Shown here one piece after another: positions 1 to 64,000 of a stretch of 64,000 nucleotides of DNA. The translations under genes were made by a program, and so were the position numbers. Every line of letters starts with the position of its first letter. Positions within the stretch are counted from its first letter, which is position 1. A model generated the notes under the pieces. That model was not told the origin of the DNA. It saw only the letters and a program-made list of their open reading frames with translations, and ran no database searches. The DNA lies in NCBI GenBank assembly GCA_949358305.1, contig OX442322.1, positions 9,486,001-9,550,000 of the forward strand, read 5' to 3'. The DNA comes from Strigamia acuminata. Taxonomy: Eukaryota > Arthropoda > Chilopoda > Geophilomorpha > Linotaeniidae.

Positions 1-2627
1 TCTGACGCAACTAAAGCTACCTTTTCCTTCTTTGCCTCTTCCATTGGGAGGTCAACGTCTTCGGGTTCGTCCACGAGGTCTTCCAACTGACCAGGCCCGT
101 CCCACCAGAGACGGTTGGCCAAAAGGCTCTTTGCCTCGCATGGGCGTGTCAATACGTCCGCCGGATTTCGATCCGTCGGGACGTATGCCCACTGACTCGG
201 ACTTGACTTCTCAAGAACTTCTGCCACTCTGTTGGAGACATATGGCTTCCACCTGTTCTTATTAGACTTCAACCACCCGAGCGCGACCATTGAGTCCGAG
301 TAATACCTTATCTTCCCAATCGGATAACCCGGTAAGAAATCTTCTAAGATGTACTCCACCATCCGGACTCCAACAACCGTTGCTGTCAACTCAAGGCGAG
401 GTAAAGTCAACTTAGTGGTGGGGGCAATTCTGCTTTTGCTCAAGAGCAGTTGGGTTGCGCCTGACGCAGCTCGAACGTAGATTGCGCACCCGTACGCCTG
501 TGGACTTGCGTCGCAAAAAACGTCAATGTCCATCTCTTGGCCCGAGTACGTCCCCATCCAACGCTTCACCCGGGCTTCGGTGAGGCGCTGAAGATCGGCG
601 TACCATTTGGCCACTATCTCTCGGTTCTCTTCTGAGATAATGTCGTCCCATCTGATGTCGTGACCCCACATACTCTGCAAGAGTATCTTCATCCTCAAAA
701 TGACTGGAGCTATCAACCCCAAGGGGTCGAAGACTGATGCCAATAATGACAGAATGCCCCTCCTGGACCGGGGGATCTCAACACCGGTGGGGATCCTGAA
801 CATAAGCGTGTCGTCTTGGACACTCCAAAGGATGCCCAGCATTTTGACAATGCCTAAATCTTCAAACTTGTCTGCACGCATGTGGAAATCTTTGTCTTTG
901 AGTGCGTCAAAGACCTCTGCCTTTGATGTTGCCCACTTGACGAGAGGCAGCTTTCCCTCGTCAAGGATTCTGCGTAGATTGACACAGTGTTTTACTGTCT
1001 CTTTGGTTCCATCGGCACCGGACGTCAAGTCGTCCATGTAGATGCCCTTGTCTAGGGCATCTGCCTCTTTGGGGAAAAGCACCAAATACAATCGCCCTTG
1101 CGCGCGGATCACAGCGCACAACAAGAATGGCGACGAATTCACCCCGAATGGTACGACTATCATTCTTAAAACGACCAGATGATCCCACAAATTCTGCCAA
1201 GAATATCCTTCTTGGAAGTATTCTTCTGAAACCCAAAGGAATCGCAAAAAATCGCAATGGTCCGGATTAATCAGCACTTGCAGGAAAGCCTGCTTAATGT
1301 CTGCTATCGCCACTACACAGAAAAGGCGAAAACGGATCATAACTGGGACAATATCCGGATTTAAAGAGGGGCCAGGATACAGGCAGTCGTTCAGCGAAGG
1401 TAGCCCCTTCTTCGCCGACGACGCGTTGAAAACGACACGGAACTTGGTCGTTTCCCGGTCCTCCTTGATCACTGGATGGTGCGGAATAACATAAACGCTA
1501 GTCTTCTTGTATCTCTCTGCCAGAGGTACTACTTCCGCGTGCTCTTCTTTGACGTAGTCCCACATGGCTTTGTTATAACGTTCCTTGTGGTCGCTGTTAC
1601 TATCAATTCGCCTAAGCGTATGTGATAGTTGATTCAGAGCCAACTCCCAGTTCGACTCCAAAGCCCCAATCTTATCGTTGAAGGGCAAGCAAACCTGGTA
1701 GCGACCATCCTCCATTCGCTTGTGCGACTTCTCAAAGCGATCTCGAACAAAATCTGAATCGCGTTCGCCTGCTGTAATTCCAACAGCCTCCAGACTCCAA
1801 AGCTTTTCCAAGTCACGGTCAGTCTTAATCTCACAGGTGTTGCAGCAAGAAACGTCACGCGAGCTCTCGGAGAAGACATCTGTCGACCCAGCGGCTCCTG
1901 ACAACACCCACCCAAAAATGGTATTGACCAAACCCAAGCGGTTATCCAATCGCTTCCGTCCGTCAAGGCAGATTTCCCACCAAACATCAACCCCAAGCAA
2001 GATATCAACATTGCCTGCAGTCGAAGGTAAGTCTTCAGCCAATTCGAACCCCAAATCTTTAACCTTCTGAATGGTATCAGGGCTGGCTATCCCATACACA
2101 TGCGGTAGGCTTCTTGCACTTAAAGCCGTCACCTTGAGCTCTCTGGCTCCGTGTCTAGACTGAAGGAGTATCCTATAAACGTCATAAGACGCCGATCCAG
2201 CTTTCTCCTCATTGAGGCGTTGTGCGGTGGCTTCGATCGACCCACAACTCTTCAACCGTATCCGGTCGGCTACACTCTTTAAAATGTAGGACCGATGGCT
2301 GCCCGGATCTAACATGCCACGTATCGTGTGCGAACCTCCAGACTTTGTTTTTAACTCCGCTGTGAATATCATCAACTGAAGCGTTGATGAGATCGCCAAG
2401 GAGACGTTTGCACTCACGTCCTTGGGCTTCTCTACACCACCTCTACTCTGGGCATTCAATTTCCTGCAGATGGACGAGTGATGTCGTCCGCCGCAAGTCC
2501 TGCAGCTGGTTTTAACCTGACATCGCATTGCTCTGTGTCCTTCTTGCAGGCAATTGAAGCAAAGTCTGTTTTGTTGGGCTATGGTGGACTTCTCTGCCAC
2601 GCTCATTTCTTTTTTACAGAAGGTGTT
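1..2627 (-). CDS. Element B gag-pol, C-terminal part (zinc knuckles, A17 protease, RT, RNase H), partial
   Basis: This piece resumes exactly where the N-terminal gag piece stops at the A-I insertion. The first zinc knuckle straddles the join (CIFCKEGH on one side, the closing Cys on this side). It is followed by CFNC and CRTCGGRHH knuckles, the A17 aspartic protease motif DPGSHRS (2290-2309), the LLGVDVWW and FGWVLSG blocks, RT with YMDD (1029-1040) and RNase H with YYSDSM (about 290-305). The frame agrees at 2627, 1040 and 296, and I saw no stop in the stretches I translated (2631-1690 and about 1-300). It encodes capsid-nucleocapsid, protease and reverse transcriptase functions of the virus-like particle. 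The integrase end is off the window. Apart from the nested insertion it looks intact. Confidence 0.9.
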
Positions 2628-2631
2628 GGCA
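2628..2631. repeat. Target-site duplication ggca (left) of element A-I
   Basis: ggca here matches ggca at 8580-8583. Removing A-I and one copy restores the reading frame of the B zinc knuckle, so a 4-bp duplication is certain. Confidence 0.95.
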
Positions 2632-3403
2632 TGTTGCGAGCACGTGCAACATGGATTTTTGCTATCGCAATAGCGGATTTGCTTTAATTGATCAATTATT
2701 TAAGTTTGTATTTAGTTAATAGTGCAGCTTAAGTTTTGGCTAAATGTTAAATGAATTTCGTGTAGTTTGTGAAGTGGGAGCGGTGAATTACCTGATTTAA
2801 GCTGTCTTTTTTAAGGTAATCTTGTATCTTTTCTTTGATTCTTTGGAGTTTTACTGCTTGGATTCGTCCAAAGAGTCGCTGCTGTTAGTTCCTAGGTTAG
2901 TTCATTTATTTGAAACACTTTGTCTTAATTTATTACGGTTTTGTGCCTTTTGTAATGATTTTATACTCGAAACTGTGTATTTTCTTGTATACGCTTTATC
3001 ATTTTGTCACTAGAGGGACAATTCGCCTCTTGCGAGCGATTGTTGCCACTCGTTGCTAAGAGCCGCTGCTCTAATTGTTGTAGGTTGCGCAGCAACTACT
3101 CTGACTTGTTATGTAGTTTTCTAGGGTTAAGATATGTAATTTTCTCCTCTCTTTTTCTGTGTATTTTGATAGATGTTAACTTTACAATAAATTCGGTTTG
3201 TTTATGTGTTATTTAACACATTAGTGGTGAGTTCTTCCAGACACTTGTTAGGCCACTTTGCAGGGATTTCAAGCAGGATTTCTCCTGCAATGCATCATCT
3301 TTTTTGGAGCTCATCACAAGTTTTAGTAAGTAGGTTTATTTGTTATAACCATTTCCGATTGTCTTCTAGAGTGCCACACGGCCACAAAGCACTGCTAGAA
3401 ACA
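2632..3403 (+). repeat. A-I 5' LTR (772 bp)
   Basis: Starts TGTTGCGAGCACGTGCAACA (a hairpin-forming inverted repeat) and ends CTGCTAGAAACA. It appears the same as the 3' LTR at 7808-8579. An AATAAA at 3186-3191 is a plausible polyadenylation signal. The family has six related LTRs in the window (A-I, A-II, A-III, A-IV, A-V, K). Confidence 0.95.
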
Positions 3404-3407
3404 TTTT

Positions 3408-3433
3408 TGGTGCCGTTTTGCTTGACCAGGATG
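3408..3433 (+). promoter_or_regulatory. Primer-binding site, tRNA-His-like with an insertion (A-I)
   Basis: TGGTGCCGT, then an extra TTTGCT, then TGACCAGGAT, 4 nt after the LTR. Both halves match the intact site in element F. The same interrupted form is in A-IV, so it is inherited rather than a recent mutation. Confidence 0.7.
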
Positions 3434-3975
3434 CAAGCCAGATGTGAAGTTGTCGTGAGTTTGACAATGGCGGCAGTGGGCGCCATTTTACAGGACAAGA
3501 ACGACATGTGCAGGACCAACTGTATCGAGAGTTGCCTGGACAGTGTTACGTCCACCACATCGTGTGCCACCAGCGCAGCGAGTGTGGCTGCCACACACAT
3601 CGGGAATCATCACACGGGATGGCGAAATTTGTCTCAGGGACATCCAGTGGGTCAGGTTCGAGTCTGTGGGTCGCCGATGCCGTCCATGCAGTTCGTACTT
3701 GGGCGCCGCCAGTCAAGTTGGCGGTCATCGAGTCTGCCGTTTCCAGTGACCACTCCGGGATCGATTGACGATCTTTCACAGAGCAGAAGGAGGCAGCACC
3801 ACTTGTGCAACATGCTAGGACTGCCCGATCCGCCCATCCGAGTCAGGAGTGGTATCGTCTTGTTGTCAGCTGGGTGTTGGCGTGCCTCGTGTTCCGACGG
3901 ATCCGCCAAGGGAGCTGTGCTGTCGGATCAGAGTCTCAAGCGTCAGTTACGCCGCCTGAAATCTATTTTCGAAAC

Positions 3976-3986
3976 ACAACGCAATG
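3976..3986 (+). promoter_or_regulatory. Conserved leader motif ACAACGCAATG (A-I)
   Basis: About 565 nt after the primer-binding site. The extended form ACACAACGCAATGTAC is the same as in K, H and A-IV. Confidence 0.65.
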
Positions 3987-6900
3987 TACTGGAGTCAGCA
4001 ATGAAGATTTCATTTATTGTTGATTAATTTCTTTATATGAAATGAAATGTTAGATTTTAAGGTTTTTTTTGGGGGAAATTGTGATCGTTTTGGGTTTTTT
4101 AAGGGGCGTTAGATTCTCACAGTGAATAAGGGTCGTTTTTAGCTCATTTCTCTAGAATTCTTTGCATGTTCGCGCCTTGTCTACCATGTTGAGCTGTCGG
4201 CAAGGTCCCTTTAGATTCCCTGTAACAGTTTTTGCCCTTTTTCTTACGATTTACTGTGATCCTGTTTCACGTTTCCCTTTTGAGATAAAATAAGGTGGCT
4301 GGTATAATTTTACTGGCCTTTTTTATTTAGGGTCTAGTTAGAGAGTTTGTATCTTTGATAGTTTATACTTAACCCGTGTATATTTATTAGCTTTACTCGA
4401 TTTGCTCACGTTTGGTGAGATTTTCAATCCAATTCATGCTTAATATAGTTCTCTTCAAGTTTTGATTGTCAGGTCCCTTGTAGACGAGTTCGTCAGTAGG
4501 TTCTGCCGCTAGCCTTATATTTGTTTGGCTTTTTAGTTTAGTTCGTTTAGCAGTTGCTAATCGAATTTCTCCTTTACCATTGAAAAGGGGATTTCGTGTT
4601 GAGATGGGAAATCTGTCCCATGGCTCTTGTGGCCGGAGTTGAGATGCACGAGTCATATCTCGTGATCTGCTCTCTCCTTTTCTCGTGATGTTGCGTCTTA
4701 TTGCAGAGTCCCGCCTTCTATAAGGGGCTCTATCTGTTTTTGCCTTTGTCTGTTTCAAGAAGGCCCGGCTTCACAGCTCGGGGTCCTTTCAGTTGGGGGT
4801 TTCCGCTAATCATTGGTGATCGGACGTTGGTGTTATGAGGCCAGTCCTTGACCAGCGAGGCGGACGAAGCCCGTCATTCTTGGTTTTAGTTTGTGTGCCG
4901 CTCGAGTTTCCTCGTGAGCTCTGGTGTCGGTCATCTCTCCGCTTCGGGAGAGGGCACACCCGTTTGTATTCGTGTGTTTGTAGAACGTTTCTTGTTTTTA
5001 GAACGAGATTCGTTCTTTTGCTGCTCGAGTCTAGCAGAGCGAGCGCTGGCCCGCGAGGTCAGTCGGTTCTTACCTGTCCGTCAATCTCTGTTAGTTTAGG
5101 TTGTTATACAACTTGTTTGCAAGTGGGTTTGGATTTAGAAAGGCGTGTGACTTCTGTCGGTGCTGGAAGTTTAGAGCAGCCGATCCGCACCGCCCACTGG
5201 ACAAGTCCAGTTTTTGTTGTTGACCGCTGCATCCAGTGTTTACCGCTGGTGATGTACGTTCTGCATTTTCACTGTCTCTTCATGGAAACGTCCGTAGCGT
5301 TTCATGAGTCTTCATTGGCTATTCTAATTCTTTGGGGCAACTTTAGAATCTGGACATTTTAGCTTATTCGTTTAGGAAATAGCTTGCTTGCTATTTTTTG
5401 GTTGTGGCTAGCTAGCGTGGCGTTAGGGTATAGGTACTTGTTTTGGATGGTCGTTCTTGCTGTGCACAGCAAGGACTGCCATTCGATGTGTTTCAGAGGG
5501 CAGGTTTGTACTGCCATACTCTGTTAGATGTCGTGTCCGAGACAATGTCCCTGCGCCTCTTGGCGGCCCCTATTTCTACGTTTGCTTCCCGCGACTGAGT
5601 AGTTGTTGTTAGTCTTTCATCCCTAGCTCTGCAGTGAGGCAGACATGCACTAGGCAGGGAGCCCACTCTAGGATGGGTCGAAGGACGTGTGTGTGCGGCC
5701 TTCTTGGCGCCGGCACTCGGCAACACGTTTTGGTCATTGGACAACACGTGCTTTCAGTAGAGTGGCGATTTCCGGAAGTCGGCTTGCTGATCGACGATGT
5801 GGTCAATGGGTATGTGAGCGAGTCAATTGTCGACTTGCAGTTGCTTACCGGTTCCAGGAATGCGGTTGGCAACTGGCAAGCCCTTGTGCTCATGTCTATG
5901 TGTGACGCCCCTCGCAATCAGGGACGTCAAGCAACCCTCCCTCTTCTCTCGTTTCTCGGTTCAATCATATTGGTTCCGACTCGGGGTGGGCCAAGCGTTC
6001 ATACAGTAGCCTCCTTATTGGGGCATGGGGTTTCAGCTAGATCTAGTTTGAATTTCCCCTTCGGTTAAAGAAGTTTCAGTCTTCGTGGTAGTCTGCTCAC
6101 AACAGGCTACACGGTGGCCCGAGTGCGGACGCGCTGTCCATCGGGTACCTCTTTGTTCAAGGCGCATTCGTAAAGCGCAGCTCGGCTGAAAGAAAGCCAC
6201 CGGTTTTGATTTCTTTTCAACAACGTGATTAGTTTTCATGCAGGAAGTGTAGCTTCACTTCATTTGGTTGCAGTTGCACTGCTTCCAACGTTTTTCAGTA
6301 TCGTTTGACACCTGTTGATCTTCAAAAAGAAGTATCTCCCTTTCCTTACTTTTCTCGTGGGGAGGAAATGGATTGATTATTTGGGTACGGACTTATTCCC
6401 TCTTCGGAAAAAAAAGCAGAAAGTTTAGTGTTTTGGAATTCTTGCTGGTTTTCACAGTTCCAGTTTGTTAGTTTCCTTTGTGAGGCCATACTTGGCCAAT
6501 AGCTTTAGTGATAATATTGACGTTTTTGCCGGTATTTATTTGCACGGAACGTGCTCGTTTTTTTTTAGATAATTGAACCGTTTTTCTTTTGTTAGTTAGA
6601 TAAAGTTGTGGTCGATGGGTCAGCGTGCGCGTGTTTCCTTGTCGCTGTGGACAAAAGGTCGCAGTTGGTTTACACAGTCACCTGACTACGTCTTTCCTTT
6701 CTTTCTTTATTCTCTGCTCTTAGCGGTGTCGTGGGTTCATGTCAAGTCAGGGTGCGGTCAACGCCTTTGCGTGGCAGTTGCTGCGAATGGTTCGCATTGC
6801 CTGAGCTTCATGCCTTCTCGTTCTCTTTTTCCTCCTTCTGGCGTGATCATGATAGCTAGGTGGTCATGGCTTTGGGTAAGTTGTTAGTTAGTCACTCTTT

Positions 6901-7807
6901 GCGAAAGAGTGGTGCCTAGGTCTTGACGGCATTTTCTAGTTCTTCGTACGAATGCTGGGTGGTTGGTCAGACGATAGGTCTGGGTCAACGCATTCATTCC
7001 CTTAGTTTGTATTTTTTTTGTTTTCTATAAAAGGTTCGTCTTTAGTAGTTTAATAAGTTTAAGTTCGCAGCTCGTGTTTTAGTGCGGATGGAGGTTTCCG
7101 TGGTACGCTGTCACTTGAGCGCTGGCTCGAGGACAACGAGGCGGTGAAGCCTGCCGTGTCTCAAGTCCGTTCTCTTTTGCGTTCCAAGTTTTCTTTCTAG
7201 TCTTCATGTATGTCATGTTCCTTGCGAGGCCATGCTCGGTCAAGAGTTTTTTGTGACAGTTTTCTTTTTTCGATGACGTTTAGTTCTCGGTATTGAGATT
7301 TTGAACCTCGGTGTGTGGTCAGGCAAGTGTTATTGACCAGCACCCCTTCCTCTTTGACGAGGATTCTCGTTTTCCTGCTTCTAGTTTCCATTAGTTTAAG
7401 CGTCTGTCTACGAGTTGACAGACTGAGCTTTCGGACAAGCTCCCGCAATGTTCTCACGTCGTTTTGGTTAGAAAACCCGTTCAGTCGGATTTTCTAAAGG
7501 TTTTTTGCGTGTGCGCCACGTGGGTATTGGCGACGCCGTGGCCCCTTGGTGTCTGGACTAGGGCATCATGGCACGGCCCTTCTCTTTCTTCTCTCCGGTG
7601 TTTTTGGGTCACAATCCGATTTCGACGCTCTTGGTTCCGTGACGCTTCTAGAGGTCCCGGATGTTTAGGTTACAGCTTTTTGCCTTTGCGACTTTCACAA
7701 AGTCGAGTTTGGTTTCGGTACTTTTTCTTCCCGTGCTCTTGGTTTTGATGGGGAATTTCTTCAACGGTTTTCTGCCTTGCCTTCCCTTCTTCTTTGGCCG
7801 GCAACGC

Positions 7808-8579
7808 TGTTGCGAGCACGTGCAACATGGATTTTTGCTATCGCAATAGCGGATTTGCTTTAATTGATCAATTATTTAAGTTTGTATTTAGTTAATAGTG
7901 CAGCTTAAGTTTTGGCTAAATGTTAAATGAATTTCGTGTAGTTTGTGAAGTGGGAGCGGTGAATTACCTGATTTAAGCTGTCTTTTTTAAGGTAATCTTG
8001 TATCTTTTCTTTGATTCTTTGGAGTTTTACTGCTTGGATTCGTCCAAAGAGTCGCTGCTGTTAGTTCCTAGGTTAGTTCATTTATTTGAAACACTTTGTC
8101 TTAATTTATTACGGTTTTGTGCCTTTTGTAATGATTTTATACTCGAAACTGTGTATTTTCTTGTATACGCTTTATCATTTTGTCACTAGAGGGACAATTC
8201 GCCTCTTGCGAGCGATTGTTGCCACTCGTTGCTAAGAGCCGCTGCTCTAATTGTTGTAGGTTGCGCAGCAACTACTCTGACTTGTTATGTAGTTTTCTAG
8301 GGTTAAGATATGTAATTTTCTCCTCTCTTTTTCTGTGTATTTTGATAGATGTTAACTTTACAATAAATTCGGTTTGTTTATGTGTTATTTAACACATTAG
8401 TGGTGAGTTCTTCCAGACACTTGTTAGGCCACTTTGCAGGGATTTCAAGCAGGATTTCTCCTGCAATGCATCATCTTTTTTGGAGCTCATCACAAGTTTT
8501 AGTAAGTAGGTTTATTTGTTATAACCATTTCCGATTGTCTTCTAGAGTGCCACACGGCCACAAAGCACTGCTAGAAACA
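7808..8579 (+). repeat. A-I 3' LTR (772 bp)
   Basis: Same length as the 5' LTR and, in the parts compared, the same sequence. It is followed by the ggca target duplication and then by element B gag. Confidence 0.95.
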
Positions 8580-8583
8580 GGCA
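8580..8583. repeat. Target-site duplication ggca (right) of element A-I
   Basis: Partner of 2628-2631. These four bases are also part of the interrupted gag codons. Confidence 0.95.
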
Positions 8584-9752
8584 TGGCCTTCTTTGCAAAA
8601 AATGCAAATTGCGCTTTCCACGGTCAGCTTTGGGCTAGAAGACTCTTTGGCTCTTTTGGATGTAGCGCATGTAGACATTGTGCCCTTGCGTTGATCTTTA
8701 TCCTTGTCGGAACTTCCAGACTTGTCTTTCTTTGTTGCGAGACCTCCTGTTCCCATGACGTCTTCCATTTGCTCTAAGAGCTGAACTTCAGCCGCAAAGA
8801 AATTCAAAATTGTCACTAAATTTGAGGTCTTAGCTCCTTGCTGCTGGTAAAACCTCATTACCATGGCAGGTGGAAATTTTCTCAGCACGTCTGGTGCCAG
8901 AAGCAGACCAGCAGTCTGTACTGGAACGCTCAACTGTTCCAGCAAGCGGATAGCAGTGGACACCTTGGTCAATTGTGTCCTGACAGCTTTGACCGGATGC
9001 AACTCAGCAACCTGTCTCATGTCCCTTATGGACTTGACCAGAGCCACTCTCTGGGCTTCATCGTCCCCATAGGAACGGACCAACTCTTCTCTTGCTAAAT
9101 TGTAATTACCATCCACTAAAGGGAATGCAGAGATCAGCATGGCGGCTTCTCCTGTACACAGCGACTGCAAGTATTGCAACTTCTCAATTTCTGATAAATC
9201 AGGGTTGCTGTGGACCGCCGAGTCAAAGCTGCTTAGGAAGGGACGGAATGTCGTCACATCTCCATTAAATTTCTGCATTTCCAACTTAGGAAGCTTTGCA
9301 TTATTATGCCTTCTTGTCGACTGTGACAAGGTCTGGTTCAAAATCGAACCCTGGGACGTATTGGTCATTGACGCTGAAGCATTTGCCGGGTTAGCTGACC
9401 AATGAGTCACGTGCTTCTTGGACATCTGTGTTCTGCTTTTAAGAACTGAAATCGGTGTCTCTAACTCTTCGATTTCCCTTAGATATCCTAAATACTGCTC
9501 CCTTGTCAGCTTTGGCTGCATAGTGTTCAGGTCGTTAATCATTTTCATGATCTTTTCATCGGCGACCATTTCTATGGCTTCCAACTCTCCTGTGTCTTTT
9601 AAGGTCAAAGACCTTCTCAAAACCGCATCCAAGGAGATTCCAATCGTCGTGAATCTACCAGCCAACACGTCCATTTCTTCTGGCGGTTGTTGCTCAACCG
9701 TTGTTGGCGTCGTTCTCCCTGATCCTGACCTTGATCCACCTCCCGTAGCCAT
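8580..9752 (-). CDS. Element B gag, N-terminal part (DUF1759-like), interrupted
   Basis: This is the amino-terminal 390 or so codons of the B polyprotein. I chose the ATG at 9752 (MATGGGSRSG...) over an in-frame ATG 12 codons upstream because elements D and H also start close to an acidic helical region. The sequence has a coiled-coil-prone N terminus, then the DUF1759-type block (RHNNAKLPKLEMQKFNGD, LQSLCTGEAA, the leucine-rich LLEQLSVPVQTAG and LRKFPPAMVMRFY), then a basic linker and the start of the first CCHC knuckle. It forms the capsid protein of the particle. The frame is cut in codons for Gly-His-Ala by element A-I. The ORF then runs three codons into the A-I LTR and stops, so the present allele would make only a truncated gag. 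Confidence 0.9.
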
Positions 9753-10198
9753 GTCAGACCTGGAATGGCAGAAAGTGAAGACAATCAATCAGCCAAAAAC
9801 CAAAGACACACACCAGACAAAACACAAGTACCAGTTGGCCAAACAGTGACCAAATACACTAACTGCTAAACTAAAGAACTGAGTGACACAACACTCAAAA
9901 ATTCTCTTAACTGGTGCTAAACTTTTCTATGCTGAGGAAATTGAGTGATGCAACACCCAAAAATTCCCTGAACTCTAAAGTAGACTATTTCCTGTTAACT
10001 ACTTCTAAACTGTGCTCTCCTGCTTGTGCAGTTATCTAGAGCGAGACAAACTTAAATTGCTACTTAAATGCAAAAAAACACACTTCCCCTCCCCCCTGAG
10101 AGGGCACATCAAGTAATCCCAATAAAAACCCAACCAAAACCACTTTAATCAACTAAATAATCTTCTTCTTTCAGGTGGCAGCAACTGATCAACTTGCA

Positions 10199-10209
10199 CA
10201 TTGCGTTGT
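10199..10209 (-). promoter_or_regulatory. Conserved leader motif ACAACGCAATG (element B)
   Basis: An exact copy of the motif shared by elements A-I, A-IV, C, F, G, H and K. It lies about 185 nt after the primer-binding site. It is complementary to CATTGCGTTGT, which resembles the anticodon arm of tRNA-His (inference). Confidence 0.65.
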
Positions 10210-10394
10210 GAATTACTTGGCAGACTCAGGATGTCCATGGCCGCTCTCACGTGACTCTCTGGCGTGCGCACTTGATGCCGGACGCTCGCGGAACCAGCCG
10301 CACAAGACGAACCAACTGGCGCGCACCAAACCACTTGAGCCACTTGCTGAACGCCCAAATGACCACTGAAACGCACACGCTGCGCAAACGTGCA

Positions 10395-10418
10395 CGAAAT
10401 CCTGGAATCACGGTACCA
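10395..10418 (-). promoter_or_regulatory. Primer-binding site, tRNA-His-like (element B)
   Basis: The minus strand reads TGGTACCGTGATTCCAGGAT followed by TTCG, 14 nt after the LTR end. It resembles the tRNA-His complement seen intact in element F but has G-to-A at position 5 and small insertions. Element C has the same variant. Confidence 0.7.
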
Positions 10419-10432
10419 AAAACTCAGCTCCC

Positions 10433-11986
10433 TGTAGCAAACAACCTTGGCTCTCACAAGGAATACTGGCGAATTGGTCTGTAAACTCTGGAGACCGCCC
10501 GAGACTGTATAGTGGTTGATGAAACAAGTTGACCTCTCAGCCCAAACTCTAGGCCTAACTGCATCATGAGAAATCAGGCCTAACTGCATTCAGTTGAAAA
10601 TGATAAAGGAAGCTCTCTGGATACTGGGGAAAACCTTGTGCCTCCAGTGAGGAGGAGAGCATGCAAAGCTTTCTACTCACTCATTTGCATATTTCCCTGA
10701 GTAGGAAATAAGATCAGAAAAGAATGTTCAAAGCAGGAGTGAAAACACATCAACTTTTTAATCTTAACAACAAGTAACAACTGATTGCTTCTTTAGCAAC
10801 CACACAACAACTGGTCACCTGCTTACAATAAATATCAGTGACCAAACAATACAGATTTGCATAATAACAATAGTGCCAACAAGGTTTCCGTATTCCTACA
10901 ACAGATGTCAAACTTAACATAAGTAAAGGCAAAACTTAACCTAACACCTTGATAACATTATGACCTGTGCAAACAGCACTTCACTTAAACTTAACAGATA
11001 ATTCAAAGGCTAAAACTAACATTAATTACACTCAAAACACAATGCTTAGCCCAAACCCAATCACCACCAACAGAGGGCGCAACGTGTCACAGTTTTAACC
11101 CCTTTACAACCATGCAATAACAAAGGTAAAGGCTTAGATTAATAACTCTTAATATTGGTAATTTATACAAACAATAACTAGTATATATTCCCTATGTCCA
11201 GGTTTCATTAAAACCCCAAACTAAATAATAACAGGGCACCAGTGCAGCACCAAATCCAAGATGGCGACCATGCAACTGCTAAAATGACGTGAATGGAGCC
11301 AAACAAGGTCGCAAGCGACTCACAGGCCTTCTCAACGATGGATCTGCGTCCTAGAACGGTCAGTACAACTTTCCCAGTGCTTGGACATTGAAACCCGACC
11401 AATTCAACTCATTTGCAGGACCCACACGACCACGAGAGGCGTCGCAAGGCGTGCGCTCACGCCCGACGCTCCCGAACGCTCACAAACGATGTCCAACGTT
11501 CATCCAGCGACCCAGGACACCTGGGGAGTTCCTTAAACACCAATACAAGTTAGTATAAATTAAATCACAAGCAAAACAAGCACTAAAACTGCAATTGTGC
11601 TTATTTCAGGTTCTTCCCGTCTCCCAGTTCACTTGCGCTATGGCGGCCATCTTGCCGGTGCACGACTATCTCCCTCGCAAGTGAACTGGAAACGGGAGAG
11701 AACTTACAAATACTAGAAACAACACCTAAAAGTGAAAAAGACACATAAAACAATTACAAAAGACTAAAAACACAACTTTCAAACATTCCAGGTGTGGCAG
11801 GCGAAGTGGCAACCCCCTTGAACTTCCAGGATCGTGTCAACAAAGCAGCAAACCAACTGGACATGTCAGATATGTGTTAAAAATCTATTCAAACTTGACA
11901 ACAAAATTAAAAAAGCCTTTTCTTCCTTTCAGAAGATAAACAACGTGAAATCTCCAGATCTTTTTGTTGCGTTCTTGCTCGCAACA
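10433..11986 (-). repeat. Element B 5' LTR
   Basis: The minus strand starts TGTTGCGAGCAAGAACGCAA at 11986 and ends GCTACA at 10433. It is homologous along its length to the element C LTR (42605-44184). The first 20 nt form an inverted repeat (TGTTGCG...CGCAACA). The 3' boundary is inferred from the CA dinucleotide before the primer-binding site, because the second LTR copy is off the window. Confidence 0.85.
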
Positions 11987-12474
11987 AAACTATATAACAA
12001 GTCAGTGTAGTTGCTGCGCAACCTACAACAATTAGAGCAGCGGCTCTTAGCAACGAGTGGCAACAATCGCTCGCAAGAGGCGAATTGTCCCTCTAGTGAC
12101 AAAATGATAAAGCGTATACAAGAAAATACACAGTTTCGAGTATAAAATCATTACAAAAGGCACAAAACCGTAATAAATTAAGACAAAGTGTTTCAAATAA
12201 ATGAACTAACTTAGGAACTAACAGCAGCGACTCTTTGGACGAATCCAAGCAGTCAAACTCCAAAGAATCAAAGAAAAGATACAAGATTACCTTAAGAAAG
12301 ACAGCTTAAATCAGGTAATTCACCACTCCCACTTCACAAACTACACGAAATTCATTTAGCATTTAGCCAAAACTTAAGCTGCACTATTAACTAAACACAA
12401 ACTTAAATAATTGATCAATTAAAGCAAATCCGCTATTGCGATAGCAAAAATCCATGTTGCACGTGCTCGCAACA
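11987..12474 (-). mobile_element. Element A-III: A-family LTR fragment, cut by element B
   Basis: The minus strand starts TGTTGCGAGCACGTGCAACA at 12474 and follows the A-family LTR for about 490 nt, until B interrupts it at 11986/11987 in the sequence ACTATATAAC (A-I has ACTACATAAC). The remaining LTR and any internal part lie beyond B, outside the window. It sits inside the internal region of A-II in the opposite orientation. Confidence 0.85.
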
Positions 12475-13397
12475 GCGGTGCCTAGGTCTTGACGGCATTT
12501 TCTAGTTCTTCGTACGAATGCTGGGTGGTTGGTCAGACGATAGGTCTGGGTCAACGCATTCATTCCCTTATTTTGCATTTTTTCTTGTTTTCTAGAAAAG
12601 GGTCGTCTTTAATAGTTTAATAAGTTTGAGTTTGCAGCTCGTGTTTTCAGGCGGACGGAGGTTTCCGTGGTACGTTGCCACTTGAGCGCTGGCTCGAGAA
12701 CAACGAGGCGGTGAAGCCTGCCGTGTCTCAAGTTTGTTCCTTTTTTGCGTTCCAAGTTTCTTCTAGTCTTCATGCATGTCTTGTTCCTTGCGAGACCATG
12801 CTCGATCAAGAGCTTTTGTGACAGTTTTCCTTCCTCTTTGACGAGGATTCTCGTTTTCTTGTTTTTAGCTTTCATTAGTTTAAGCGTCTGTCTACGGGTT
12901 GACAGACTGAGCTTTCTGACAAGCTCCAGCAATGTTCTCACGTTGTTCCGGTTAGAAAACCCGTTCAGTCGGATTTTCTAAAGGTATTTGGTGTGTGTGC
13001 CACGTGTCTATTGGCGACGTCGTAGCCCCTCGGTGTCTGGACTAGGTCATCGTGGCACGGCCCTTCTCCTTTTTTTTTTCTCTTGTGTTTTAAGTTTCTT
13101 TTAGTTTTTATTGGTTGTTGTTAGGAAGTGCGCCGCAACGCAACTTCTCTTTTCTTTCGTCTCTCCGGTGTTTTTGGGCCGCAATCCGACTTCGATGCCC
13201 TTGACCCTGGGACGCTCCTAGAGGTCTCGGATGTTTAGGTTACAGCTTTTTGCCTTCGTGTCTATGGTTTTGCCTTCGCGACTTTTACAAAGTCGAGCTT
13301 GGCTTCGATACTTTTTCTTCCCGTTCTCTTGGTTTTGATGGGGAATTCCTTCAACGGTTTTCTGCCTTGCCTTCCCTTCTTCTTTGGCCGGCAACGC
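12475..13397 (+). mobile_element. Element A-II: 3' part of the internal region, non-coding
   Basis: It matches A-I 6912-7807 in the same order and orientation (GGTGCCTAGGTCTTGACGGC at the left, GGCCGGCAACGC at the right), with one roughly 60-90-bp insertion (about 13063-13150) relative to A-I. No gene. The left boundary is the A-III insertion. The rest of A-II is off the window to the left. Confidence 0.85.
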
Positions 13398-13535
13398 TGT
13401 TGCGAGCACGCGCAACATGGATTTTTGCTATCGCAATAGCGGATTTGCTTTGATTAATCATTAATTTAAGTTTGTGTTTAGTTAATAGTGCAGCTTAAGT
13501 TTTGGCTAAAGGTTAAATGAATTTCGTGTAGTTTG
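13398..13535 (+). repeat. A-II 3' LTR, first 138 bp
   Basis: Starts TGTTGCGAGCACGCGCAACA and follows the A-family LTR up to GTAGTTTG, where element D begins. The matching end of the LTR is at 22698-22733. The roughly 600 bp between these two parts is missing. Confidence 0.85.
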
Positions 13536-15006
13536 TGTTGCAAACAACGTGGAATAATTTAGAAACTACTTTTATTGCCAATTTGTGTCTGAATAAATGT
13601 TTCCAAAGTGTGTTTTATTTTGCATAACATTTCAGTTTTTATTTACAGGATTTTTGCATTATTAAAATGTTTTTAGTGCTTTCAGATACTGATGTTTGAT
13701 GAAATGTGATATTCCATTGTTTATTGCATTTATTTCTAGTGTTTATTGCGTGATTTTGTGTTACTTTATTCATTTTCTATCAATTTGTGTGATTTCGGGT
13801 GAAATTTGGTGCATTTGTCGTTAAACAGTTCACTAGTGTTATTGACGTGACGTCATATTTCAAGTTCTAGTTCGGTTTTTGTTCAAACTTCTAACCTTCC
13901 GTTTGGACGGAATTTTGATGGTTAGAATTGTTTTTGACATTGTTTTAGACTAATTTGGGGGTGATCTGTTGATTCGTGCACTCTAATTTCGTCCCGGAAC
14001 AGCCGTTTTTCTGCTACGAGCGATCGTGACGGACCCCGCATGTGCGTTGCCGTCCAAGATCGTTTCGTTCGGTTTGCGGTTGATTTCAAGTGTTCTTTCA
14101 TTAAAACGTGTCTTGTTTGCGGGAAATTACATTTCCTGAACTTATTTACTTATTCCAAAGTGTTTACATAAGTTATTTCTTGTGTTGAAATTCAAACCTT
14201 GTGTTTTGCCGCCAATGTAGAGTTTACCGGACGCCATGTTGGATTTTGTCGATGATTTGTAAATCTTTCATGTCGTTTTGTTTTTATATCTCAATTGGTG
14301 TTTGTACTATTTAGTTTTAGTGTATTTCAATGCAAAATCTTTACTTATTTGGTTTTGTGTGTGACTTTGAATTCAAACTTGATGATTATGTCATTTTGCT
14401 TGTCTTTGATTGGTTAGGCCCAATTGTCTGCCTAGCGATCACTGTTTTCGCTGTTTTCTCAGTGTTTTGATTAACGAATTTTGTTGTTACGATAGACTTT
14501 ATTATTCCTGAGTTTTTTGTGCTCATTTTGAGCTATTACACATTATTTTTAATACATTTCTCGTAATTTGTTGTCTTTGCTTGAAATTGCATTTCCTCCG
14601 TTTCCGTGGCAACGGAGTATTTTCTTTATTGTACTTTGACGACAATTGGCTTGTTGCGTGCCTTTTGATTGATAATGTGTAATTATTCAGTTGCCATTTT
14701 ATATTTGATTAAAATAGTCGTGTTAATGTTAACTCTTGTATTTTCTGCTTTTGACCCATTTCCAATGTGTCCTGAGTAGAGAACCATTTTTCCCAGACTG
14801 GCCAATGGATCAGCAAGCACTTGGATACCATGCAAAAGTGTTTCCAACAGTTAAACCTTCATGTAACAGGAGATTTTGAGGCGAATCAAGTGCATTTCCA
14901 CACGGTACACGTACGAATTTCACTATACGATCGTTTGAGTTTGTTGGCGGGAGTTTCGAATCGCCACATCTCAGTTCTTCTCTGTTCCTGTTGACTGACC
15001 GCAACA
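13536..15006 (+). repeat. Element D 5' LTR (1471 bp)
   Basis: Starts TGTTGCAAACAACGTGG and ends GACTGACCGCAACA, so the termini are the 6-bp inverted pair TGTTGC/GCAACA. AATAAA at 13592-13597 lies unusually close to the 5' edge. The LTR is AT-rich and non-coding. Confidence 0.95.
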
Positions 15007-15916
15007 TCGAATAAGAATTTTTGGTGCACGTGACCATGGATTTCGTCTGCTTCTTGTGGGTTTTTTCCGGTTCATCATTTGATACGTTCAACCGTGCGTC
15101 TGGTGCGATTGACGGAAATTACGTCCGTGAGTCGTCGTCTGCTAGAATGGTCGTCGTTCAACGTGGCAACAGCCACAACGGGGATTTATTTGGCGTCGAT
15201 CACGAACATTTCTGTGCAAGCAACGAGATTCTTCGGTCGACATCTTGGATTACACAACGCGCTGTGCTGGAAAGCCGATTTGCCCCTGAAATAATTGCTT
15301 ATTCTTGTGTTTTGCATTCAGTGCTTGTATTTCTAAGATTTTGGTTGCATGAGGGTATTGTATTGGGTATTTCAAAGCTGTTTTTGCTTTTTCCTAAGCT
15401 AGTTTTGAGGGAAAATTCACTGAAAGTGTATTTTATTGTGAATTTTTCAAGTGCTTTCTTGATTTTTGTGCATGCATCTCCATATAACTGGCTTAACCAG
15501 GGGAGATTTAGATTTTTTGGAGTTAGAAACTGTTCAGTCTCTCATTGCAAGAGCTGTCAGTTATTCTCGTGAATCTGATAGTGATTTTCTGGCTAGATTC
15601 GTTCCGTACGAACAGCAGAAATAATTCAAACTTGTGTAGGACTTTTTGAGTCACGTTTTTAATACGTGATCAAGGTCGCTCGTTTGTTTTAGCATCCTTG
15701 ATTGCTAAAACACTCGATATTCTTGTGTATTTTCAAGGTTTTTTGTCGTTTGGGCAAGAAAACTTTGAAAAATTCTGTTCTTTTAAAGTGAATGATTGTA
15801 AATTTTATTCTTTTCAAGTATAAAGTTTAAGTTATATTCTTTTTAAGTTTAAAGCGAAGTGTTTTGTTGTTCAAAATATTATCTTCTGTTTCATATTTTA
15901 CAGCCGTGAATTTGAG
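15007..15916 (+). other. Element D leader
   Basis: 910 nt between the LTR and the gag ATG. A 183-codon frame (15021-15572) begins inside the primer-binding site, and I do not call it a gene. A pyrimidine-rich stretch ending TTTTACAG at 15904 could be a splice acceptor 13 nt before the gag ATG (inference). It carries a decayed form of the leader motif, ACAACGCGCTG, at about 15253. Confidence 0.7.
15022..15045 (+). promoter_or_regulatory. Primer-binding site, tRNA-His-like (element D)
   Basis: TGGTGCACGTGACCATGGAT then TTCG, 15 nt after the LTR. It matches the element F site apart from single-base insertions. Confidence 0.65.
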
Positions 15917-18900
15917 ATGGAGAGAGATAGAGAAACAGAAACTTCCGAACGCGATTTACTCACTGTGGAGCAAATTGAAATACTAGAGACCAGGTGGGAA
16001 GCACAACTTTCATCTCTCAACGACTTGCTGTCTTTGTCGGAGAAGACGAGCGATCCAGGAGAGTTAGAAGCGCTTCTGCTGACTGCAAATCTGAAAGAGA
16101 CACGCGTTGTAAATGGCCTGAACGAGCTTCAAGTCTACTGTGAGCACGCGTTTTACCTTGAGAGTGTCGAGAAACTGGAATCATCACAAACGAGAGTGGA
16201 ACTTCTCCGAAGAAGGTGGGAGGTTTCAAAGCGGTCTCTTCCAACCCTTGGAGGAAGACTCAACATGTCTACAGTTTCCGGTGCAAATACATCCTTGAAT
16301 ACTTCGACTTCTTTCCGCAAGAATTCCAAGTTGCCCAAACTTGAATCTGTCAAGTTTGACGGGGAAATAATCAAATACAAAACGTTTAAGAGCAACTTTG
16401 AAACTTCTGTTCATAATGACCCAGATCTGAGCAGTGTTGAAAAGTTGCAATACCTTCAAACTATGTGTACAGGTGAGGCTGCGGCTTTGATTTCCACCTT
16501 TCCTTTGATCGAGGAATCCTATGACTTGGCACGGGAAGAACTTGATCGTAACTATGGCGATGAGGATGCGCAACAGACGGCTCTCATCCAATCCATTCGA
16601 GACTTGAAGACTGTTTCAAGCATATACCCGACAAAGGTGTTGAAAGCAAATTTGACGAAAATTTCTTCAACAATACGACTTCTTGAGCAACTGAAGATTC
16701 CTGTACGGACATCTGGTGCATTTCTGATGCCGGACATTCTTAGCAAGTTTCCTGCTCCAATGACTTTGCGTTTTTACCAAGTCCATGGACTGTCTTGCAA
16801 GAACATTTTGACTTTGCTTGACTTTTTTCAAAAGGAAGTAGCTATGGCAGAACGCACTGAAGCTGTTTCTCCATCTGAAAAAGCAAAGAAGGAAAAGTCT
16901 GAAGTTGAAAAGGCTAAAGTTAAAGGATCCATGACGACTTGCACCGCGACGCAAGACTCAAAATCGTCTTCAAGCTCCAAAGTGAAGACAGAGTCGAGAC
17001 AAGAGAACAAGTCTGCGAATTCCAAGGCACTCAAGTGCATTTTTTGTCAAGAAGACCATTTGAGCGGTTCTTGCAAAAAGGAGTTCGAAATCAATGCAAA
17101 GATTGAATTGATAAAGAAAAACAGACTTTGCTTTAATTGTTTTCGAACAGGTCATCGCGTTGGTGACTGCAAAGTGAAGTTTTCCTGCAAGCATTGTGGC
17201 GGAAGACATCATTCAACCATTTGTAAGAAGTCTGAGGTGAACAATTCTCCAAGTCCGACAGAGAAACCCAAGGAGTCGCAAGTGACCACACACGTCTCGT
17301 GCGCGATATCCACTTCTCTTCAACTTATGATTTTTGTTGCTGACCTCAAAACCAAATCTGGAGGTTCACACCACATCAGAGGCATGATTGACCCGGGTAG
17401 CCATCGGTCATTCATTACAACTGAACTGGTGAACCGACTAAAACTGAAGAAGTGCGGCAGTATTTCTGCGACCACACAACGGTTCAACGATTCTATGCCT
17501 GCTGCCACTGATTACGACGTATACAACGTTACTCTTCAAAGCAAGAATGACGCACAAAACTTCAAATTATCAATGCTTTCAGTGGAAAATTTGCCGAAAG
17601 TGCAGGGCATTTTGAATGCATCGGTAATAGAAAAGGTGAAGAAGCTGAATCTTGAACTTGCCGAAGATCTGCCAGCCAAGACATCTCAAATAGACATTCT
17701 TTTGGGAGTTGATGCTTGGTGGAAAGTCATTAAAGATGGCAAAAAGAAAATCAACGACGATCTTGGACTCATAAATACGTTATTTGGATGGGTGCTTATC
17801 GGAGCAGCCGGAAATACGGATTTATTCGAAGATGAAGCTGATTTGACTTCATGTTGTAATACTTGCAACATTGAAATCCATGAACAATTAGACAAACTTT
17901 GGAACTTAGAGGCAATTGGGATTAATGCTGGTAAAAAAGAATCCGATTTCACAAGAGATCGATTTGAAGCCACGACAAAACGTCTCGATGACGGAAGATA
18001 CGAGGTGATGCTGCCTTTTAATGGACAAGAAACTGACTTGGACTCAAACTGGGAGCTCGCACTTAACCAATTAGCCAACACATTGAAGAGAATCGACTCA
18101 AATGACGATTATAAGAAGCGATATGACGACTCAATGTGGCAGTACATTGAAGAAAACCACGCTGAGGAAGTTCCAACTGAAGAACGGTTCCTAAAGAAAG
18201 GAATATATAACATTCCACATCATCCAGTGATCAAAGAGGACCGGGAAACAACAAAATTCAGAGTCGTATTCAATGCGTCGTCTGCGAAAAAAGGAAAACG
18301 CTCATTAAATGACTGCCTTTTTCCTGGACCATCTTTGAATCCAGATTTGATATTGGTGATGGTCAGATTCAGATTGTATTGCATTCCAATCATTGCTGAC
18401 ATTAAACAAGCATTCCTCCAAGTAATGATAAACCCCACACATAGGAACTTTCTGCGTTTTTTGTGGGTTTCGAGGCAATATTTCAAGAACCCCTATTCGT
18501 GGAGAAATTTGTGGAATAATATTATGATTTTGAGGATGATAGTCGTACCATTTGGAGTTATTTCCTCTCCCTTTCTCCTGTGCGCAACAATTCGGAAACA
18601 AGCTGATCAATACAAGGAGACACATCCGAAAGAAGTTGATGCATTGGACGCCGGGATATACATGGATGATTTAACTTCTGGAGGTGATCACACGACAGAC
18701 ACAACAAAGCATTGTGAAGAATTAAAAATGATTTTGGATGACGGGAAACTCCCACTTGTTAAATGGGCGACAGCCAATGAAAAGGTTTTCAATGACATCA
18801 AAGAAAAGGGATTTCACATGAGAAGTGACGAATTCTGTGAACAGGGAGTGATAAAAATGCTTGGAATCTTATGGGACACGCAAGAAGACGTCCTCATGTT

Positions 18901-21169
18901 CAGGATTCCACAAATGGACATTATTCCGAACACAAGACGTGAAGTTCTCTCTTTGGTAGCCTCTATTTTCGACCCGATGGGACTCATTTCTCCAGTCGTT
19001 TTGAAAATGAGACTCCTTCTTCAAGACATTTGTCTACGTACAAAGAACTGGGACGGAAGAATTTCGGACTCAGAAAAGCAAGAGATTGACGAATGGAGTC
19101 GAGACATCCAGAAATTAAAAGACTATAAAGTACCTCGATGGTTAGAAACCTATTCTAATAAAGAGTTGAGTATTGAAGTTTTCTGTGATGCCAGCACTAA
19201 AGCCTTTGGATGTGCAATTTTCATCGTCAACAACAAAGGAAAAAGAACTTTGCTACTCAGCAAATGTAGACTGGCCCCTGCAAAAAAGATTACCTTGCCT
19301 AGACTTGAATTAACTGCTGCGGTCGTTGGTGTACGGATGTGTCAGTATTTGACAAATAACTTTCTGCCAGGTTATCCAATCAAAACCATTCGATATTTTT
19401 CTGATTCCACCATAACTTTGGCTTGGATCAACTCGAAGAAAAATGAGTGGAAGCCTTATGTTTCTAACCGCGTTCAGGAAATTGTTTCATCGTCTGACGC
19501 AAGCCAATGGTCACATATTCCGACAGAGTTCAATCCTGCAGATCTACTTACACAACCACACGATGCAAAAACATTAATGACAAATAAACTTTGGTGGAAC
19601 GGCGTGGACGTTTCTAAAATCGAAAAAGTCGAGGTCGTGCAAGAAAAACTACCCGAAGAAGAAAAAAGAATTGTGGTTATGAATGTTCAAGTCAAAGAGA
19701 CATTTATAAGCAAATTTTTCAAAAGATATCGCAACTTCAACCGTCTAGTTAGAGTATTTTCGTACATTTTGCGCTGGAAATCTCATCGTTTTCGCGGCGA
19801 AGATCTCGCGCAACGCGAAATGGAATCCAGTCAAATTAGGATTCTTCAATTTTCACAAGAAATCTACTTTCGAGAAGAGATCGAAGCTGTGAGAAACAAG
19901 ACTGAAGTTGAGAGATACTCCCCTTTGAAAAATTTTGAATATTTCTTAGATGAGGATGGACTTTTACGTTTGCGCAGCAGACTGAGATTGTCTTTGCTTT
20001 CGTTTGACGAAAAATACCCGATTCTTTTGCATAACGAAAGTTGGGTAACTAGATTAATTATTCGCAAGACTCATCTTGATCTCATGCATGGAGATTTGAG
20101 TGAAACACTTTACCGAATTCGTGAGAAATTTTGGGTTCTCCGAGGACGCAGGACCATTCAGACTGTGATAAGAGAATGTTCCGTTTGCAGAAGGACTAAA
20201 CTTGCAAGAAATAATCCGTCTACTGGAGAATTACCGAAAGAAAGAGTAACCCCAGCAGCTCCTTTTCAACACACCGGAATCGATCATTTAGGACCTATTT
20301 TTGTGGGAAAGGACAAAAAACGATTGAAGAAAACATACATTTTATTATTCACTTGTATGGTTACACGAAGTTTACATCTCGAAGTGTCCGAAGATTTATC
20401 CACTGAGAAATTCTTATTGGCATTCAGACGATTTTGTGCTCGTTACGGTTGTCCAGCAAAAGTCTTCTCGGACAACAGTAAAACCTTTGAAAAAGGAAGT
20501 ACACAAATTCAGTCATGGGGAAAACTGATTGGCCGTTCGGACATAAAAACATTTCTGTCTGAGAAAAGGATTGTATGGACATTTATCCCTCCACTTTCAC
20601 CGTGGATGGGAGGAGCTTGGGAGAGACTAGTCCGTTCAGTAAAGGATAAATTGCGGAAAACTTTATTGAGACACACTGTGGATTTAGAAAATTTACAAAC
20701 CTTGGTTCTTGAGATCAGCTCCGTGTTGAATTCACGACCTTTGTCGTATGTACACGAAAATATAGACGGCGGCAGAATCCTTTCACCTGAAAACTTTTTA
20801 ACGGGAGGTATGCCGAAATACATGATCAACAAGACCTTGAATGCAATCAAGAAAAGTGACCTTCGAAAACTCGACAAGAAAAGAAGACAGTTCATTTGGG
20901 ATTTTTGGAGTATATGGAAACACAGTTACTTGATGCAGTTAAGAAACTTTTATGAGACTAAAGGAGATAAATCTTTTCAAAACCCCAAAATTGATCAGAT
21001 TGTTCTTCTTGAAAAGATGGGAACCAACCCTTACTTTTGGCCTCTTGCCAGAATAAAACAAGTTTTTCCTGGTGATGATGGACTAATTCGCATCGTCAGT
21101 GTTGTGCTTCCCGATGGAAGAGAGTTGCGTCGTTCTGTAAGGCATATTAGAGCCCTTGAACTTGATTGA
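15917..21169 (+). CDS. Element D gag-pol polyprotein (gag, A17 protease, RT, RNase H, integrase)
   Basis: A 1750-aa polyprotein that builds the particle, copies the RNA and integrates the DNA. In order: acidic helical N terminus; DUF1759-like gag (about 138-290, starting KLPKLESVKF); three zinc knuckles beginning at Cys374, Cys405 and Cys424; A17 aspartic protease with DPGSHRS at 492; RT with YMDD at 915-918; RNase H with acidic residues in FCDAS (Asp1091) and YFSDST (Asp1163); integrase zinc domain (His1386 ... Cys1421 and Cys1424); integrase core Asp1456, Asp1519 and Glu1569; and a DUF5641-like C-terminal domain (about 1640-1750). The D-to-E spacing of about 50 is usual for BEL/Pao. No stop, frameshift or lost catalytic residue seen. 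The start is the first ATG of the frame, after a possible splice acceptor. No envelope domain. Confidence 0.97.
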   Translation: MERDRETETSERDLLTVEQIEILETRWEAQLSSLNDLLSLSEKTSDPGELEALLLTANLKETRVVNGLNELQVYCEHAFYLESVEKLESSQTRVELLRRRWEVSKRSLPTLGGRLNMSTVSGANTSLNTSTSFRKNSKLPKLESVKFDGEIIKYKTFKSNFETSVHNDPDLSSVEKLQYLQTMCTGEAAALISTFPLIEESYDLAREELDRNYGDEDAQQTALIQSIRDLKTVSSIYPTKVLKANLTKISSTIRLLEQLKIPVRTSGAFLMPDILSKFPAPMTLRFYQVHGLSCKNILTLLDFFQKEVAMAERTEAVSPSEKAKKEKSEVEKAKVKGSMTTCTATQDSKSSSSSKVKTESRQENKSANSKALKCIFCQEDHLSGSCKKEFEINAKIELIKKNRLCFNCFRTGHRVGDCKVKFSCKHCGGRHHSTICKKSEVNNSPSPTEKPKESQVTTHVSCAISTSLQLMIFVADLKTKSGGSHHIRGMIDPGSHRSFITTELVNRLKLKKCGSISATTQRFNDSMPAATDYDVYNVTLQSKNDAQNFKLSMLSVENLPKVQGILNASVIEKVKKLNLELAEDLPAKTSQIDILLGVDAWWKVIKDGKKKINDDLGLINTLFGWVLIGAAGNTDLFEDEADLTSCCNTCNIEIHEQLDKLWNLEAIGINAGKKESDFTRDRFEATTKRLDDGRYEVMLPFNGQETDLDSNWELALNQLANTLKRIDSNDDYKKRYDDSMWQYIEENHAEEVPTEERFLKKGIYNIPHHPVIKEDRETTKFRVVFNASSAKKGKRSLNDCLFPGPSLNPDLILVMVRFRLYCIPIIADIKQAFLQVMINPTHRNFLRFLWVSRQYFKNPYSWRNLWNNIMILRMIVVPFGVISSPFLLCATIRKQADQYKETHPKEVDALDAGIYMDDLTSGGDHTTDTTKHCEELKMILDDGKLPLVKWATANEKVFNDIKEKGFHMRSDEFCEQGVIKMLGILWDTQEDVLMFRIPQMDIIPNTRREVLSLVASIFDPMGLISPVVLKMRLLLQDICLRTKNWDGRISDSEKQEIDEWSRDIQKLKDYKVPRWLETYSNKELSIEVFCDASTKAFGCAIFIVNNKGKRTLLLSKCRLAPAKKITLPRLELTAAVVGVRMCQYLTNNFLPGYPIKTIRYFSDSTITLAWINSKKNEWKPYVSNRVQEIVSSSDASQWSHIPTEFNPADLLTQPHDAKTLMTNKLWWNGVDVSKIEKVEVVQEKLPEEEKRIVVMNVQVKETFISKFFKRYRNFNRLVRVFSYILRWKSHRFRGEDLAQREMESSQIRILQFSQEIYFREEIEAVRNKTEVERYSPLKNFEYFLDEDGLLRLRSRLRLSLLSFDEKYPILLHNESWVTRLIIRKTHLDLMHGDLSETLYRIREKFWVLRGRRTIQTVIRECSVCRRTKLARNNPSTGELPKERVTPAAPFQHTGIDHLGPIFVGKDKKRLKKTYILLFTCMVTRSLHLEVSEDLSTEKFLLAFRRFCARYGCPAKVFSDNSKTFEKGSTQIQSWGKLIGRSDIKTFLSEKRIVWTFIPPLSPWMGGAWERLVRSVKDKLRKTLLRHTVDLENLQTLVLEISSVLNSRPLSYVHENIDGGRILSPENFLTGGMPKYMINKTLNAIKKSDLRKLDKKRRQFIWDFWSIWKHSYLMQLRNFYETKGDKSFQNPKIDQIVLLEKMGTNPYFWPLARIKQVFPGDDGLIRIVSVVLPDGRELRRSVRHIRALELD

Positions 21170-21227
21170 TGTGTGTTTTGCAGACTTCTCTCATCTCTCT
21201 TCTCTCTCTTTCTCGCTGGCAATTCGT

Positions 21228-22697
21228 TGTTGCAAACAACGTGGAATAATTTAGAAACTACTTTTATTGCCAATTTGTGTCTGAATAAATGTTTCCAAAG
21301 TGTGTTTTATTTTGCATAACATTTCAGTTTTTATTTACAGGATTTTTGCATTATTAAAATGTTTTTAGTGCTTTCAGATACTGATGTTTGATGAAATGTG
21401 ATATTCCATTGTTTATTGCATTTATTTCTAGTGTTTATTGCGTGATTTTGTGTTACTTTATTCATTTTCTATCAATTTGTGTGATTTCGGGTGAAATTTG
21501 GTGCATTTGTCGTTGAACAGTTCACTAGTGTTATTGACGTGACGTCATATTTCAAGTTCTAGTTCGGTTTTTGTTCAAACTTCTAACCTTCCGTTTGGAC
21601 GGAATTTTGATGGTTAGAATTGTTTTTGACATTGTTTTAGACTAATTTGGGGGTGATCTGTTGATTCGTGCACTCTAATTTCGTCCCGGAACAGCCGTTT
21701 TTCTGCTACGAGCGATCGTGACGGACCCCGCATGTGCGTTGCCGTCCAAGATCGTTTCGTTCGGTTTGCGGTTGATTTCAAGTGTTCTTTCATTAAAACG
21801 TGTCTTGTTTGCGGGAAATTACATTTCCTGAACTTATTTACTTATCTCAAAGTGTTTACATAAGTTATTTCTTGTGTTGAAATTCAAACCTTGTGTTTTG
21901 CCGCCAATGTAGAGTTTACCGGACGCCATGTTGGATTTTGCCGATGATTTGTAAATCTTTCATGTCGTTTTGTTTTTATATCTCAATTGGTGTTTGTACT
22001 ATTTAGTTTTAATGTATTTCAATGCAAAATCTTTACTTATTTGGTTTTGTGTGTGACTTTGAATTCAAACTTGATGATTATGTCATTTTGCTTGTCTTTG
22101 ATTGGTTAGGCCCAATTGTCTGCTTAGCGATCACTGTTTTCGCTGTTTTCTCCTTGTTTTGATTAATGAATTTTGTTGTTACGATAGACTTTATTATTCC
22201 TGAGTTTTTTGTGCTCATTTTGAGCTATTACACATTATTTTTAATACATTTCTCGTAATTTGTTGTCTTTGCTTGAAATTGCATTTCCTCCGTTTCCGTG
22301 GCAACGGAGTATTTCTTTATTGTAAATTGCCGACAATTGGCTTGTTGCGTGCCTTTTGATTGATAATGTGTAATTATTCAGTTGCCATTTTATATTTGAT
22401 TAAAATAGTCGTGTTAATGTTAACTCTTGTATTTTCTGCTTTTGACCCATTTCCAATGTGTCCTGAGTAGAGAACCATTTTTCCCAGACTGGCCAATGGA
22501 TCAGCAAGCACTTGGATACCATGCAAAAGTGTTTCCAACAGTTAAACCTTCATGTAACAGGAGATTTTGAGGCGAATCAAGTGCATTTCCACACGGTACA
22601 CGTACGAATTTCACTATACGATCGTTTGAGTTTGTTGGCGGGAGTTTCGAATCGCCACATCTCAGTTCTTCTCTGTTCCTGTTGACTGACCGCAACA
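21228..22697 (+). repeat. Element D 3' LTR (1470 bp)
   Basis: Begins after CTTTCTCGCTGGCAATTCGT and ends GACTGACCGCAACA. Differences from the 5' LTR include TTAAACAG/TTGAACAG, GTCGATG/GCCGATG and a small cluster near 22315-22330. Confidence 0.95.
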
Positions 22698-22733
22698 AGA
22701 GTGCCACACGGTCTTCAAGCACTGCTAGAAACA
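22698..22733 (+). repeat. A-II 3' LTR, last 36 bp
   Basis: AGAGTGCCACACGG... CTGCTAGAAACA is the terminal part of an A-family LTR, most like the solo LTR A-V. It joins element E gag at 22734. It does not share a target duplication with the other flank of element D. Confidence 0.8.
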
Positions 22734-23066
22734 AAGCAGCCACTTTGATTTCAACTTTTCCCTTGATCGAGGAATCATATCATTTGGCTCGTGAAGAGTT
22801 GGAGAGGAACTACGGGGATGAGGACGCACAGCAAACTGCCCTCATCAGATCAATTAAAGAAATGAAAATTGTTACGAGTGTCTATCCAACTAAAGCGTTA
22901 AGAACAAATTTAACCAAAATTTCTTCGACCGTCAGACTCCTTGAGCAGTTGAAAATACCAATACAAACTTCAGGTGCTTTTCTCATGCCGGATATTATTA
23001 GCAAATTTCCAACTCAAATGGCATTGCGTTTTTATCAGGTGCATGGAATTCAAAACAAAAACATTA
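22734..23066 (+). pseudogene. Element E gag fragment
   Basis: Encodes the second half of the DUF1759-like gag domain (AATLISTFPLIEESYHLARE, then LLEQLKIPIQTSG and MALRFYQVHG). It is closely similar to D residues 187-300. It begins at the end of the A-II LTR and stops being gag at 23067, where element F starts. The longer frame through it (22682-23188) uses start and end sequence from neighbouring elements and is an artefact. Confidence 0.88.
23063..23066. repeat. Target-site duplication atta (left) of element F
   Basis: Matches atta at 31803-31806. Removing F and one copy restores the gag reading NIMTLLDFF, as in D (NILTLLDFF). Confidence 0.95.
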
Positions 23067-24817
23067 TGTTGCCAGCAAGCAGTGATTGCTGCAAGAACCG
23101 GCAACTCACGCACCTCGTAATAAACATTCGAGCGATCAAATCTTCGCACAGCACTTTTAACTGCTCGACTCGATTGAAACCATTCTGACATCTGATAACG
23201 CATCTCATGTTTTCTGACTTGGCCCTCATTGTCCTCTCCATGTCGACCGAAACTCGAGAACCTGGCTTTTGCTCTAAACATGACGGTTGGCGGATATTCG
23301 GGCTCGAATATCAATATCGTCTTTCGCAAATCAAAGATGGCGTAGATTCGAATCTCGCGCTCGTGTGAAAACGAAAAGAAACACTCGTTCTTATTTGCGA
23401 ACAAAAATAAAACGATGTTTAATCGTTCAAATCAAAACTATAACTACTTGTACAATATATAAACTCGTGCCACGAACTCTGATAACAATAAACGTCAACA
23501 CGAGTACATTATTAATAAAATAAACAACAATATATCAAAACCCCAATGTCTCAAAACGGCCTCCGTACAAACAAAACAAGAACGGCCGTTGAGAGTTCAA
23601 ATTACACCAAAAACTTATCTTTAATATCGAAAATCGTGCATATAAATAACTCAAACACTAATGATTATTTAATACAGCGAAAATGAATTGAAAGAAGGTG
23701 CAAACCTTCAAAATTAAAACCTCAACGAACATTGAATGGAAATCTCGAAAACCCGAAAACTGCTACATTTCGCCACGAGACGTCGCCTAATCAATGTAAA
23801 CAAACACTTAATCTAATCAATCGCAATTCTCGCATCCCGGACATGGTCGCTGTTTTAATACGAATAAAGAATTCAAATGATGCATCCTCAACACTCCTTG
23901 TGCGCATTTAATAAATCTATTGCATAGCACGGAATTAAATTCCCATCTCCCGCACCAAACCCAATGCTATTCGCGGGCGAGTTATGAAACCCGAACTCGA
24001 CCGAAAAGATGCACGATGTCTCAAATCACGTGACACCCGACTAAACGATTAAATCTTATCCGAAACACAAAACAACGAAGAAATAATCAGCTAATCAATT
24101 CGAAATCGTAATAAAATCATACAGTAAAAACTTAATTCGAGCAAATCTTATTCTGAATCAAATTAAATCTCAACCGAAAACGAGGCTCGTTGTACCAACT
24201 GTCTTCTAATGGCGGATCTAGCCGATCAACGCTCCTTGGCGACCAACGAAGCTTCGCCTCGGCCCAACGCCGAATCATCGGACCTTAATCCACGGTAAAT
24301 CACAACTAAAACTATTCATTTAATTACTGGAGTGGTTTCTAAACTAATGGATTTAAATTTACAGGTACAAACAACATCTTCCCGGGTGCGCTACGAGTTT
24401 CGCCAGACCAAAACGCTCGATAAACTGCGACGACTTCGCTTTTCGCTTTGAAACCCATCCTCGCCGTTATCGCCTTTAATTAGCGACCCAATGCCTGCCT
24501 GTACCGTGTCAGATAAGTTCTCGAAAATTATTCAAACTAACCGGAACCGAAATTAAAAACCTTAACTTTTCCTTTGTAGATAAATCCGATGCCCGAACTT
24601 AACACAAGATGGCGGACTGCGCTCACCTCTCATTTCCAATGTTGCGAACTCTTCGAGAAATTGAGACTTTCAAAGAAACGAAATGACCGAAACGATTCAG
24701 CGAACCCCGACAACTTACAAGGTAAACATTCCAGAATGGTAATTCGAATCATGCAGATGAACCAAAGTTTCTTTCTCTTTTCTGAATATTAATTTTGTTG
24801 CGTATCTGCTCGCAACA
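23067..24817 (-). repeat. Element F 3' LTR (1751 bp)
   Basis: The left copy, which on the minus strand is the downstream LTR. The termini on the plus strand are TGTTGCCAGCAAGC and GCTCGCAACA. Confidence 0.93.
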
Positions 24818-27745
24818 TCGCTCCCACCAAAAAAGGAAGACGATAGCGGGGGGAAATTTATCCCTAATAAATTCACATCTTCTCTTTACTAGGACAGCCC
24901 ATCTAACCTCGCTAATTACCACAAGTGACGTTGTGGAGACGCTTAGCATGAACAACCGTCTCTCTTATCTGTACCCCGCAACCCATCCCCTCTCTCAGAC
25001 TCCCATCTCGGTCCTTTCTATTCCTTCCAAGAGACCGAGTGTAAGGACCTAAGAGGGAGGGGAATAGGAAATACAGACACTCTCTATTATTTATGCAAAC
25101 AAAACTATTTTCGATTCACAGCTTTTAATCGAAGGACGCCAATGAGATTCGGAAATTCTCTATCTTCTTCCAGAGAAGGAACCTTTTCAAAAAATGATGC
25201 TCTCGTGAAGAAGGAGAAACCACCTAACTTCCATAATCTCGATTGTCTACGCCTTTTGCTAATCTCAACCGGTAGCTCCCTAACGTCCCGTATCAAGCGA
25301 AGTTACATTGCATCAATTTAAATAGATCCCACTTCTCTTGAGAAAATCTGATCACCTCTTTTTCAAATTCCAGACTCTAACTCAATTCAATGGACGTCGT
25401 ATTCTTGCGACTCATGACTCTCGACACGGCTCAACATTCACTTCACGTGCCGATGTTCTTTGACTATTTTTTTCTCTTATTCGGAGACAACGACTTCCGG
25501 ACCACTTAAAATCCCTTTTACAAACCGGAATCGTCTTCTGTTAACTCTCGAATGTCTTAAAAAAATTCTCTTAAATTCTTAAAAAAAGGAAGTCAAGATT
25601 GCCGAACCAGTGGACCCAGCAACAGCGGACTTCTCTTATTTGCTAATCCACTTCACTTGTTTTAGACAACAACCTTTACTATCAGCTCTGTAAATCTCTA
25701 ACATTCTCCTATCTTAATTCTGCCTTTGAAAACTCCATCAACTTTGTTTAAAAGAAAACCCTGTCAAGACCAATTACACCACATGCTGCTATTTTCTAAT
25801 GGAGGGGTTAGTTTCCTGTTGTTATCCAGTCAAGGACATTCGATATTTAACTGAATCCACCATAACTTGGGCTTATTCTAAGCACCCTGTATTTTATTTC
25901 CCGTGTTAAATGTTTGAGTTAAGGGTGAGGGAAGCCATGAAGACTCTTCTATCTGTTATTTTTTCCACAATATAAAATCTTAGGATTAGGAAAACAGGAA
26001 ATTAATCAAAAAAGTTTAGTGACCGTTCCTCTTCGGCGACCGACGGCGTGCACTCCGCCGGTGGCCGGCAGGACTTTCCCGGACACATCTTGTCGTTTCC
26101 AATCCCAATTTTATTTTATATTCATATAATTCCCTCCCGACTCAAAAAAAAACAAGAAAGGAAGCTCTATTGCTAATCGGGTCCCAGTGACCAGGACACT
26201 TCGTGTAATCGCGAATTCGACTAAGGGACTAAGGGATTCGAGCAACCCATTGGTGTTTGCCATCTTGCATGTCGAAAAATCGATCATTCAAACGAAGAAC
26301 CATTAGAATCACAAAGAGAGAAGGGGTGTAGAGGGACTTTATATCTGATTGTGTGCATGAAAGCACTGTCCTTGTAACATTAGCTAAGCTGACATGAACA
26401 GGTCCCGATATGTCCCCGCATTCGTTTTAACTCTAAACAACTACATCAAATAGGAGAGCTTTCCATTTTCGTCTAATCCCGAGGGGAAAAGCGATTTATT
26501 CATCTAAATGGCTTGAAACTCCCATTATCTAGTTCAACTGTTATGAAGGTCTAAGAGGTCAAGGTTTTCTATTCTATTTGCTTCTGTATGTATTTTCTAA
26601 CCCTAAAAGAACAACGTAACCCATATGTGAGCACCGCAATGCGAAGGACTTGTTTGCTAACTTCCAAACAGAAAGTCTTACAAAGCCATTACTTCACAAA
26701 TTGAATCGGTTTTCTGAAAATGTCCAGAACTCTCAAGATTCCCAGTGTTCAAAGGCGATTGCAGTTGGCTGCCCCTGAAGCAGGGCTTTCCAGAGGAAAA
26801 GGGAAAAAGGAGATACTTATAACAGAAAAACTAATCTATCTCGTTCTGTTATTCTTGTGTTATATGTAAAGGATTTTCCTTTTAGTCAGGGTTTAAGTAT
26901 GGTATGGATTGATATTTAGGAAGCGACAGCATGTATTTTGGCACGCTCGGCGCCAAGGAGTAGATCCACTTTTCGGGAGACTTCCCGAAACAAAGTGGCG
27001 AACTTTTCTAATACTGAAACTGTCAGAAAAAAAAACAACTAAAGGTTAGATGAGGAGGAAGACTTTATTTTCTAAGATGCACCCAGCAGCAATGAATATC
27101 TCAACCGATCGGCTCATGTGGTTTTGACTAATGCCATAAATACTAACACCGACTGCGATATTTGACCAACACCTGAATTCGAATGTAATAGAAATTATAA
27201 ATTCTTACGTCCAAACCTAATCTGCCCCCGATTTATTAAACTTGTTCTAACTGTAATATCCTGGAGAATAAGTATTTCTACTGTGAAGATCTTCTATGCT
27301 TTCAAAGAAATCGATCAGGAAACTTCCGAAACTTGAAATCACTAAATTCTCGAGAGGAATTGTCTGTATTTTCTTTAATAAAGAGCTGTATATAAGGACT
27401 GGAAGAATAAACTAAACCATTTTCTATTTTCCTAAGTGACGAGAAAATCGGGTTCTTTTCTGTTGGTTCTGGGGTCTTTAATTCTCAATAAACTGGGATT
27501 CGCTCCTTTTCTCTACTGAACCTTTTTACTGTCACCTTGTTTCTTCGGCTGACTTTACACGGCTCTTCCCAAATTAACAACCTCTTCGGACCAACTTGCA
27601 CCGGACTAATTCTCTAATTGATTGCTCTAAAAAATCCTTTCAGTTTAATTTTTATGATCCCTTTTTATTCTATTAGCTGAGAGCTAATGATTGTTGCCTT
27701 TTCCTACTCTACAAGGAGGAAGATGGATCTCTATCTTTAGGTTTG

Positions 27746-28085
27746 TTGGACCACTGTTAACCAAATAAAACCTTTTCTCTAACCTAATACTTGGGCTTGA
27801 TGGACCACTGTTAACCAACTAAAGCCTTTTTCTATTTCTGTCTTCTGTATAGGGGGGAATTTTCTTCTTTAAAACTTTATTATGCAACCTCGAGACTTTC
27901 CCGAGTTTCTCCCCTATCATTTTTCAATTCTTGAGGAGTGAATTTAGCGCGAAAGTCTCACGCGTCAATTACCCTCTCCTCATTATGCTAGTGAAACTCG
28001 ACGGACCAACTGTTAACCGACTGAACTTCTTCTCACTTCTTCTAGTGAAGCTCGACGGACCAACTGTTAACCGACTGGACTTCTA
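27746..28085 (-). repeat. Degenerate GGTTAACRGTGGTCC repeats in element F
   Basis: Four units, each holding on the minus strand a core like TTGGTTAACAGTGGTCCA or CGGTTAACAGTTGGTCCGTC, lie at about 27748, 27798, 28005 and 28055. The same units occur in element C at 53531-53664 in the same orientation relative to the element. Confidence 0.75.
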
Positions 28086-29674
28086 AATTGCAAGCTTTCT
28101 AAATTAGACTGACCGTGCTGTTAACAGCTCAAAAGAGAAAGTTTCTTGCTACTAAAGGAATCTCCAACAACCAATGTAATATTTTCTTTTTGTAGCTCGT
28201 TGCTTCGAAAATAAAGACAAAGAATCACTGAAAATTCCTGACGAACAACTTCTATTTCTAAACGGCCCTTTGCCAAAAAGGAAAATTAGTGTAAAGGTTT
28301 TACGTTCGTCTTTCTTATTCTGTACAATAAGATTTATCTCTCTTTGGTTCGATTTATTGCGAATCAACACCAACGGAACTTATTGCGCTCTTTTTCCGCC
28401 TGAGGAAGTATCAATTTCGATCCAAGTGACCAATTGGGACCTCCCGCTAAGGCGATGCTGCATTTACAGACAATGACAAACTCTCTCGTTCCTTCATTAA
28501 TCTGAAATTATTCTTGCGCGTGGCGAATCATTTTCTTCAACTAGCTTTCGACCCCCTTCAAAGCGCTTGGATACTTTAATAAAAGTAAAACCTCTTGAAG
28601 TCGACCATAGTTTTCTATTGCCACGGATGATGAAACCCAAAACTCCTTCTTTTATTCGGCGTCCCGAAAACTGAATAGAGAATCGAAATTCCACGCATCA
28701 TCTCTTATTTCTTGCTAGCTAAATTTCCTCAAAATCCAGTGATTTATTCAACATATAAACTTAGCTTGCACTACAACTTCTTATGCTATTCACGAGTTGG
28801 ACCCTTAACCTGGGGTGTGCTAATTCTCTTTTCTGGTCCTTTAAAAGGCTGTCCAGCTTCTTAAATTATGCATACTCCCAAACGGATTCCAACCGCGTTC
28901 AAACTTAAGAGACTCGAAATTTTCTTTTCTATTAAAACTCACATCAATCTCAAAATTGTCGATTGGGGGAACCCACGTCTTTATCTATAAAGGGAATTTA
29001 TCTTTCTGCCCCTGTTCTATTTATCGTGGACATGTTCATACTTAAATGCAACTTTCATAAACGTCGGAAATTAATTTCTAAACTCGTAATTGGAACTCAA
29101 ATTTATCTCAACTCGTTTCACCTTTAATTCATCAACGTGACAAAATGAAAGGACTGACTAGAAACTTCAATCTCGAAAGAAAATCCCGTTCACAATAAAA
29201 AAAACCGACTAATTATGCATAAGCAATTGAAAATCAATCCCCCCAAAAATAGACACACTTCGAACTTTGAATGTGATTCGCAAAACTCAACACTTAAAAG
29301 TTAAGATCGTAACGGAAATACTCCATATCGAACGGCGCTCACGAAATTGTCAGGTCGGAAACAACTCGAAAATATGCTAGTCTGAAAATCATACACACTA
29401 AAGTAAACTTTACAAGGCGTTTTTTCAATGACTCGTTTCATTAGGCAAGAGTGTCTTACGACCCTCGTTGAGCCCTGAAACAGAGCACGCCCCACAAATT
29501 AAGACTACCAATATACCGCACACCAAATCGAATCCGACATAACAACCCCGCAATACACATACACTAGCCGAACGAAACAAAAACCCCCAAAACAATCCTA
29601 AAACAACTCTAAACTAACTTAAAGCAAATAAACAATTCGAAAAAAGAAAACACAAGACTCTTCTCTTCTAGTGT

Positions 29675-29685
29675 CATTGCGTTGT
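29675..29685 (-). promoter_or_regulatory. Conserved leader motif ACAACGCAATG (element F)
   Basis: About 335 nt after the primer-binding site on the minus strand, in the context ATACACAACGCAATGACAC. Confidence 0.65.
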
Positions 29686-30018
29686 GTATAACTTCTAGGC
29701 TCGCCCGAGATTCAGGGTTCCGATCGTTCCTCCTTCTTTGTACGCCGACTGCTTAATTTCCGCAACCTTCTTCATTCCGGTCCCGCGACGCCATTGTCCC
29801 TTCCGACGGCTCGACCGACGCTTTCGGATCAACCGACCTCCCGCGACGTATTTTTCCCAAATCTCTTTCGACTTGATTACCGCCCGACGAGAGACCGCTT
29901 GCCGCTTCGCCCTCAACCCATCAGTGCGGGCACTTCTCTGTTGACGTCGGCTGCTTGCTTTTGCGACCCTGGGACTTCTATTCTCCTCTGGTTGCTGGCT
30001 CTCTCCTCGTCTACCCGA

Positions 30019-30039
30019 CGAATCCTGGTCACGGCACCA
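30019..30039 (-). promoter_or_regulatory. Primer-binding site, exact tRNA-His complement (element F)
   Basis: The minus strand reads TGGTGCCGTGACCAGGAT followed by TCG, 12 nt after the LTR. Its complement has the form of a tRNA 3' end: T-loop TTCGAAT-type bases, 5-bp T-stem half CCTGG, acceptor half TCACGGC, discriminator A, CCA. TCACGGC pairs with GCCGTGA, the 5' end of metazoan tRNA-His as I recall it. Confidence 0.8.
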
Positions 30040-30051
30040 CAAAAAGGGCTA

Positions 30052-31802
30052 TGTTGCCAGCAAGCAGTGATTGCTGCAAGAACCGGCAACTCACGCACCT
30101 CGTAATAAACATTCGAGCGATCAAATCTTCGCACAGCACTTTTAACTGCTCGACTCGATTGAAACCATTCTGACATCTGATAACGCATCTCATGTTTTCT
30201 GACTTGGCCCTCATTGTCCTCTCCATGTCGACCGAAACTCGAGAACCTGGCTTTTGCTCTAAACATGACGGTTGGCGGATATTCGGGCTCGAATATCAAT
30301 ATCGTCTTTCGCAAATCAAAGATGGCGTAGATTCGAATCTCGCGCTCGTGTGAAAACGAAAAGAAACACTCGTTCTTATTTGCGAACAAAAATAAAACGA
30401 TGTTTAATCGTTCAAATCAAAACTATAACTACTTGTACAATATATAAACTCGTGCCACGAACTCTGATAACAATAAACGTCAACACGAGTACATTATTAA
30501 TAAAATAAACAACAATATATCAAAACCCCAATGTCTCAAAACGGCCTCCGTACAAACAAAACAAGAACGGCCGTTGAGAGTTCAAATTACACCAAAAACT
30601 TATCTTTAATATCGAAAATCGTGCATATAAATAACTCAAACACTAATGATTATTTAATACAGCGAAAATGAATTGAAAGAAGGTGCAAACCTTCAAAATT
30701 AAAACCTCAACGAACATTGAATGGAAATCTCGAAAACCCGAAAACTGCTACATTTCGCCACGAGACGTCGCCTAATCAATGTAAACAAACACTTAATCTA
30801 ATCAATCGCAATTCTCGCATCCCGGACATGGTCGCTGTTTTAATACGAATAAAGAATTCAAATGATGCATCCTCAACACTCCTTGTGCGCATTTAATAAA
30901 TCTATTGCATAGCACGGAATTAAATTCCCATCTCCCGCACCAAACCCAATGCTATTCGCGGGCGAGTTATGAAACCCGAACTCGACCGAAAAGATGCACG
31001 ATGTCTCAAATCACGTGACACCCGACTAAACGATTAAATCTTATCCGAAACACAAAACAACGAAGAAATAATCAGCTAATCAATTCGAAATCGTAATAAA
31101 ATCATACAGTAAAAACTTAATTCGAGCAAATCTTATTCTGAATCAAATTAAATCTCAACCGAAAACGAGGCTCGTTGTACCAACTGTCTTCTAATGGCGG
31201 ATCTAGCCGATCAACGCTCCTTGGCGACCAACGAAGCTTCGCCTCGGCCCAACGCCGAATCATCGGACCTTAATCCACGGTAAATCACAACTAAAACTAT
31301 TCATTTAATTACTGGAGTGGTTTCTAAACTAATGGATTTAAATTTACAGGTACAAACAACATCTTCCCGGGTGCGCTACGAGTTTCGCCAGACCAAAACG
31401 CTCGATAAACTGCGACGACTTCGCTTTTCGCTTTGAAACCCATCCTCGCCGTTATCGCCTTTAATTAGCGACCCAATGCCTGCCTGTACCGTGTCAGATA
31501 AGTTCTCGAAAATTATTCAAACTAACCGGAACCGAAATTAAAAACCTTAACTTTTCCTTTGTAGATAAATCCGATGCCCGAACTTAACACAAGATGGCGG
31601 ACTGCGCTCACCTCTCATTTCCAATGTTGCGAACTCTTCGAGAAATTGAGACTTTCAAAGAAACGAAATGACCGAAACGATTCAGCGAACCCCGACAACT
31701 TACAAGGTAAACATTCCAGAATGGTAATTCGAATCATGCAGATGAACCAAAGTTTCTTTCTCTTTTCTGAATATTAATTTTGTTGCGTATCTGCTCGCAA
31801 CA
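30052..31802 (-). repeat. Element F 5' LTR (1751 bp)
   Basis: The right copy, upstream on the minus strand. It starts TGTTGCGAGCAGATACGCAA, an inverted-repeat hairpin, and ends TTGCTGGCAACA. Confidence 0.93.
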
Positions 31803-31806
31803 ATTA
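31803..31806. repeat. Target-site duplication atta (right) of element F
   Basis: Partner of 23063-23066. Confidence 0.95.
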
Positions 31807-33984
31807 TGACACTACTTGACTTTTTCTTGAAAGAAGTAGCTATGGCAGAAAGAACTGACAATTCTTCTCATTCTGAAAAAGTAAAGAAGGAGAAAACTGA
31901 AGTCGAAAAAAGCAAGCAAAAGGGTTCCATGACCACGTGTGCTGCGACTCAAGATTCTAAGCCGCAATCAAATGCTAAAGTGAAGTCCGGAGAGTCCAAA
32001 CAAGACAGCAAATCTTCCAACTCGAAGACCATCAAATGTATTTTTTGTGAAGAAGACCATTTGAATGGTTCATGCAAAAAGGAATTCGAAGTTAATGCGA
32101 AGATTGAAATCATCAAAAAGAATAGACTTTGCTTCAATTGTTTTAGAACTGGCCATCGCGTCGGGGACTGTAAAGTGAAGTTTTCCTGCAAACATTGTGG
32201 AGGAAGACATCACTCCACAATTTGCAAAAAGTCAGATGTGAAGAATTCATCAAGCGTTGTCGAGAAGCCCAAAGAACAACAAGTGACAACACACGTCTCG
32301 TGCGCGATCTCCTAGACTCTTCAATTAATGATATTTACTGCGAACCTCAAAACCAAAAATGGAGGATCCCACAACATCAGAGGAATGATCGACCAGGCAG
32401 TCACCGATCCTTCATAACAACTGAGTTAGTAGAAAGAATCAAGTTGAAAAAGTGCGGCAGCATTTCGGCCACGACACAACGCTTTAATGATTCTACTCCT
32501 GCTTCAACGGATTATGACGTTTTTAACGTTACTTTGAAAAGCAGAAATGACACGCAAGAAATCAAAATGACGTTATCTGTCGAAAATCTACCAAGAGTGC
32601 AAGGAATTTTAAACTCCACTGTAATAGAGAAAGTGAAAGGATTAAATCTTGAGTTGGCTGAAGAATTGCCTGCCAAAACATCCCAAATTGACATTTTATT
32701 AGGAGTGGATGTTTGGTGGAAAATTCTAAAAGACGGCAAGAGGAAAATCAACGAGGATTTGGGCCTTATAAACACTTTATTTGGCTGGGTTCTCACCGGT
32801 GCAGCTGGAAATATTGATTTGTTTGATGATGAAGCCGACTTAACCACGTGTTGCAACACTTGCAACGTTGATATAAACGAAAAGTTGGACAAACTCTGGA
32901 ATCTGGAGGCAATCGGGATAGACTCGGGAGAAAAGGATTCCGACTTTATTCGAGACCGATTCGAATCCACGACAACACGTTTGGAGGACGGAAGATATGA
33001 AGTGATGCTCCCCTTCAATGGACAGGAAAAAGAATTAGAATCGAATTGGGAGTTGGCAATGAATCAACTCGCAAATACGCTTAAACGAATCGATGCAAAT
33101 GAGGACTATAAAAAACGATACGACGACTCAATGTGGCAGTACATCGAGGAAAATCACGCGGAGGAAGTCCCAAAGGAGGAACGTTTTCTCAAGAAGGGGA
33201 TATATAATATACCTCACCACCCCGTCATAAAAGAGGATCGAGATACTTCCAAATTTAGAGTAGTGTTTAACGCGTCTTCATCCAAGAAGGGAAAACTTTC
33301 CCTCAATGACTGTTTATTTCCGGGACCTTCCCTCAACCCTGACTTAATTCTTGTGATTGTGAGATTTCGTCTCTATTGCATCCCGATAATAGCGGATATC
33401 AAGCAGGCATTTCTGCAGGTTATGATCAACCCGACTCAAAGAAACTTTCTACGCTTTCTGTGGGTGGCTCGTGATTATTTTAAACAGCCTTATTCGTGGC
33501 AAAACCTGTGGAACAACATTATGATCCTGAGAATGATCGTCGTGCCCTTTGGTGTTATTTCCTCACCATTCCTCCTATGTGCAACCATTAGAAAACATGC
33601 AAAACAATTTGAGAAAACACACGCCAAAGAAGTTGATGCGCTTGATGATGGAATTTTTATGGATGACTTAACATCTGGAGGAGATTTTCCAGCCGACACG
33701 ACGACACATTGCGAGAGATTAAAAATGATTTTAGACAGCGGAAAACTTCCCCTTGTGAAGTGGGCGACTTGCAGTAAAGACGTCTTCGAGAACTTGAAAA
33801 AAGAGGGATTCCACATGCGAGGCGAAGAGTTTTCTAGTCTTGGAATCATTAAAATGCTCGGCATACTGTGGGACACAGAAAAGGACACTATAATGTTTAA
33901 AATACCGAAAATTGAAAAAATCCCGATTACAAAGCGAGAAGTTGTCTCATTTTTAGCTTCGATTTTCGACCCCATGGGACTCTT
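31803..33984 (+). pseudogene. Element E gag-pro-RT fragment, frame broken in the protease
   Basis: Resumes gag at MTLLDFFLKEVAMAER, continues through three zinc knuckles (CIFCEEDH, CFNCFRTGH, CKHCGGRHH), and then meets a TAG at 32313-32315 where D has a sense codon. About 80 nt later (near 32391-32395) a one-base deletion falls in the protease active-site codons (D has Asp-Pro-Gly). The frame then stays open through LLGVDVWW, FGWVLTG and RT with FMDD instead of YMDD (33658-33669). It is cut at 33984 by element G, after SIFDPMGL. The protease and everything downstream could not be made from one frame, so this copy is dead. Confidence 0.92.
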
Positions 33985-34892
33985 TGTTGCTAGCAACCGC
34001 GATGGATTTAATTTTAGCTGTTTTATCTTACCGAAATGATTTGTTTCTTCTCGTAAGTCGTTATTCGATCGCCTCTTCTCTTGGGATAATGATTGCTTGT
34101 TTAACGTTTTGTAGCTGCGTGTTTAGTGTTTTAGCAAGGTTTCAGGTCGTAAAAAGCCTTGATTTGTGTCCAGCACACTTTCTCGTTGTTTAGTTCTGAC
34201 CGTTTCGTTGTCGTGTTTGCTGCACCACGGTGTAGGCAAGTCGGTGATGCGTTATCGGTCACTTCCGGTTTGGGTTTTTTAGTTGTCTGGTTAGGATTCG
34301 GATATGATTTATGTTTTATATAGTTTAAATTCTTACACTAAGCTTGTATTAGTTGTTAGTACGTTCAATGCTGACATTTACTGATTTTGTTAGCATTAAG
34401 TTGAGTTTTGGCCTTGCCTCCTGCGTGAGACATCTAGTGGCAAGGAGACGAAGTCTGTATTTTTCATTAAGTGTTGTTTTACAAGTTTTTATTCGGATTC
34501 GATTGTTCACGAGATGTTTTGCTCGTGAACTATATACAGTTACATTGTTTAAGTCAGTTTATGTTGACATTTTGAAGTAAAGACATCGTTTGTTTTTAAT
34601 GTCTCGTTTTGTTTTCGTTTGAGCTGGCCGCGCGCGCGCTATTTGATGTTCGATCGCAAATAGGCCTCGCCATGCCAGCAGTGTTTTCTCTTGAGCGTGA
34701 GCTCTTTTACAAACAGGTCAGCCACGTTCAGGCCATTAGAGTGGCCAAGTTGATGTCAGGCGCGAACGTCAAGATCACGAAACGATCCGTCTCGTCGTTC
34801 GTTGATCTCGAGGACGGTTTGGGCGGGCCGCGCCGACATTTCTCCCGCCTTCCGGCGCCTTCTTTCACGGTTTTCTGGTGGCGCCGGAAACA
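33985..34892 (+). repeat. Element G 5' LTR (908 bp)
   Basis: Starts TGTTGCTAGCAACCGCGATGG and ends GCGCCGGAAACA. A 206-codon frame (34609-35229) begins in this LTR and crosses into the leader. I do not treat it as a gene. Confidence 0.87.
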
Positions 34893-34895
34893 TTT

Positions 34896-34919
34896 TGATG
34901 CCGTTGATGACCAGGATGG
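34896..34919 (+). promoter_or_regulatory. Primer-binding site, tRNA-His-like, degenerate (element G)
   Basis: TGATGCCGTTGATGACCAGG, 3 nt after the LTR. It keeps TGCCG and TGACCAGGAT but has G-to-A in the leading TGG and an insertion. Confidence 0.55.
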
Positions 34920-35232
34920 TCAAGGATCGAGTCGTCCGGACGAAGCAAAGTCGTTTGTGCGCTCAGTGGGTCGTTCGAATCGCGAAAAGGTTAGGAAGTC
35001 GTATTTTTGTCGTAATGGCGTCGTGTTTGCATCGAGTCGAGCCGCCATGAAGCCAGTATCGTGTCGTCGCCGAGTGAGGATTCGAAGGAGCCCAGCTGGT
35101 CGTTCGGGACGTGGTGAACGAGGTCGTCGTAGTCGTCTGGTGCCCCGCTGCTTGGACGGGTTGAACAACGTCGTCAAGCGAGTGGATGTCCGCCAGGGGT
35201 CGTCTGCGCGTACCCGAAGATATCCGTAGTAC

Positions 35233-35243
35233 ACAACGCAATG
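35233..35243 (+). promoter_or_regulatory. Conserved leader motif ACAACGCAATG (element G)
   Basis: About 335 nt after the primer-binding site, in the context TACACAACGCAATGGAC. Confidence 0.65.
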
Positions 35244-35751
35244 GACTCTCATCTGAACTTTTCGTGTTTTTTATTTTGATTAAGTTATTTGTTTTTTGTC
35301 GTATTTAATGCTTTATTCCGATGTTATTTAGTTTTGATTTTTTGTAAAGTCGCAATATCTTTTCTGGTTGAGATACGAGCTTACGTTAACGTTAGTGATG
35401 TTGCCCTCTGGTGGCAGTCTACGGGAATTTCGCTTGCAAGCGGTTCTGAGGTGAATTTAGATAATTTTGATTAGTTTTTCGTATTTTTGGGCTTCTAAAG
35501 CCAAGAGTTCGTTCGTTTCTCGACGAGATTTATTGTGACTGGTGCCAAGCGCCGCTGTCTATTTGTTTTCGTTATGAAAGTGCGTTTTTGAATGTTTTCT
35601 AAGTATCTGAATAATTTGTTTGTTAAGATTAAGGGTGTTTTCTGCTGAGTGAAATTGATTGGTCGTGACCGTTTCTTTCTCGTTAGTCGAGTAGTTTCTT
35701 GTCGAGTTCCTCTTGCAAGAGAGTTTGAACCGAGTAGTTAGCAGTCACCTT

Positions 35752-36513
35752 TGTTGCGAGCACGCGCAACATGGATTTTTTTGCTATCGCAATAGCGGAT
35801 TTGCTTGAATTGATCAATTATTTAAGTTTGTGTTTAGTTAATAGTGCAGCTTAAGTTTTGGCTAAATGTTAAATGAATTTCGTGTAGTTTGTGAAGTGGG
35901 AGTTATGTTTTACCTGATTTAAGCTGTCTTTCTTAAGGTAATCTTGTATTTTTTCTTTGATTCTTTGGAGTTTTACTGCTTGGATTCGTCCGAAGAGTTG
36001 CTGTTGTTAGTTCCTAAGTTAGTTCATTTATTTGAAACACTTTGTCTTAATTTATTACGGTTTTGTGCCTTTTGTAATGATTTTATACTTGAAACTGTGT
36101 ATTTTCTTGTATACGCTTTATCATTTTGTCACTAGAGGGACAATTCGCCTCTTGCGAGTGATTGTTGCCACTCGTTGCTCCGATTGTTGTAGGTTGCGCA
36201 GCAACTACACTGTGACTGTTATGTAGATTTCTAGGGTTAAGATATGTAATTTTCTCCTCTCTTTTTCTGTGTATTTTGATAGATGTTAACTTTACAATAA
36301 ATTCGGTTTGTTCATGTGTCATTTAACACATTAGTGGTGAGTTCTTCCAGACACTTGTTAGGCCACTTTGCAGGGATTTCAAGCAGGATTTTTCCTGCAA
36401 TGCATCATCTCTTTTGGAGCTCATCACAAGTTTTAGTAAGTAGGTTTATTTGTTATAACCATTTTCAAATGTCTTCTAGAGTGCAACACGGTCTTCAAGC
36501 ACTGCTAGAAACA
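35752..36513 (+). mobile_element. Element A-V: solo LTR of the A family (762 bp)
   Basis: Starts TGTTGCGAGCACGCGCAACA and ends CTGCTAGAAACA, with no internal sequence attached. It is flanked by cctt at 35748-35751 and 36514-36517. It differs from the A-I LTR at many positions, including a short deletion near 36180, so it is an older subfamily. It presumably arose by recombination between the two LTRs of a full element. Confidence 0.93.
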
Positions 36514-36517
36514 CCTT

Positions 36518-39500
36518 GTCGGTGTGGGCGCTCGCCTGCACGGTTCGACTAAATTTGTCGTGCCGGTCAAGGCGAGAAAGGGGGTCCGATAGCCATCAGT
36601 TTTGTTCAGAATTTTCTTTTTGGAGGGAAAGGTGAAGGGAAACCAATTTATCCCTTTTCATAGTTTCTTTCGAAGTTGAGTTTGCACGCCACGTGCTAAG
36701 GTTTGGGAGAATTATTTAATTTTCTCCTGCATATAGTTGATAAAGAGTTTGTCTGTTTTTAGTCTGTCTTGTTCTTGTCTTGTGATATGCTCAGGTCCCG
36801 TCTTCTATAAGGGATTCTGTCTCTCGTTTACGGTTACTTGGCTAGAAAGTATGTCCAAGTATTTTCACTTGATGTTTGAATCGATTGAAGGTTTCCGGGG
36901 GCCGGTGTCTCGCGAACGTCGATTCGGAGACGGGCAAGACGGTGAAGCCCGACGATTGTCAGAACGTTCTCCCTAGTTATTCGGGTAGGGAAGCGCTGGT
37001 CATTTCCTTGAGTTTGACCTGGAAGAAGTCCCGACGCGACTTCAATGGCTTTCTGGTTTGTTCTTGAGAATAACCGAATTTCGCCACGCTGAGCTTTAGC
37101 GCTCAAAAGATAAGAAGCTCCCTTTCATTACGGGTTGCTTAGCAACTTACCTCTACATTTACGCAATTAGACGAGTTGGTGAGTTCATGTCCAACACGGG
37201 GTAAGCCAAGTGCAATTGTCAGGTAGTCCCTTTTTCTGAGACTTCAAGTTTTAGTTAAAATACTGCTATTTCTCTCTTCCTTCTGAACGGAATCCTGTTG
37301 CTCCTGAAGGGTTTGGAGACGTCCATTCCTGGGTCAACGGGGGTTGTCCTTCTCTTACGGCTCGATAAGCCTGACGTGGGTCCACCGATCCCACAATTTT
37401 TCCTCGTGCTAAGTGGAAAAACACATTACAATAGGGCCTCTCGCCTGTAGTTCCCTCTAGTTTGGTCATGCGTCTGTCCATAGAATACGGTGAAAGCTGG
37501 GGGTGGGAAACTAATTTAGGTGCCCTTCAATTCGTGGCGATTCAGTGCCATTTCCTTCACAAGGGATGGGCAGGATGCGGCCGGATCGTGTAGTGGCTCG
37601 CTACTAAAGCGAGTTAATCAATGCTTCTTCTTTTCTCTTTACGGGTGTCGCGACCAGCGAAAGGTTGGCTGGTAGGCATGCATGATCGTCTCTCTTCTTT
37701 CTATTTCCTATCGTCTTGATGGTTCTTGTTGCCATTGTTACGCACAACTGATCAACGTTGATGCCTTTCTCTTGATTCGTCTTGTCCTTTGTCCAGCAAG
37801 TCGGGGTTTATCATTTAAGCGGGTAATAGGTGCTTTTCTTCTCTCAATCTTCTCCTATTCAAAGAAATGCAAGTGGTACACAATTCTAGGGTCTTTAGAC
37901 TTGCAACGACATAAGTCATGATTGGTTGAGCTTGGTGTGATAGGTCCGGGGGTGTGTTTGGTTTCTCCTCTGCGACTCATTTTGGTTGGAGATTTGAATG
38001 CTCTTCCTTCTACCGGCAGCGGTCAAGGTCAAGTAGCTGATATGTTGGGGGTAGTCGAGATGTTGAGTCTGCACGATGTTCTTCCTCCCATGGTGATGGT
38101 TCCACGTCATTTGGGAGAACCCGGGGTTTAGATGACGTAGACATACAAAAGGTAACAGGTTATAAATTTCTTCTATTTTTCATAAGGCTTTTCTCTATCT
38201 GGGTAAAGATGCAATGCGCTTTGGTATAAGATTTCCTTTCCGTCATCTTTTGAACAAATTGTACTCTTTCATCAACCCTGATTTAAGTTGGTAAACGACC
38301 ATGCAGGTTACCCCAAATAATCCTTGCGATACTCTCTTGTTGAAATAGTTATAAGTTGTCTCTTTCTCTTCTTGCCGCGCATAGTGCGCTGGCGGTTCCT
38401 GCAGCCAACGGTCGTGCTTTGACCAATGGCGACGATGTCGGCTTTTTCTGAGCTCACATCGATCAAGAATTCTATTTCTACATCATTAATCCTTTGCAAG
38501 CTATACAAAAGCATCCTTGTCATTCTTATACTTCTTATTTGAAATAGTTAGGTTTTTTGGGTTCATTTCCTCGTGGGTGGGGTCGATATAGATCTTCCAT
38601 TTTATATCCTTAGTCGCCCGAATTGGGGGTGCATATGGAGTTGATCAAGTCAATAAACAGCCCAGGTGCTCCTTCAACCACTCTTTCCTTTTTTTTCTCG
38701 TGGGTAGGAATTCCTGCGGTTGAAATTATGGCGGAATATTTCAGTGGGTTGGGTAACAGCAACAACGATCTCCCCCATGAAAAACAAAAACAAAAAGGGT
38801 TTGGTCTCTGAGGTTCCAGGGAGTTAGTCTAACAAAAGCTTCATTTTTCTTTCTACGATAAAAGGCGTTTTCTAGAGTCATGGGCGTCGATGTCGAGGTC
38901 AATAGATTCATACAAGCTATTCTTTGACATTTTTAAACAGGTAATAAACAGTATGGCCTACGGTTCTATATTGATGACGGGATGTCTTCTTGCTTGACAG
39001 GTGGTAACCTGAGGAAGGGCTACTGAGGTGACTCGGTGGACTACTGGATGGGTTCAGGGTTGTGGCTGGTCGGCTCGAGCTTTCGGCGAAGTGCACGTCG
39101 TCCGGGGGCAGGATTGATTTCTGTAGCTCTCTTTCTGTGCAGCTTTACTTCCGTCTCTTTTCTGTGGTGGCTTCCCAGGAGTCTTTCTTCTTTTCTTTTT
39201 AATGTCCTCTTTCTTTTATTTGTTAATCATACTTAGGTTAATGTGAATGTCGGTATCAAGTTAGTCGCTAAGTACTCTAGTACGTCTATCCTTTGATGGT
39301 CCGGGTGCCAGGGATCTAGGTTTACTCGGCGGAGGTGATTCATGTCGGTGTCGGCAATTGAGTGCATCTGACCTTCAATGCCTACTCGCCGAGCTCTGGT
39401 TTTTCTTTTCTCAATTCAACAGTTGTGTGAAGCTAGTGCGCGCTTGTTGTCATAGAACGCCGGGCGCTGAAGCATCGAAGAATGGCTGAGCAACAGAATT

Positions 39501-39919
39501 GCTTTCTTGATTTTTGTAATTTTGGAATGGTCTTGCGGGTCAGTTGGTCTGACGGACGCTGTGTGTTTCTGTCTTTGTGGACATGATGTCACAGTCGACT
39601 CACACTAGTCTCGAACAAGGTCTTTTTTGTCATTTCTCTTTTTATTTGATTCAGATAAATCCTCTTAGGTCTGGGTTGCGCATTTCGTTTTTGCGCAATG
39701 GTGCTGAGACTAGCTCGCGTCACATGGAGAGCTAGCCTGCTCTGCTAGTTGTTCGTATTTTTTTTAGTTGAGTTTTCGTGTATCGCTTGATCGGCGTCTG
39801 CCTTCATTGCGCTATGCTCTCGTAATTAGTAGTCTTTGTGCTCGACCGGCCGGGACACGTGATGGTGCCTGTTGGTCAAGCGAGTCTTTGTTGCTTTCTT
39901 TTTCTCGCTGGCAATACGC
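36518..39919 (+). other. Element G internal region, second part, non-coding
   Basis: 3.4 kb without a retroelement domain; the longest frames are about 70-80 codons. One short frame (37922-38131) contains LILVGDLNA, faintly like an endonuclease motif, but nothing around it supports that reading. It ends with CTTTTTCTCGCTGGCAATACGC before the 3' LTR, like element D. Confidence 0.75.
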
Positions 39920-40316
39920 TGTTGCTAGCAACCGCGATGGATTTAATTTTAGCTGTTTTATCTTACCGAAATGATTTGTTTCTTCTCGTAAGTCGTTATT
40001 CGATCGCCTCTTCTCTTGGGATAATGATTGCTTGTTTAACGTTTTGTAGCTGCGTGTTTAGTGTTTTAGCAAGGTTTCAGGTCGTAAAAAGCCTTGATTT
40101 GTGTCCAGCACACTTTCTCGTTGTTTAGTTCTGACCGTTTCGTTGTCGTGTTTGCTGCACCACGGTGTAGGCAAGTCGGTGATGCGTTATCGGTCACTTC
40201 CGGTTTGGGTTTTTTAGTTGTCTGGTTAGGATTCGGATATGATTTATGTTTTATATAGTTTAAGTTCTTACACTAAGCTTGTATTAGTTGTTAGTACGTT
40301 CAATGCTGTTGCAACT
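39920..40316 (+). repeat. Element G 3' LTR, first 397 bp
   Basis: Matches 33985-34372 almost base for base (one change seen, TTTAAATTC to TTTAAGTTC). It is cut by element J at 40317. Confidence 0.9.
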
Positions 40317-41813
40317 GGCCTGGGTTGGGCCAATTATGAAACTAAGGACCTTCTTTTTGACCGCTGATTTTGTATAGTGGCTTTGAAGATTCAATGTCCA
40401 TCTGTCAGGCATCCAGAACAGCAGGTACTTTGGAGGAAACAAGGAGTTTTTACTCCTCACTCATTCTGTTAATAAAATCCACGGGAGTAAAAATAAACAT
40501 CGTTTAATATCATTGAAAACATGAATAACACAGATACAATGCAGCGCCAGAGCAGAAACAAAGCAGTTACACTTAAAACAATAAACTATAACCAGTGCAA
40601 TCACATAAGCATTGTATAAGGACATATGCACTTGAAAGTAAGGAAGCCTTAGGTCCCTGAAAAAGGGAGGAAATAAACCATCTGATACAAATAGACTACC
40701 GTACAGGGCATCAAGTACATTTGATTAAGCCTAACAACTGAAAACCTACATTAAATGTAATAAATCAGTTTTACAATCAATCTTTAGATGCTATATTCAA
40801 GAACCCATTAGAAATGCATTAAATCCAAGTAAGTATTCATGAAACACAAGAAAAAGAATAAATATAGAGGTTTTTCTACCAATCAAATTGCAGCTCTACA
40901 GTGAGTGCAGTATTTACATCAGAAAGCATTATCATCATGCAATAAAACTTAAGACTATTACATTGCTAAATACACAAATGCCTAATTACTCACAAATACC
41001 TCATAAAACCCACAAAAAGGTAATTTTAAATACATCTTTACAGAGACACTTAAGCCACGCCCACAGCAATGGCGGACAATGAGAGAGAGATTGCTCATAT
41101 GAGCACAAAAGCAATCCAATTAACCTTCCAGGACAAGTGAGAGGCATTTTAAGGTAACAAATTAATTAATAGGCATACAAACAACTAATATATGTGGTTT
41201 TTAATCCGTGACAGGACCTGGAACATTTCTACCAGCTGTCCAGAGGCGGACACGCATAGGAGGCGATCATTTGCACGCATTTTGGACGTTTTCACACCTG
41301 AAACGAGCGGTGTTGAACTCACATGCGCACAATAGACACACAGGACATTAAACAAGGTAGGAAAATTGCTAATAAACTGATAAAATGCACTGAATGCATT
41401 TAAACATTAATAATAACAGTTAGATCTCTTCCAGTCCACATTTGAATTGAGCGAGATGCATCCAGCTTGTCATACTGCTTACACTAATGAACTGGAAATA
41501 GATAACACTCAAGAAACAGGTAAAAATTGCACAAAACGTTAATAAGTGACAACAAAAACTTACAAAGCAATATTTTGACATTTCAGATAATTAATTCACA
41601 TGGCAAACGTTCACGGCAATGACACTAGTACACATGTGCTATGAAAACATTGATTTCAGACACGGAAATATTCAGATAATTGACAAATTCAAACTCAAAC
41701 ACACAAGAATGTTATTAAAAACGTTTTGTCTGTATTTCCAGGAAATTGCCACATGTATAGATTTTCTTCCTAGCCGGTAAACGTTTTGACAACTCCATTT
41801 GTTGCTAGCAACA
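40317..41813 (-). repeat. Element J 3' LTR (1497 bp)
   Basis: The minus strand starts TGTTGCTAGCAACA (a perfect 14-bp palindrome, 41800-41813) and ends CCAGTTGCAACA at 40317. Only one copy is in the window, so the boundaries rest on the terminal sequences and on the junction with G. Confidence 0.85.
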
Positions 41814-41846
41814 AAGATTGCCGGCCGAAAGAAAGAAACCGACATC

Positions 41847-42604
41847 CTATGTAATTCTTTGACGTAATAGGTTTGAAATCCATTCAGGTATTCTTTTACC
41901 AACAGCGACCAAGCTTAACTTGACCAGTGTATTTATCATCTGTTTCTGTTTCAGTGGATCTTTTGAATAGAAACCATAGTCTTGATGAGTGAAAGAAAAT
42001 TTCTGATTTTTGCCTACAAACGACTTCATCTTTGTGCAAGGCGATCTATATCGATACTTAGGACGACGTGCATCTGCTTCCTTTACCAATTCGATTTCTG
42101 CGCCAACATTTCGATCTTGTTTGATAATAGTTTGACTCAAAACGTCTCTTGTATTTCTGAATAGTAAAGGTTTTTTGTCTATTTTCAGAAACTCGAGAAG
42201 CTTTTCCTTTTTTCCCAAGAACATTGGGCCTTTAATCGATTGAATTTCCTCTAGATTACTTCGAATCGAGCCCCAGAAATTTAAAAAGTCCGGGTGGGAT
42301 AACCTTACACTCCAATTCCGAGTCCAACTCTTCTCCACACGGTAACGAAGAATATTTTCCCGGCCGAAAGAACCAAGTAGCCAGCTCTTGACTGCATGTC
42401 CAGATCCTTCCTTTCGAGAAAGCATGGTCTTTGATGATTCGGGAAGGTTTGAGTTGACTGTGCAGAAACAACTTGACTTTTCATCTGAAATTTGACTCAA
42501 CTTCTTGCGATGGACGACTTCCGATGCTTGAGTTGCGATTAGGACCGGATTTTTTGATTTGTTCCGGATAATTTGGCCTTGTTCTACCGAGAGACACGAT
42601 ACAG
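41847..42604 (-). CDS. Element J C-terminal coding end with degenerate thymidine-kinase-like segment
   Basis: About 252 open codons before the stop. Similarity to the end of the H polyprotein is visible in three places: FLNFW ahead of the P-loop (H has LNFW); IKGPMFLGKKEKLLEFL (42180-42236) against H IIGPMYAGKTTKLLKLL; and the tail IPEWISNLLRQRI against H IPPWIPNLIRQRI. The P-loop has lost the Thr/Ser after GK. The DEGQFF block and the two CXXC zinc pairs are absent, so it should not be an active thymidine kinase. The frame has stayed open in spite of this, which may mean another role or recent decay. The beginning of the protein is beyond element C. Confidence 0.75.
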
Positions 42605-44184
42605 CTGTTGCGAGCAAGAACGCAACAAAAAGGATCTGGAGATTTCACGTTGTTCATCTTCTGAAAGAAAGAAAAGGCTTTTTAATTTTGTTGTCAAGTT
42701 TAGATAGATTTTTAACACATATCTGACATGCCCAGTTGGTTTGCCGCTTTGTTGTCACGATCCTGGTAGTTCAAGAGGGTTGTCACTTCGCCTGCCACAC
42801 CTGGAATGTTTGAAAGTTGTGTTTTTAGTCTTTTGTAATTAATTTATGTGTCTTTTTCACGTTTCTGAGTTATTTCTAGTATTTGTAAGTTCTCTCCTGT
42901 TTCCAGTTCACTTGCGAAGGAGATAGGCGTGCATCGGCAAGATGGCCGCCATAGCGCAAGTGAACTGGGAGATGGGAAGAACCTGAAATAAGCACAATTG
43001 TAGTTTTTGGTGCTTATTTTGCTTGTGATTTAATTTATACTAACTTGTATTGGTGTTTAAGGTAGTCCACAGGTGTCTTGGGTCGCTGGATGGGCGTTGG
43101 ACATCGTTTGTGAGCGTTTGCGAGCGTCGGGCGTGAGCGTACGCCTTGCGACGCCTCTCGTGGTCGTGTGGGTTCTGCAAATGAGTTGAATTGGTCGGGT
43201 TTCAATGCCCAAGCACTGGGAAAGCTGTACTGACCGTTCTAAGACGAAGATCCATCGTTGAGAAGGCCTGTGAGTCGCTCGCGACCTTGTTTGGCTCCAT
43301 TCACGTCATTTTAGCAGTTGCATGGTCGCCATCTTGGATTTGGTGCTGCACTGTTGCCCTGTTATTATTTCTTTTGGGGTTTTGAGGAGACCTGGACATA
43401 GGGAATATTTACTAGTTATTGTTTGTATAAATTACCAATATTAAGGGTTGTTAATCTAAGCTTTTACCTTTGTTATTGTATGGTTGTTACGGGTTAAGGT
43501 TTGTGACACTTTGCGCCCTCTTTTGGTGGCAATTGGGGTTTGGGCTCAGCATTGTGTTTTGAGTGCAGTTAATGTTAGTTTTAGCCTTTGAATTATCTGT
43601 TAAGTTTAAGTGAAGTGCTGTTTGCACAGGTCATACTGTTTTCAAGGTGTTAGGTTAAGTTTTGCCTTTATTTATGTTAAGTTTGACATCTGTTGTCTAT
43701 ATACGGAAACCTTGTTGGCACTATTGTTATTATTCAAATCTGTATTGTTTGGTCACTGACATTTATTGTAATCAGGTGACCAGTTGTTAAGAGTAGGTTG
43801 CTAAAGAAGCAACTCAGTTGTTATCAGTTGTTAAGTATTAAAGCCAGTTGATGTTTTTCCTCCTTCTTTGGATAAATTATTCCTGGGTTTATTTTACTTC
43901 AATAAACAGGATGACTTGTGAGTAGAGAGCTTTGCCTGCTCTCCTCCTCCCTGGGAGCACAGAATTTCTACCCAGCAGCTAAAGAGGTTTTGCCAATCAC
44001 TTCATCTAAATGCAGTTAGGCCTAGTTTCATGCAGTCAGGCCTAATCCTTCTTCAAGTTAGGCTTGGGCTCAGAGAAAGGATTTCAGCTTGTTTCATCAA
44101 CCACTATACAGTCTCGGGCGGTTTCCAGAGTTTGGTGACCAATTCGCCAGTCCTCCCCTGTGAGATCCAAGGTTGTTTGCTACA
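42605..44184 (+). repeat. Element C 5' LTR (about 1580 bp)
   Basis: Starts TGTTGCGAGCAAGAACGCAA and ends TTGTTTGCTACA. It aligns throughout with the B 5' LTR (minus strand, 11986-10433). The 3' edge is inferred. Confidence 0.85.
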
Positions 44185-44197
44185 GGGAGCTGTTTTT

Positions 44198-44221
44198 TGG
44201 TACCGTGATTCCAGGATTTCG
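44198..44221 (+). promoter_or_regulatory. Primer-binding site, tRNA-His-like (element C)
   Basis: TGGTACCGTGATTCCAGGAT then TTCG, the same variant as in B. Confidence 0.7.
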
Positions 44222-44280
44222 TGCACGTGTGTACAGCGCGCATGGAAAAGAGGTCATTTGGATGTTCAGCAAGTGATTCA

Positions 44281-44285
44281 AGTGG
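44281..44285. repeat. Target-site duplication agtgg (left) of element H
   Basis: Matches agtgg at 50876-50880. The joined sequence reads through like the B leader. Confidence 0.95.
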
Positions 44286-45643
44286 TGTTTCTGGCAAGGT
44301 CGCAGGCGACAACCAGGCCAGAAGGAGGGGCGGCAATACTTGACTGCTGCTTGGCTAAAATTGATACACAGAAGTTGGCCAAAGACTTGAAGAAATGCAA
44401 ACACTGGAATTGAACTTGCTGCTTCACATGTTGATCTGCCACTGGTGAGTTCAAGGAGGAGGAAGGAGGATTTTTCTACTCACTGCACATTGCTTTCTGG
44501 TTGTATAGAGAAATGAGACTTGGAGAGAAATAAAAAGCAACCATTTTATTCTCTAAATTCTTAACAAGACTACTACAATTGAATCACGAGGATATTACAA
44601 AGAAGTCACACTTTAACAATAATAAGAAACAACAAGTGTAACTATCTCCACATTGTATAAGGACACTTGCACTTAAAGTTACAGAGGTCTCTAAGTGCTT
44701 GTAAAGAGAAATAAGTACTGCTGGCACAACAAAACTACCGTAGAAGTTAATAGTTGAAAACACATAAGCCTAACAGCAAGTATTTGACATTAAATGCAAA
44801 AGTATACATTAACAACAGTCTCTAACCACAATGCTCGTTGAGAACTAAATTATTCACTCTAAAACACACTGAACAACTCATAAAATAGAGAAAAGAATAA
44901 GTAAAGACATTTTAGACCAATGAGCTGGCAACTTTACAGTAAGTGCAGAAGTTAAGTTATAAATCAACACAGATAAATCTTAAACTTAACACTTTTACAT
45001 TGCATAATAATTAAGTGATTAATTATTAATCAGAACCCACAAAAACTCTTTGGGATTAAACATTTTCTCCTCTCTTTACAGATACAAGTAGACCACTCCC
45101 ACAGTAATGGCCGACAATGTAAACAGAGATCACTTGCAGGAAGATAGAAAGGCTTGAAATTAGCTCACTAGACAGGCTACACACAATCTAAGTTAACAAA
45201 ACGCTTAATTGGTTAGTAATATACAGAAAACAAACAGAAATTGATTGAAACAGCTTAAAACTGATAATAACATACATTTCTCATTCTAGTACCCTTTTGC
45301 TGTCTGAGAGCATCATTACACCTTGTCACTACATTGACAGTAGTGGACTGGAAACAGGAAAACACTTGGAAACATCAAAACATGCATAACACAGGTAAAC
45401 AAGATAGAAAATAAATTCTAAGTGGATAAATAACTAATGTAAAAACTCTTTTCTTCCCAGATTTATCCGGTCAGATCAACCAGTACTGAGAAATTCACTC
45501 AAACTAACTCAAAGAAGACTTATATTCAAATAAGTGTCTAATTAAATTCCCAATCTAAGATAAATATTAAAAACCCTTTTTAATAATTCCAGATGACTAA
45601 TTTTTAAGACGTTTAGCAGCTTTCCTTTATGTTGCTAGCAACA
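44286..45643 (-). repeat. Element H 3' LTR (1358 bp)
   Basis: The left copy. On the minus strand it starts TGTTGCTAGCAACA at 45643 and ends CTTGCCAGAAACA at 44286. Confidence 0.95.
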
Positions 45644-45678
45644 TAGATTGCCGGCGAAAAGAAAGTGCGAACAACCCA

Positions 45679-48600
45679 TCATTTAGTTCGATTACTTCTG
45701 GTCTTTGATGATAATATTTGGGAGACCTCTTTCACCTTTTTGTATTCCACTCTGGGTGGCATGATTCTTTGACGGATCAAATTTGGTATCCACGGAGGTA
45801 TTCTTCGGTTGACAATCATACAACTAAGTCGAATAATTCCGTTGATGATTTTCCTTTTCGTCTCTAGGGACTTCATGGGCTTTGAGAAACATACTCGACA
45901 GGTTGGTTTGTATTTGTCGATCCCTCCTATCATCTTGACTCGGGTTTCGTGCGAAATTCGTCTTGAAAATTCAGCTTTATCTCCGCAAAAATAACATTTT
46001 GCTTGTAGTTTCACAACAGACTCGGCTAGTGGAACTAACTCGGATATCTGATCAAATGGCTTCCTCTTGAAGTCGACGTCTAATGCGGCGACTATTACCT
46101 TTTTCTTTTGCTCAGCCATTTCATTTGAAAAAGTAAAAATGTCGGGAAAAAACTGTCCTTCGTCAATTCCGATTGTCTTCACTAATTTCGTTTTTTCCAC
46201 AGCATTGGTTAGGCTACTGGTCGCGATTGCTTCTCGTCGATGACCGTCGTGGGTCACGACTTCGGTTTTACTGTAACGATCGTCATTGGAGTGTTTAATT
46301 AGCAGGGACGACGTCTTCTCTTCCTTTTCTAAAAGCTTCAATAACTTGGTCGTTTTCCCCGCATACATTGGACCAATGATGAGATGAATTCCCTTTTGAT
46401 TGGTTGACAAATCAATTTTCTTTTTCCAGAAATTCAGAATCACGTTTCCACTCCATCTCACGATTGCACACAATTTGGGTAAACTGGGCACTTGGTTTGT
46501 AAGTAATTCGACGTTCTTTCTCCCTGACTCTAACTGATTTCGCCCTCGTAATTCCGGCTTCATGTCCGAGCTTGGAGTTCTGTTGACCAATCCTCCATCC
46601 TTGAACGACTTTTTCGTTTTTTGGAGGGTGGTTTCCAGTTCCTCTTTCTCCAGACCACTGGAGAGGCTCGCGGCAAAACAAGAAGGTGTGACGTCTGTCT
46701 GTTTATTCACACCGGGTTCGCCATTCATGTTGGGCAGTGATTTCGGAATTAATTGGACTATTTTGTTTTCGTCATTTTCAGGTTGATTTGAGATCACTTC
46801 TTCTTTGGACTCGACCGCCATGCAAGAAATGTTGCACGCTGCCATGTTTTCTTCAAGCGGGTTGTTTGGTTTCAGTCGACCGTTTAGAATCCACCCAAAA
46901 ATTGTCTCCATTAATCCCAACTCGTCGTTGATTTTTCGGCTTCCACCTTGACAAATCTTCCACCATGCGTTGCTTCCTAATAAGACGTCAATGTCTTCCG
47001 ATTCTGACGGATGTATCTCAGCCATCTCAAGTCCGAGTGATTGGACTTGCTTTATGGCTTCTGCTCCAATTATCCCTTTGACTTTCGGGAGTGTGTCGGT
47101 TTCTAATGCAAGGATTGATGTCTTTTTTGTTCCGTGTCTTGATTGTAGTTCGAATCTAAAGACATCATGTGTCGTCGGAACTGGCTTTTTGTTGAGCAGA
47201 CACTGTGTCATCGTGTGTAGTGTCTCGATCTTTTGCATCCGGAATTTATTTACTAGTCTCTTCGTGACGTAGGAGCGATGACTTCCTGGATCTAGTAATC
47301 CGCGGACGGGGTACATGTCTCCATTTTTCTTCACAAAAAGAGCAGTGAAGACCATCAGTTGAATCTCCACCGACTCGGTAAGCGATACATTAGTAGACAC
47401 GTTTTCTTCTTTTGGTGTAATCGCTTTTTCTTTGTTGTTTTTGTTGCAGATCGATGTGTGATGTCTTCCACCACACAAGCGACAACAAAACTTCACGGTA
47501 CATTCTTTGGCTGTGTGGTTATATCTCAAGCAGTTGAAACAAAGTCGTTTCTTCTTCACTATTTCGATCCTCGCTGGTACATCGAGATCCGCATCACAAT
47601 TTGCGTGTGCGTGATCACCATCACAATAAGCGCAGGCGGGTTTGCGGTTTGGATTTGACTTGGAATTCATACTCAATTTTCCATTCTCGGAAGTCACGAA
47701 TGAGGACATGGTTCCAGTTGGTCTTTCTCTTGTTTCCTTTGAAGTTTTCTCAAATTTTTCTGACTTCTTCAGATGAGCGCGCTTAAGGAGAACGCTTTCT
47801 TCCGACAATTCAGCCAGTTGTATCTCGGTTGCTACGAAGTCCAGAAAAACGTTAACATCATCAACTTTTCCTTGATGCTTTCGGTAAAAACGTTGGGAGA
47901 TCTCCGGTGGAAATTTTCTAAGTAGTTCTGGAATAAGGTACGTTCCAGTAGTGTCAACTGACACAGACAGTTGCGCCATGGTCCGGACAGCAGATGCCAA
48001 TGACGTGAATAGAGCTTTAAGTGGCTCGATTGGGTAGAGATCGAAAACGGGTTTCGACTCCCTAATCATCTTTGAAATCGCATTTCTCTGCGTGTTTTCA
48101 GATCCGAATAGACTCTCCAATGTATTTTTCGCTAATGGGTAGGCGTCATCAGTTATTGGGTACGACTTGATTGCGGATTCTGCAGCCCCAGTGCAGCATG
48201 ATCTCAGATATATAAGCTTTTCCACGTTCGAAAGCTCCGTGTTCTGATCAACTGCTGATTCGAATAAATTCGCAAAGCCTCTATATTCAGTTGCATCGCC
48301 ACTAAATTTGGCAATGTCGGTTTTCGGCAATCTCGTGTTTCTCCTAGATGAAGCGGACGTCTGGTTTAAACTGGAATTCTGTCCCGGATGGGAACCAAAT
48401 TGCCCTGCCATTTTTCCAGACACTTTGGCTCTTTGTTTCAATAAATTAACTCTGGTTCTAATGTCTTCAATTCGTTGAAGCCCTGCTAAATAATCCTCTC
48501 TTTTTGACTCGTCTTTAAGAGCTTTCAATTCGTCGGCGAGATCACTCAATTGCTGGTCAACCGTTATTTGCATGGCTTCCAGCTCTCCTCCGTCTAGAAT

Positions 48601-48705
48601 GTTGACTGAAGATCCCAGCAGATCCTCGGCTCCTTGAGCCTTTGCTTTCCAAATGACCTCCTTTTCCTCGAGATCAGCAGCGGATAATGTAGCCATAATC
48701 CTCAC
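45679..48705 (-). CDS. Element H gag - A17 protease - TK1-type thymidine kinase fusion
   Basis: 1008 aa. Residues 1-110 are helical. A DUF1759-like gag follows at about 126-270 (RLPKTDIAKFSGD, LLRKFPPEISQRFY). Zinc knuckles start at Cys358, Cys389 and about Cys407. An A17 protease has DPGSHRS at 472 and ends near FGWILNG (about 605). After a low-complexity linker (about 613-772) comes a complete type II thymidine kinase (about 773-943): P-loop GPMYAGKT (778-785), Walker-B-like DEGQFFPD (Asp848, catalytic-base Glu849), VIVAALD, KRKPF, LVPLAESVVKL, zinc ligands Cys904, Cys907, Cys936 and Cys939, and GGIDKY in the thymidine-binding loop. A basic tail with IPPWIPNLIRQRI closes the protein. The family phosphorylates thymidine to dTMP. 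No KEN-type degradation signal is seen. Met1 or Met4 (48696) could start; RT and integrase are absent. Confidence 0.96.
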   Translation of the reverse strand: MRIMATLSAADLEEKEVIWKAKAQGAEDLLGSSVNILDGGELEAMQITVDQQLSDLADELKALKDESKREDYLAGLQRIEDIRTRVNLLKQRAKVSGKMAGQFGSHPGQNSSLNQTSASSRRNTRLPKTDIAKFSGDATEYRGFANLFESAVDQNTELSNVEKLIYLRSCCTGAAESAIKSYPITDDAYPLAKNTLESLFGSENTQRNAISKMIRESKPVFDLYPIEPLKALFTSLASAVRTMAQLSVSVDTTGTYLIPELLRKFPPEISQRFYRKHQGKVDDVNVFLDFVATEIQLAELSEESVLLKRAHLKKSEKFEKTSKETRERPTGTMSSFVTSENGKLSMNSKSNPNRKPACAYCDGDHAHANCDADLDVPARIEIVKKKRLCFNCLRYNHTAKECTVKFCCRLCGGRHHTSICNKNNKEKAITPKEENVSTNVSLTESVEIQLMVFTALFVKKNGDMYPVRGLLDPGSHRSYVTKRLVNKFRMQKIETLHTMTQCLLNKKPVPTTHDVFRFELQSRHGTKKTSILALETDTLPKVKGIIGAEAIKQVQSLGLEMAEIHPSESEDIDVLLGSNAWWKICQGGSRKINDELGLMETIFGWILNGRLKPNNPLEENMAACNISCMAVESKEEVISNQPENDENKIVQLIPKSLPNMNGEPGVNKQTDVTPSCFAASLSSGLEKEELETTLQKTKKSFKDGGLVNRTPSSDMKPELRGRNQLESGRKNVELLTNQVPSLPKLCAIVRWSGNVILNFWKKKIDLSTNQKGIHLIIGPMYAGKTTKLLKLLEKEEKTSSLLIKHSNDDRYSKTEVVTHDGHRREAIATSSLTNAVEKTKLVKTIGIDEGQFFPDIFTFSNEMAEQKKKVIVAALDVDFKRKPFDQISELVPLAESVVKLQAKCYFCGDKAEFSRRISHETRVKMIGGIDKYKPTCRVCFSKPMKSLETKRKIINGIIRLSCMIVNRRIPPWIPNLIRQRIMPPRVEYKKVKEVSQILSSKTRSNRTK

Positions 48706-49213
48706 CGAGAAATGAAGAATTCAAGGATCAGTTCAGGATTCAAACTCAACTTAACTGACTAAATTGGTTAACAAGAAATTGTCTAATTCTTTTACACTCT
48801 AGGATTTACTGAACACACAAAAACAGGATGGATATCCACAAACTGTTAACAGGATTGAAACACACGGGATGTTAACAGGATTGGCAAATTAACCCCCAAA
48901 ATTCAATAATTAAAGGTAATTGACAATTCTCTTATTTTCACAATTGAGTTTCTGACTAGATACTCGTTTTAAATTGGGATACCAACACTAAAGCTTGGTA
49001 TTATTCACTAATTCACTGGATATTCTCTAAATTCCACAAACTGGAATCGAGAATTTATTCAAACTGTTAAGACTTAAACTTCTTCTCCCCCCAACTACAC
49101 CAGTTTCTAATCAAAAACTCTTTTTGAAATAATTACAGCAGCAAATTCGGATATTATTCTATTTAAATAATAATTCTTAATAATTATTTCTTCAAATCTT
49201 CTTGTAGGATGTA

Positions 49214-49224
49214 CATTGCGTTGT
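49214..49224 (-). promoter_or_regulatory. Conserved leader motif ACAACGCAATG (element H)
   Basis: About 270 nt after the primer-binding site, with the extended form ACACAACGCAATGTAC. Confidence 0.65.
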
Positions 49225-49491
49225 GTTTGGAATTGATTGTCGTGCAGGATCGCTCGTACTCTCGAAGCCTTGCTTGATCCAAGTTGAAAAACATCTTGAC
49301 CATCTTGACAATTTGAGAATCCAACTTGAAAAACCCACTTTTTTGCCTGTGAAAGGCTGACGAGAGCATACACTTCACTGTAGTGGCACAGCTTCAATGG
49401 CACTTTACACATAAAAGCTTTGCACAGCTTGAGAACAAAACCCACTGATGAATTTTGCAGCACACATGAAGGTCCACTGAGATAACTGGAA

Positions 49492-49514
49492 GAAATCCTT
49501 GGTTCACGGTACCA
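49492..49514 (-). promoter_or_regulatory. Primer-binding site, tRNA-His-like (element H)
   Basis: The minus strand reads TGGTACCGTGAACCAAGGAT then TTC, 3 nt after the LTR. It differs from the exact element F site by one substitution and single-base insertions. Confidence 0.7.
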
Positions 49515-49517
49515 AAT

Positions 49518-50875
49518 TGTTTCTGGCAAGGTCGCAGGCGACAACCAGGCCAGAAGGAGGGGCGGCAATACTTGACTGCTGCTTGGCTAAAATTGATACA
49601 CAGAAGTTGGCCAAAGACTTGAAGAAATGCAAACACTGGAATTGAACTTGCTGCTTCACATGTTGATCTGCCACTGGTGAGTTCAAGGAGGAGGAAGGAG
49701 GATTTTTCTACTCACTGCACATTGCTTTCTGGTTGTATAGAGAAATGAGACTTGGAGAGAAATAAAAAGCAACCATTTTATTCTCTAAATTCTTAACAAG
49801 ACTACTACAATTGAATCACGAGGATATTACAAAGAAGTCACACTTTAACAATAATAAGAAACAACAAGTGTAACTATCTCCACATTGTATAAGGACACTT
49901 GCACTTAAAGTTACAGAGGTCTCTAAGTGCTTGTAAAGAGAAATAAGTACTGCTGGCACAACAAAACTACCGTAGAAGTTAATAGTTGAAAACACATAAG
50001 CCTAACAGCAAGTATTTGACATTAAATGCAAAAGTATACATTAACAACAGTCTCTAACCACAATGCTCGTTGAGAACTAAATTATTCACTCTAAAACACA
50101 CTGAACAACTCATAAAATAGAGAAAAGAATAAGTAAAGACATTTTAGACCAATGAGCTGGCAACTTTACAGTAAGTGCAGAAGTTAAGTTATAAATCAAC
50201 ACAGATAAATCTTAAACTTAACACTTTTACATTGCATAATAATTAAGTGATTAATTATTAATCAGAACCCACAAAAACTCTTTGGGATTAAACATTTTCT
50301 CCTCTCTTTACAGATACAAGTAGACCACTCCCACAGTAATGGCCGACAATGTAAACAGAGATCACTTGCAGGAAGATAGAAAGGCTTGAAATTAGCTCAC
50401 TAGACAGGCTACACACAATCTAAGTTAACAAAACGCTTAATTGGTTAGTAATATACAGAAAACAAACAGAAATTGATTGAAACAGCTTAAAACTGATAAT
50501 AACATACATTTCTCATTCTAGTACCCTTTTGCTGTCTGAGAGCATCATTACACCTTGTCACTACATTGACAGTAGTGGACTGGAAACAGGAAAACACTTG
50601 GAAACATCAAAACATGCATAACACAGGTAAACAAGATAGAAAATAAATTCTAAGTGGATAAATAACTAATGTAAAAACTCTTTTCTTCCCAGATTTATCC
50701 GGTCAGATCAACCAGTACTGAGAAATTCACTCAAACTAACTCAAAGAAGACTTATATTCAAATAAGTGTCTAATTAAATTCCCAATCTAAGATAAATATT
50801 AAAAACCCTTTTTAATAATTCCAGATGACTAATTTTTAAGACGTTTAGCAGCTTTCCTTTATGTTGCTAGCAACA
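49518..50875 (-). repeat. Element H 5' LTR (1358 bp)
   Basis: The right copy. It starts on the minus strand at 50875 with the 14-bp palindrome TGTTGCTAGCAACA and keeps a constant 5232-bp offset from the left copy. Confidence 0.95.
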
Positions 50876-50880
50876 AGTGG
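50876..50880. repeat. Target-site duplication agtgg (right) of element H
   Basis: Partner of 44281-44285. Confidence 0.95.
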
Positions 50881-51000
50881 GTTGGTGCGTGCCAGTTGGT
50901 TCGTTTGTACGGCTGGTTCCGTGAGCGGCCGGCATCAAGTGCGCACGCCAGAGAGTCACGTGAGAGCGGCCATTGACGTCCTGAGTCTGCCAAGTCAAAC

Positions 51001-51011
51001 ACAACGCAATG
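51001..51011 (+). promoter_or_regulatory. Conserved leader motif ACAACGCAATG (element C)
   Basis: About 210 nt after the primer-binding site once H is removed. The context AACACAACGCAATGTGCAAG matches B. Confidence 0.65.
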
Positions 51012-53530
51012 TGCAAGTTGAACAGCTACAGCCTGAAAGAAGAAGAACATTTTTAGTTATTAAAGTGTATTTTTGGTGGGCTGTTTTCTGGGTTTTTGAT
51101 GTGTTCCTTCTGGGGGGAGGAGAAGTGTGCTTTTTTGTATTTAAGTTAGCGTTTAAGTTTTGCACTCCATATAACTGCTTAAAGCAGGGGAGTTTCTGTT
51201 TGAATTAAGTTAGAATTTAGTTTTGCCTTCCTGTTGTTGAGCTTGTCCAGGAGGTGTCAGTGTGGTGTGTACGAGTCAAGTCAAGCTGAGCGGGACAATG
51301 CAATTGTCTTCAAGGAGCTTGTGGTTGCAAGGTCGCATCATGTGGTTGGCACATCAGGACGATGAAGACGGCTGGACAGTTAGCGGTGCAAGCGGGTTGC
51401 TGGTCGGTGCAGACAAGTCAAATAACAAGTCACGCTCCAGTCAACTGAGCATTAACGCCAAGTCGTACGGGAAGGTGGACGCCTGCCGTCAGGGCAGAAA
51501 AGAAAGAAGACAAGCTTTGCTTTTATTAGTTTAGAAAGAAGTTTGTTAAGATTGAGAGTTTTATCCAGGTGCTTTTGCGGTGTTTGGTTTTTTGGTTTTG
51601 AAGTTGATACAGGCAGTTATGTTTAACGTTTTACTGTGTGAGCAGACTCGGTGCTTTGCGTGGGAGCGACCTGAGAGTATGGTCCCCTTGCTCAAGCAAT
51701 TTGAGAAAGAGCCACGCTCCTGAATTTTCGAAATAAGTTTGGTTATAATATTTTGAAAGGCTGTAAGCACTTGGACACTTCTCTCAGTCTAAAATTTTGT
51801 TTGCTTGTGTTTGAAGTTCTTTCTAGCTTTAAGAGTTGATTAAGTTTTGAGGTCAGGTCTATTGTGAACTGTTAAGTTGACTGACGGCAGATTGGCCATG
51901 TTTGAGGCTGATGAGAAGCGGTCCCGCGCTCGTTTGCTTGTTCTTTCGGTTGTGGCAATCGAGTGGTCGCTCCTTCTCCCCTACTACACTCAGCCAGTTA
52001 TATTGGGTTGCGTGGGAGAGTGGAGGCGAGGGATCCCGTCTCAATGGCCGCCGTGTTTGTCCGCCAGCCTTTCAGTGGACTGACCACATGGAAGAGTGCG
52101 TTTTGATTGTATTTTGGGGGACTTCCGTATTATTTAGTTGATTGTTTAAGCAGGTGTTAGTGTGTGAGGTTTTTCAGAAGAACCTGTGCGTGGGTTGAGA
52201 TAAGATAAGCCACACTAGCTGTTTAATTAGAGAAAGCGGAAATTTAGGAATCAGTCCTCCATTCAGTCTCGTTTGTGATAAAAGGTTTTTGAGAAGTTAC
52301 TGCTAAGAATTTGTAGATGTTCCCACTTTCAGCGTGTTGTACCTTTGTTTTAGTGCGTTCACAATTGGTTAGGAAGTTTGGATGCGTTACTGGGTTTGTC
52401 ATTATTTTCTCGGGGTAAACCTTTTAGTTATAAGTTAGTTCAGAGTTTTGGGGAAAATTGCTTGTTAAGTTCGCAGCCACCAAGCGTCTTTGCGAGGGCG
52501 CTTGTAGATCAGTTGGGTGGGTACCCCCCTTTTTGGAAAGTTAGTTACTGCATGTTGGGGCTTGTTCAGGGTGAAACGATCGTCCATTAGGGTCAGTCTT
52601 TCAAATTCGAGACAATTGATGTTAGTAAGTGCAGTCTCCACCTTGCACATTGTGTGGTTGGAAGGGGTATAAGGGCGCTTAATTGATCAGATCAGGGTTG
52701 TAAGAGCATTTTTTGAGACTCCAAAGTTGTAGAATTAGATATTAGAGGTTAACAGTCTTTAAATTTATTTTTTATTGAAAGTGTCTTTATAAGAAATAGA
52801 AAGTTACATATTCGGGTTTTTTTTTGTGCGATTAGTTAACCTGCTTGTTCGAGCACCCATTTGGCGCTTAGCCATTTGCGGTTGGCGGAGCAGAGTGCTG
52901 CGTTGACGAATGGAACAATGGTTGGTCAGCAAAGCCAGCGAGAGAGGTAGTGTTTGAGGATGTTTTAGAATTTCATTTTTGGAAAAAGAAACGCAGCACT
53001 TCTCTCTCTTTTGAAGACTTGTTGTTCCTGCGGTTTAAGTTAAGATAGTTTTCCGAATTTGTTTCTTAGGGAATTTAGTTGTAGCATAGTTAAGTAGTCC
53101 ACTCACAATGGATTCCAGTGTTGTCCCACACTCAGTTCTTGGATACATTCTGGGACTGGGGTTCAAAGAGCCAAGGCCTATTGCCTTGCAGTCAGAGTGG
53201 CAGTAGGAGAAGAAAGAGGACAATAAGCCCCGTTGGTTCGGATTAAGGTTAGAAAGAGCCAAAGAGAGATAAGTCTTATTTGTCAAAACAGAAAAGAGAG
53301 GTTGTTGAAGTACGCCGATAGGGCGGGGCATTCGTCAGTCAACCCTCAAATTCCCAAAGCTGCCTCGTGACGTTGCAATGTGTAACGTGATAAGCATGTG
53401 AGATCTCGTTACAAGAGTCGCGTTGGATAGGGAATTAGCATTAACATGTGAGTGTTGAGTTAACGGTCACTTGCATAGGTTCATTTTGCACTGCTAACCA
53501 AAGTCAGTCGAACTGAACAATAGAAAAAGG

Positions 53531-53664
53531 GCTTTAGTCGGTTAACAGTTGGTCCGTCGAACCCCGAGTTGGAAAAAAGGTTTTAGTTGGTTAACGGTGG
53601 CCCAACAAACCCAAAGAAAAAGGTTTTAGTTGGTTAACGGTGGCCCAACAAACCCATAGAAAAA
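53531..53664 (+). repeat. GGTTAAC repeats in element C
   Basis: Three units: TAGTCGGTTAACAGTTGGTC at about 53537, then two near-identical units TTTTAGTTGGTTAACGGTGG at about 53581 and 53625. They are closely similar to the minus strand of element F 27746-28085. Confidence 0.8.
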
Positions 53665-53677
53665 GCATTTAGAGAGT

Positions 53678-53861
53678 CTTAAGCGGATGATAGTTAAGTC
53701 AGTCAGGCTTAAGCAATTAGATGGTCTTAAGCGGATGATAGTTCAGTCCGTCAGGCTTAAGCGAATAAGAGGTTTTTTAAGCGGATGATAGTTAAGTCCG
53801 TCAGGCTTAAGCGAATTAGAGGTTCTTAAGCGATTGATAGTTTAGTCTATCAGGCTTAAGC
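53678..53861 (+). repeat. Tandem hairpin repeats CTTAAGC...GCTTAAG in element C
   Basis: Four tandem units of about 45-50 bp, each opening with TTAAGCGGATGATAGTT (or a close variant) and closing with GTCAGGCTTAAGC, so every unit has inverted ends able to pair. Confidence 0.85.
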
Positions 53862-55250
53862 AAGCACTTTTGTGCAAGCATTAGGGTTAGTGAAAGGTTA
53901 GGAGCCCAGAAGCAGAGTTCTTTCACTTTCTCGGTTGTTCTAGGACAGGGTACACTCGCCCTTAGTGACAAGGTGCGAGTCCAACAACCTTGATGTGAGA
54001 AAGGGCCAGGGATTCTATATTCTTTTCTCTTTTAGGCAGAGCCACGCGTTTTTTTTTGGTTTAGTTTCGTATACTTACTCAAGGTGCATGGGGTAAAGTT
54101 CTTGAGGGTCCTCGTCAGTCGGGGCATGGTTTCGGTCTCGCGGGGGATGGAACGGAACTGTTTTTTGGGCGTGTTGGTTCTCTGGTGGACACTCGTGTTA
54201 TTGGACCCAATACACGAGGAGCTAATCGGTTTTAGAGGGTGAACTTCATCACCATACTTTAATTCCTGTTGCTCACGTTCTCCTGAGCTTCTGAGCACTG
54301 TTCAACTTTCGGTCTTGTCCATTGCTCGTCCGAGATGGGCAGTAAACTTTGCCTTGGTACTTAGATTGTGCAAGGAAGTCTTCTCCTCCTTTGGATCCGG
54401 GTTTCTTTTTGCCTATGCATGAGATTGAGTCAGTTAATTCGTCAGATGCGTCAAGCATTGGGAGATGTGCGATCAAAGTTGAGTGGATCGCAACTTGTTT
54501 TCACGCCCCCTCCTACCCAAAGTTTTGAGCAGAGAAGCACAAGTGTTTTTGGCTGAACACAGGTGCACAAGTTTTTTTGGGGTTCATGAGAGAAAAGGGC
54601 AGAGGTTAGAAATGAAGAGTAAGTCGTGATTTCGAGTCCCCTTGGGCTAGCTTCCAATAGGAGAACGTAGAGGCGACGATATAGTAGAAATTAGTAATTA
54701 GCCTTTTTTGTTAGTGTTTGATTTCGGAGCTTTTTGCGACGAGTCTGACGGTCACACGACCATGGGGTTGAGGTTAGTGGCGTATCAGATACTCGCGGAA
54801 GTCTTCTGAGATAAAAGCTTAGTTAGTCAAAGGTTAGTTAATTCATAGTTTATACCTTTAAAAGGTGGGTTTCTCTCACAAAGAAATTCACAGATGTTGT
54901 TTTTTTTCGACCTTTTCTGGCTCCGGCATTAGTGGTTTAAACGCCGTGGCAGCATTCTTCTTCTGTCGGGAAGAAAATGGGTTATGATAGGAAGGAAGGT
55001 TTAGCTGAGATGTTAGCCAGAGAGAAGGTCGAATGAGGAGAAAGCATTGAGGATAATTCGCGGTGTCAGGGGATACCCCTAGTTTTTCGTTAAAAAAAGG
55101 AATTATGTGTTGTGCGCTCTTAGATTCAAATTTTTGGCTTGTCTTGTGTTAGTTTAGCAGAGCCCTGCTTGTAGTGGAAAAAAATTGAGAAAAGATTTTG
55201 TACTACTAGTCGGGTGGGGCACGATTGAAGTTACTTGTCTTAAATTTAAG

Positions 55251-55991
55251 TGTTGCGAGCAGATTCGCAACATGGGTTTTTTTGCTATCGCAATAGCGGA
55301 TTTGCTTGAATTGATCAATTATTTAAGTTTGTGTTTAGTTAATAGCGCAGCTTAAGTTTTGTCTGAATGTTAAGTGAGATTCGTGAAGTTTGTGACGTGG
55401 GAGTGGTAGTTGTACATTAATTCCGCTTAATTTTGTACTTCTTGACCGGCACTTTAGAGCTTTCTCTGCTAAGATTCACCTAAAGTGTCGTTTGCTGTTA
55501 GTTTTAAGTTTGTTTTTACTTTGAAATGCGTGTTTAACGGTTTACTGTATTTTCTGTATGCATTCTTGCTCATTTCTATGCTTTTAGTAGTTGTTATACT
55601 TTACAAGTTGGCACTAGAGGGCTGAATTCTCTGTGCAATTGTTGTAAACCGTTGCTACGATCGGTGATCTAATTGTTGTGCGTTGCACAACAACACTTGC
55701 TTGCTAGGGTTAAGTTATGTAGTTTTTTTCTCCCTTTTTCTTTCTGTGTACTTTTGATAGATATTAACTTTAGAATAAATTCAGTTTTCATGTGCTTTAG
55801 CACATCAGTCTTGGATTCAATGTGTGCTCATTGCTGCGCCTGTTCAGGGCAGCAATTTCGTTTATTTTCCATAAGTTTCAAGAGTGAATTCAATTACGGC
55901 AATTCACTACAAGATCAGGTGAGAGAAGTTATTCTTCATCTTTTCTTCCTCGTTTCTTGCAGACTGCCACGGTCCAGGGCTGCCGGAAACA
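55251..55991 (+). repeat. Element K 5' LTR (741 bp)
   Basis: Starts TGTTGCGAGCAGATTCGCAA and ends GCTGCCGGAAACA. Its 5' 130 bp are close to the A-I LTR; the rest is only partly alignable. Confidence 0.85.
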
Positions 55992-55994
55992 TTT

Positions 55995-56018
55995 TGGTAC
56001 CGTTGACTCAGGATTTTC
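55995..56018 (+). promoter_or_regulatory. Primer-binding site, tRNA-His-like (element K)
   Basis: TGGTACCGTTGACTCAGGAT, 3 nt after the LTR, with substitutions and insertions relative to element F. Confidence 0.6.
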
Positions 56019-56555
56019 GAACGAATTTCCTTCCGCTCGTGGCTGCGAAAATGGCGGACATCGCCGCCATTTGTCCAAGCGAACTTGCCGAATGCAGAGC
56101 CAACTGCATTGGAGGTTTTTTGAGCTGTGTGACGTCAGCCACACAGAAGGCTATCACACAGGACGAGGATCGCCACACGAGAAGGCGAGTTCCGTGCTTG
56201 CGGCTCATCGGCGTCGTCAACACAGCACGTGGTTTGGCGTCGTTGATCAAGTCAGTCGCCATTGGTATGATCGTCACCAGCAGCCGCAGCAAGATCGTCG
56301 GTCGAGAGAGTTTCGTCAAAGTTTTCCAGGTTTTCGTGTGTCGAGCTCGTTGCATAGAACGAAGCCGTGTTCACACAGACGTGCGCCATCCCACAAGCGG
56401 ATCAGTCAAGTTTCCAGTCGAGTCTTTTCTTCTTCAACAGAGCGAGTTCTCTCAGTCGTACCGGACGGTCCAGCGGAGAGTTTCGTGCCGTCAGCGCACA
56501 GAACGAGCGTCACCGAGTTTGGAAGATCAAGTCTCCCAGCGTCGGCCTGTTAAAC

Positions 56556-56566
56556 ACAACGCAATG
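56556..56566 (+). promoter_or_regulatory. Conserved leader motif ACAACGCAATG (element K)
   Basis: About 560 nt after the primer-binding site, extended form ACACAACGCAATGTAC as in A-I. Confidence 0.65.
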
Positions 56567-58477
56567 TACTAGTCGTCCAGAATCGTCAAGAAAGAACATT
56601 TTCGTGTTGATTTTCTCGCCTTTATTGTTAATTTTAAGGTTTTTGGGGAAGATTGTGGTTGTTTTGGGGGTTTTTGGGGCATTAGTTAGGTTTCTTGCTC
56701 GTGCATACGCTATTATGCAAGTGTATTTTAGTTTTCTAGAATATTTGCGCCTTGTTTGGAGTCCGCAACGACCAGCAAGGTCCCTTTAAGCTCGAAACTT
56801 CTCGAAACTTCTCGTTTACGGTTATGTCGCTATTGTCCTCAGTTCCTTGTTTAAGTGCCAAAGAATGGCTTATGCGAATTTATTGGCTTTCTGTGTCTGG
56901 ATTTAATAAGGGAGTCCAATTTTCTGATTGCATTTATGCCTGTGCTTGTTAGTCGCTTATTCTTTGTTCACTCACGTTTTTGGTAAGAATTTTCGGTTTA
57001 GTATGTGAGAAGCAGAGCTACTTGTTTCCAAGTTTCCCCCTTTAATTTGGAATCGCCAATTTATTACGCATTAAGCTCTTTGATTTTGAGTTCTTAGTTC
57101 TCCCGGGTTCTTTCCCCAGTTACCGGTAGGTTTTTGGATTAGGAATATTGCCTGATTCTGCATGTTCTTGTGTGGAATGCTGGCGGTTCCTGGTCTTTAC
57201 GTTTTTTGTATTCATTAATGTGTTTTGCTTGGGAATGTCGTTGCATTCGCTGCCCTTTGTAGTCTTGACCTGTTCTTTGGCGGTGCTAAGCCAATTAACT
57301 CTCGCCCTTAATTTATCAGTGTCTCTAGATGTAGTAGGTCGGGGGTCAAGTTTCTTCGCAGCTGGGTGTGTGTGTGTTCGGGTGGAATGTAGACGATTCC
57401 TAATCTTTACGATTTAGCGTGTTCTTGTCTTGTCCAGTAAGATTTTCTTGGGGTCATTCGAGTTCCTCGTTGGTTCTGGTGTCGGACGCCTCTCCGGAAC
57501 GAGAGAAGGCACACCCGTTTGTATTCGTGTATGGTAAAGTGTTTCCTGTTTTTAGAACGGGATTAGTTTCTTTGTTGCTCGTGTCTAGCAGAGAGCGCGC
57601 TGGCCCACGTGGTCAGTCGGTTCTTATCTGTCAGTCAATTTCTGTTCGGTTAGATTGTTATACGACTTGTTTGCAAGTGGGTTTGGATTTAGATAGGCGT
57701 GTGACTTCTGTCGGTGCTGGAAGTTTAGAGCAGCCGATCCGCACCGCCCACTGGGCAAGTCCAGTTTCTGTTGTTGACCGCTGCACCCAGTGTCTACCGC
57801 TGGTGATGTACGTTCTGCATTTTCGCTTTCTCTTCGTGGAAACGTCCGTAGCGTTTCATGAGTCTTCATTAGTGATTAGTCTCGCCTTTTATCGTTTAAA
57901 AAAGGGAGTTTAGTTATTCTAGTTCTTTGGGGCAACTTTAGAATTTGGACATTTTAGCTTATTCGTTTAGGAAATAGCTTGCTTGCTATTTTTGGGTTGT
58001 GGCTAGCTAGCGTGGCGTTAGGGTATAGGTACTTGTTTTGGATGGTCGTTTTTGCTGTGCACAGCAAGGACTGCCATTCGATGTGTTACAGAGGGCAGGT
58101 TTGCACTGCCATACTCTGTTAGATGTCGTGTCCGAGACAAAGTCCCTGCGCCTTTTGGCGGCCCCTATTTCTACGTTTGCTTCCCACGACTGAGTAGTTG
58201 TTGTTAGTCTTTCATCCCTAGCTCTGCAGTGAGGCAGACATGCACTAGGCAGGGAGCCCACTCTAGGATGGGTCGAAGGACGTGTGTGTGCGGCCTTCTT
58301 GGCGCCGGCACTCGGCAACACGTTTTAGTCATTGGACAACACGTGCTTTCAGTAGAGTGGCGATTTCCGGAAGTCGGCTTGCTGATCGACGATGTGGTCA
58401 ATGGGTATGTGAGAGAGTCAATTGTCGACTTGCAGTTGCTTACCGGTTCCAGTAATGCGGTTGGCAACTGGCAAGTC

Positions 58478-59249
58478 TGTTTCTAGCAGTGCTTTGTGGC
58501 CGTGTGGCACTCTAGAAGACAATCGGAAATGGTTATAACAAATAAACCTACTTACTAAAACTTGTGATGAGCTCCAAAAAAGATGATGCATTGCAGGAGA
58601 AATCCTGCTTGAAATCCCTGCAAAGTGGCCTAACAAGTGTCTGGAAGAACTCACCACTAATGTGTTAAATAACACATAAACAAACCGAATTTATTGTAAA
58701 GTTAACATCTATCAAAATACACAGAAAAAGAGAGGAGAAAATTACATATCTTAACCCTAGAAAACTACATAACAAGTCAGAGTAGTTGCTGCGCAACCTA
58801 CAACAATTAGAGCAGCGGCTCTTAGCAACGAGTGGCAACAATCGCTCGCAAGAGGCGAATTGTCCCTCTAGTGACAAAATGATAAAGCGTATACAAGAAA
58901 ATACACAGTTTCGAGTATAAAATCATTACAAAAGGCACAAAACCGTAATAAATTAAGACAAAGTGTTTCAAATAAATGAACTAACCTAGGAACTAACAGC
59001 AGCGACTCTTTGGACGAATCCAAGCAGTAAAACTCCAAAGAATCAAAGAAAAGATACAAGATTACCTTAAAAAAGACAGCTTAAATCAGGTAATTCACCG
59101 CTCCCACTTCACAAACTACACGAAATTCATTTAACATTTAGCCAAAACTTAAGCTGCACTATTAACTAAATACAAACTTAAATAATTGATCAATTAAAGC
59201 AAATCCGCTATTGCGATAGCAAAAATCCATGTTGCACGTGCTCGCAACA
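58478..59249 (-). repeat. A-IV 3' LTR (772 bp)
   Basis: Reverse complement of the A-I LTR; junction with K at GGCAAGTC/TGTTTCTAGC. Confidence 0.95.
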
Positions 59250-62200
59250 GCGTTGCCGGCCAAAGAAGAAGGGAAGGCAAGGCAGAAAACCGTTGAAGAA
59301 ATTCCCCATCAAAACCAAGAGCACGGGAAGAAAAAGTACCGAAACCAAACTCGACTTTGTGAAAGTCGCAAAGGCAAAAAGCTGTAACCTAAACATCCGG
59401 GACCTCTAGAAGCGTCACGGAACCAAGAGCGTCGAAATCGGATTGTGACCCAAAAACACCGGAGAGAAGAAAGAGAAGGGCCGTGCCATGATGCCCTAGT
59501 CCAGACACCAAGGGGCCACGGCGTCGCCAATACCCACGTGGCGCACACGCAAAAAACCTTTAGAAAATCCGACTGAACGGGTTTTCTAACCAAAACGACG
59601 TGAGAACATTGCGGGAGCTTGTCCGAAAGCTCAGTCTGTCAACTCGTAGACAGACGCTTAAACTAATGGAAACTAGAAGCAGGAAAACGAGAATCCTCGT
59701 CAAAGAGGAAGGGGTGCTGGTCAATAACACTTGCCTGACCACACACCGAGGTTCAAAATCTCAATACCGAGAACTAAACGTCATCGAAAAAAGAAAACTG
59801 TCACAAAAAACTCTTGACCGAGCATGGCCTCGCAAGGAACATGACATACATGAAGACTAGAAAGAAAACTTGGAACGCAAAAGAGAACGGACTTGAGACA
59901 CGGCAGGCTTCACCGCCTCGTTGTCCTCGAGCCAGCGCTCAAGTGACAGCGTACCACGGAAACCTCCATCCGCACTAAAACACGAGCTGCGAACTTAAAC
60001 TTATTAAACTACTAAAGACGAACCTTTTATAGAAAACAAAAAAAATACAAACTAAGGGAATGAATGCGTTGACCCAGACCTATCGTCTGACCAACCACCC
60101 AGCATTCGTACGAAGAACTAGAAAATGCCGTCAAGACCTAGGCACCACTCTTTCGCAAAGAGTGACTAACTAACAACTTACCCAAAGCCATGACCACCTA
60201 GCTATCATGATCACGCCAGAAGGAGGAAAAAGAGAACGAGAAGGCATGAAGCTCAGGCAATGCGAACCATTCGCAGCAACTGCCACGCAAAGGCGTTGAC
60301 CGCACCCTGACTTGACATGAACCCACGACACCGCTAAGAGCAGAGAATAAAGAAAGAAAGGAAAGACGTAGTCAGGTGACTGTGTAAACCAACTGCGACC
60401 TTTTGTCCACAGCGACAAGGAAACACGCGCACGCTGACCCATCGACCACAACTTTATCTAACTAACAAAAGAAAAACGGTTCAATTATCTAAAAAAAAAC
60501 GAGCACGTTCCGTGCAAATAAATACCGGCAAAAACGTCAATATTATCACTAAAGCTATTGGCCAAGTATGGCCTCACAAAGGAAACTAACAAACTGGAAC
60601 TGTGAAAACCAGCAAGAATTCCAAAACACTAAACTTTCTGCTTTTTTTTCCGAAGAGGGAATAAGTCCGTACCCAAATAATCAATCCATTTCCTCCCCAC
60701 GAGAAAAGTAAGGAAAGGGAGATACTTCTTTTTGAAGATCAACAGGTGTCAAACGATACTGAAAAACGTTGGAAGCAGTGCAACTGCAACCAAATGAAGT
60801 GAAGCTACACTTCCTGCATGAAAACTAATCACGTTGTTGAAAAGAAATCAAAACCGGTGGCTTTCTTTCAGCCGAGCTGCGCTTTACGAATGCGCCTTGA
60901 ACAAAGAGGTACCCGATGGACAGCGCGTCCGCACTCGGGCCACCGTGTAGCCTGTTGTGAGCAGACTACCACGAAGACTGAAACTTCTTTAACCGAAGGG
61001 GAAATTCAAACTAGATCTAGCTGAAACCCCATGCCCCAATAAGGAGGCTACTGTATGAACGCTTGGCCCACCCCGAGTCGGAACCAATATGATTGAACCG
61101 AGAAACGAGAGAAGAGGGAGGGTTGCTTGACGTCCCTGATTGCGAGGGGCATCACACATAGACATGAGCACAAGGGCTTGCCAGTTGCCAACCGCATTCC
61201 TGGAACCGGTAAGCAACTGCAAGTCGACAATTGACTCGCTCACATACCCATTGACCACATCGTCGATCAGCAAGCCGACTTCCGGAAATCGCCACTCTAC
61301 TGAAAGCACGTGTTGTCCAATGACCAAAACGTGTTGCCGAGTGCCGGCGCCAAGAAGGCCGCACACACACGTCCTTCGACCCATCCTAGAGTGGGCTCCC
61401 TGCCTAGTGCATGTCTGCCTCACTGCAGAGCTAGGGATGAAAGACTAACAACAACTACTCAGTCGCGGGAAGCAAACGTAGAAATAGGGGCCGCCAAGAG
61501 GCGCAGGGACATTGTCTCGGACACGACATCTAACAGAGTATGGCAGTACAAACCTGCCCTCTGAAACACATCGAATGGCAGTCCTTGCTGTGCACAGCAA
61601 GAACGACCATCCAAAACAAGTACCTATACCCTAACGCCACGCTAGCTAGCCACAACCAAAAAATAGCAAGCAAGCTATTTCCTAAACGAATAAGCTAAAA
61701 TGTCCAGATTCTAAAGTTGCCCCAAAGAATTAGAATAGCCAATGAAGACTCATGAAACGCTACGGACGTTTCCATGAAGAGACAGTGAAAATGCAGAACG
61801 TACATCACCAGCGGTAAACACTGGATGCAGCGGTCAACAACAAAAACTGGACTTGTCCAGTGGGCGGTGCGGATCGGCTGCTCTAAACTTCCAGCACCGA
61901 CAGAAGTCACACGCCTTTCTAAATCCAAACCCACTTGCAAACAAGTTGTATAACAACCTAAACTAACAGAGATTGACGGACAGGTAAGAACCGACTGACC
62001 TCGCGGGCCAGCGCTCGCTCTGCTAGACTCGAGCAGCAAAAGAACGAATCTCGTTCTAAAAACAAGAAACGTTCTACAAACACACGAATACAAACGGGTG
62101 TGCCCTCTCCCGAAGCGGAGAGATGACCGACACCAGAGCTCACGAGGAAACTCGAGCGGCACACAAACTAAAACCAAGAATGACGGGCTTCGTCCGCCTC

Positions 62201-63070
62201 GCTGGTCAAGGACTGGCCTCATAACACCAACGTCCGATCACCAATGATTAGCGGAAACCCCCAACTGAAAGGACCTCGAGCTGTGAAGCCGGGCCTTCTT
62301 GAAACAGACAAAGGCAAAAACAGATAGAGCCCCTTATAGAAGGCGGGACTCTGCAATAAGACGCAACATCACGAGAAAAGGAGAGAGCAGATCACGAGAT
62401 ATGACTCGTGCATCTCAACTCCGGCCACAAGAGCCATGGGACAGATTTCCCATCTCAACACGAAATCCCCTTTTCAATGGTAAAGGAGAAATTCGATTAG
62501 CAACTGCTAAACGAACTAAACTAAAAAGCCAAACAAATATAAGGCTAGCGGCAGAACCTACTGACGAACTCGTCTACAAGGGACCTGACAATCAAAACTT
62601 GAAGAGAACTATATTAAGCATGAATTGGATTGAAAATCTCACCAAACGTGAGCAAATCGAGTAAAGCTAATAAATATACACGGGTTAAGTATAAACTATC
62701 AAAGATACAAACTCTCTAACTAGACCCTAAATAAAAAAGGCCAGTAAAATTATACCAGCCACCTTATTTTATCTCAAAAGGGAAACGTGAAACAGGATCA
62801 CAGTAAATCGTAAGAAAAAGGGCAAAAACTGTTACAGGGAATCTAAAGGGACCTTGCCGACAGCTCAACATGGTAGACAAGGCGCGAACATGCAAAGAAT
62901 TCTAGAGAAATGAGCTAAAAACGACCCTTATTCACTGTGAGAATCTAACGCCCCTTAAAAAACCCAAAACGATCACAATTTCCCCCAAAAAAAACCTTAA
63001 AATCTAACATTTCATTTCATATAAAGAAATTAATCAACAATAAATGAAATCTTCATTGCTGACTCCAGTA

Positions 63071-63081
63071 CATTGCGTTGT
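63071..63081 (-). promoter_or_regulatory. Conserved leader motif ACAACGCAATG (A-IV)
   Basis: Same position in the element as in A-I. Confidence 0.65.
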
Positions 63082-63623
63082 GTTTCGAAAATAGACTTCA
63101 GGCGGCGTAACTGACGCTTGAGACTCTGATCCGACAGCACAGCTCCCTTGGCGGATCCGTCGGAACACGAGGCACGCCAACACCCAGCTGACAACAAGAC
63201 GATACCACTCCTGACTCGGATGGGCGGATCGGGCAGTCCTAGCATGTTGCACAAGTGGTGCTGCCTCCTTCTGCTCTGTGAAAGATCGTCAATCGATCCC
63301 GGAGTGGTCACTGGAAACGGCAGACTCGATGACCGCCAACTTGACTGGCGGCGCCCAAGTACGAACTGCATGGACGGCATCGGCGACCCACAGACTCGAA
63401 CCTGACCCACTGGATGTCCCTGAGACAAATTTCGCCATCCCGTGTGATGATTCCCGATGTGTGTGGCAGCCACACTCGCTGCGCTGGTGGCACACGATGT
63501 GGTGGACGTAACACTGTCCAGGCAACTCTCGATACAGTTGGTCCTGCACATGTCGTTCTTGTCCTGTAAAATGGCGCCCACTGCCGCCATTGTCAAACTC
63601 ACGACAACTTCACATCTGGCTTG

Positions 63624-63649
63624 CATCCTGGTCAAGCAAAACGGCACCA
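63624..63649 (-). promoter_or_regulatory. Primer-binding site, tRNA-His-like with insertion (A-IV)
   Basis: Same interrupted form as A-I: TGGTGCCGT, extra TTTGCT, TGACCAGGAT. Confidence 0.7.
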
Positions 63650-63653
63650 AAAA

Positions 63654-64000
63654 TGTTTCTAGCAGTGCTTTGTGGCCGTGTGGCACTCTAGAAGACAATC
63701 GGAAATGGTTATAACAAATAAACCTACTTACTAAAACTTGTGATGAGCTCCAAAAAAGATGATGCATTGCAGGAGAAATCCTGCTTGAAATCCCTGCAAA
63801 GTGGCCTAACAAGTGTCTGGAAGAACTCACCACTAATGTGTTAAATAACACATAAACAAACCGAATTTATTGTAAAGTTAACATCTATCAAAATACACAG
63901 AAAAAGAGAGGAGAAAATTACATATCTTAACCCTAGAAAACTACATAACAAGTCAGAGTAGTTGCTGCGCAACCTACAACAATTAGAGCAGCGGCTCTTA
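63654..64000 (-). repeat. A-IV 5' LTR, partial (347 of about 772 bp)
   Basis: Continues past the window edge. Confidence 0.93.

What the first reader, a model, noticed from the sequence alone, without database searches (positions are those of the whole stretch)
44286..50875. An LTR retrotransposon in which pol is replaced by a thymidine kinase
Seen: element H has matching LTRs, a 5-bp target duplication, and one 1008-codon frame that goes gag, zinc knuckles, A17 protease and then a complete TK1-type kinase (GPMYAGKT, DEGQFF, two CXXC pairs, GGIDKY). There is no RT, RNase H or integrase, and the frame ends 35 bp before the LTR. Known: TK1 makes dTMP for DNA synthesis, is normally S-phase limited, and is carried by several large DNA viruses. 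Inferred: a gag-borne kinase could raise dTTP inside or near the particle and help reverse transcription in cells with low nucleotide pools, while RT and integrase come from D- or B-like elements. I know of no BEL/Pao element described with a TK domain.
Basis: partly seen in the sequence, partly recalled or inferred. Interest (0 to 1): 0.95.

Follow-up and report, generated by a model that had tools for sequence, protein, structure and literature searches.

The report
Retrotransposon with a built-in thymidine kinase
In what looks like an arthropod genome, a family of jumping elements lacks its own copying enzymes but carries, fused to its particle protein, what looks like an enzyme that makes a DNA building block, kept under selection in many copies.

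Summary
Element H (44286-50875, minus strand) has two identical 1358-bp LTRs, a 5-bp target duplication, an empty paralogous site in the window, and one open frame: BEL/Pao gag, zinc knuckle, DUF1758-like protease region, linker, complete TK1-type thymidine kinase, short tail. No RT or integrase was found. It is not an assembly join: of 150 scored kinase matches in the genome, 54 belong to H's family (47 with the 1009-1013 frame) and 42 to a second gag-protease-kinase family (38 with a 991-1002 frame; kinase 57% identical). Against one diverged relative, kinase dN/dS is about 0.19, the adjoining linker about 1.3. A third family F (19 full frames) keeps gag, protease region and tail but only a kinase stub: it spread without the kinase. 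H keeps 43 of 51 residues invariant in 29 database TKs, core motifs included; family B also keeps 43 but lost the THD aspartate. Best reading: a pol-less BEL lineage captured a thymidine kinase, borrows pol from BEL elements such as the one at 13536-22697, and uses the kinase to supply dTMP for reverse transcription. Loss in F shows any benefit is conditional. Activity, expression and pol source are inferred. Six paper searches found no published example.

The parts
44281..44285 (.). target site duplication AGTGG (left)
44286..45643 (-). 3' LTR of element H, 1358 bp
   Evidence: 100% identical to 49518-50875
45679..48705 (-). single open frame, 1008 aa (1005 from ATG at 48696): gag, zinc knuckle, protease region, linker, thymidine kinase, tail
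47881..48306 (-). gag core, DUF1759 (PF03564)
   Evidence: E 2e-17
47497..47544 (-). CCHC zinc knuckle (weak Pfam match below cut-off)
   Evidence: E 0.15; motif CFNCLRYNHTAKEC read directly
46777..47406 (-). DUF1758-like protease region (by alignment to the pol-bearing BEL element; approximate bounds)
   Evidence: (36% identity over gag and protease region)
45886..46389 (-). TK1-type thymidine kinase domain (PF00265)
   Evidence: E 2.6e-54
45682..45885 (-). C-terminal tail, predicted helices, shared with families B and F
49497..49514 (-). putative primer binding site
   Evidence: similar stretch in B and in the pol-bearing BEL element; tRNA not identified
49518..50875 (-). 5' LTR of element H
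50876..50880 (.). target site duplication AGTGG (right)
13536..22697 (+). candidate helper: BEL/Pao element with gag, DUF1758, RT, A17, integrase zinc domain in one 1750-aa frame; LTRs 99.1% identical
41847..42617 (-). fragment of family F (kinase-stub element): C-terminal part with Walker A remnant and tail
10015..11986 (-). paralogous stretch that includes the empty site of H's insertion

Best explanation
H is a recent insertion of a non-autonomous BEL/Pao-type LTR retrotransposon. Its lineage lacks pol, keeps its own gag and protease region, and captured a TK1-type thymidine kinase as a C-terminal Gag fusion, most simply once, before families A (H), B and F split. Shown: structure, past mobility (LTRs, TSD, empty site, many copies), the fusion in two diverged families, purifying selection on the kinase in A, a kinase stub in F. 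Inferred: the Gag-kinase polyprotein enters particles, pol is supplied in trans by BEL elements such as the one at 13536-22697, and the kinase turns thymidine into dTMP so that reverse transcription can proceed where dTTP is low. This works like the nucleocapsid-dUTPase fusion of beta-retroviruses, with a different enzyme.
Against: F spread (19 of 31 matches in the full 892-aa frame) with only a kinase stub, so the kinase is not needed in general. H differs at 8 and B at 8 of the 51 invariant columns; B has T for the aspartate of the THD motif, and D and E lost it too, so B may be altered in activity. The LTR bodies of H and the pol-bearing element show no similarity at E<=0.01. dS is very uneven along the A-L028 comparison (saturated in gag, 0.48 protease, 0.08 linker, 0.22 kinase), which suggests a mosaic and weakens rate comparisons; L027 and L028 are 99.6% identical over 5085 bp, so they are one comparison. 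Near-identical A copies differ too little to test selection. No expression, particle or enzyme data; pol-bearing copies could not be counted (search did not complete).
Confidence: 0.55

Rival explanations
1. The kinase-derived part acts structurally (oligomerisation or Gag trafficking together with the tail), not as an enzyme.
For: Tail conserved in A, B and F although F has only a stub; 8 of 51 invariant columns differ in H and in B, B lacks the THD aspartate; TK1-type enzymes are oligomers (recalled).
Against: Phosphate loop, DEGQFF and the four cysteines are kept together in A and B; F does without the core.
Confidence: 0.2
2. Passenger: a TK was picked up by chance and is carried neutrally by recently amplified copies.
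For: The 8 A copies compared are nearly identical; F has only a stub and still spread.
Against: Kinase dN/dS 0.18-0.19 against linker 1.04-1.28 in the same comparison; kinase as conserved as gag between A and B.
Confidence: 0.08
3. A and B captured local TK copies independently, not once.
For: The kinase tree does not reject A with the standalone copies without B (p-AU 0.234) or B with them without A (0.092).
Against: Best tree joins A and B (96/93); similar position behind the protease region, same tail, and stub plus tail in F.
Confidence: 0.1
4. The kinase mainly counters a host block that lowers dNTP pools, or serves salvage in a host with weak TK1, rather than simply boosting the element's own reverse transcription.
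For: Same biochemical output; no exon-like TK1 match among the 150 scored of 200 candidates, but exons would rank low there.
Against: No direct evidence; host TK1 status not settled.
Confidence: 0.15
5. Assembly error joining a TK1 retrocopy to a gag fragment.
For: None found.
Against: Full-length frame at 47 A loci on 13 contigs, LTR matches mostly in pairs about 5.2 kb apart, second family B. Reads were not examined.
Confidence: 0.01

Closest known systems
BEL/Pao LTR retrotransposons (Belpaoviridae, genus Semotivirus)
   Same: LTRs, DUF1759 gag, zinc knuckle, DUF1758-like protease region, PBS-like stretch similar to that of a full BEL element in the window
   Different: no RT, RNase H or integrase found; LTR 1.36 kb against 0.2-1.2 kb in the ICTV profile (PMC8742986); carries a thymidine kinase
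TR-GAG elements of plants (LTR elements with a single gag ORF; PMC8704663, passages)
   Same: LTR pair with one gag frame and no pol; one member transposed in Arabidopsis, so its other proteins can come from elsewhere
   Different: plant, ATCOPIA63 with a highly similar potentially autonomous relative; here BEL, nearest pol-bearing gag seen only 36-37% identical, protease region and kinase present
Beta-retroviral NC-dUTPase (PMC4531489, passages)
   Same: nucleotide-metabolism enzyme made as part of a Gag-protease polyprotein
   Different: different enzyme and position; retrovirus with its own pol
dUTPase and other extra domains in bdelloid rotifer LTR elements (PMC5408684, passages)
   Same: LTR elements that gained enzymatic domains
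   Different: gag-pol elements; the word kinase occurs 0 times in the main text
Metazoan cytosolic thymidine kinase TK1 (PF00265)
   Same: domain, core motifs, zinc cysteines, predicted fold
   Different: fused to Gag; groups with other repeated TKs of this genome, apart from eight sampled arthropod TK1s

Membership tests
BEL/Pao (Belpaoviridae) | flanking LTRs | tested here: met
   target duplication, empty site
BEL/Pao (Belpaoviridae) | LTR 0.2-1.2 kb (ICTV profile) | tested here: not met
   1358 bp, just outside (PMC8742986 whole text)
BEL/Pao (Belpaoviridae) | genome 4.2-10 kb (ICTV profile) | tested here: met
   6590 bp
BEL/Pao (Belpaoviridae) | gag homologous to BEL gag | tested here: met
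   DUF1759; 36% to the BEL frame in the window; all 7 listed database hits carry DUF1759 and A17 domains (8000 candidates scored)
BEL/Pao (Belpaoviridae) | pol with RT, RNase H, integrase | tested here: not met
   none found
BEL/Pao (Belpaoviridae) | 18-nt PBS to tRNA-Arg or tRNA-Gly | tested here: inconclusive
   PBS-like stretch similar in B and the full element; tRNA not identified
BEL/Pao (Belpaoviridae) | polypurine tract of about 10 nt before the 3' LTR | tested here: inconclusive
   the stretch is pyrimidine-rich in H, B, F and the full element
TK1-type thymidine kinase | PF00265 domain above cut-off | tested here: met
   184.2 bits against cut-off 20.6
TK1-type thymidine kinase | phosphate loop, THD, DEGQFF, four zinc cysteines | tested here: met
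   met in H (8 other invariant columns differ, 43 of 51 kept); B has T for the THD aspartate
TK1-type thymidine kinase | TK1 fold | tested here: met
TK1-type thymidine kinase | thymidine kinase activity | not testable with these tools
   needs an enzyme assay
TR-GAG-like non-autonomous LTR element | LTR pair with one gag frame and no pol | tested here: met
TR-GAG-like non-autonomous LTR element | close autonomous relative | tested here: inconclusive
   none of 120 scored (of 1060) gag matches lies in a frame longer than 1013 aa, but pol in a separate frame was checked only for H, one B and one F copy

The most novel reading that the evidence does not exclude
A long-lived, pol-less BEL lineage that keeps its own gag and packages a thymidine kinase as a Gag fusion, making its own dTMP inside or beside the particle while borrowing reverse transcriptase and integrase; the kinase was captured once from a TK lineage that is itself repeated in this genome, and one branch later discarded it.
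Probability: 0.42. Interest if true: 0.93.

Novelty: new variant of a known kind. Interest (0 to 1): 0.85.

Why it matters
Retroviruses and some LTR elements are known to carry one nucleotide enzyme, dUTPase; a thymidine kinase fused to Gag would be a second route to the same end. It would make the question whether dNTP supply limits retrotransposition testable with natural kinase-bearing (A, B) and kinase-stub (F) families in one genome. It also points to a pol-less LTR lineage that lasted long enough to diverge to 45-58% identity in gag and protease region, longer than one expects of a non-autonomous element (expectation recalled, not tested).

Tried and rejected
Assembly artefact: rejected (no reads seen). 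A17 protease in H: no match. H as a one-off: rejected. Origin of the kinase: Gag-TK with eight arthropod TK1s without the local copies is rejected (p-AU 0.007), and so is Gag-TK plus local copies plus arthropods (p-AU 0.010); no TK1 of the host or its order and no viral TK was in the trees, and local branches are long, so descent from an arthropod TK1 or from another source stays open. Host TK1: an insect TK1 query returned 150 scored of 200 candidates, long single-frame matches only, none exon-like; a multi-exon gene is neither shown nor excluded. Host identity: COX1 search asked for three times (18, 20, 26), never answered, dropped. Selection among 8 near-identical A copies: too few changes. 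TSDs in B copies: none at L010, ambiguous by one to a few bases at L011-L013. First tblastn script for the old copies gave no output because of a wrong option, mended. Count of pol-bearing BEL copies: asked many times, never answered. Published precedent: six answered searches that included thymidine kinase showed none in an LTR element; I saw listings and starts of abstracts, for only 25 of 397 and 15 of 143 papers. Repbase could not be searched.
Full report
WHAT IS THERE. The window lies in a 237.5-Mb genome of 157 contigs with TTAGG arrays at 4 of the 20 contig ends read, a telomere repeat typical of arthropods (recalled). The species is not known to me. Element H spans 44286-50875 on the minus strand: LTRs of 1358 bp, 100% identical, TSD AGTGG, and a paralogous unoccupied site in the window that aligns through the junction of the flanks (484 of 599 columns). 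Identical LTRs mean a recent insertion. The target is another repeat; H lies about 70 bp past a PBS-like stretch of it.

THE FRAME. One frame, 48705..45679, of 1008 aa (1005 from the first ATG), ends 35 bp before the 3' LTR. Pfam finds DUF1759 at 134-275 (E 2e-17), a weak CCHC knuckle, and thymidine kinase at 773-940 (E 2.6e-54). The protease region is recognised by alignment to the pol-bearing BEL element in the window (DUF1758 there), not by Pfam in H; A17 is not there. The pol part of that element has no hit in H, in one B copy or in one F copy at E<=1, while it finds itself and two other window stretches. NCBIfam also names the domain thymidine kinase, below its bacterial cut-off (149.2 against 183 bits).

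COPIES. A kinase query scored 150 of 201 candidates in the genome. Hand-counted: 54 family A (51 cover the whole query; 47 in frames of 1009-1013 aa; one has a stop), 42 family B (38 in frames of 991-1002 aa; no stop), 2 a B-like variant, 52 standalone (34 C, 13 D, 5 E; one search listed further C copies). Of six B loci read, four have LTRs of about 960 bp, 99.6-100% identical, one a 718-bp LTR match at 100%, one none. A gag query (120 of 1060 candidates scored) found A and B, then one copy on contig C14 at 48% and family F at 44%; no match lay in a frame longer than 1013 aa. The LTR query scored 40 of 122 candidates, mostly in pairs about 5.2 kb apart.

SELECTION. A against B: kinase 57% identical, gag 55%, protease region 60%, linker 30%; synonymous differences are at saturation by NG86 in gag, knuckle region, protease region and kinase, dS 1.3 in the linker and 3.5 in the tail. 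A against L028, an old broken relative on contig C5: kinase dN 0.043, dS 0.223, ratio 0.19; protease region 0.13; linker 1.28; tail 0.24. The tandem copy L027 gives 0.18, 0.14 and 1.04. Fisher test of synonymous to non-synonymous counts, kinase against linker: p 0.0006 and 0.003 (rounded counts). L027 and L028 are near-identical, so this is one comparison. Against it: dS differs strongly between segments (saturated in gag, 0.08 in the linker), which suggests a mosaic, and NG86 is a simple method. B L009 against B L013 gives 0.21 in the kinase from few changes. Eight close A copies have at most two changes each in kinase plus tail.

ORIGIN OF THE KINASE. In trees of 43 and 38 TKs the A and B kinases form a clade (96/91 and 96/93) that joins the standalone copies of the same genome (96/96 and 98/97), apart from eight arthropod TK1s. 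Gag-TK with the arthropods without the local copies is rejected (p-AU 0.007); so is Gag-TK, local copies and arthropods together (0.010), which speaks against a simple arthropod TK1 origin unless long branches mislead. A with the standalone copies without B is not rejected (0.234), nor B without A (0.092). So the donor belongs to a TK lineage repeated in this genome; where that lineage came from is open. Databases gave no closer relative: 4 hits for the kinase-plus-tail region, none with a gag domain listed (only proteins of 0.55-1.75 times the length); 7 hits for gag-protease, all with DUF1759 and A17 and none with TK (8000 candidates scored); the TK alignment search listed 120 of 3183 TKs, at most 52% identical to the kinase of H.

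MECHANISM. Shown: past mobility, fusion, selection in A, stub in F. Inferred: Gag-kinase enters particles, pol comes in trans, kinase makes dTMP for reverse transcription. The retroviral comparison is the NC-dUTPase of beta-retroviruses, a product of the Gag-protease polyprotein, and the need for dUTPase in non-dividing cells in non-primate lentiviruses (PMC4531489, passages). That a gag-only LTR element can move is reported in Arabidopsis (PMC8704663, passages). An intact BEL frame with LTRs 99.1% identical lies 21 kb away, so a helper may be at hand, although its LTR body shows no similarity to that of H. That F spread with only a stub says that any benefit depends on tissue, time or host background, or that F draws on other Gag.

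NOVELTY. Six paper searches that included thymidine kinase showed none in an LTR element; PMC3118150 on BEL/Pao has the word kinase 0 times in its main text (passages). This covers open-access papers only, and long lists were seen in part. I rate it a new variant of a known kind: a non-autonomous BEL-type element with a new kind of cargo.

Noticed in passing
L015-L020, L022-L026 (standalone TK families C, D, E): At least 52 single-frame thymidine kinase copies outside gag frames, open frames mostly 190-280 aa (two longer ones run through masked N). The copies compared share several kb of dispersed repeat around them without another domain above its Pfam cut-off in the ORFs scanned; some lie beside masked stretches. 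Why a TK is repeated like this is unexplained.
   Followed up: partly
G000:C14:38740-41447 (L052 covers 38740-39640): A gag 48% like that of H in an 897-aa frame whose end has membrane-like segments and no kinase: another gag frame with a different C-terminal module.
   Followed up: partly
window 3057-8580 and 58477-64000: Inverted copies of 5.5 kb, 99.95% identical.
   Followed up: no
window 23065-24817 and 30050-31802: A 1753-bp direct repeat, 100% identical, possibly the LTRs of another recent element.
   Followed up: no
L027, L028 (G000:C5:15440200-15455400): Tandem old relatives of A with very uneven synonymous divergence along the element, from saturated in gag to 0.08 in the linker: possible recombination between families.
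   Followed up: partly
window flanks 43986-44285 and 50876-51180: H inserted in another repeat about 70 bp past its PBS-like stretch.
   Followed up: no
window 6-1853 (minus): Part of another BEL pol, 59.6% identical to that of the element at 13536-22697, cut by the window edge.
   Followed up: no
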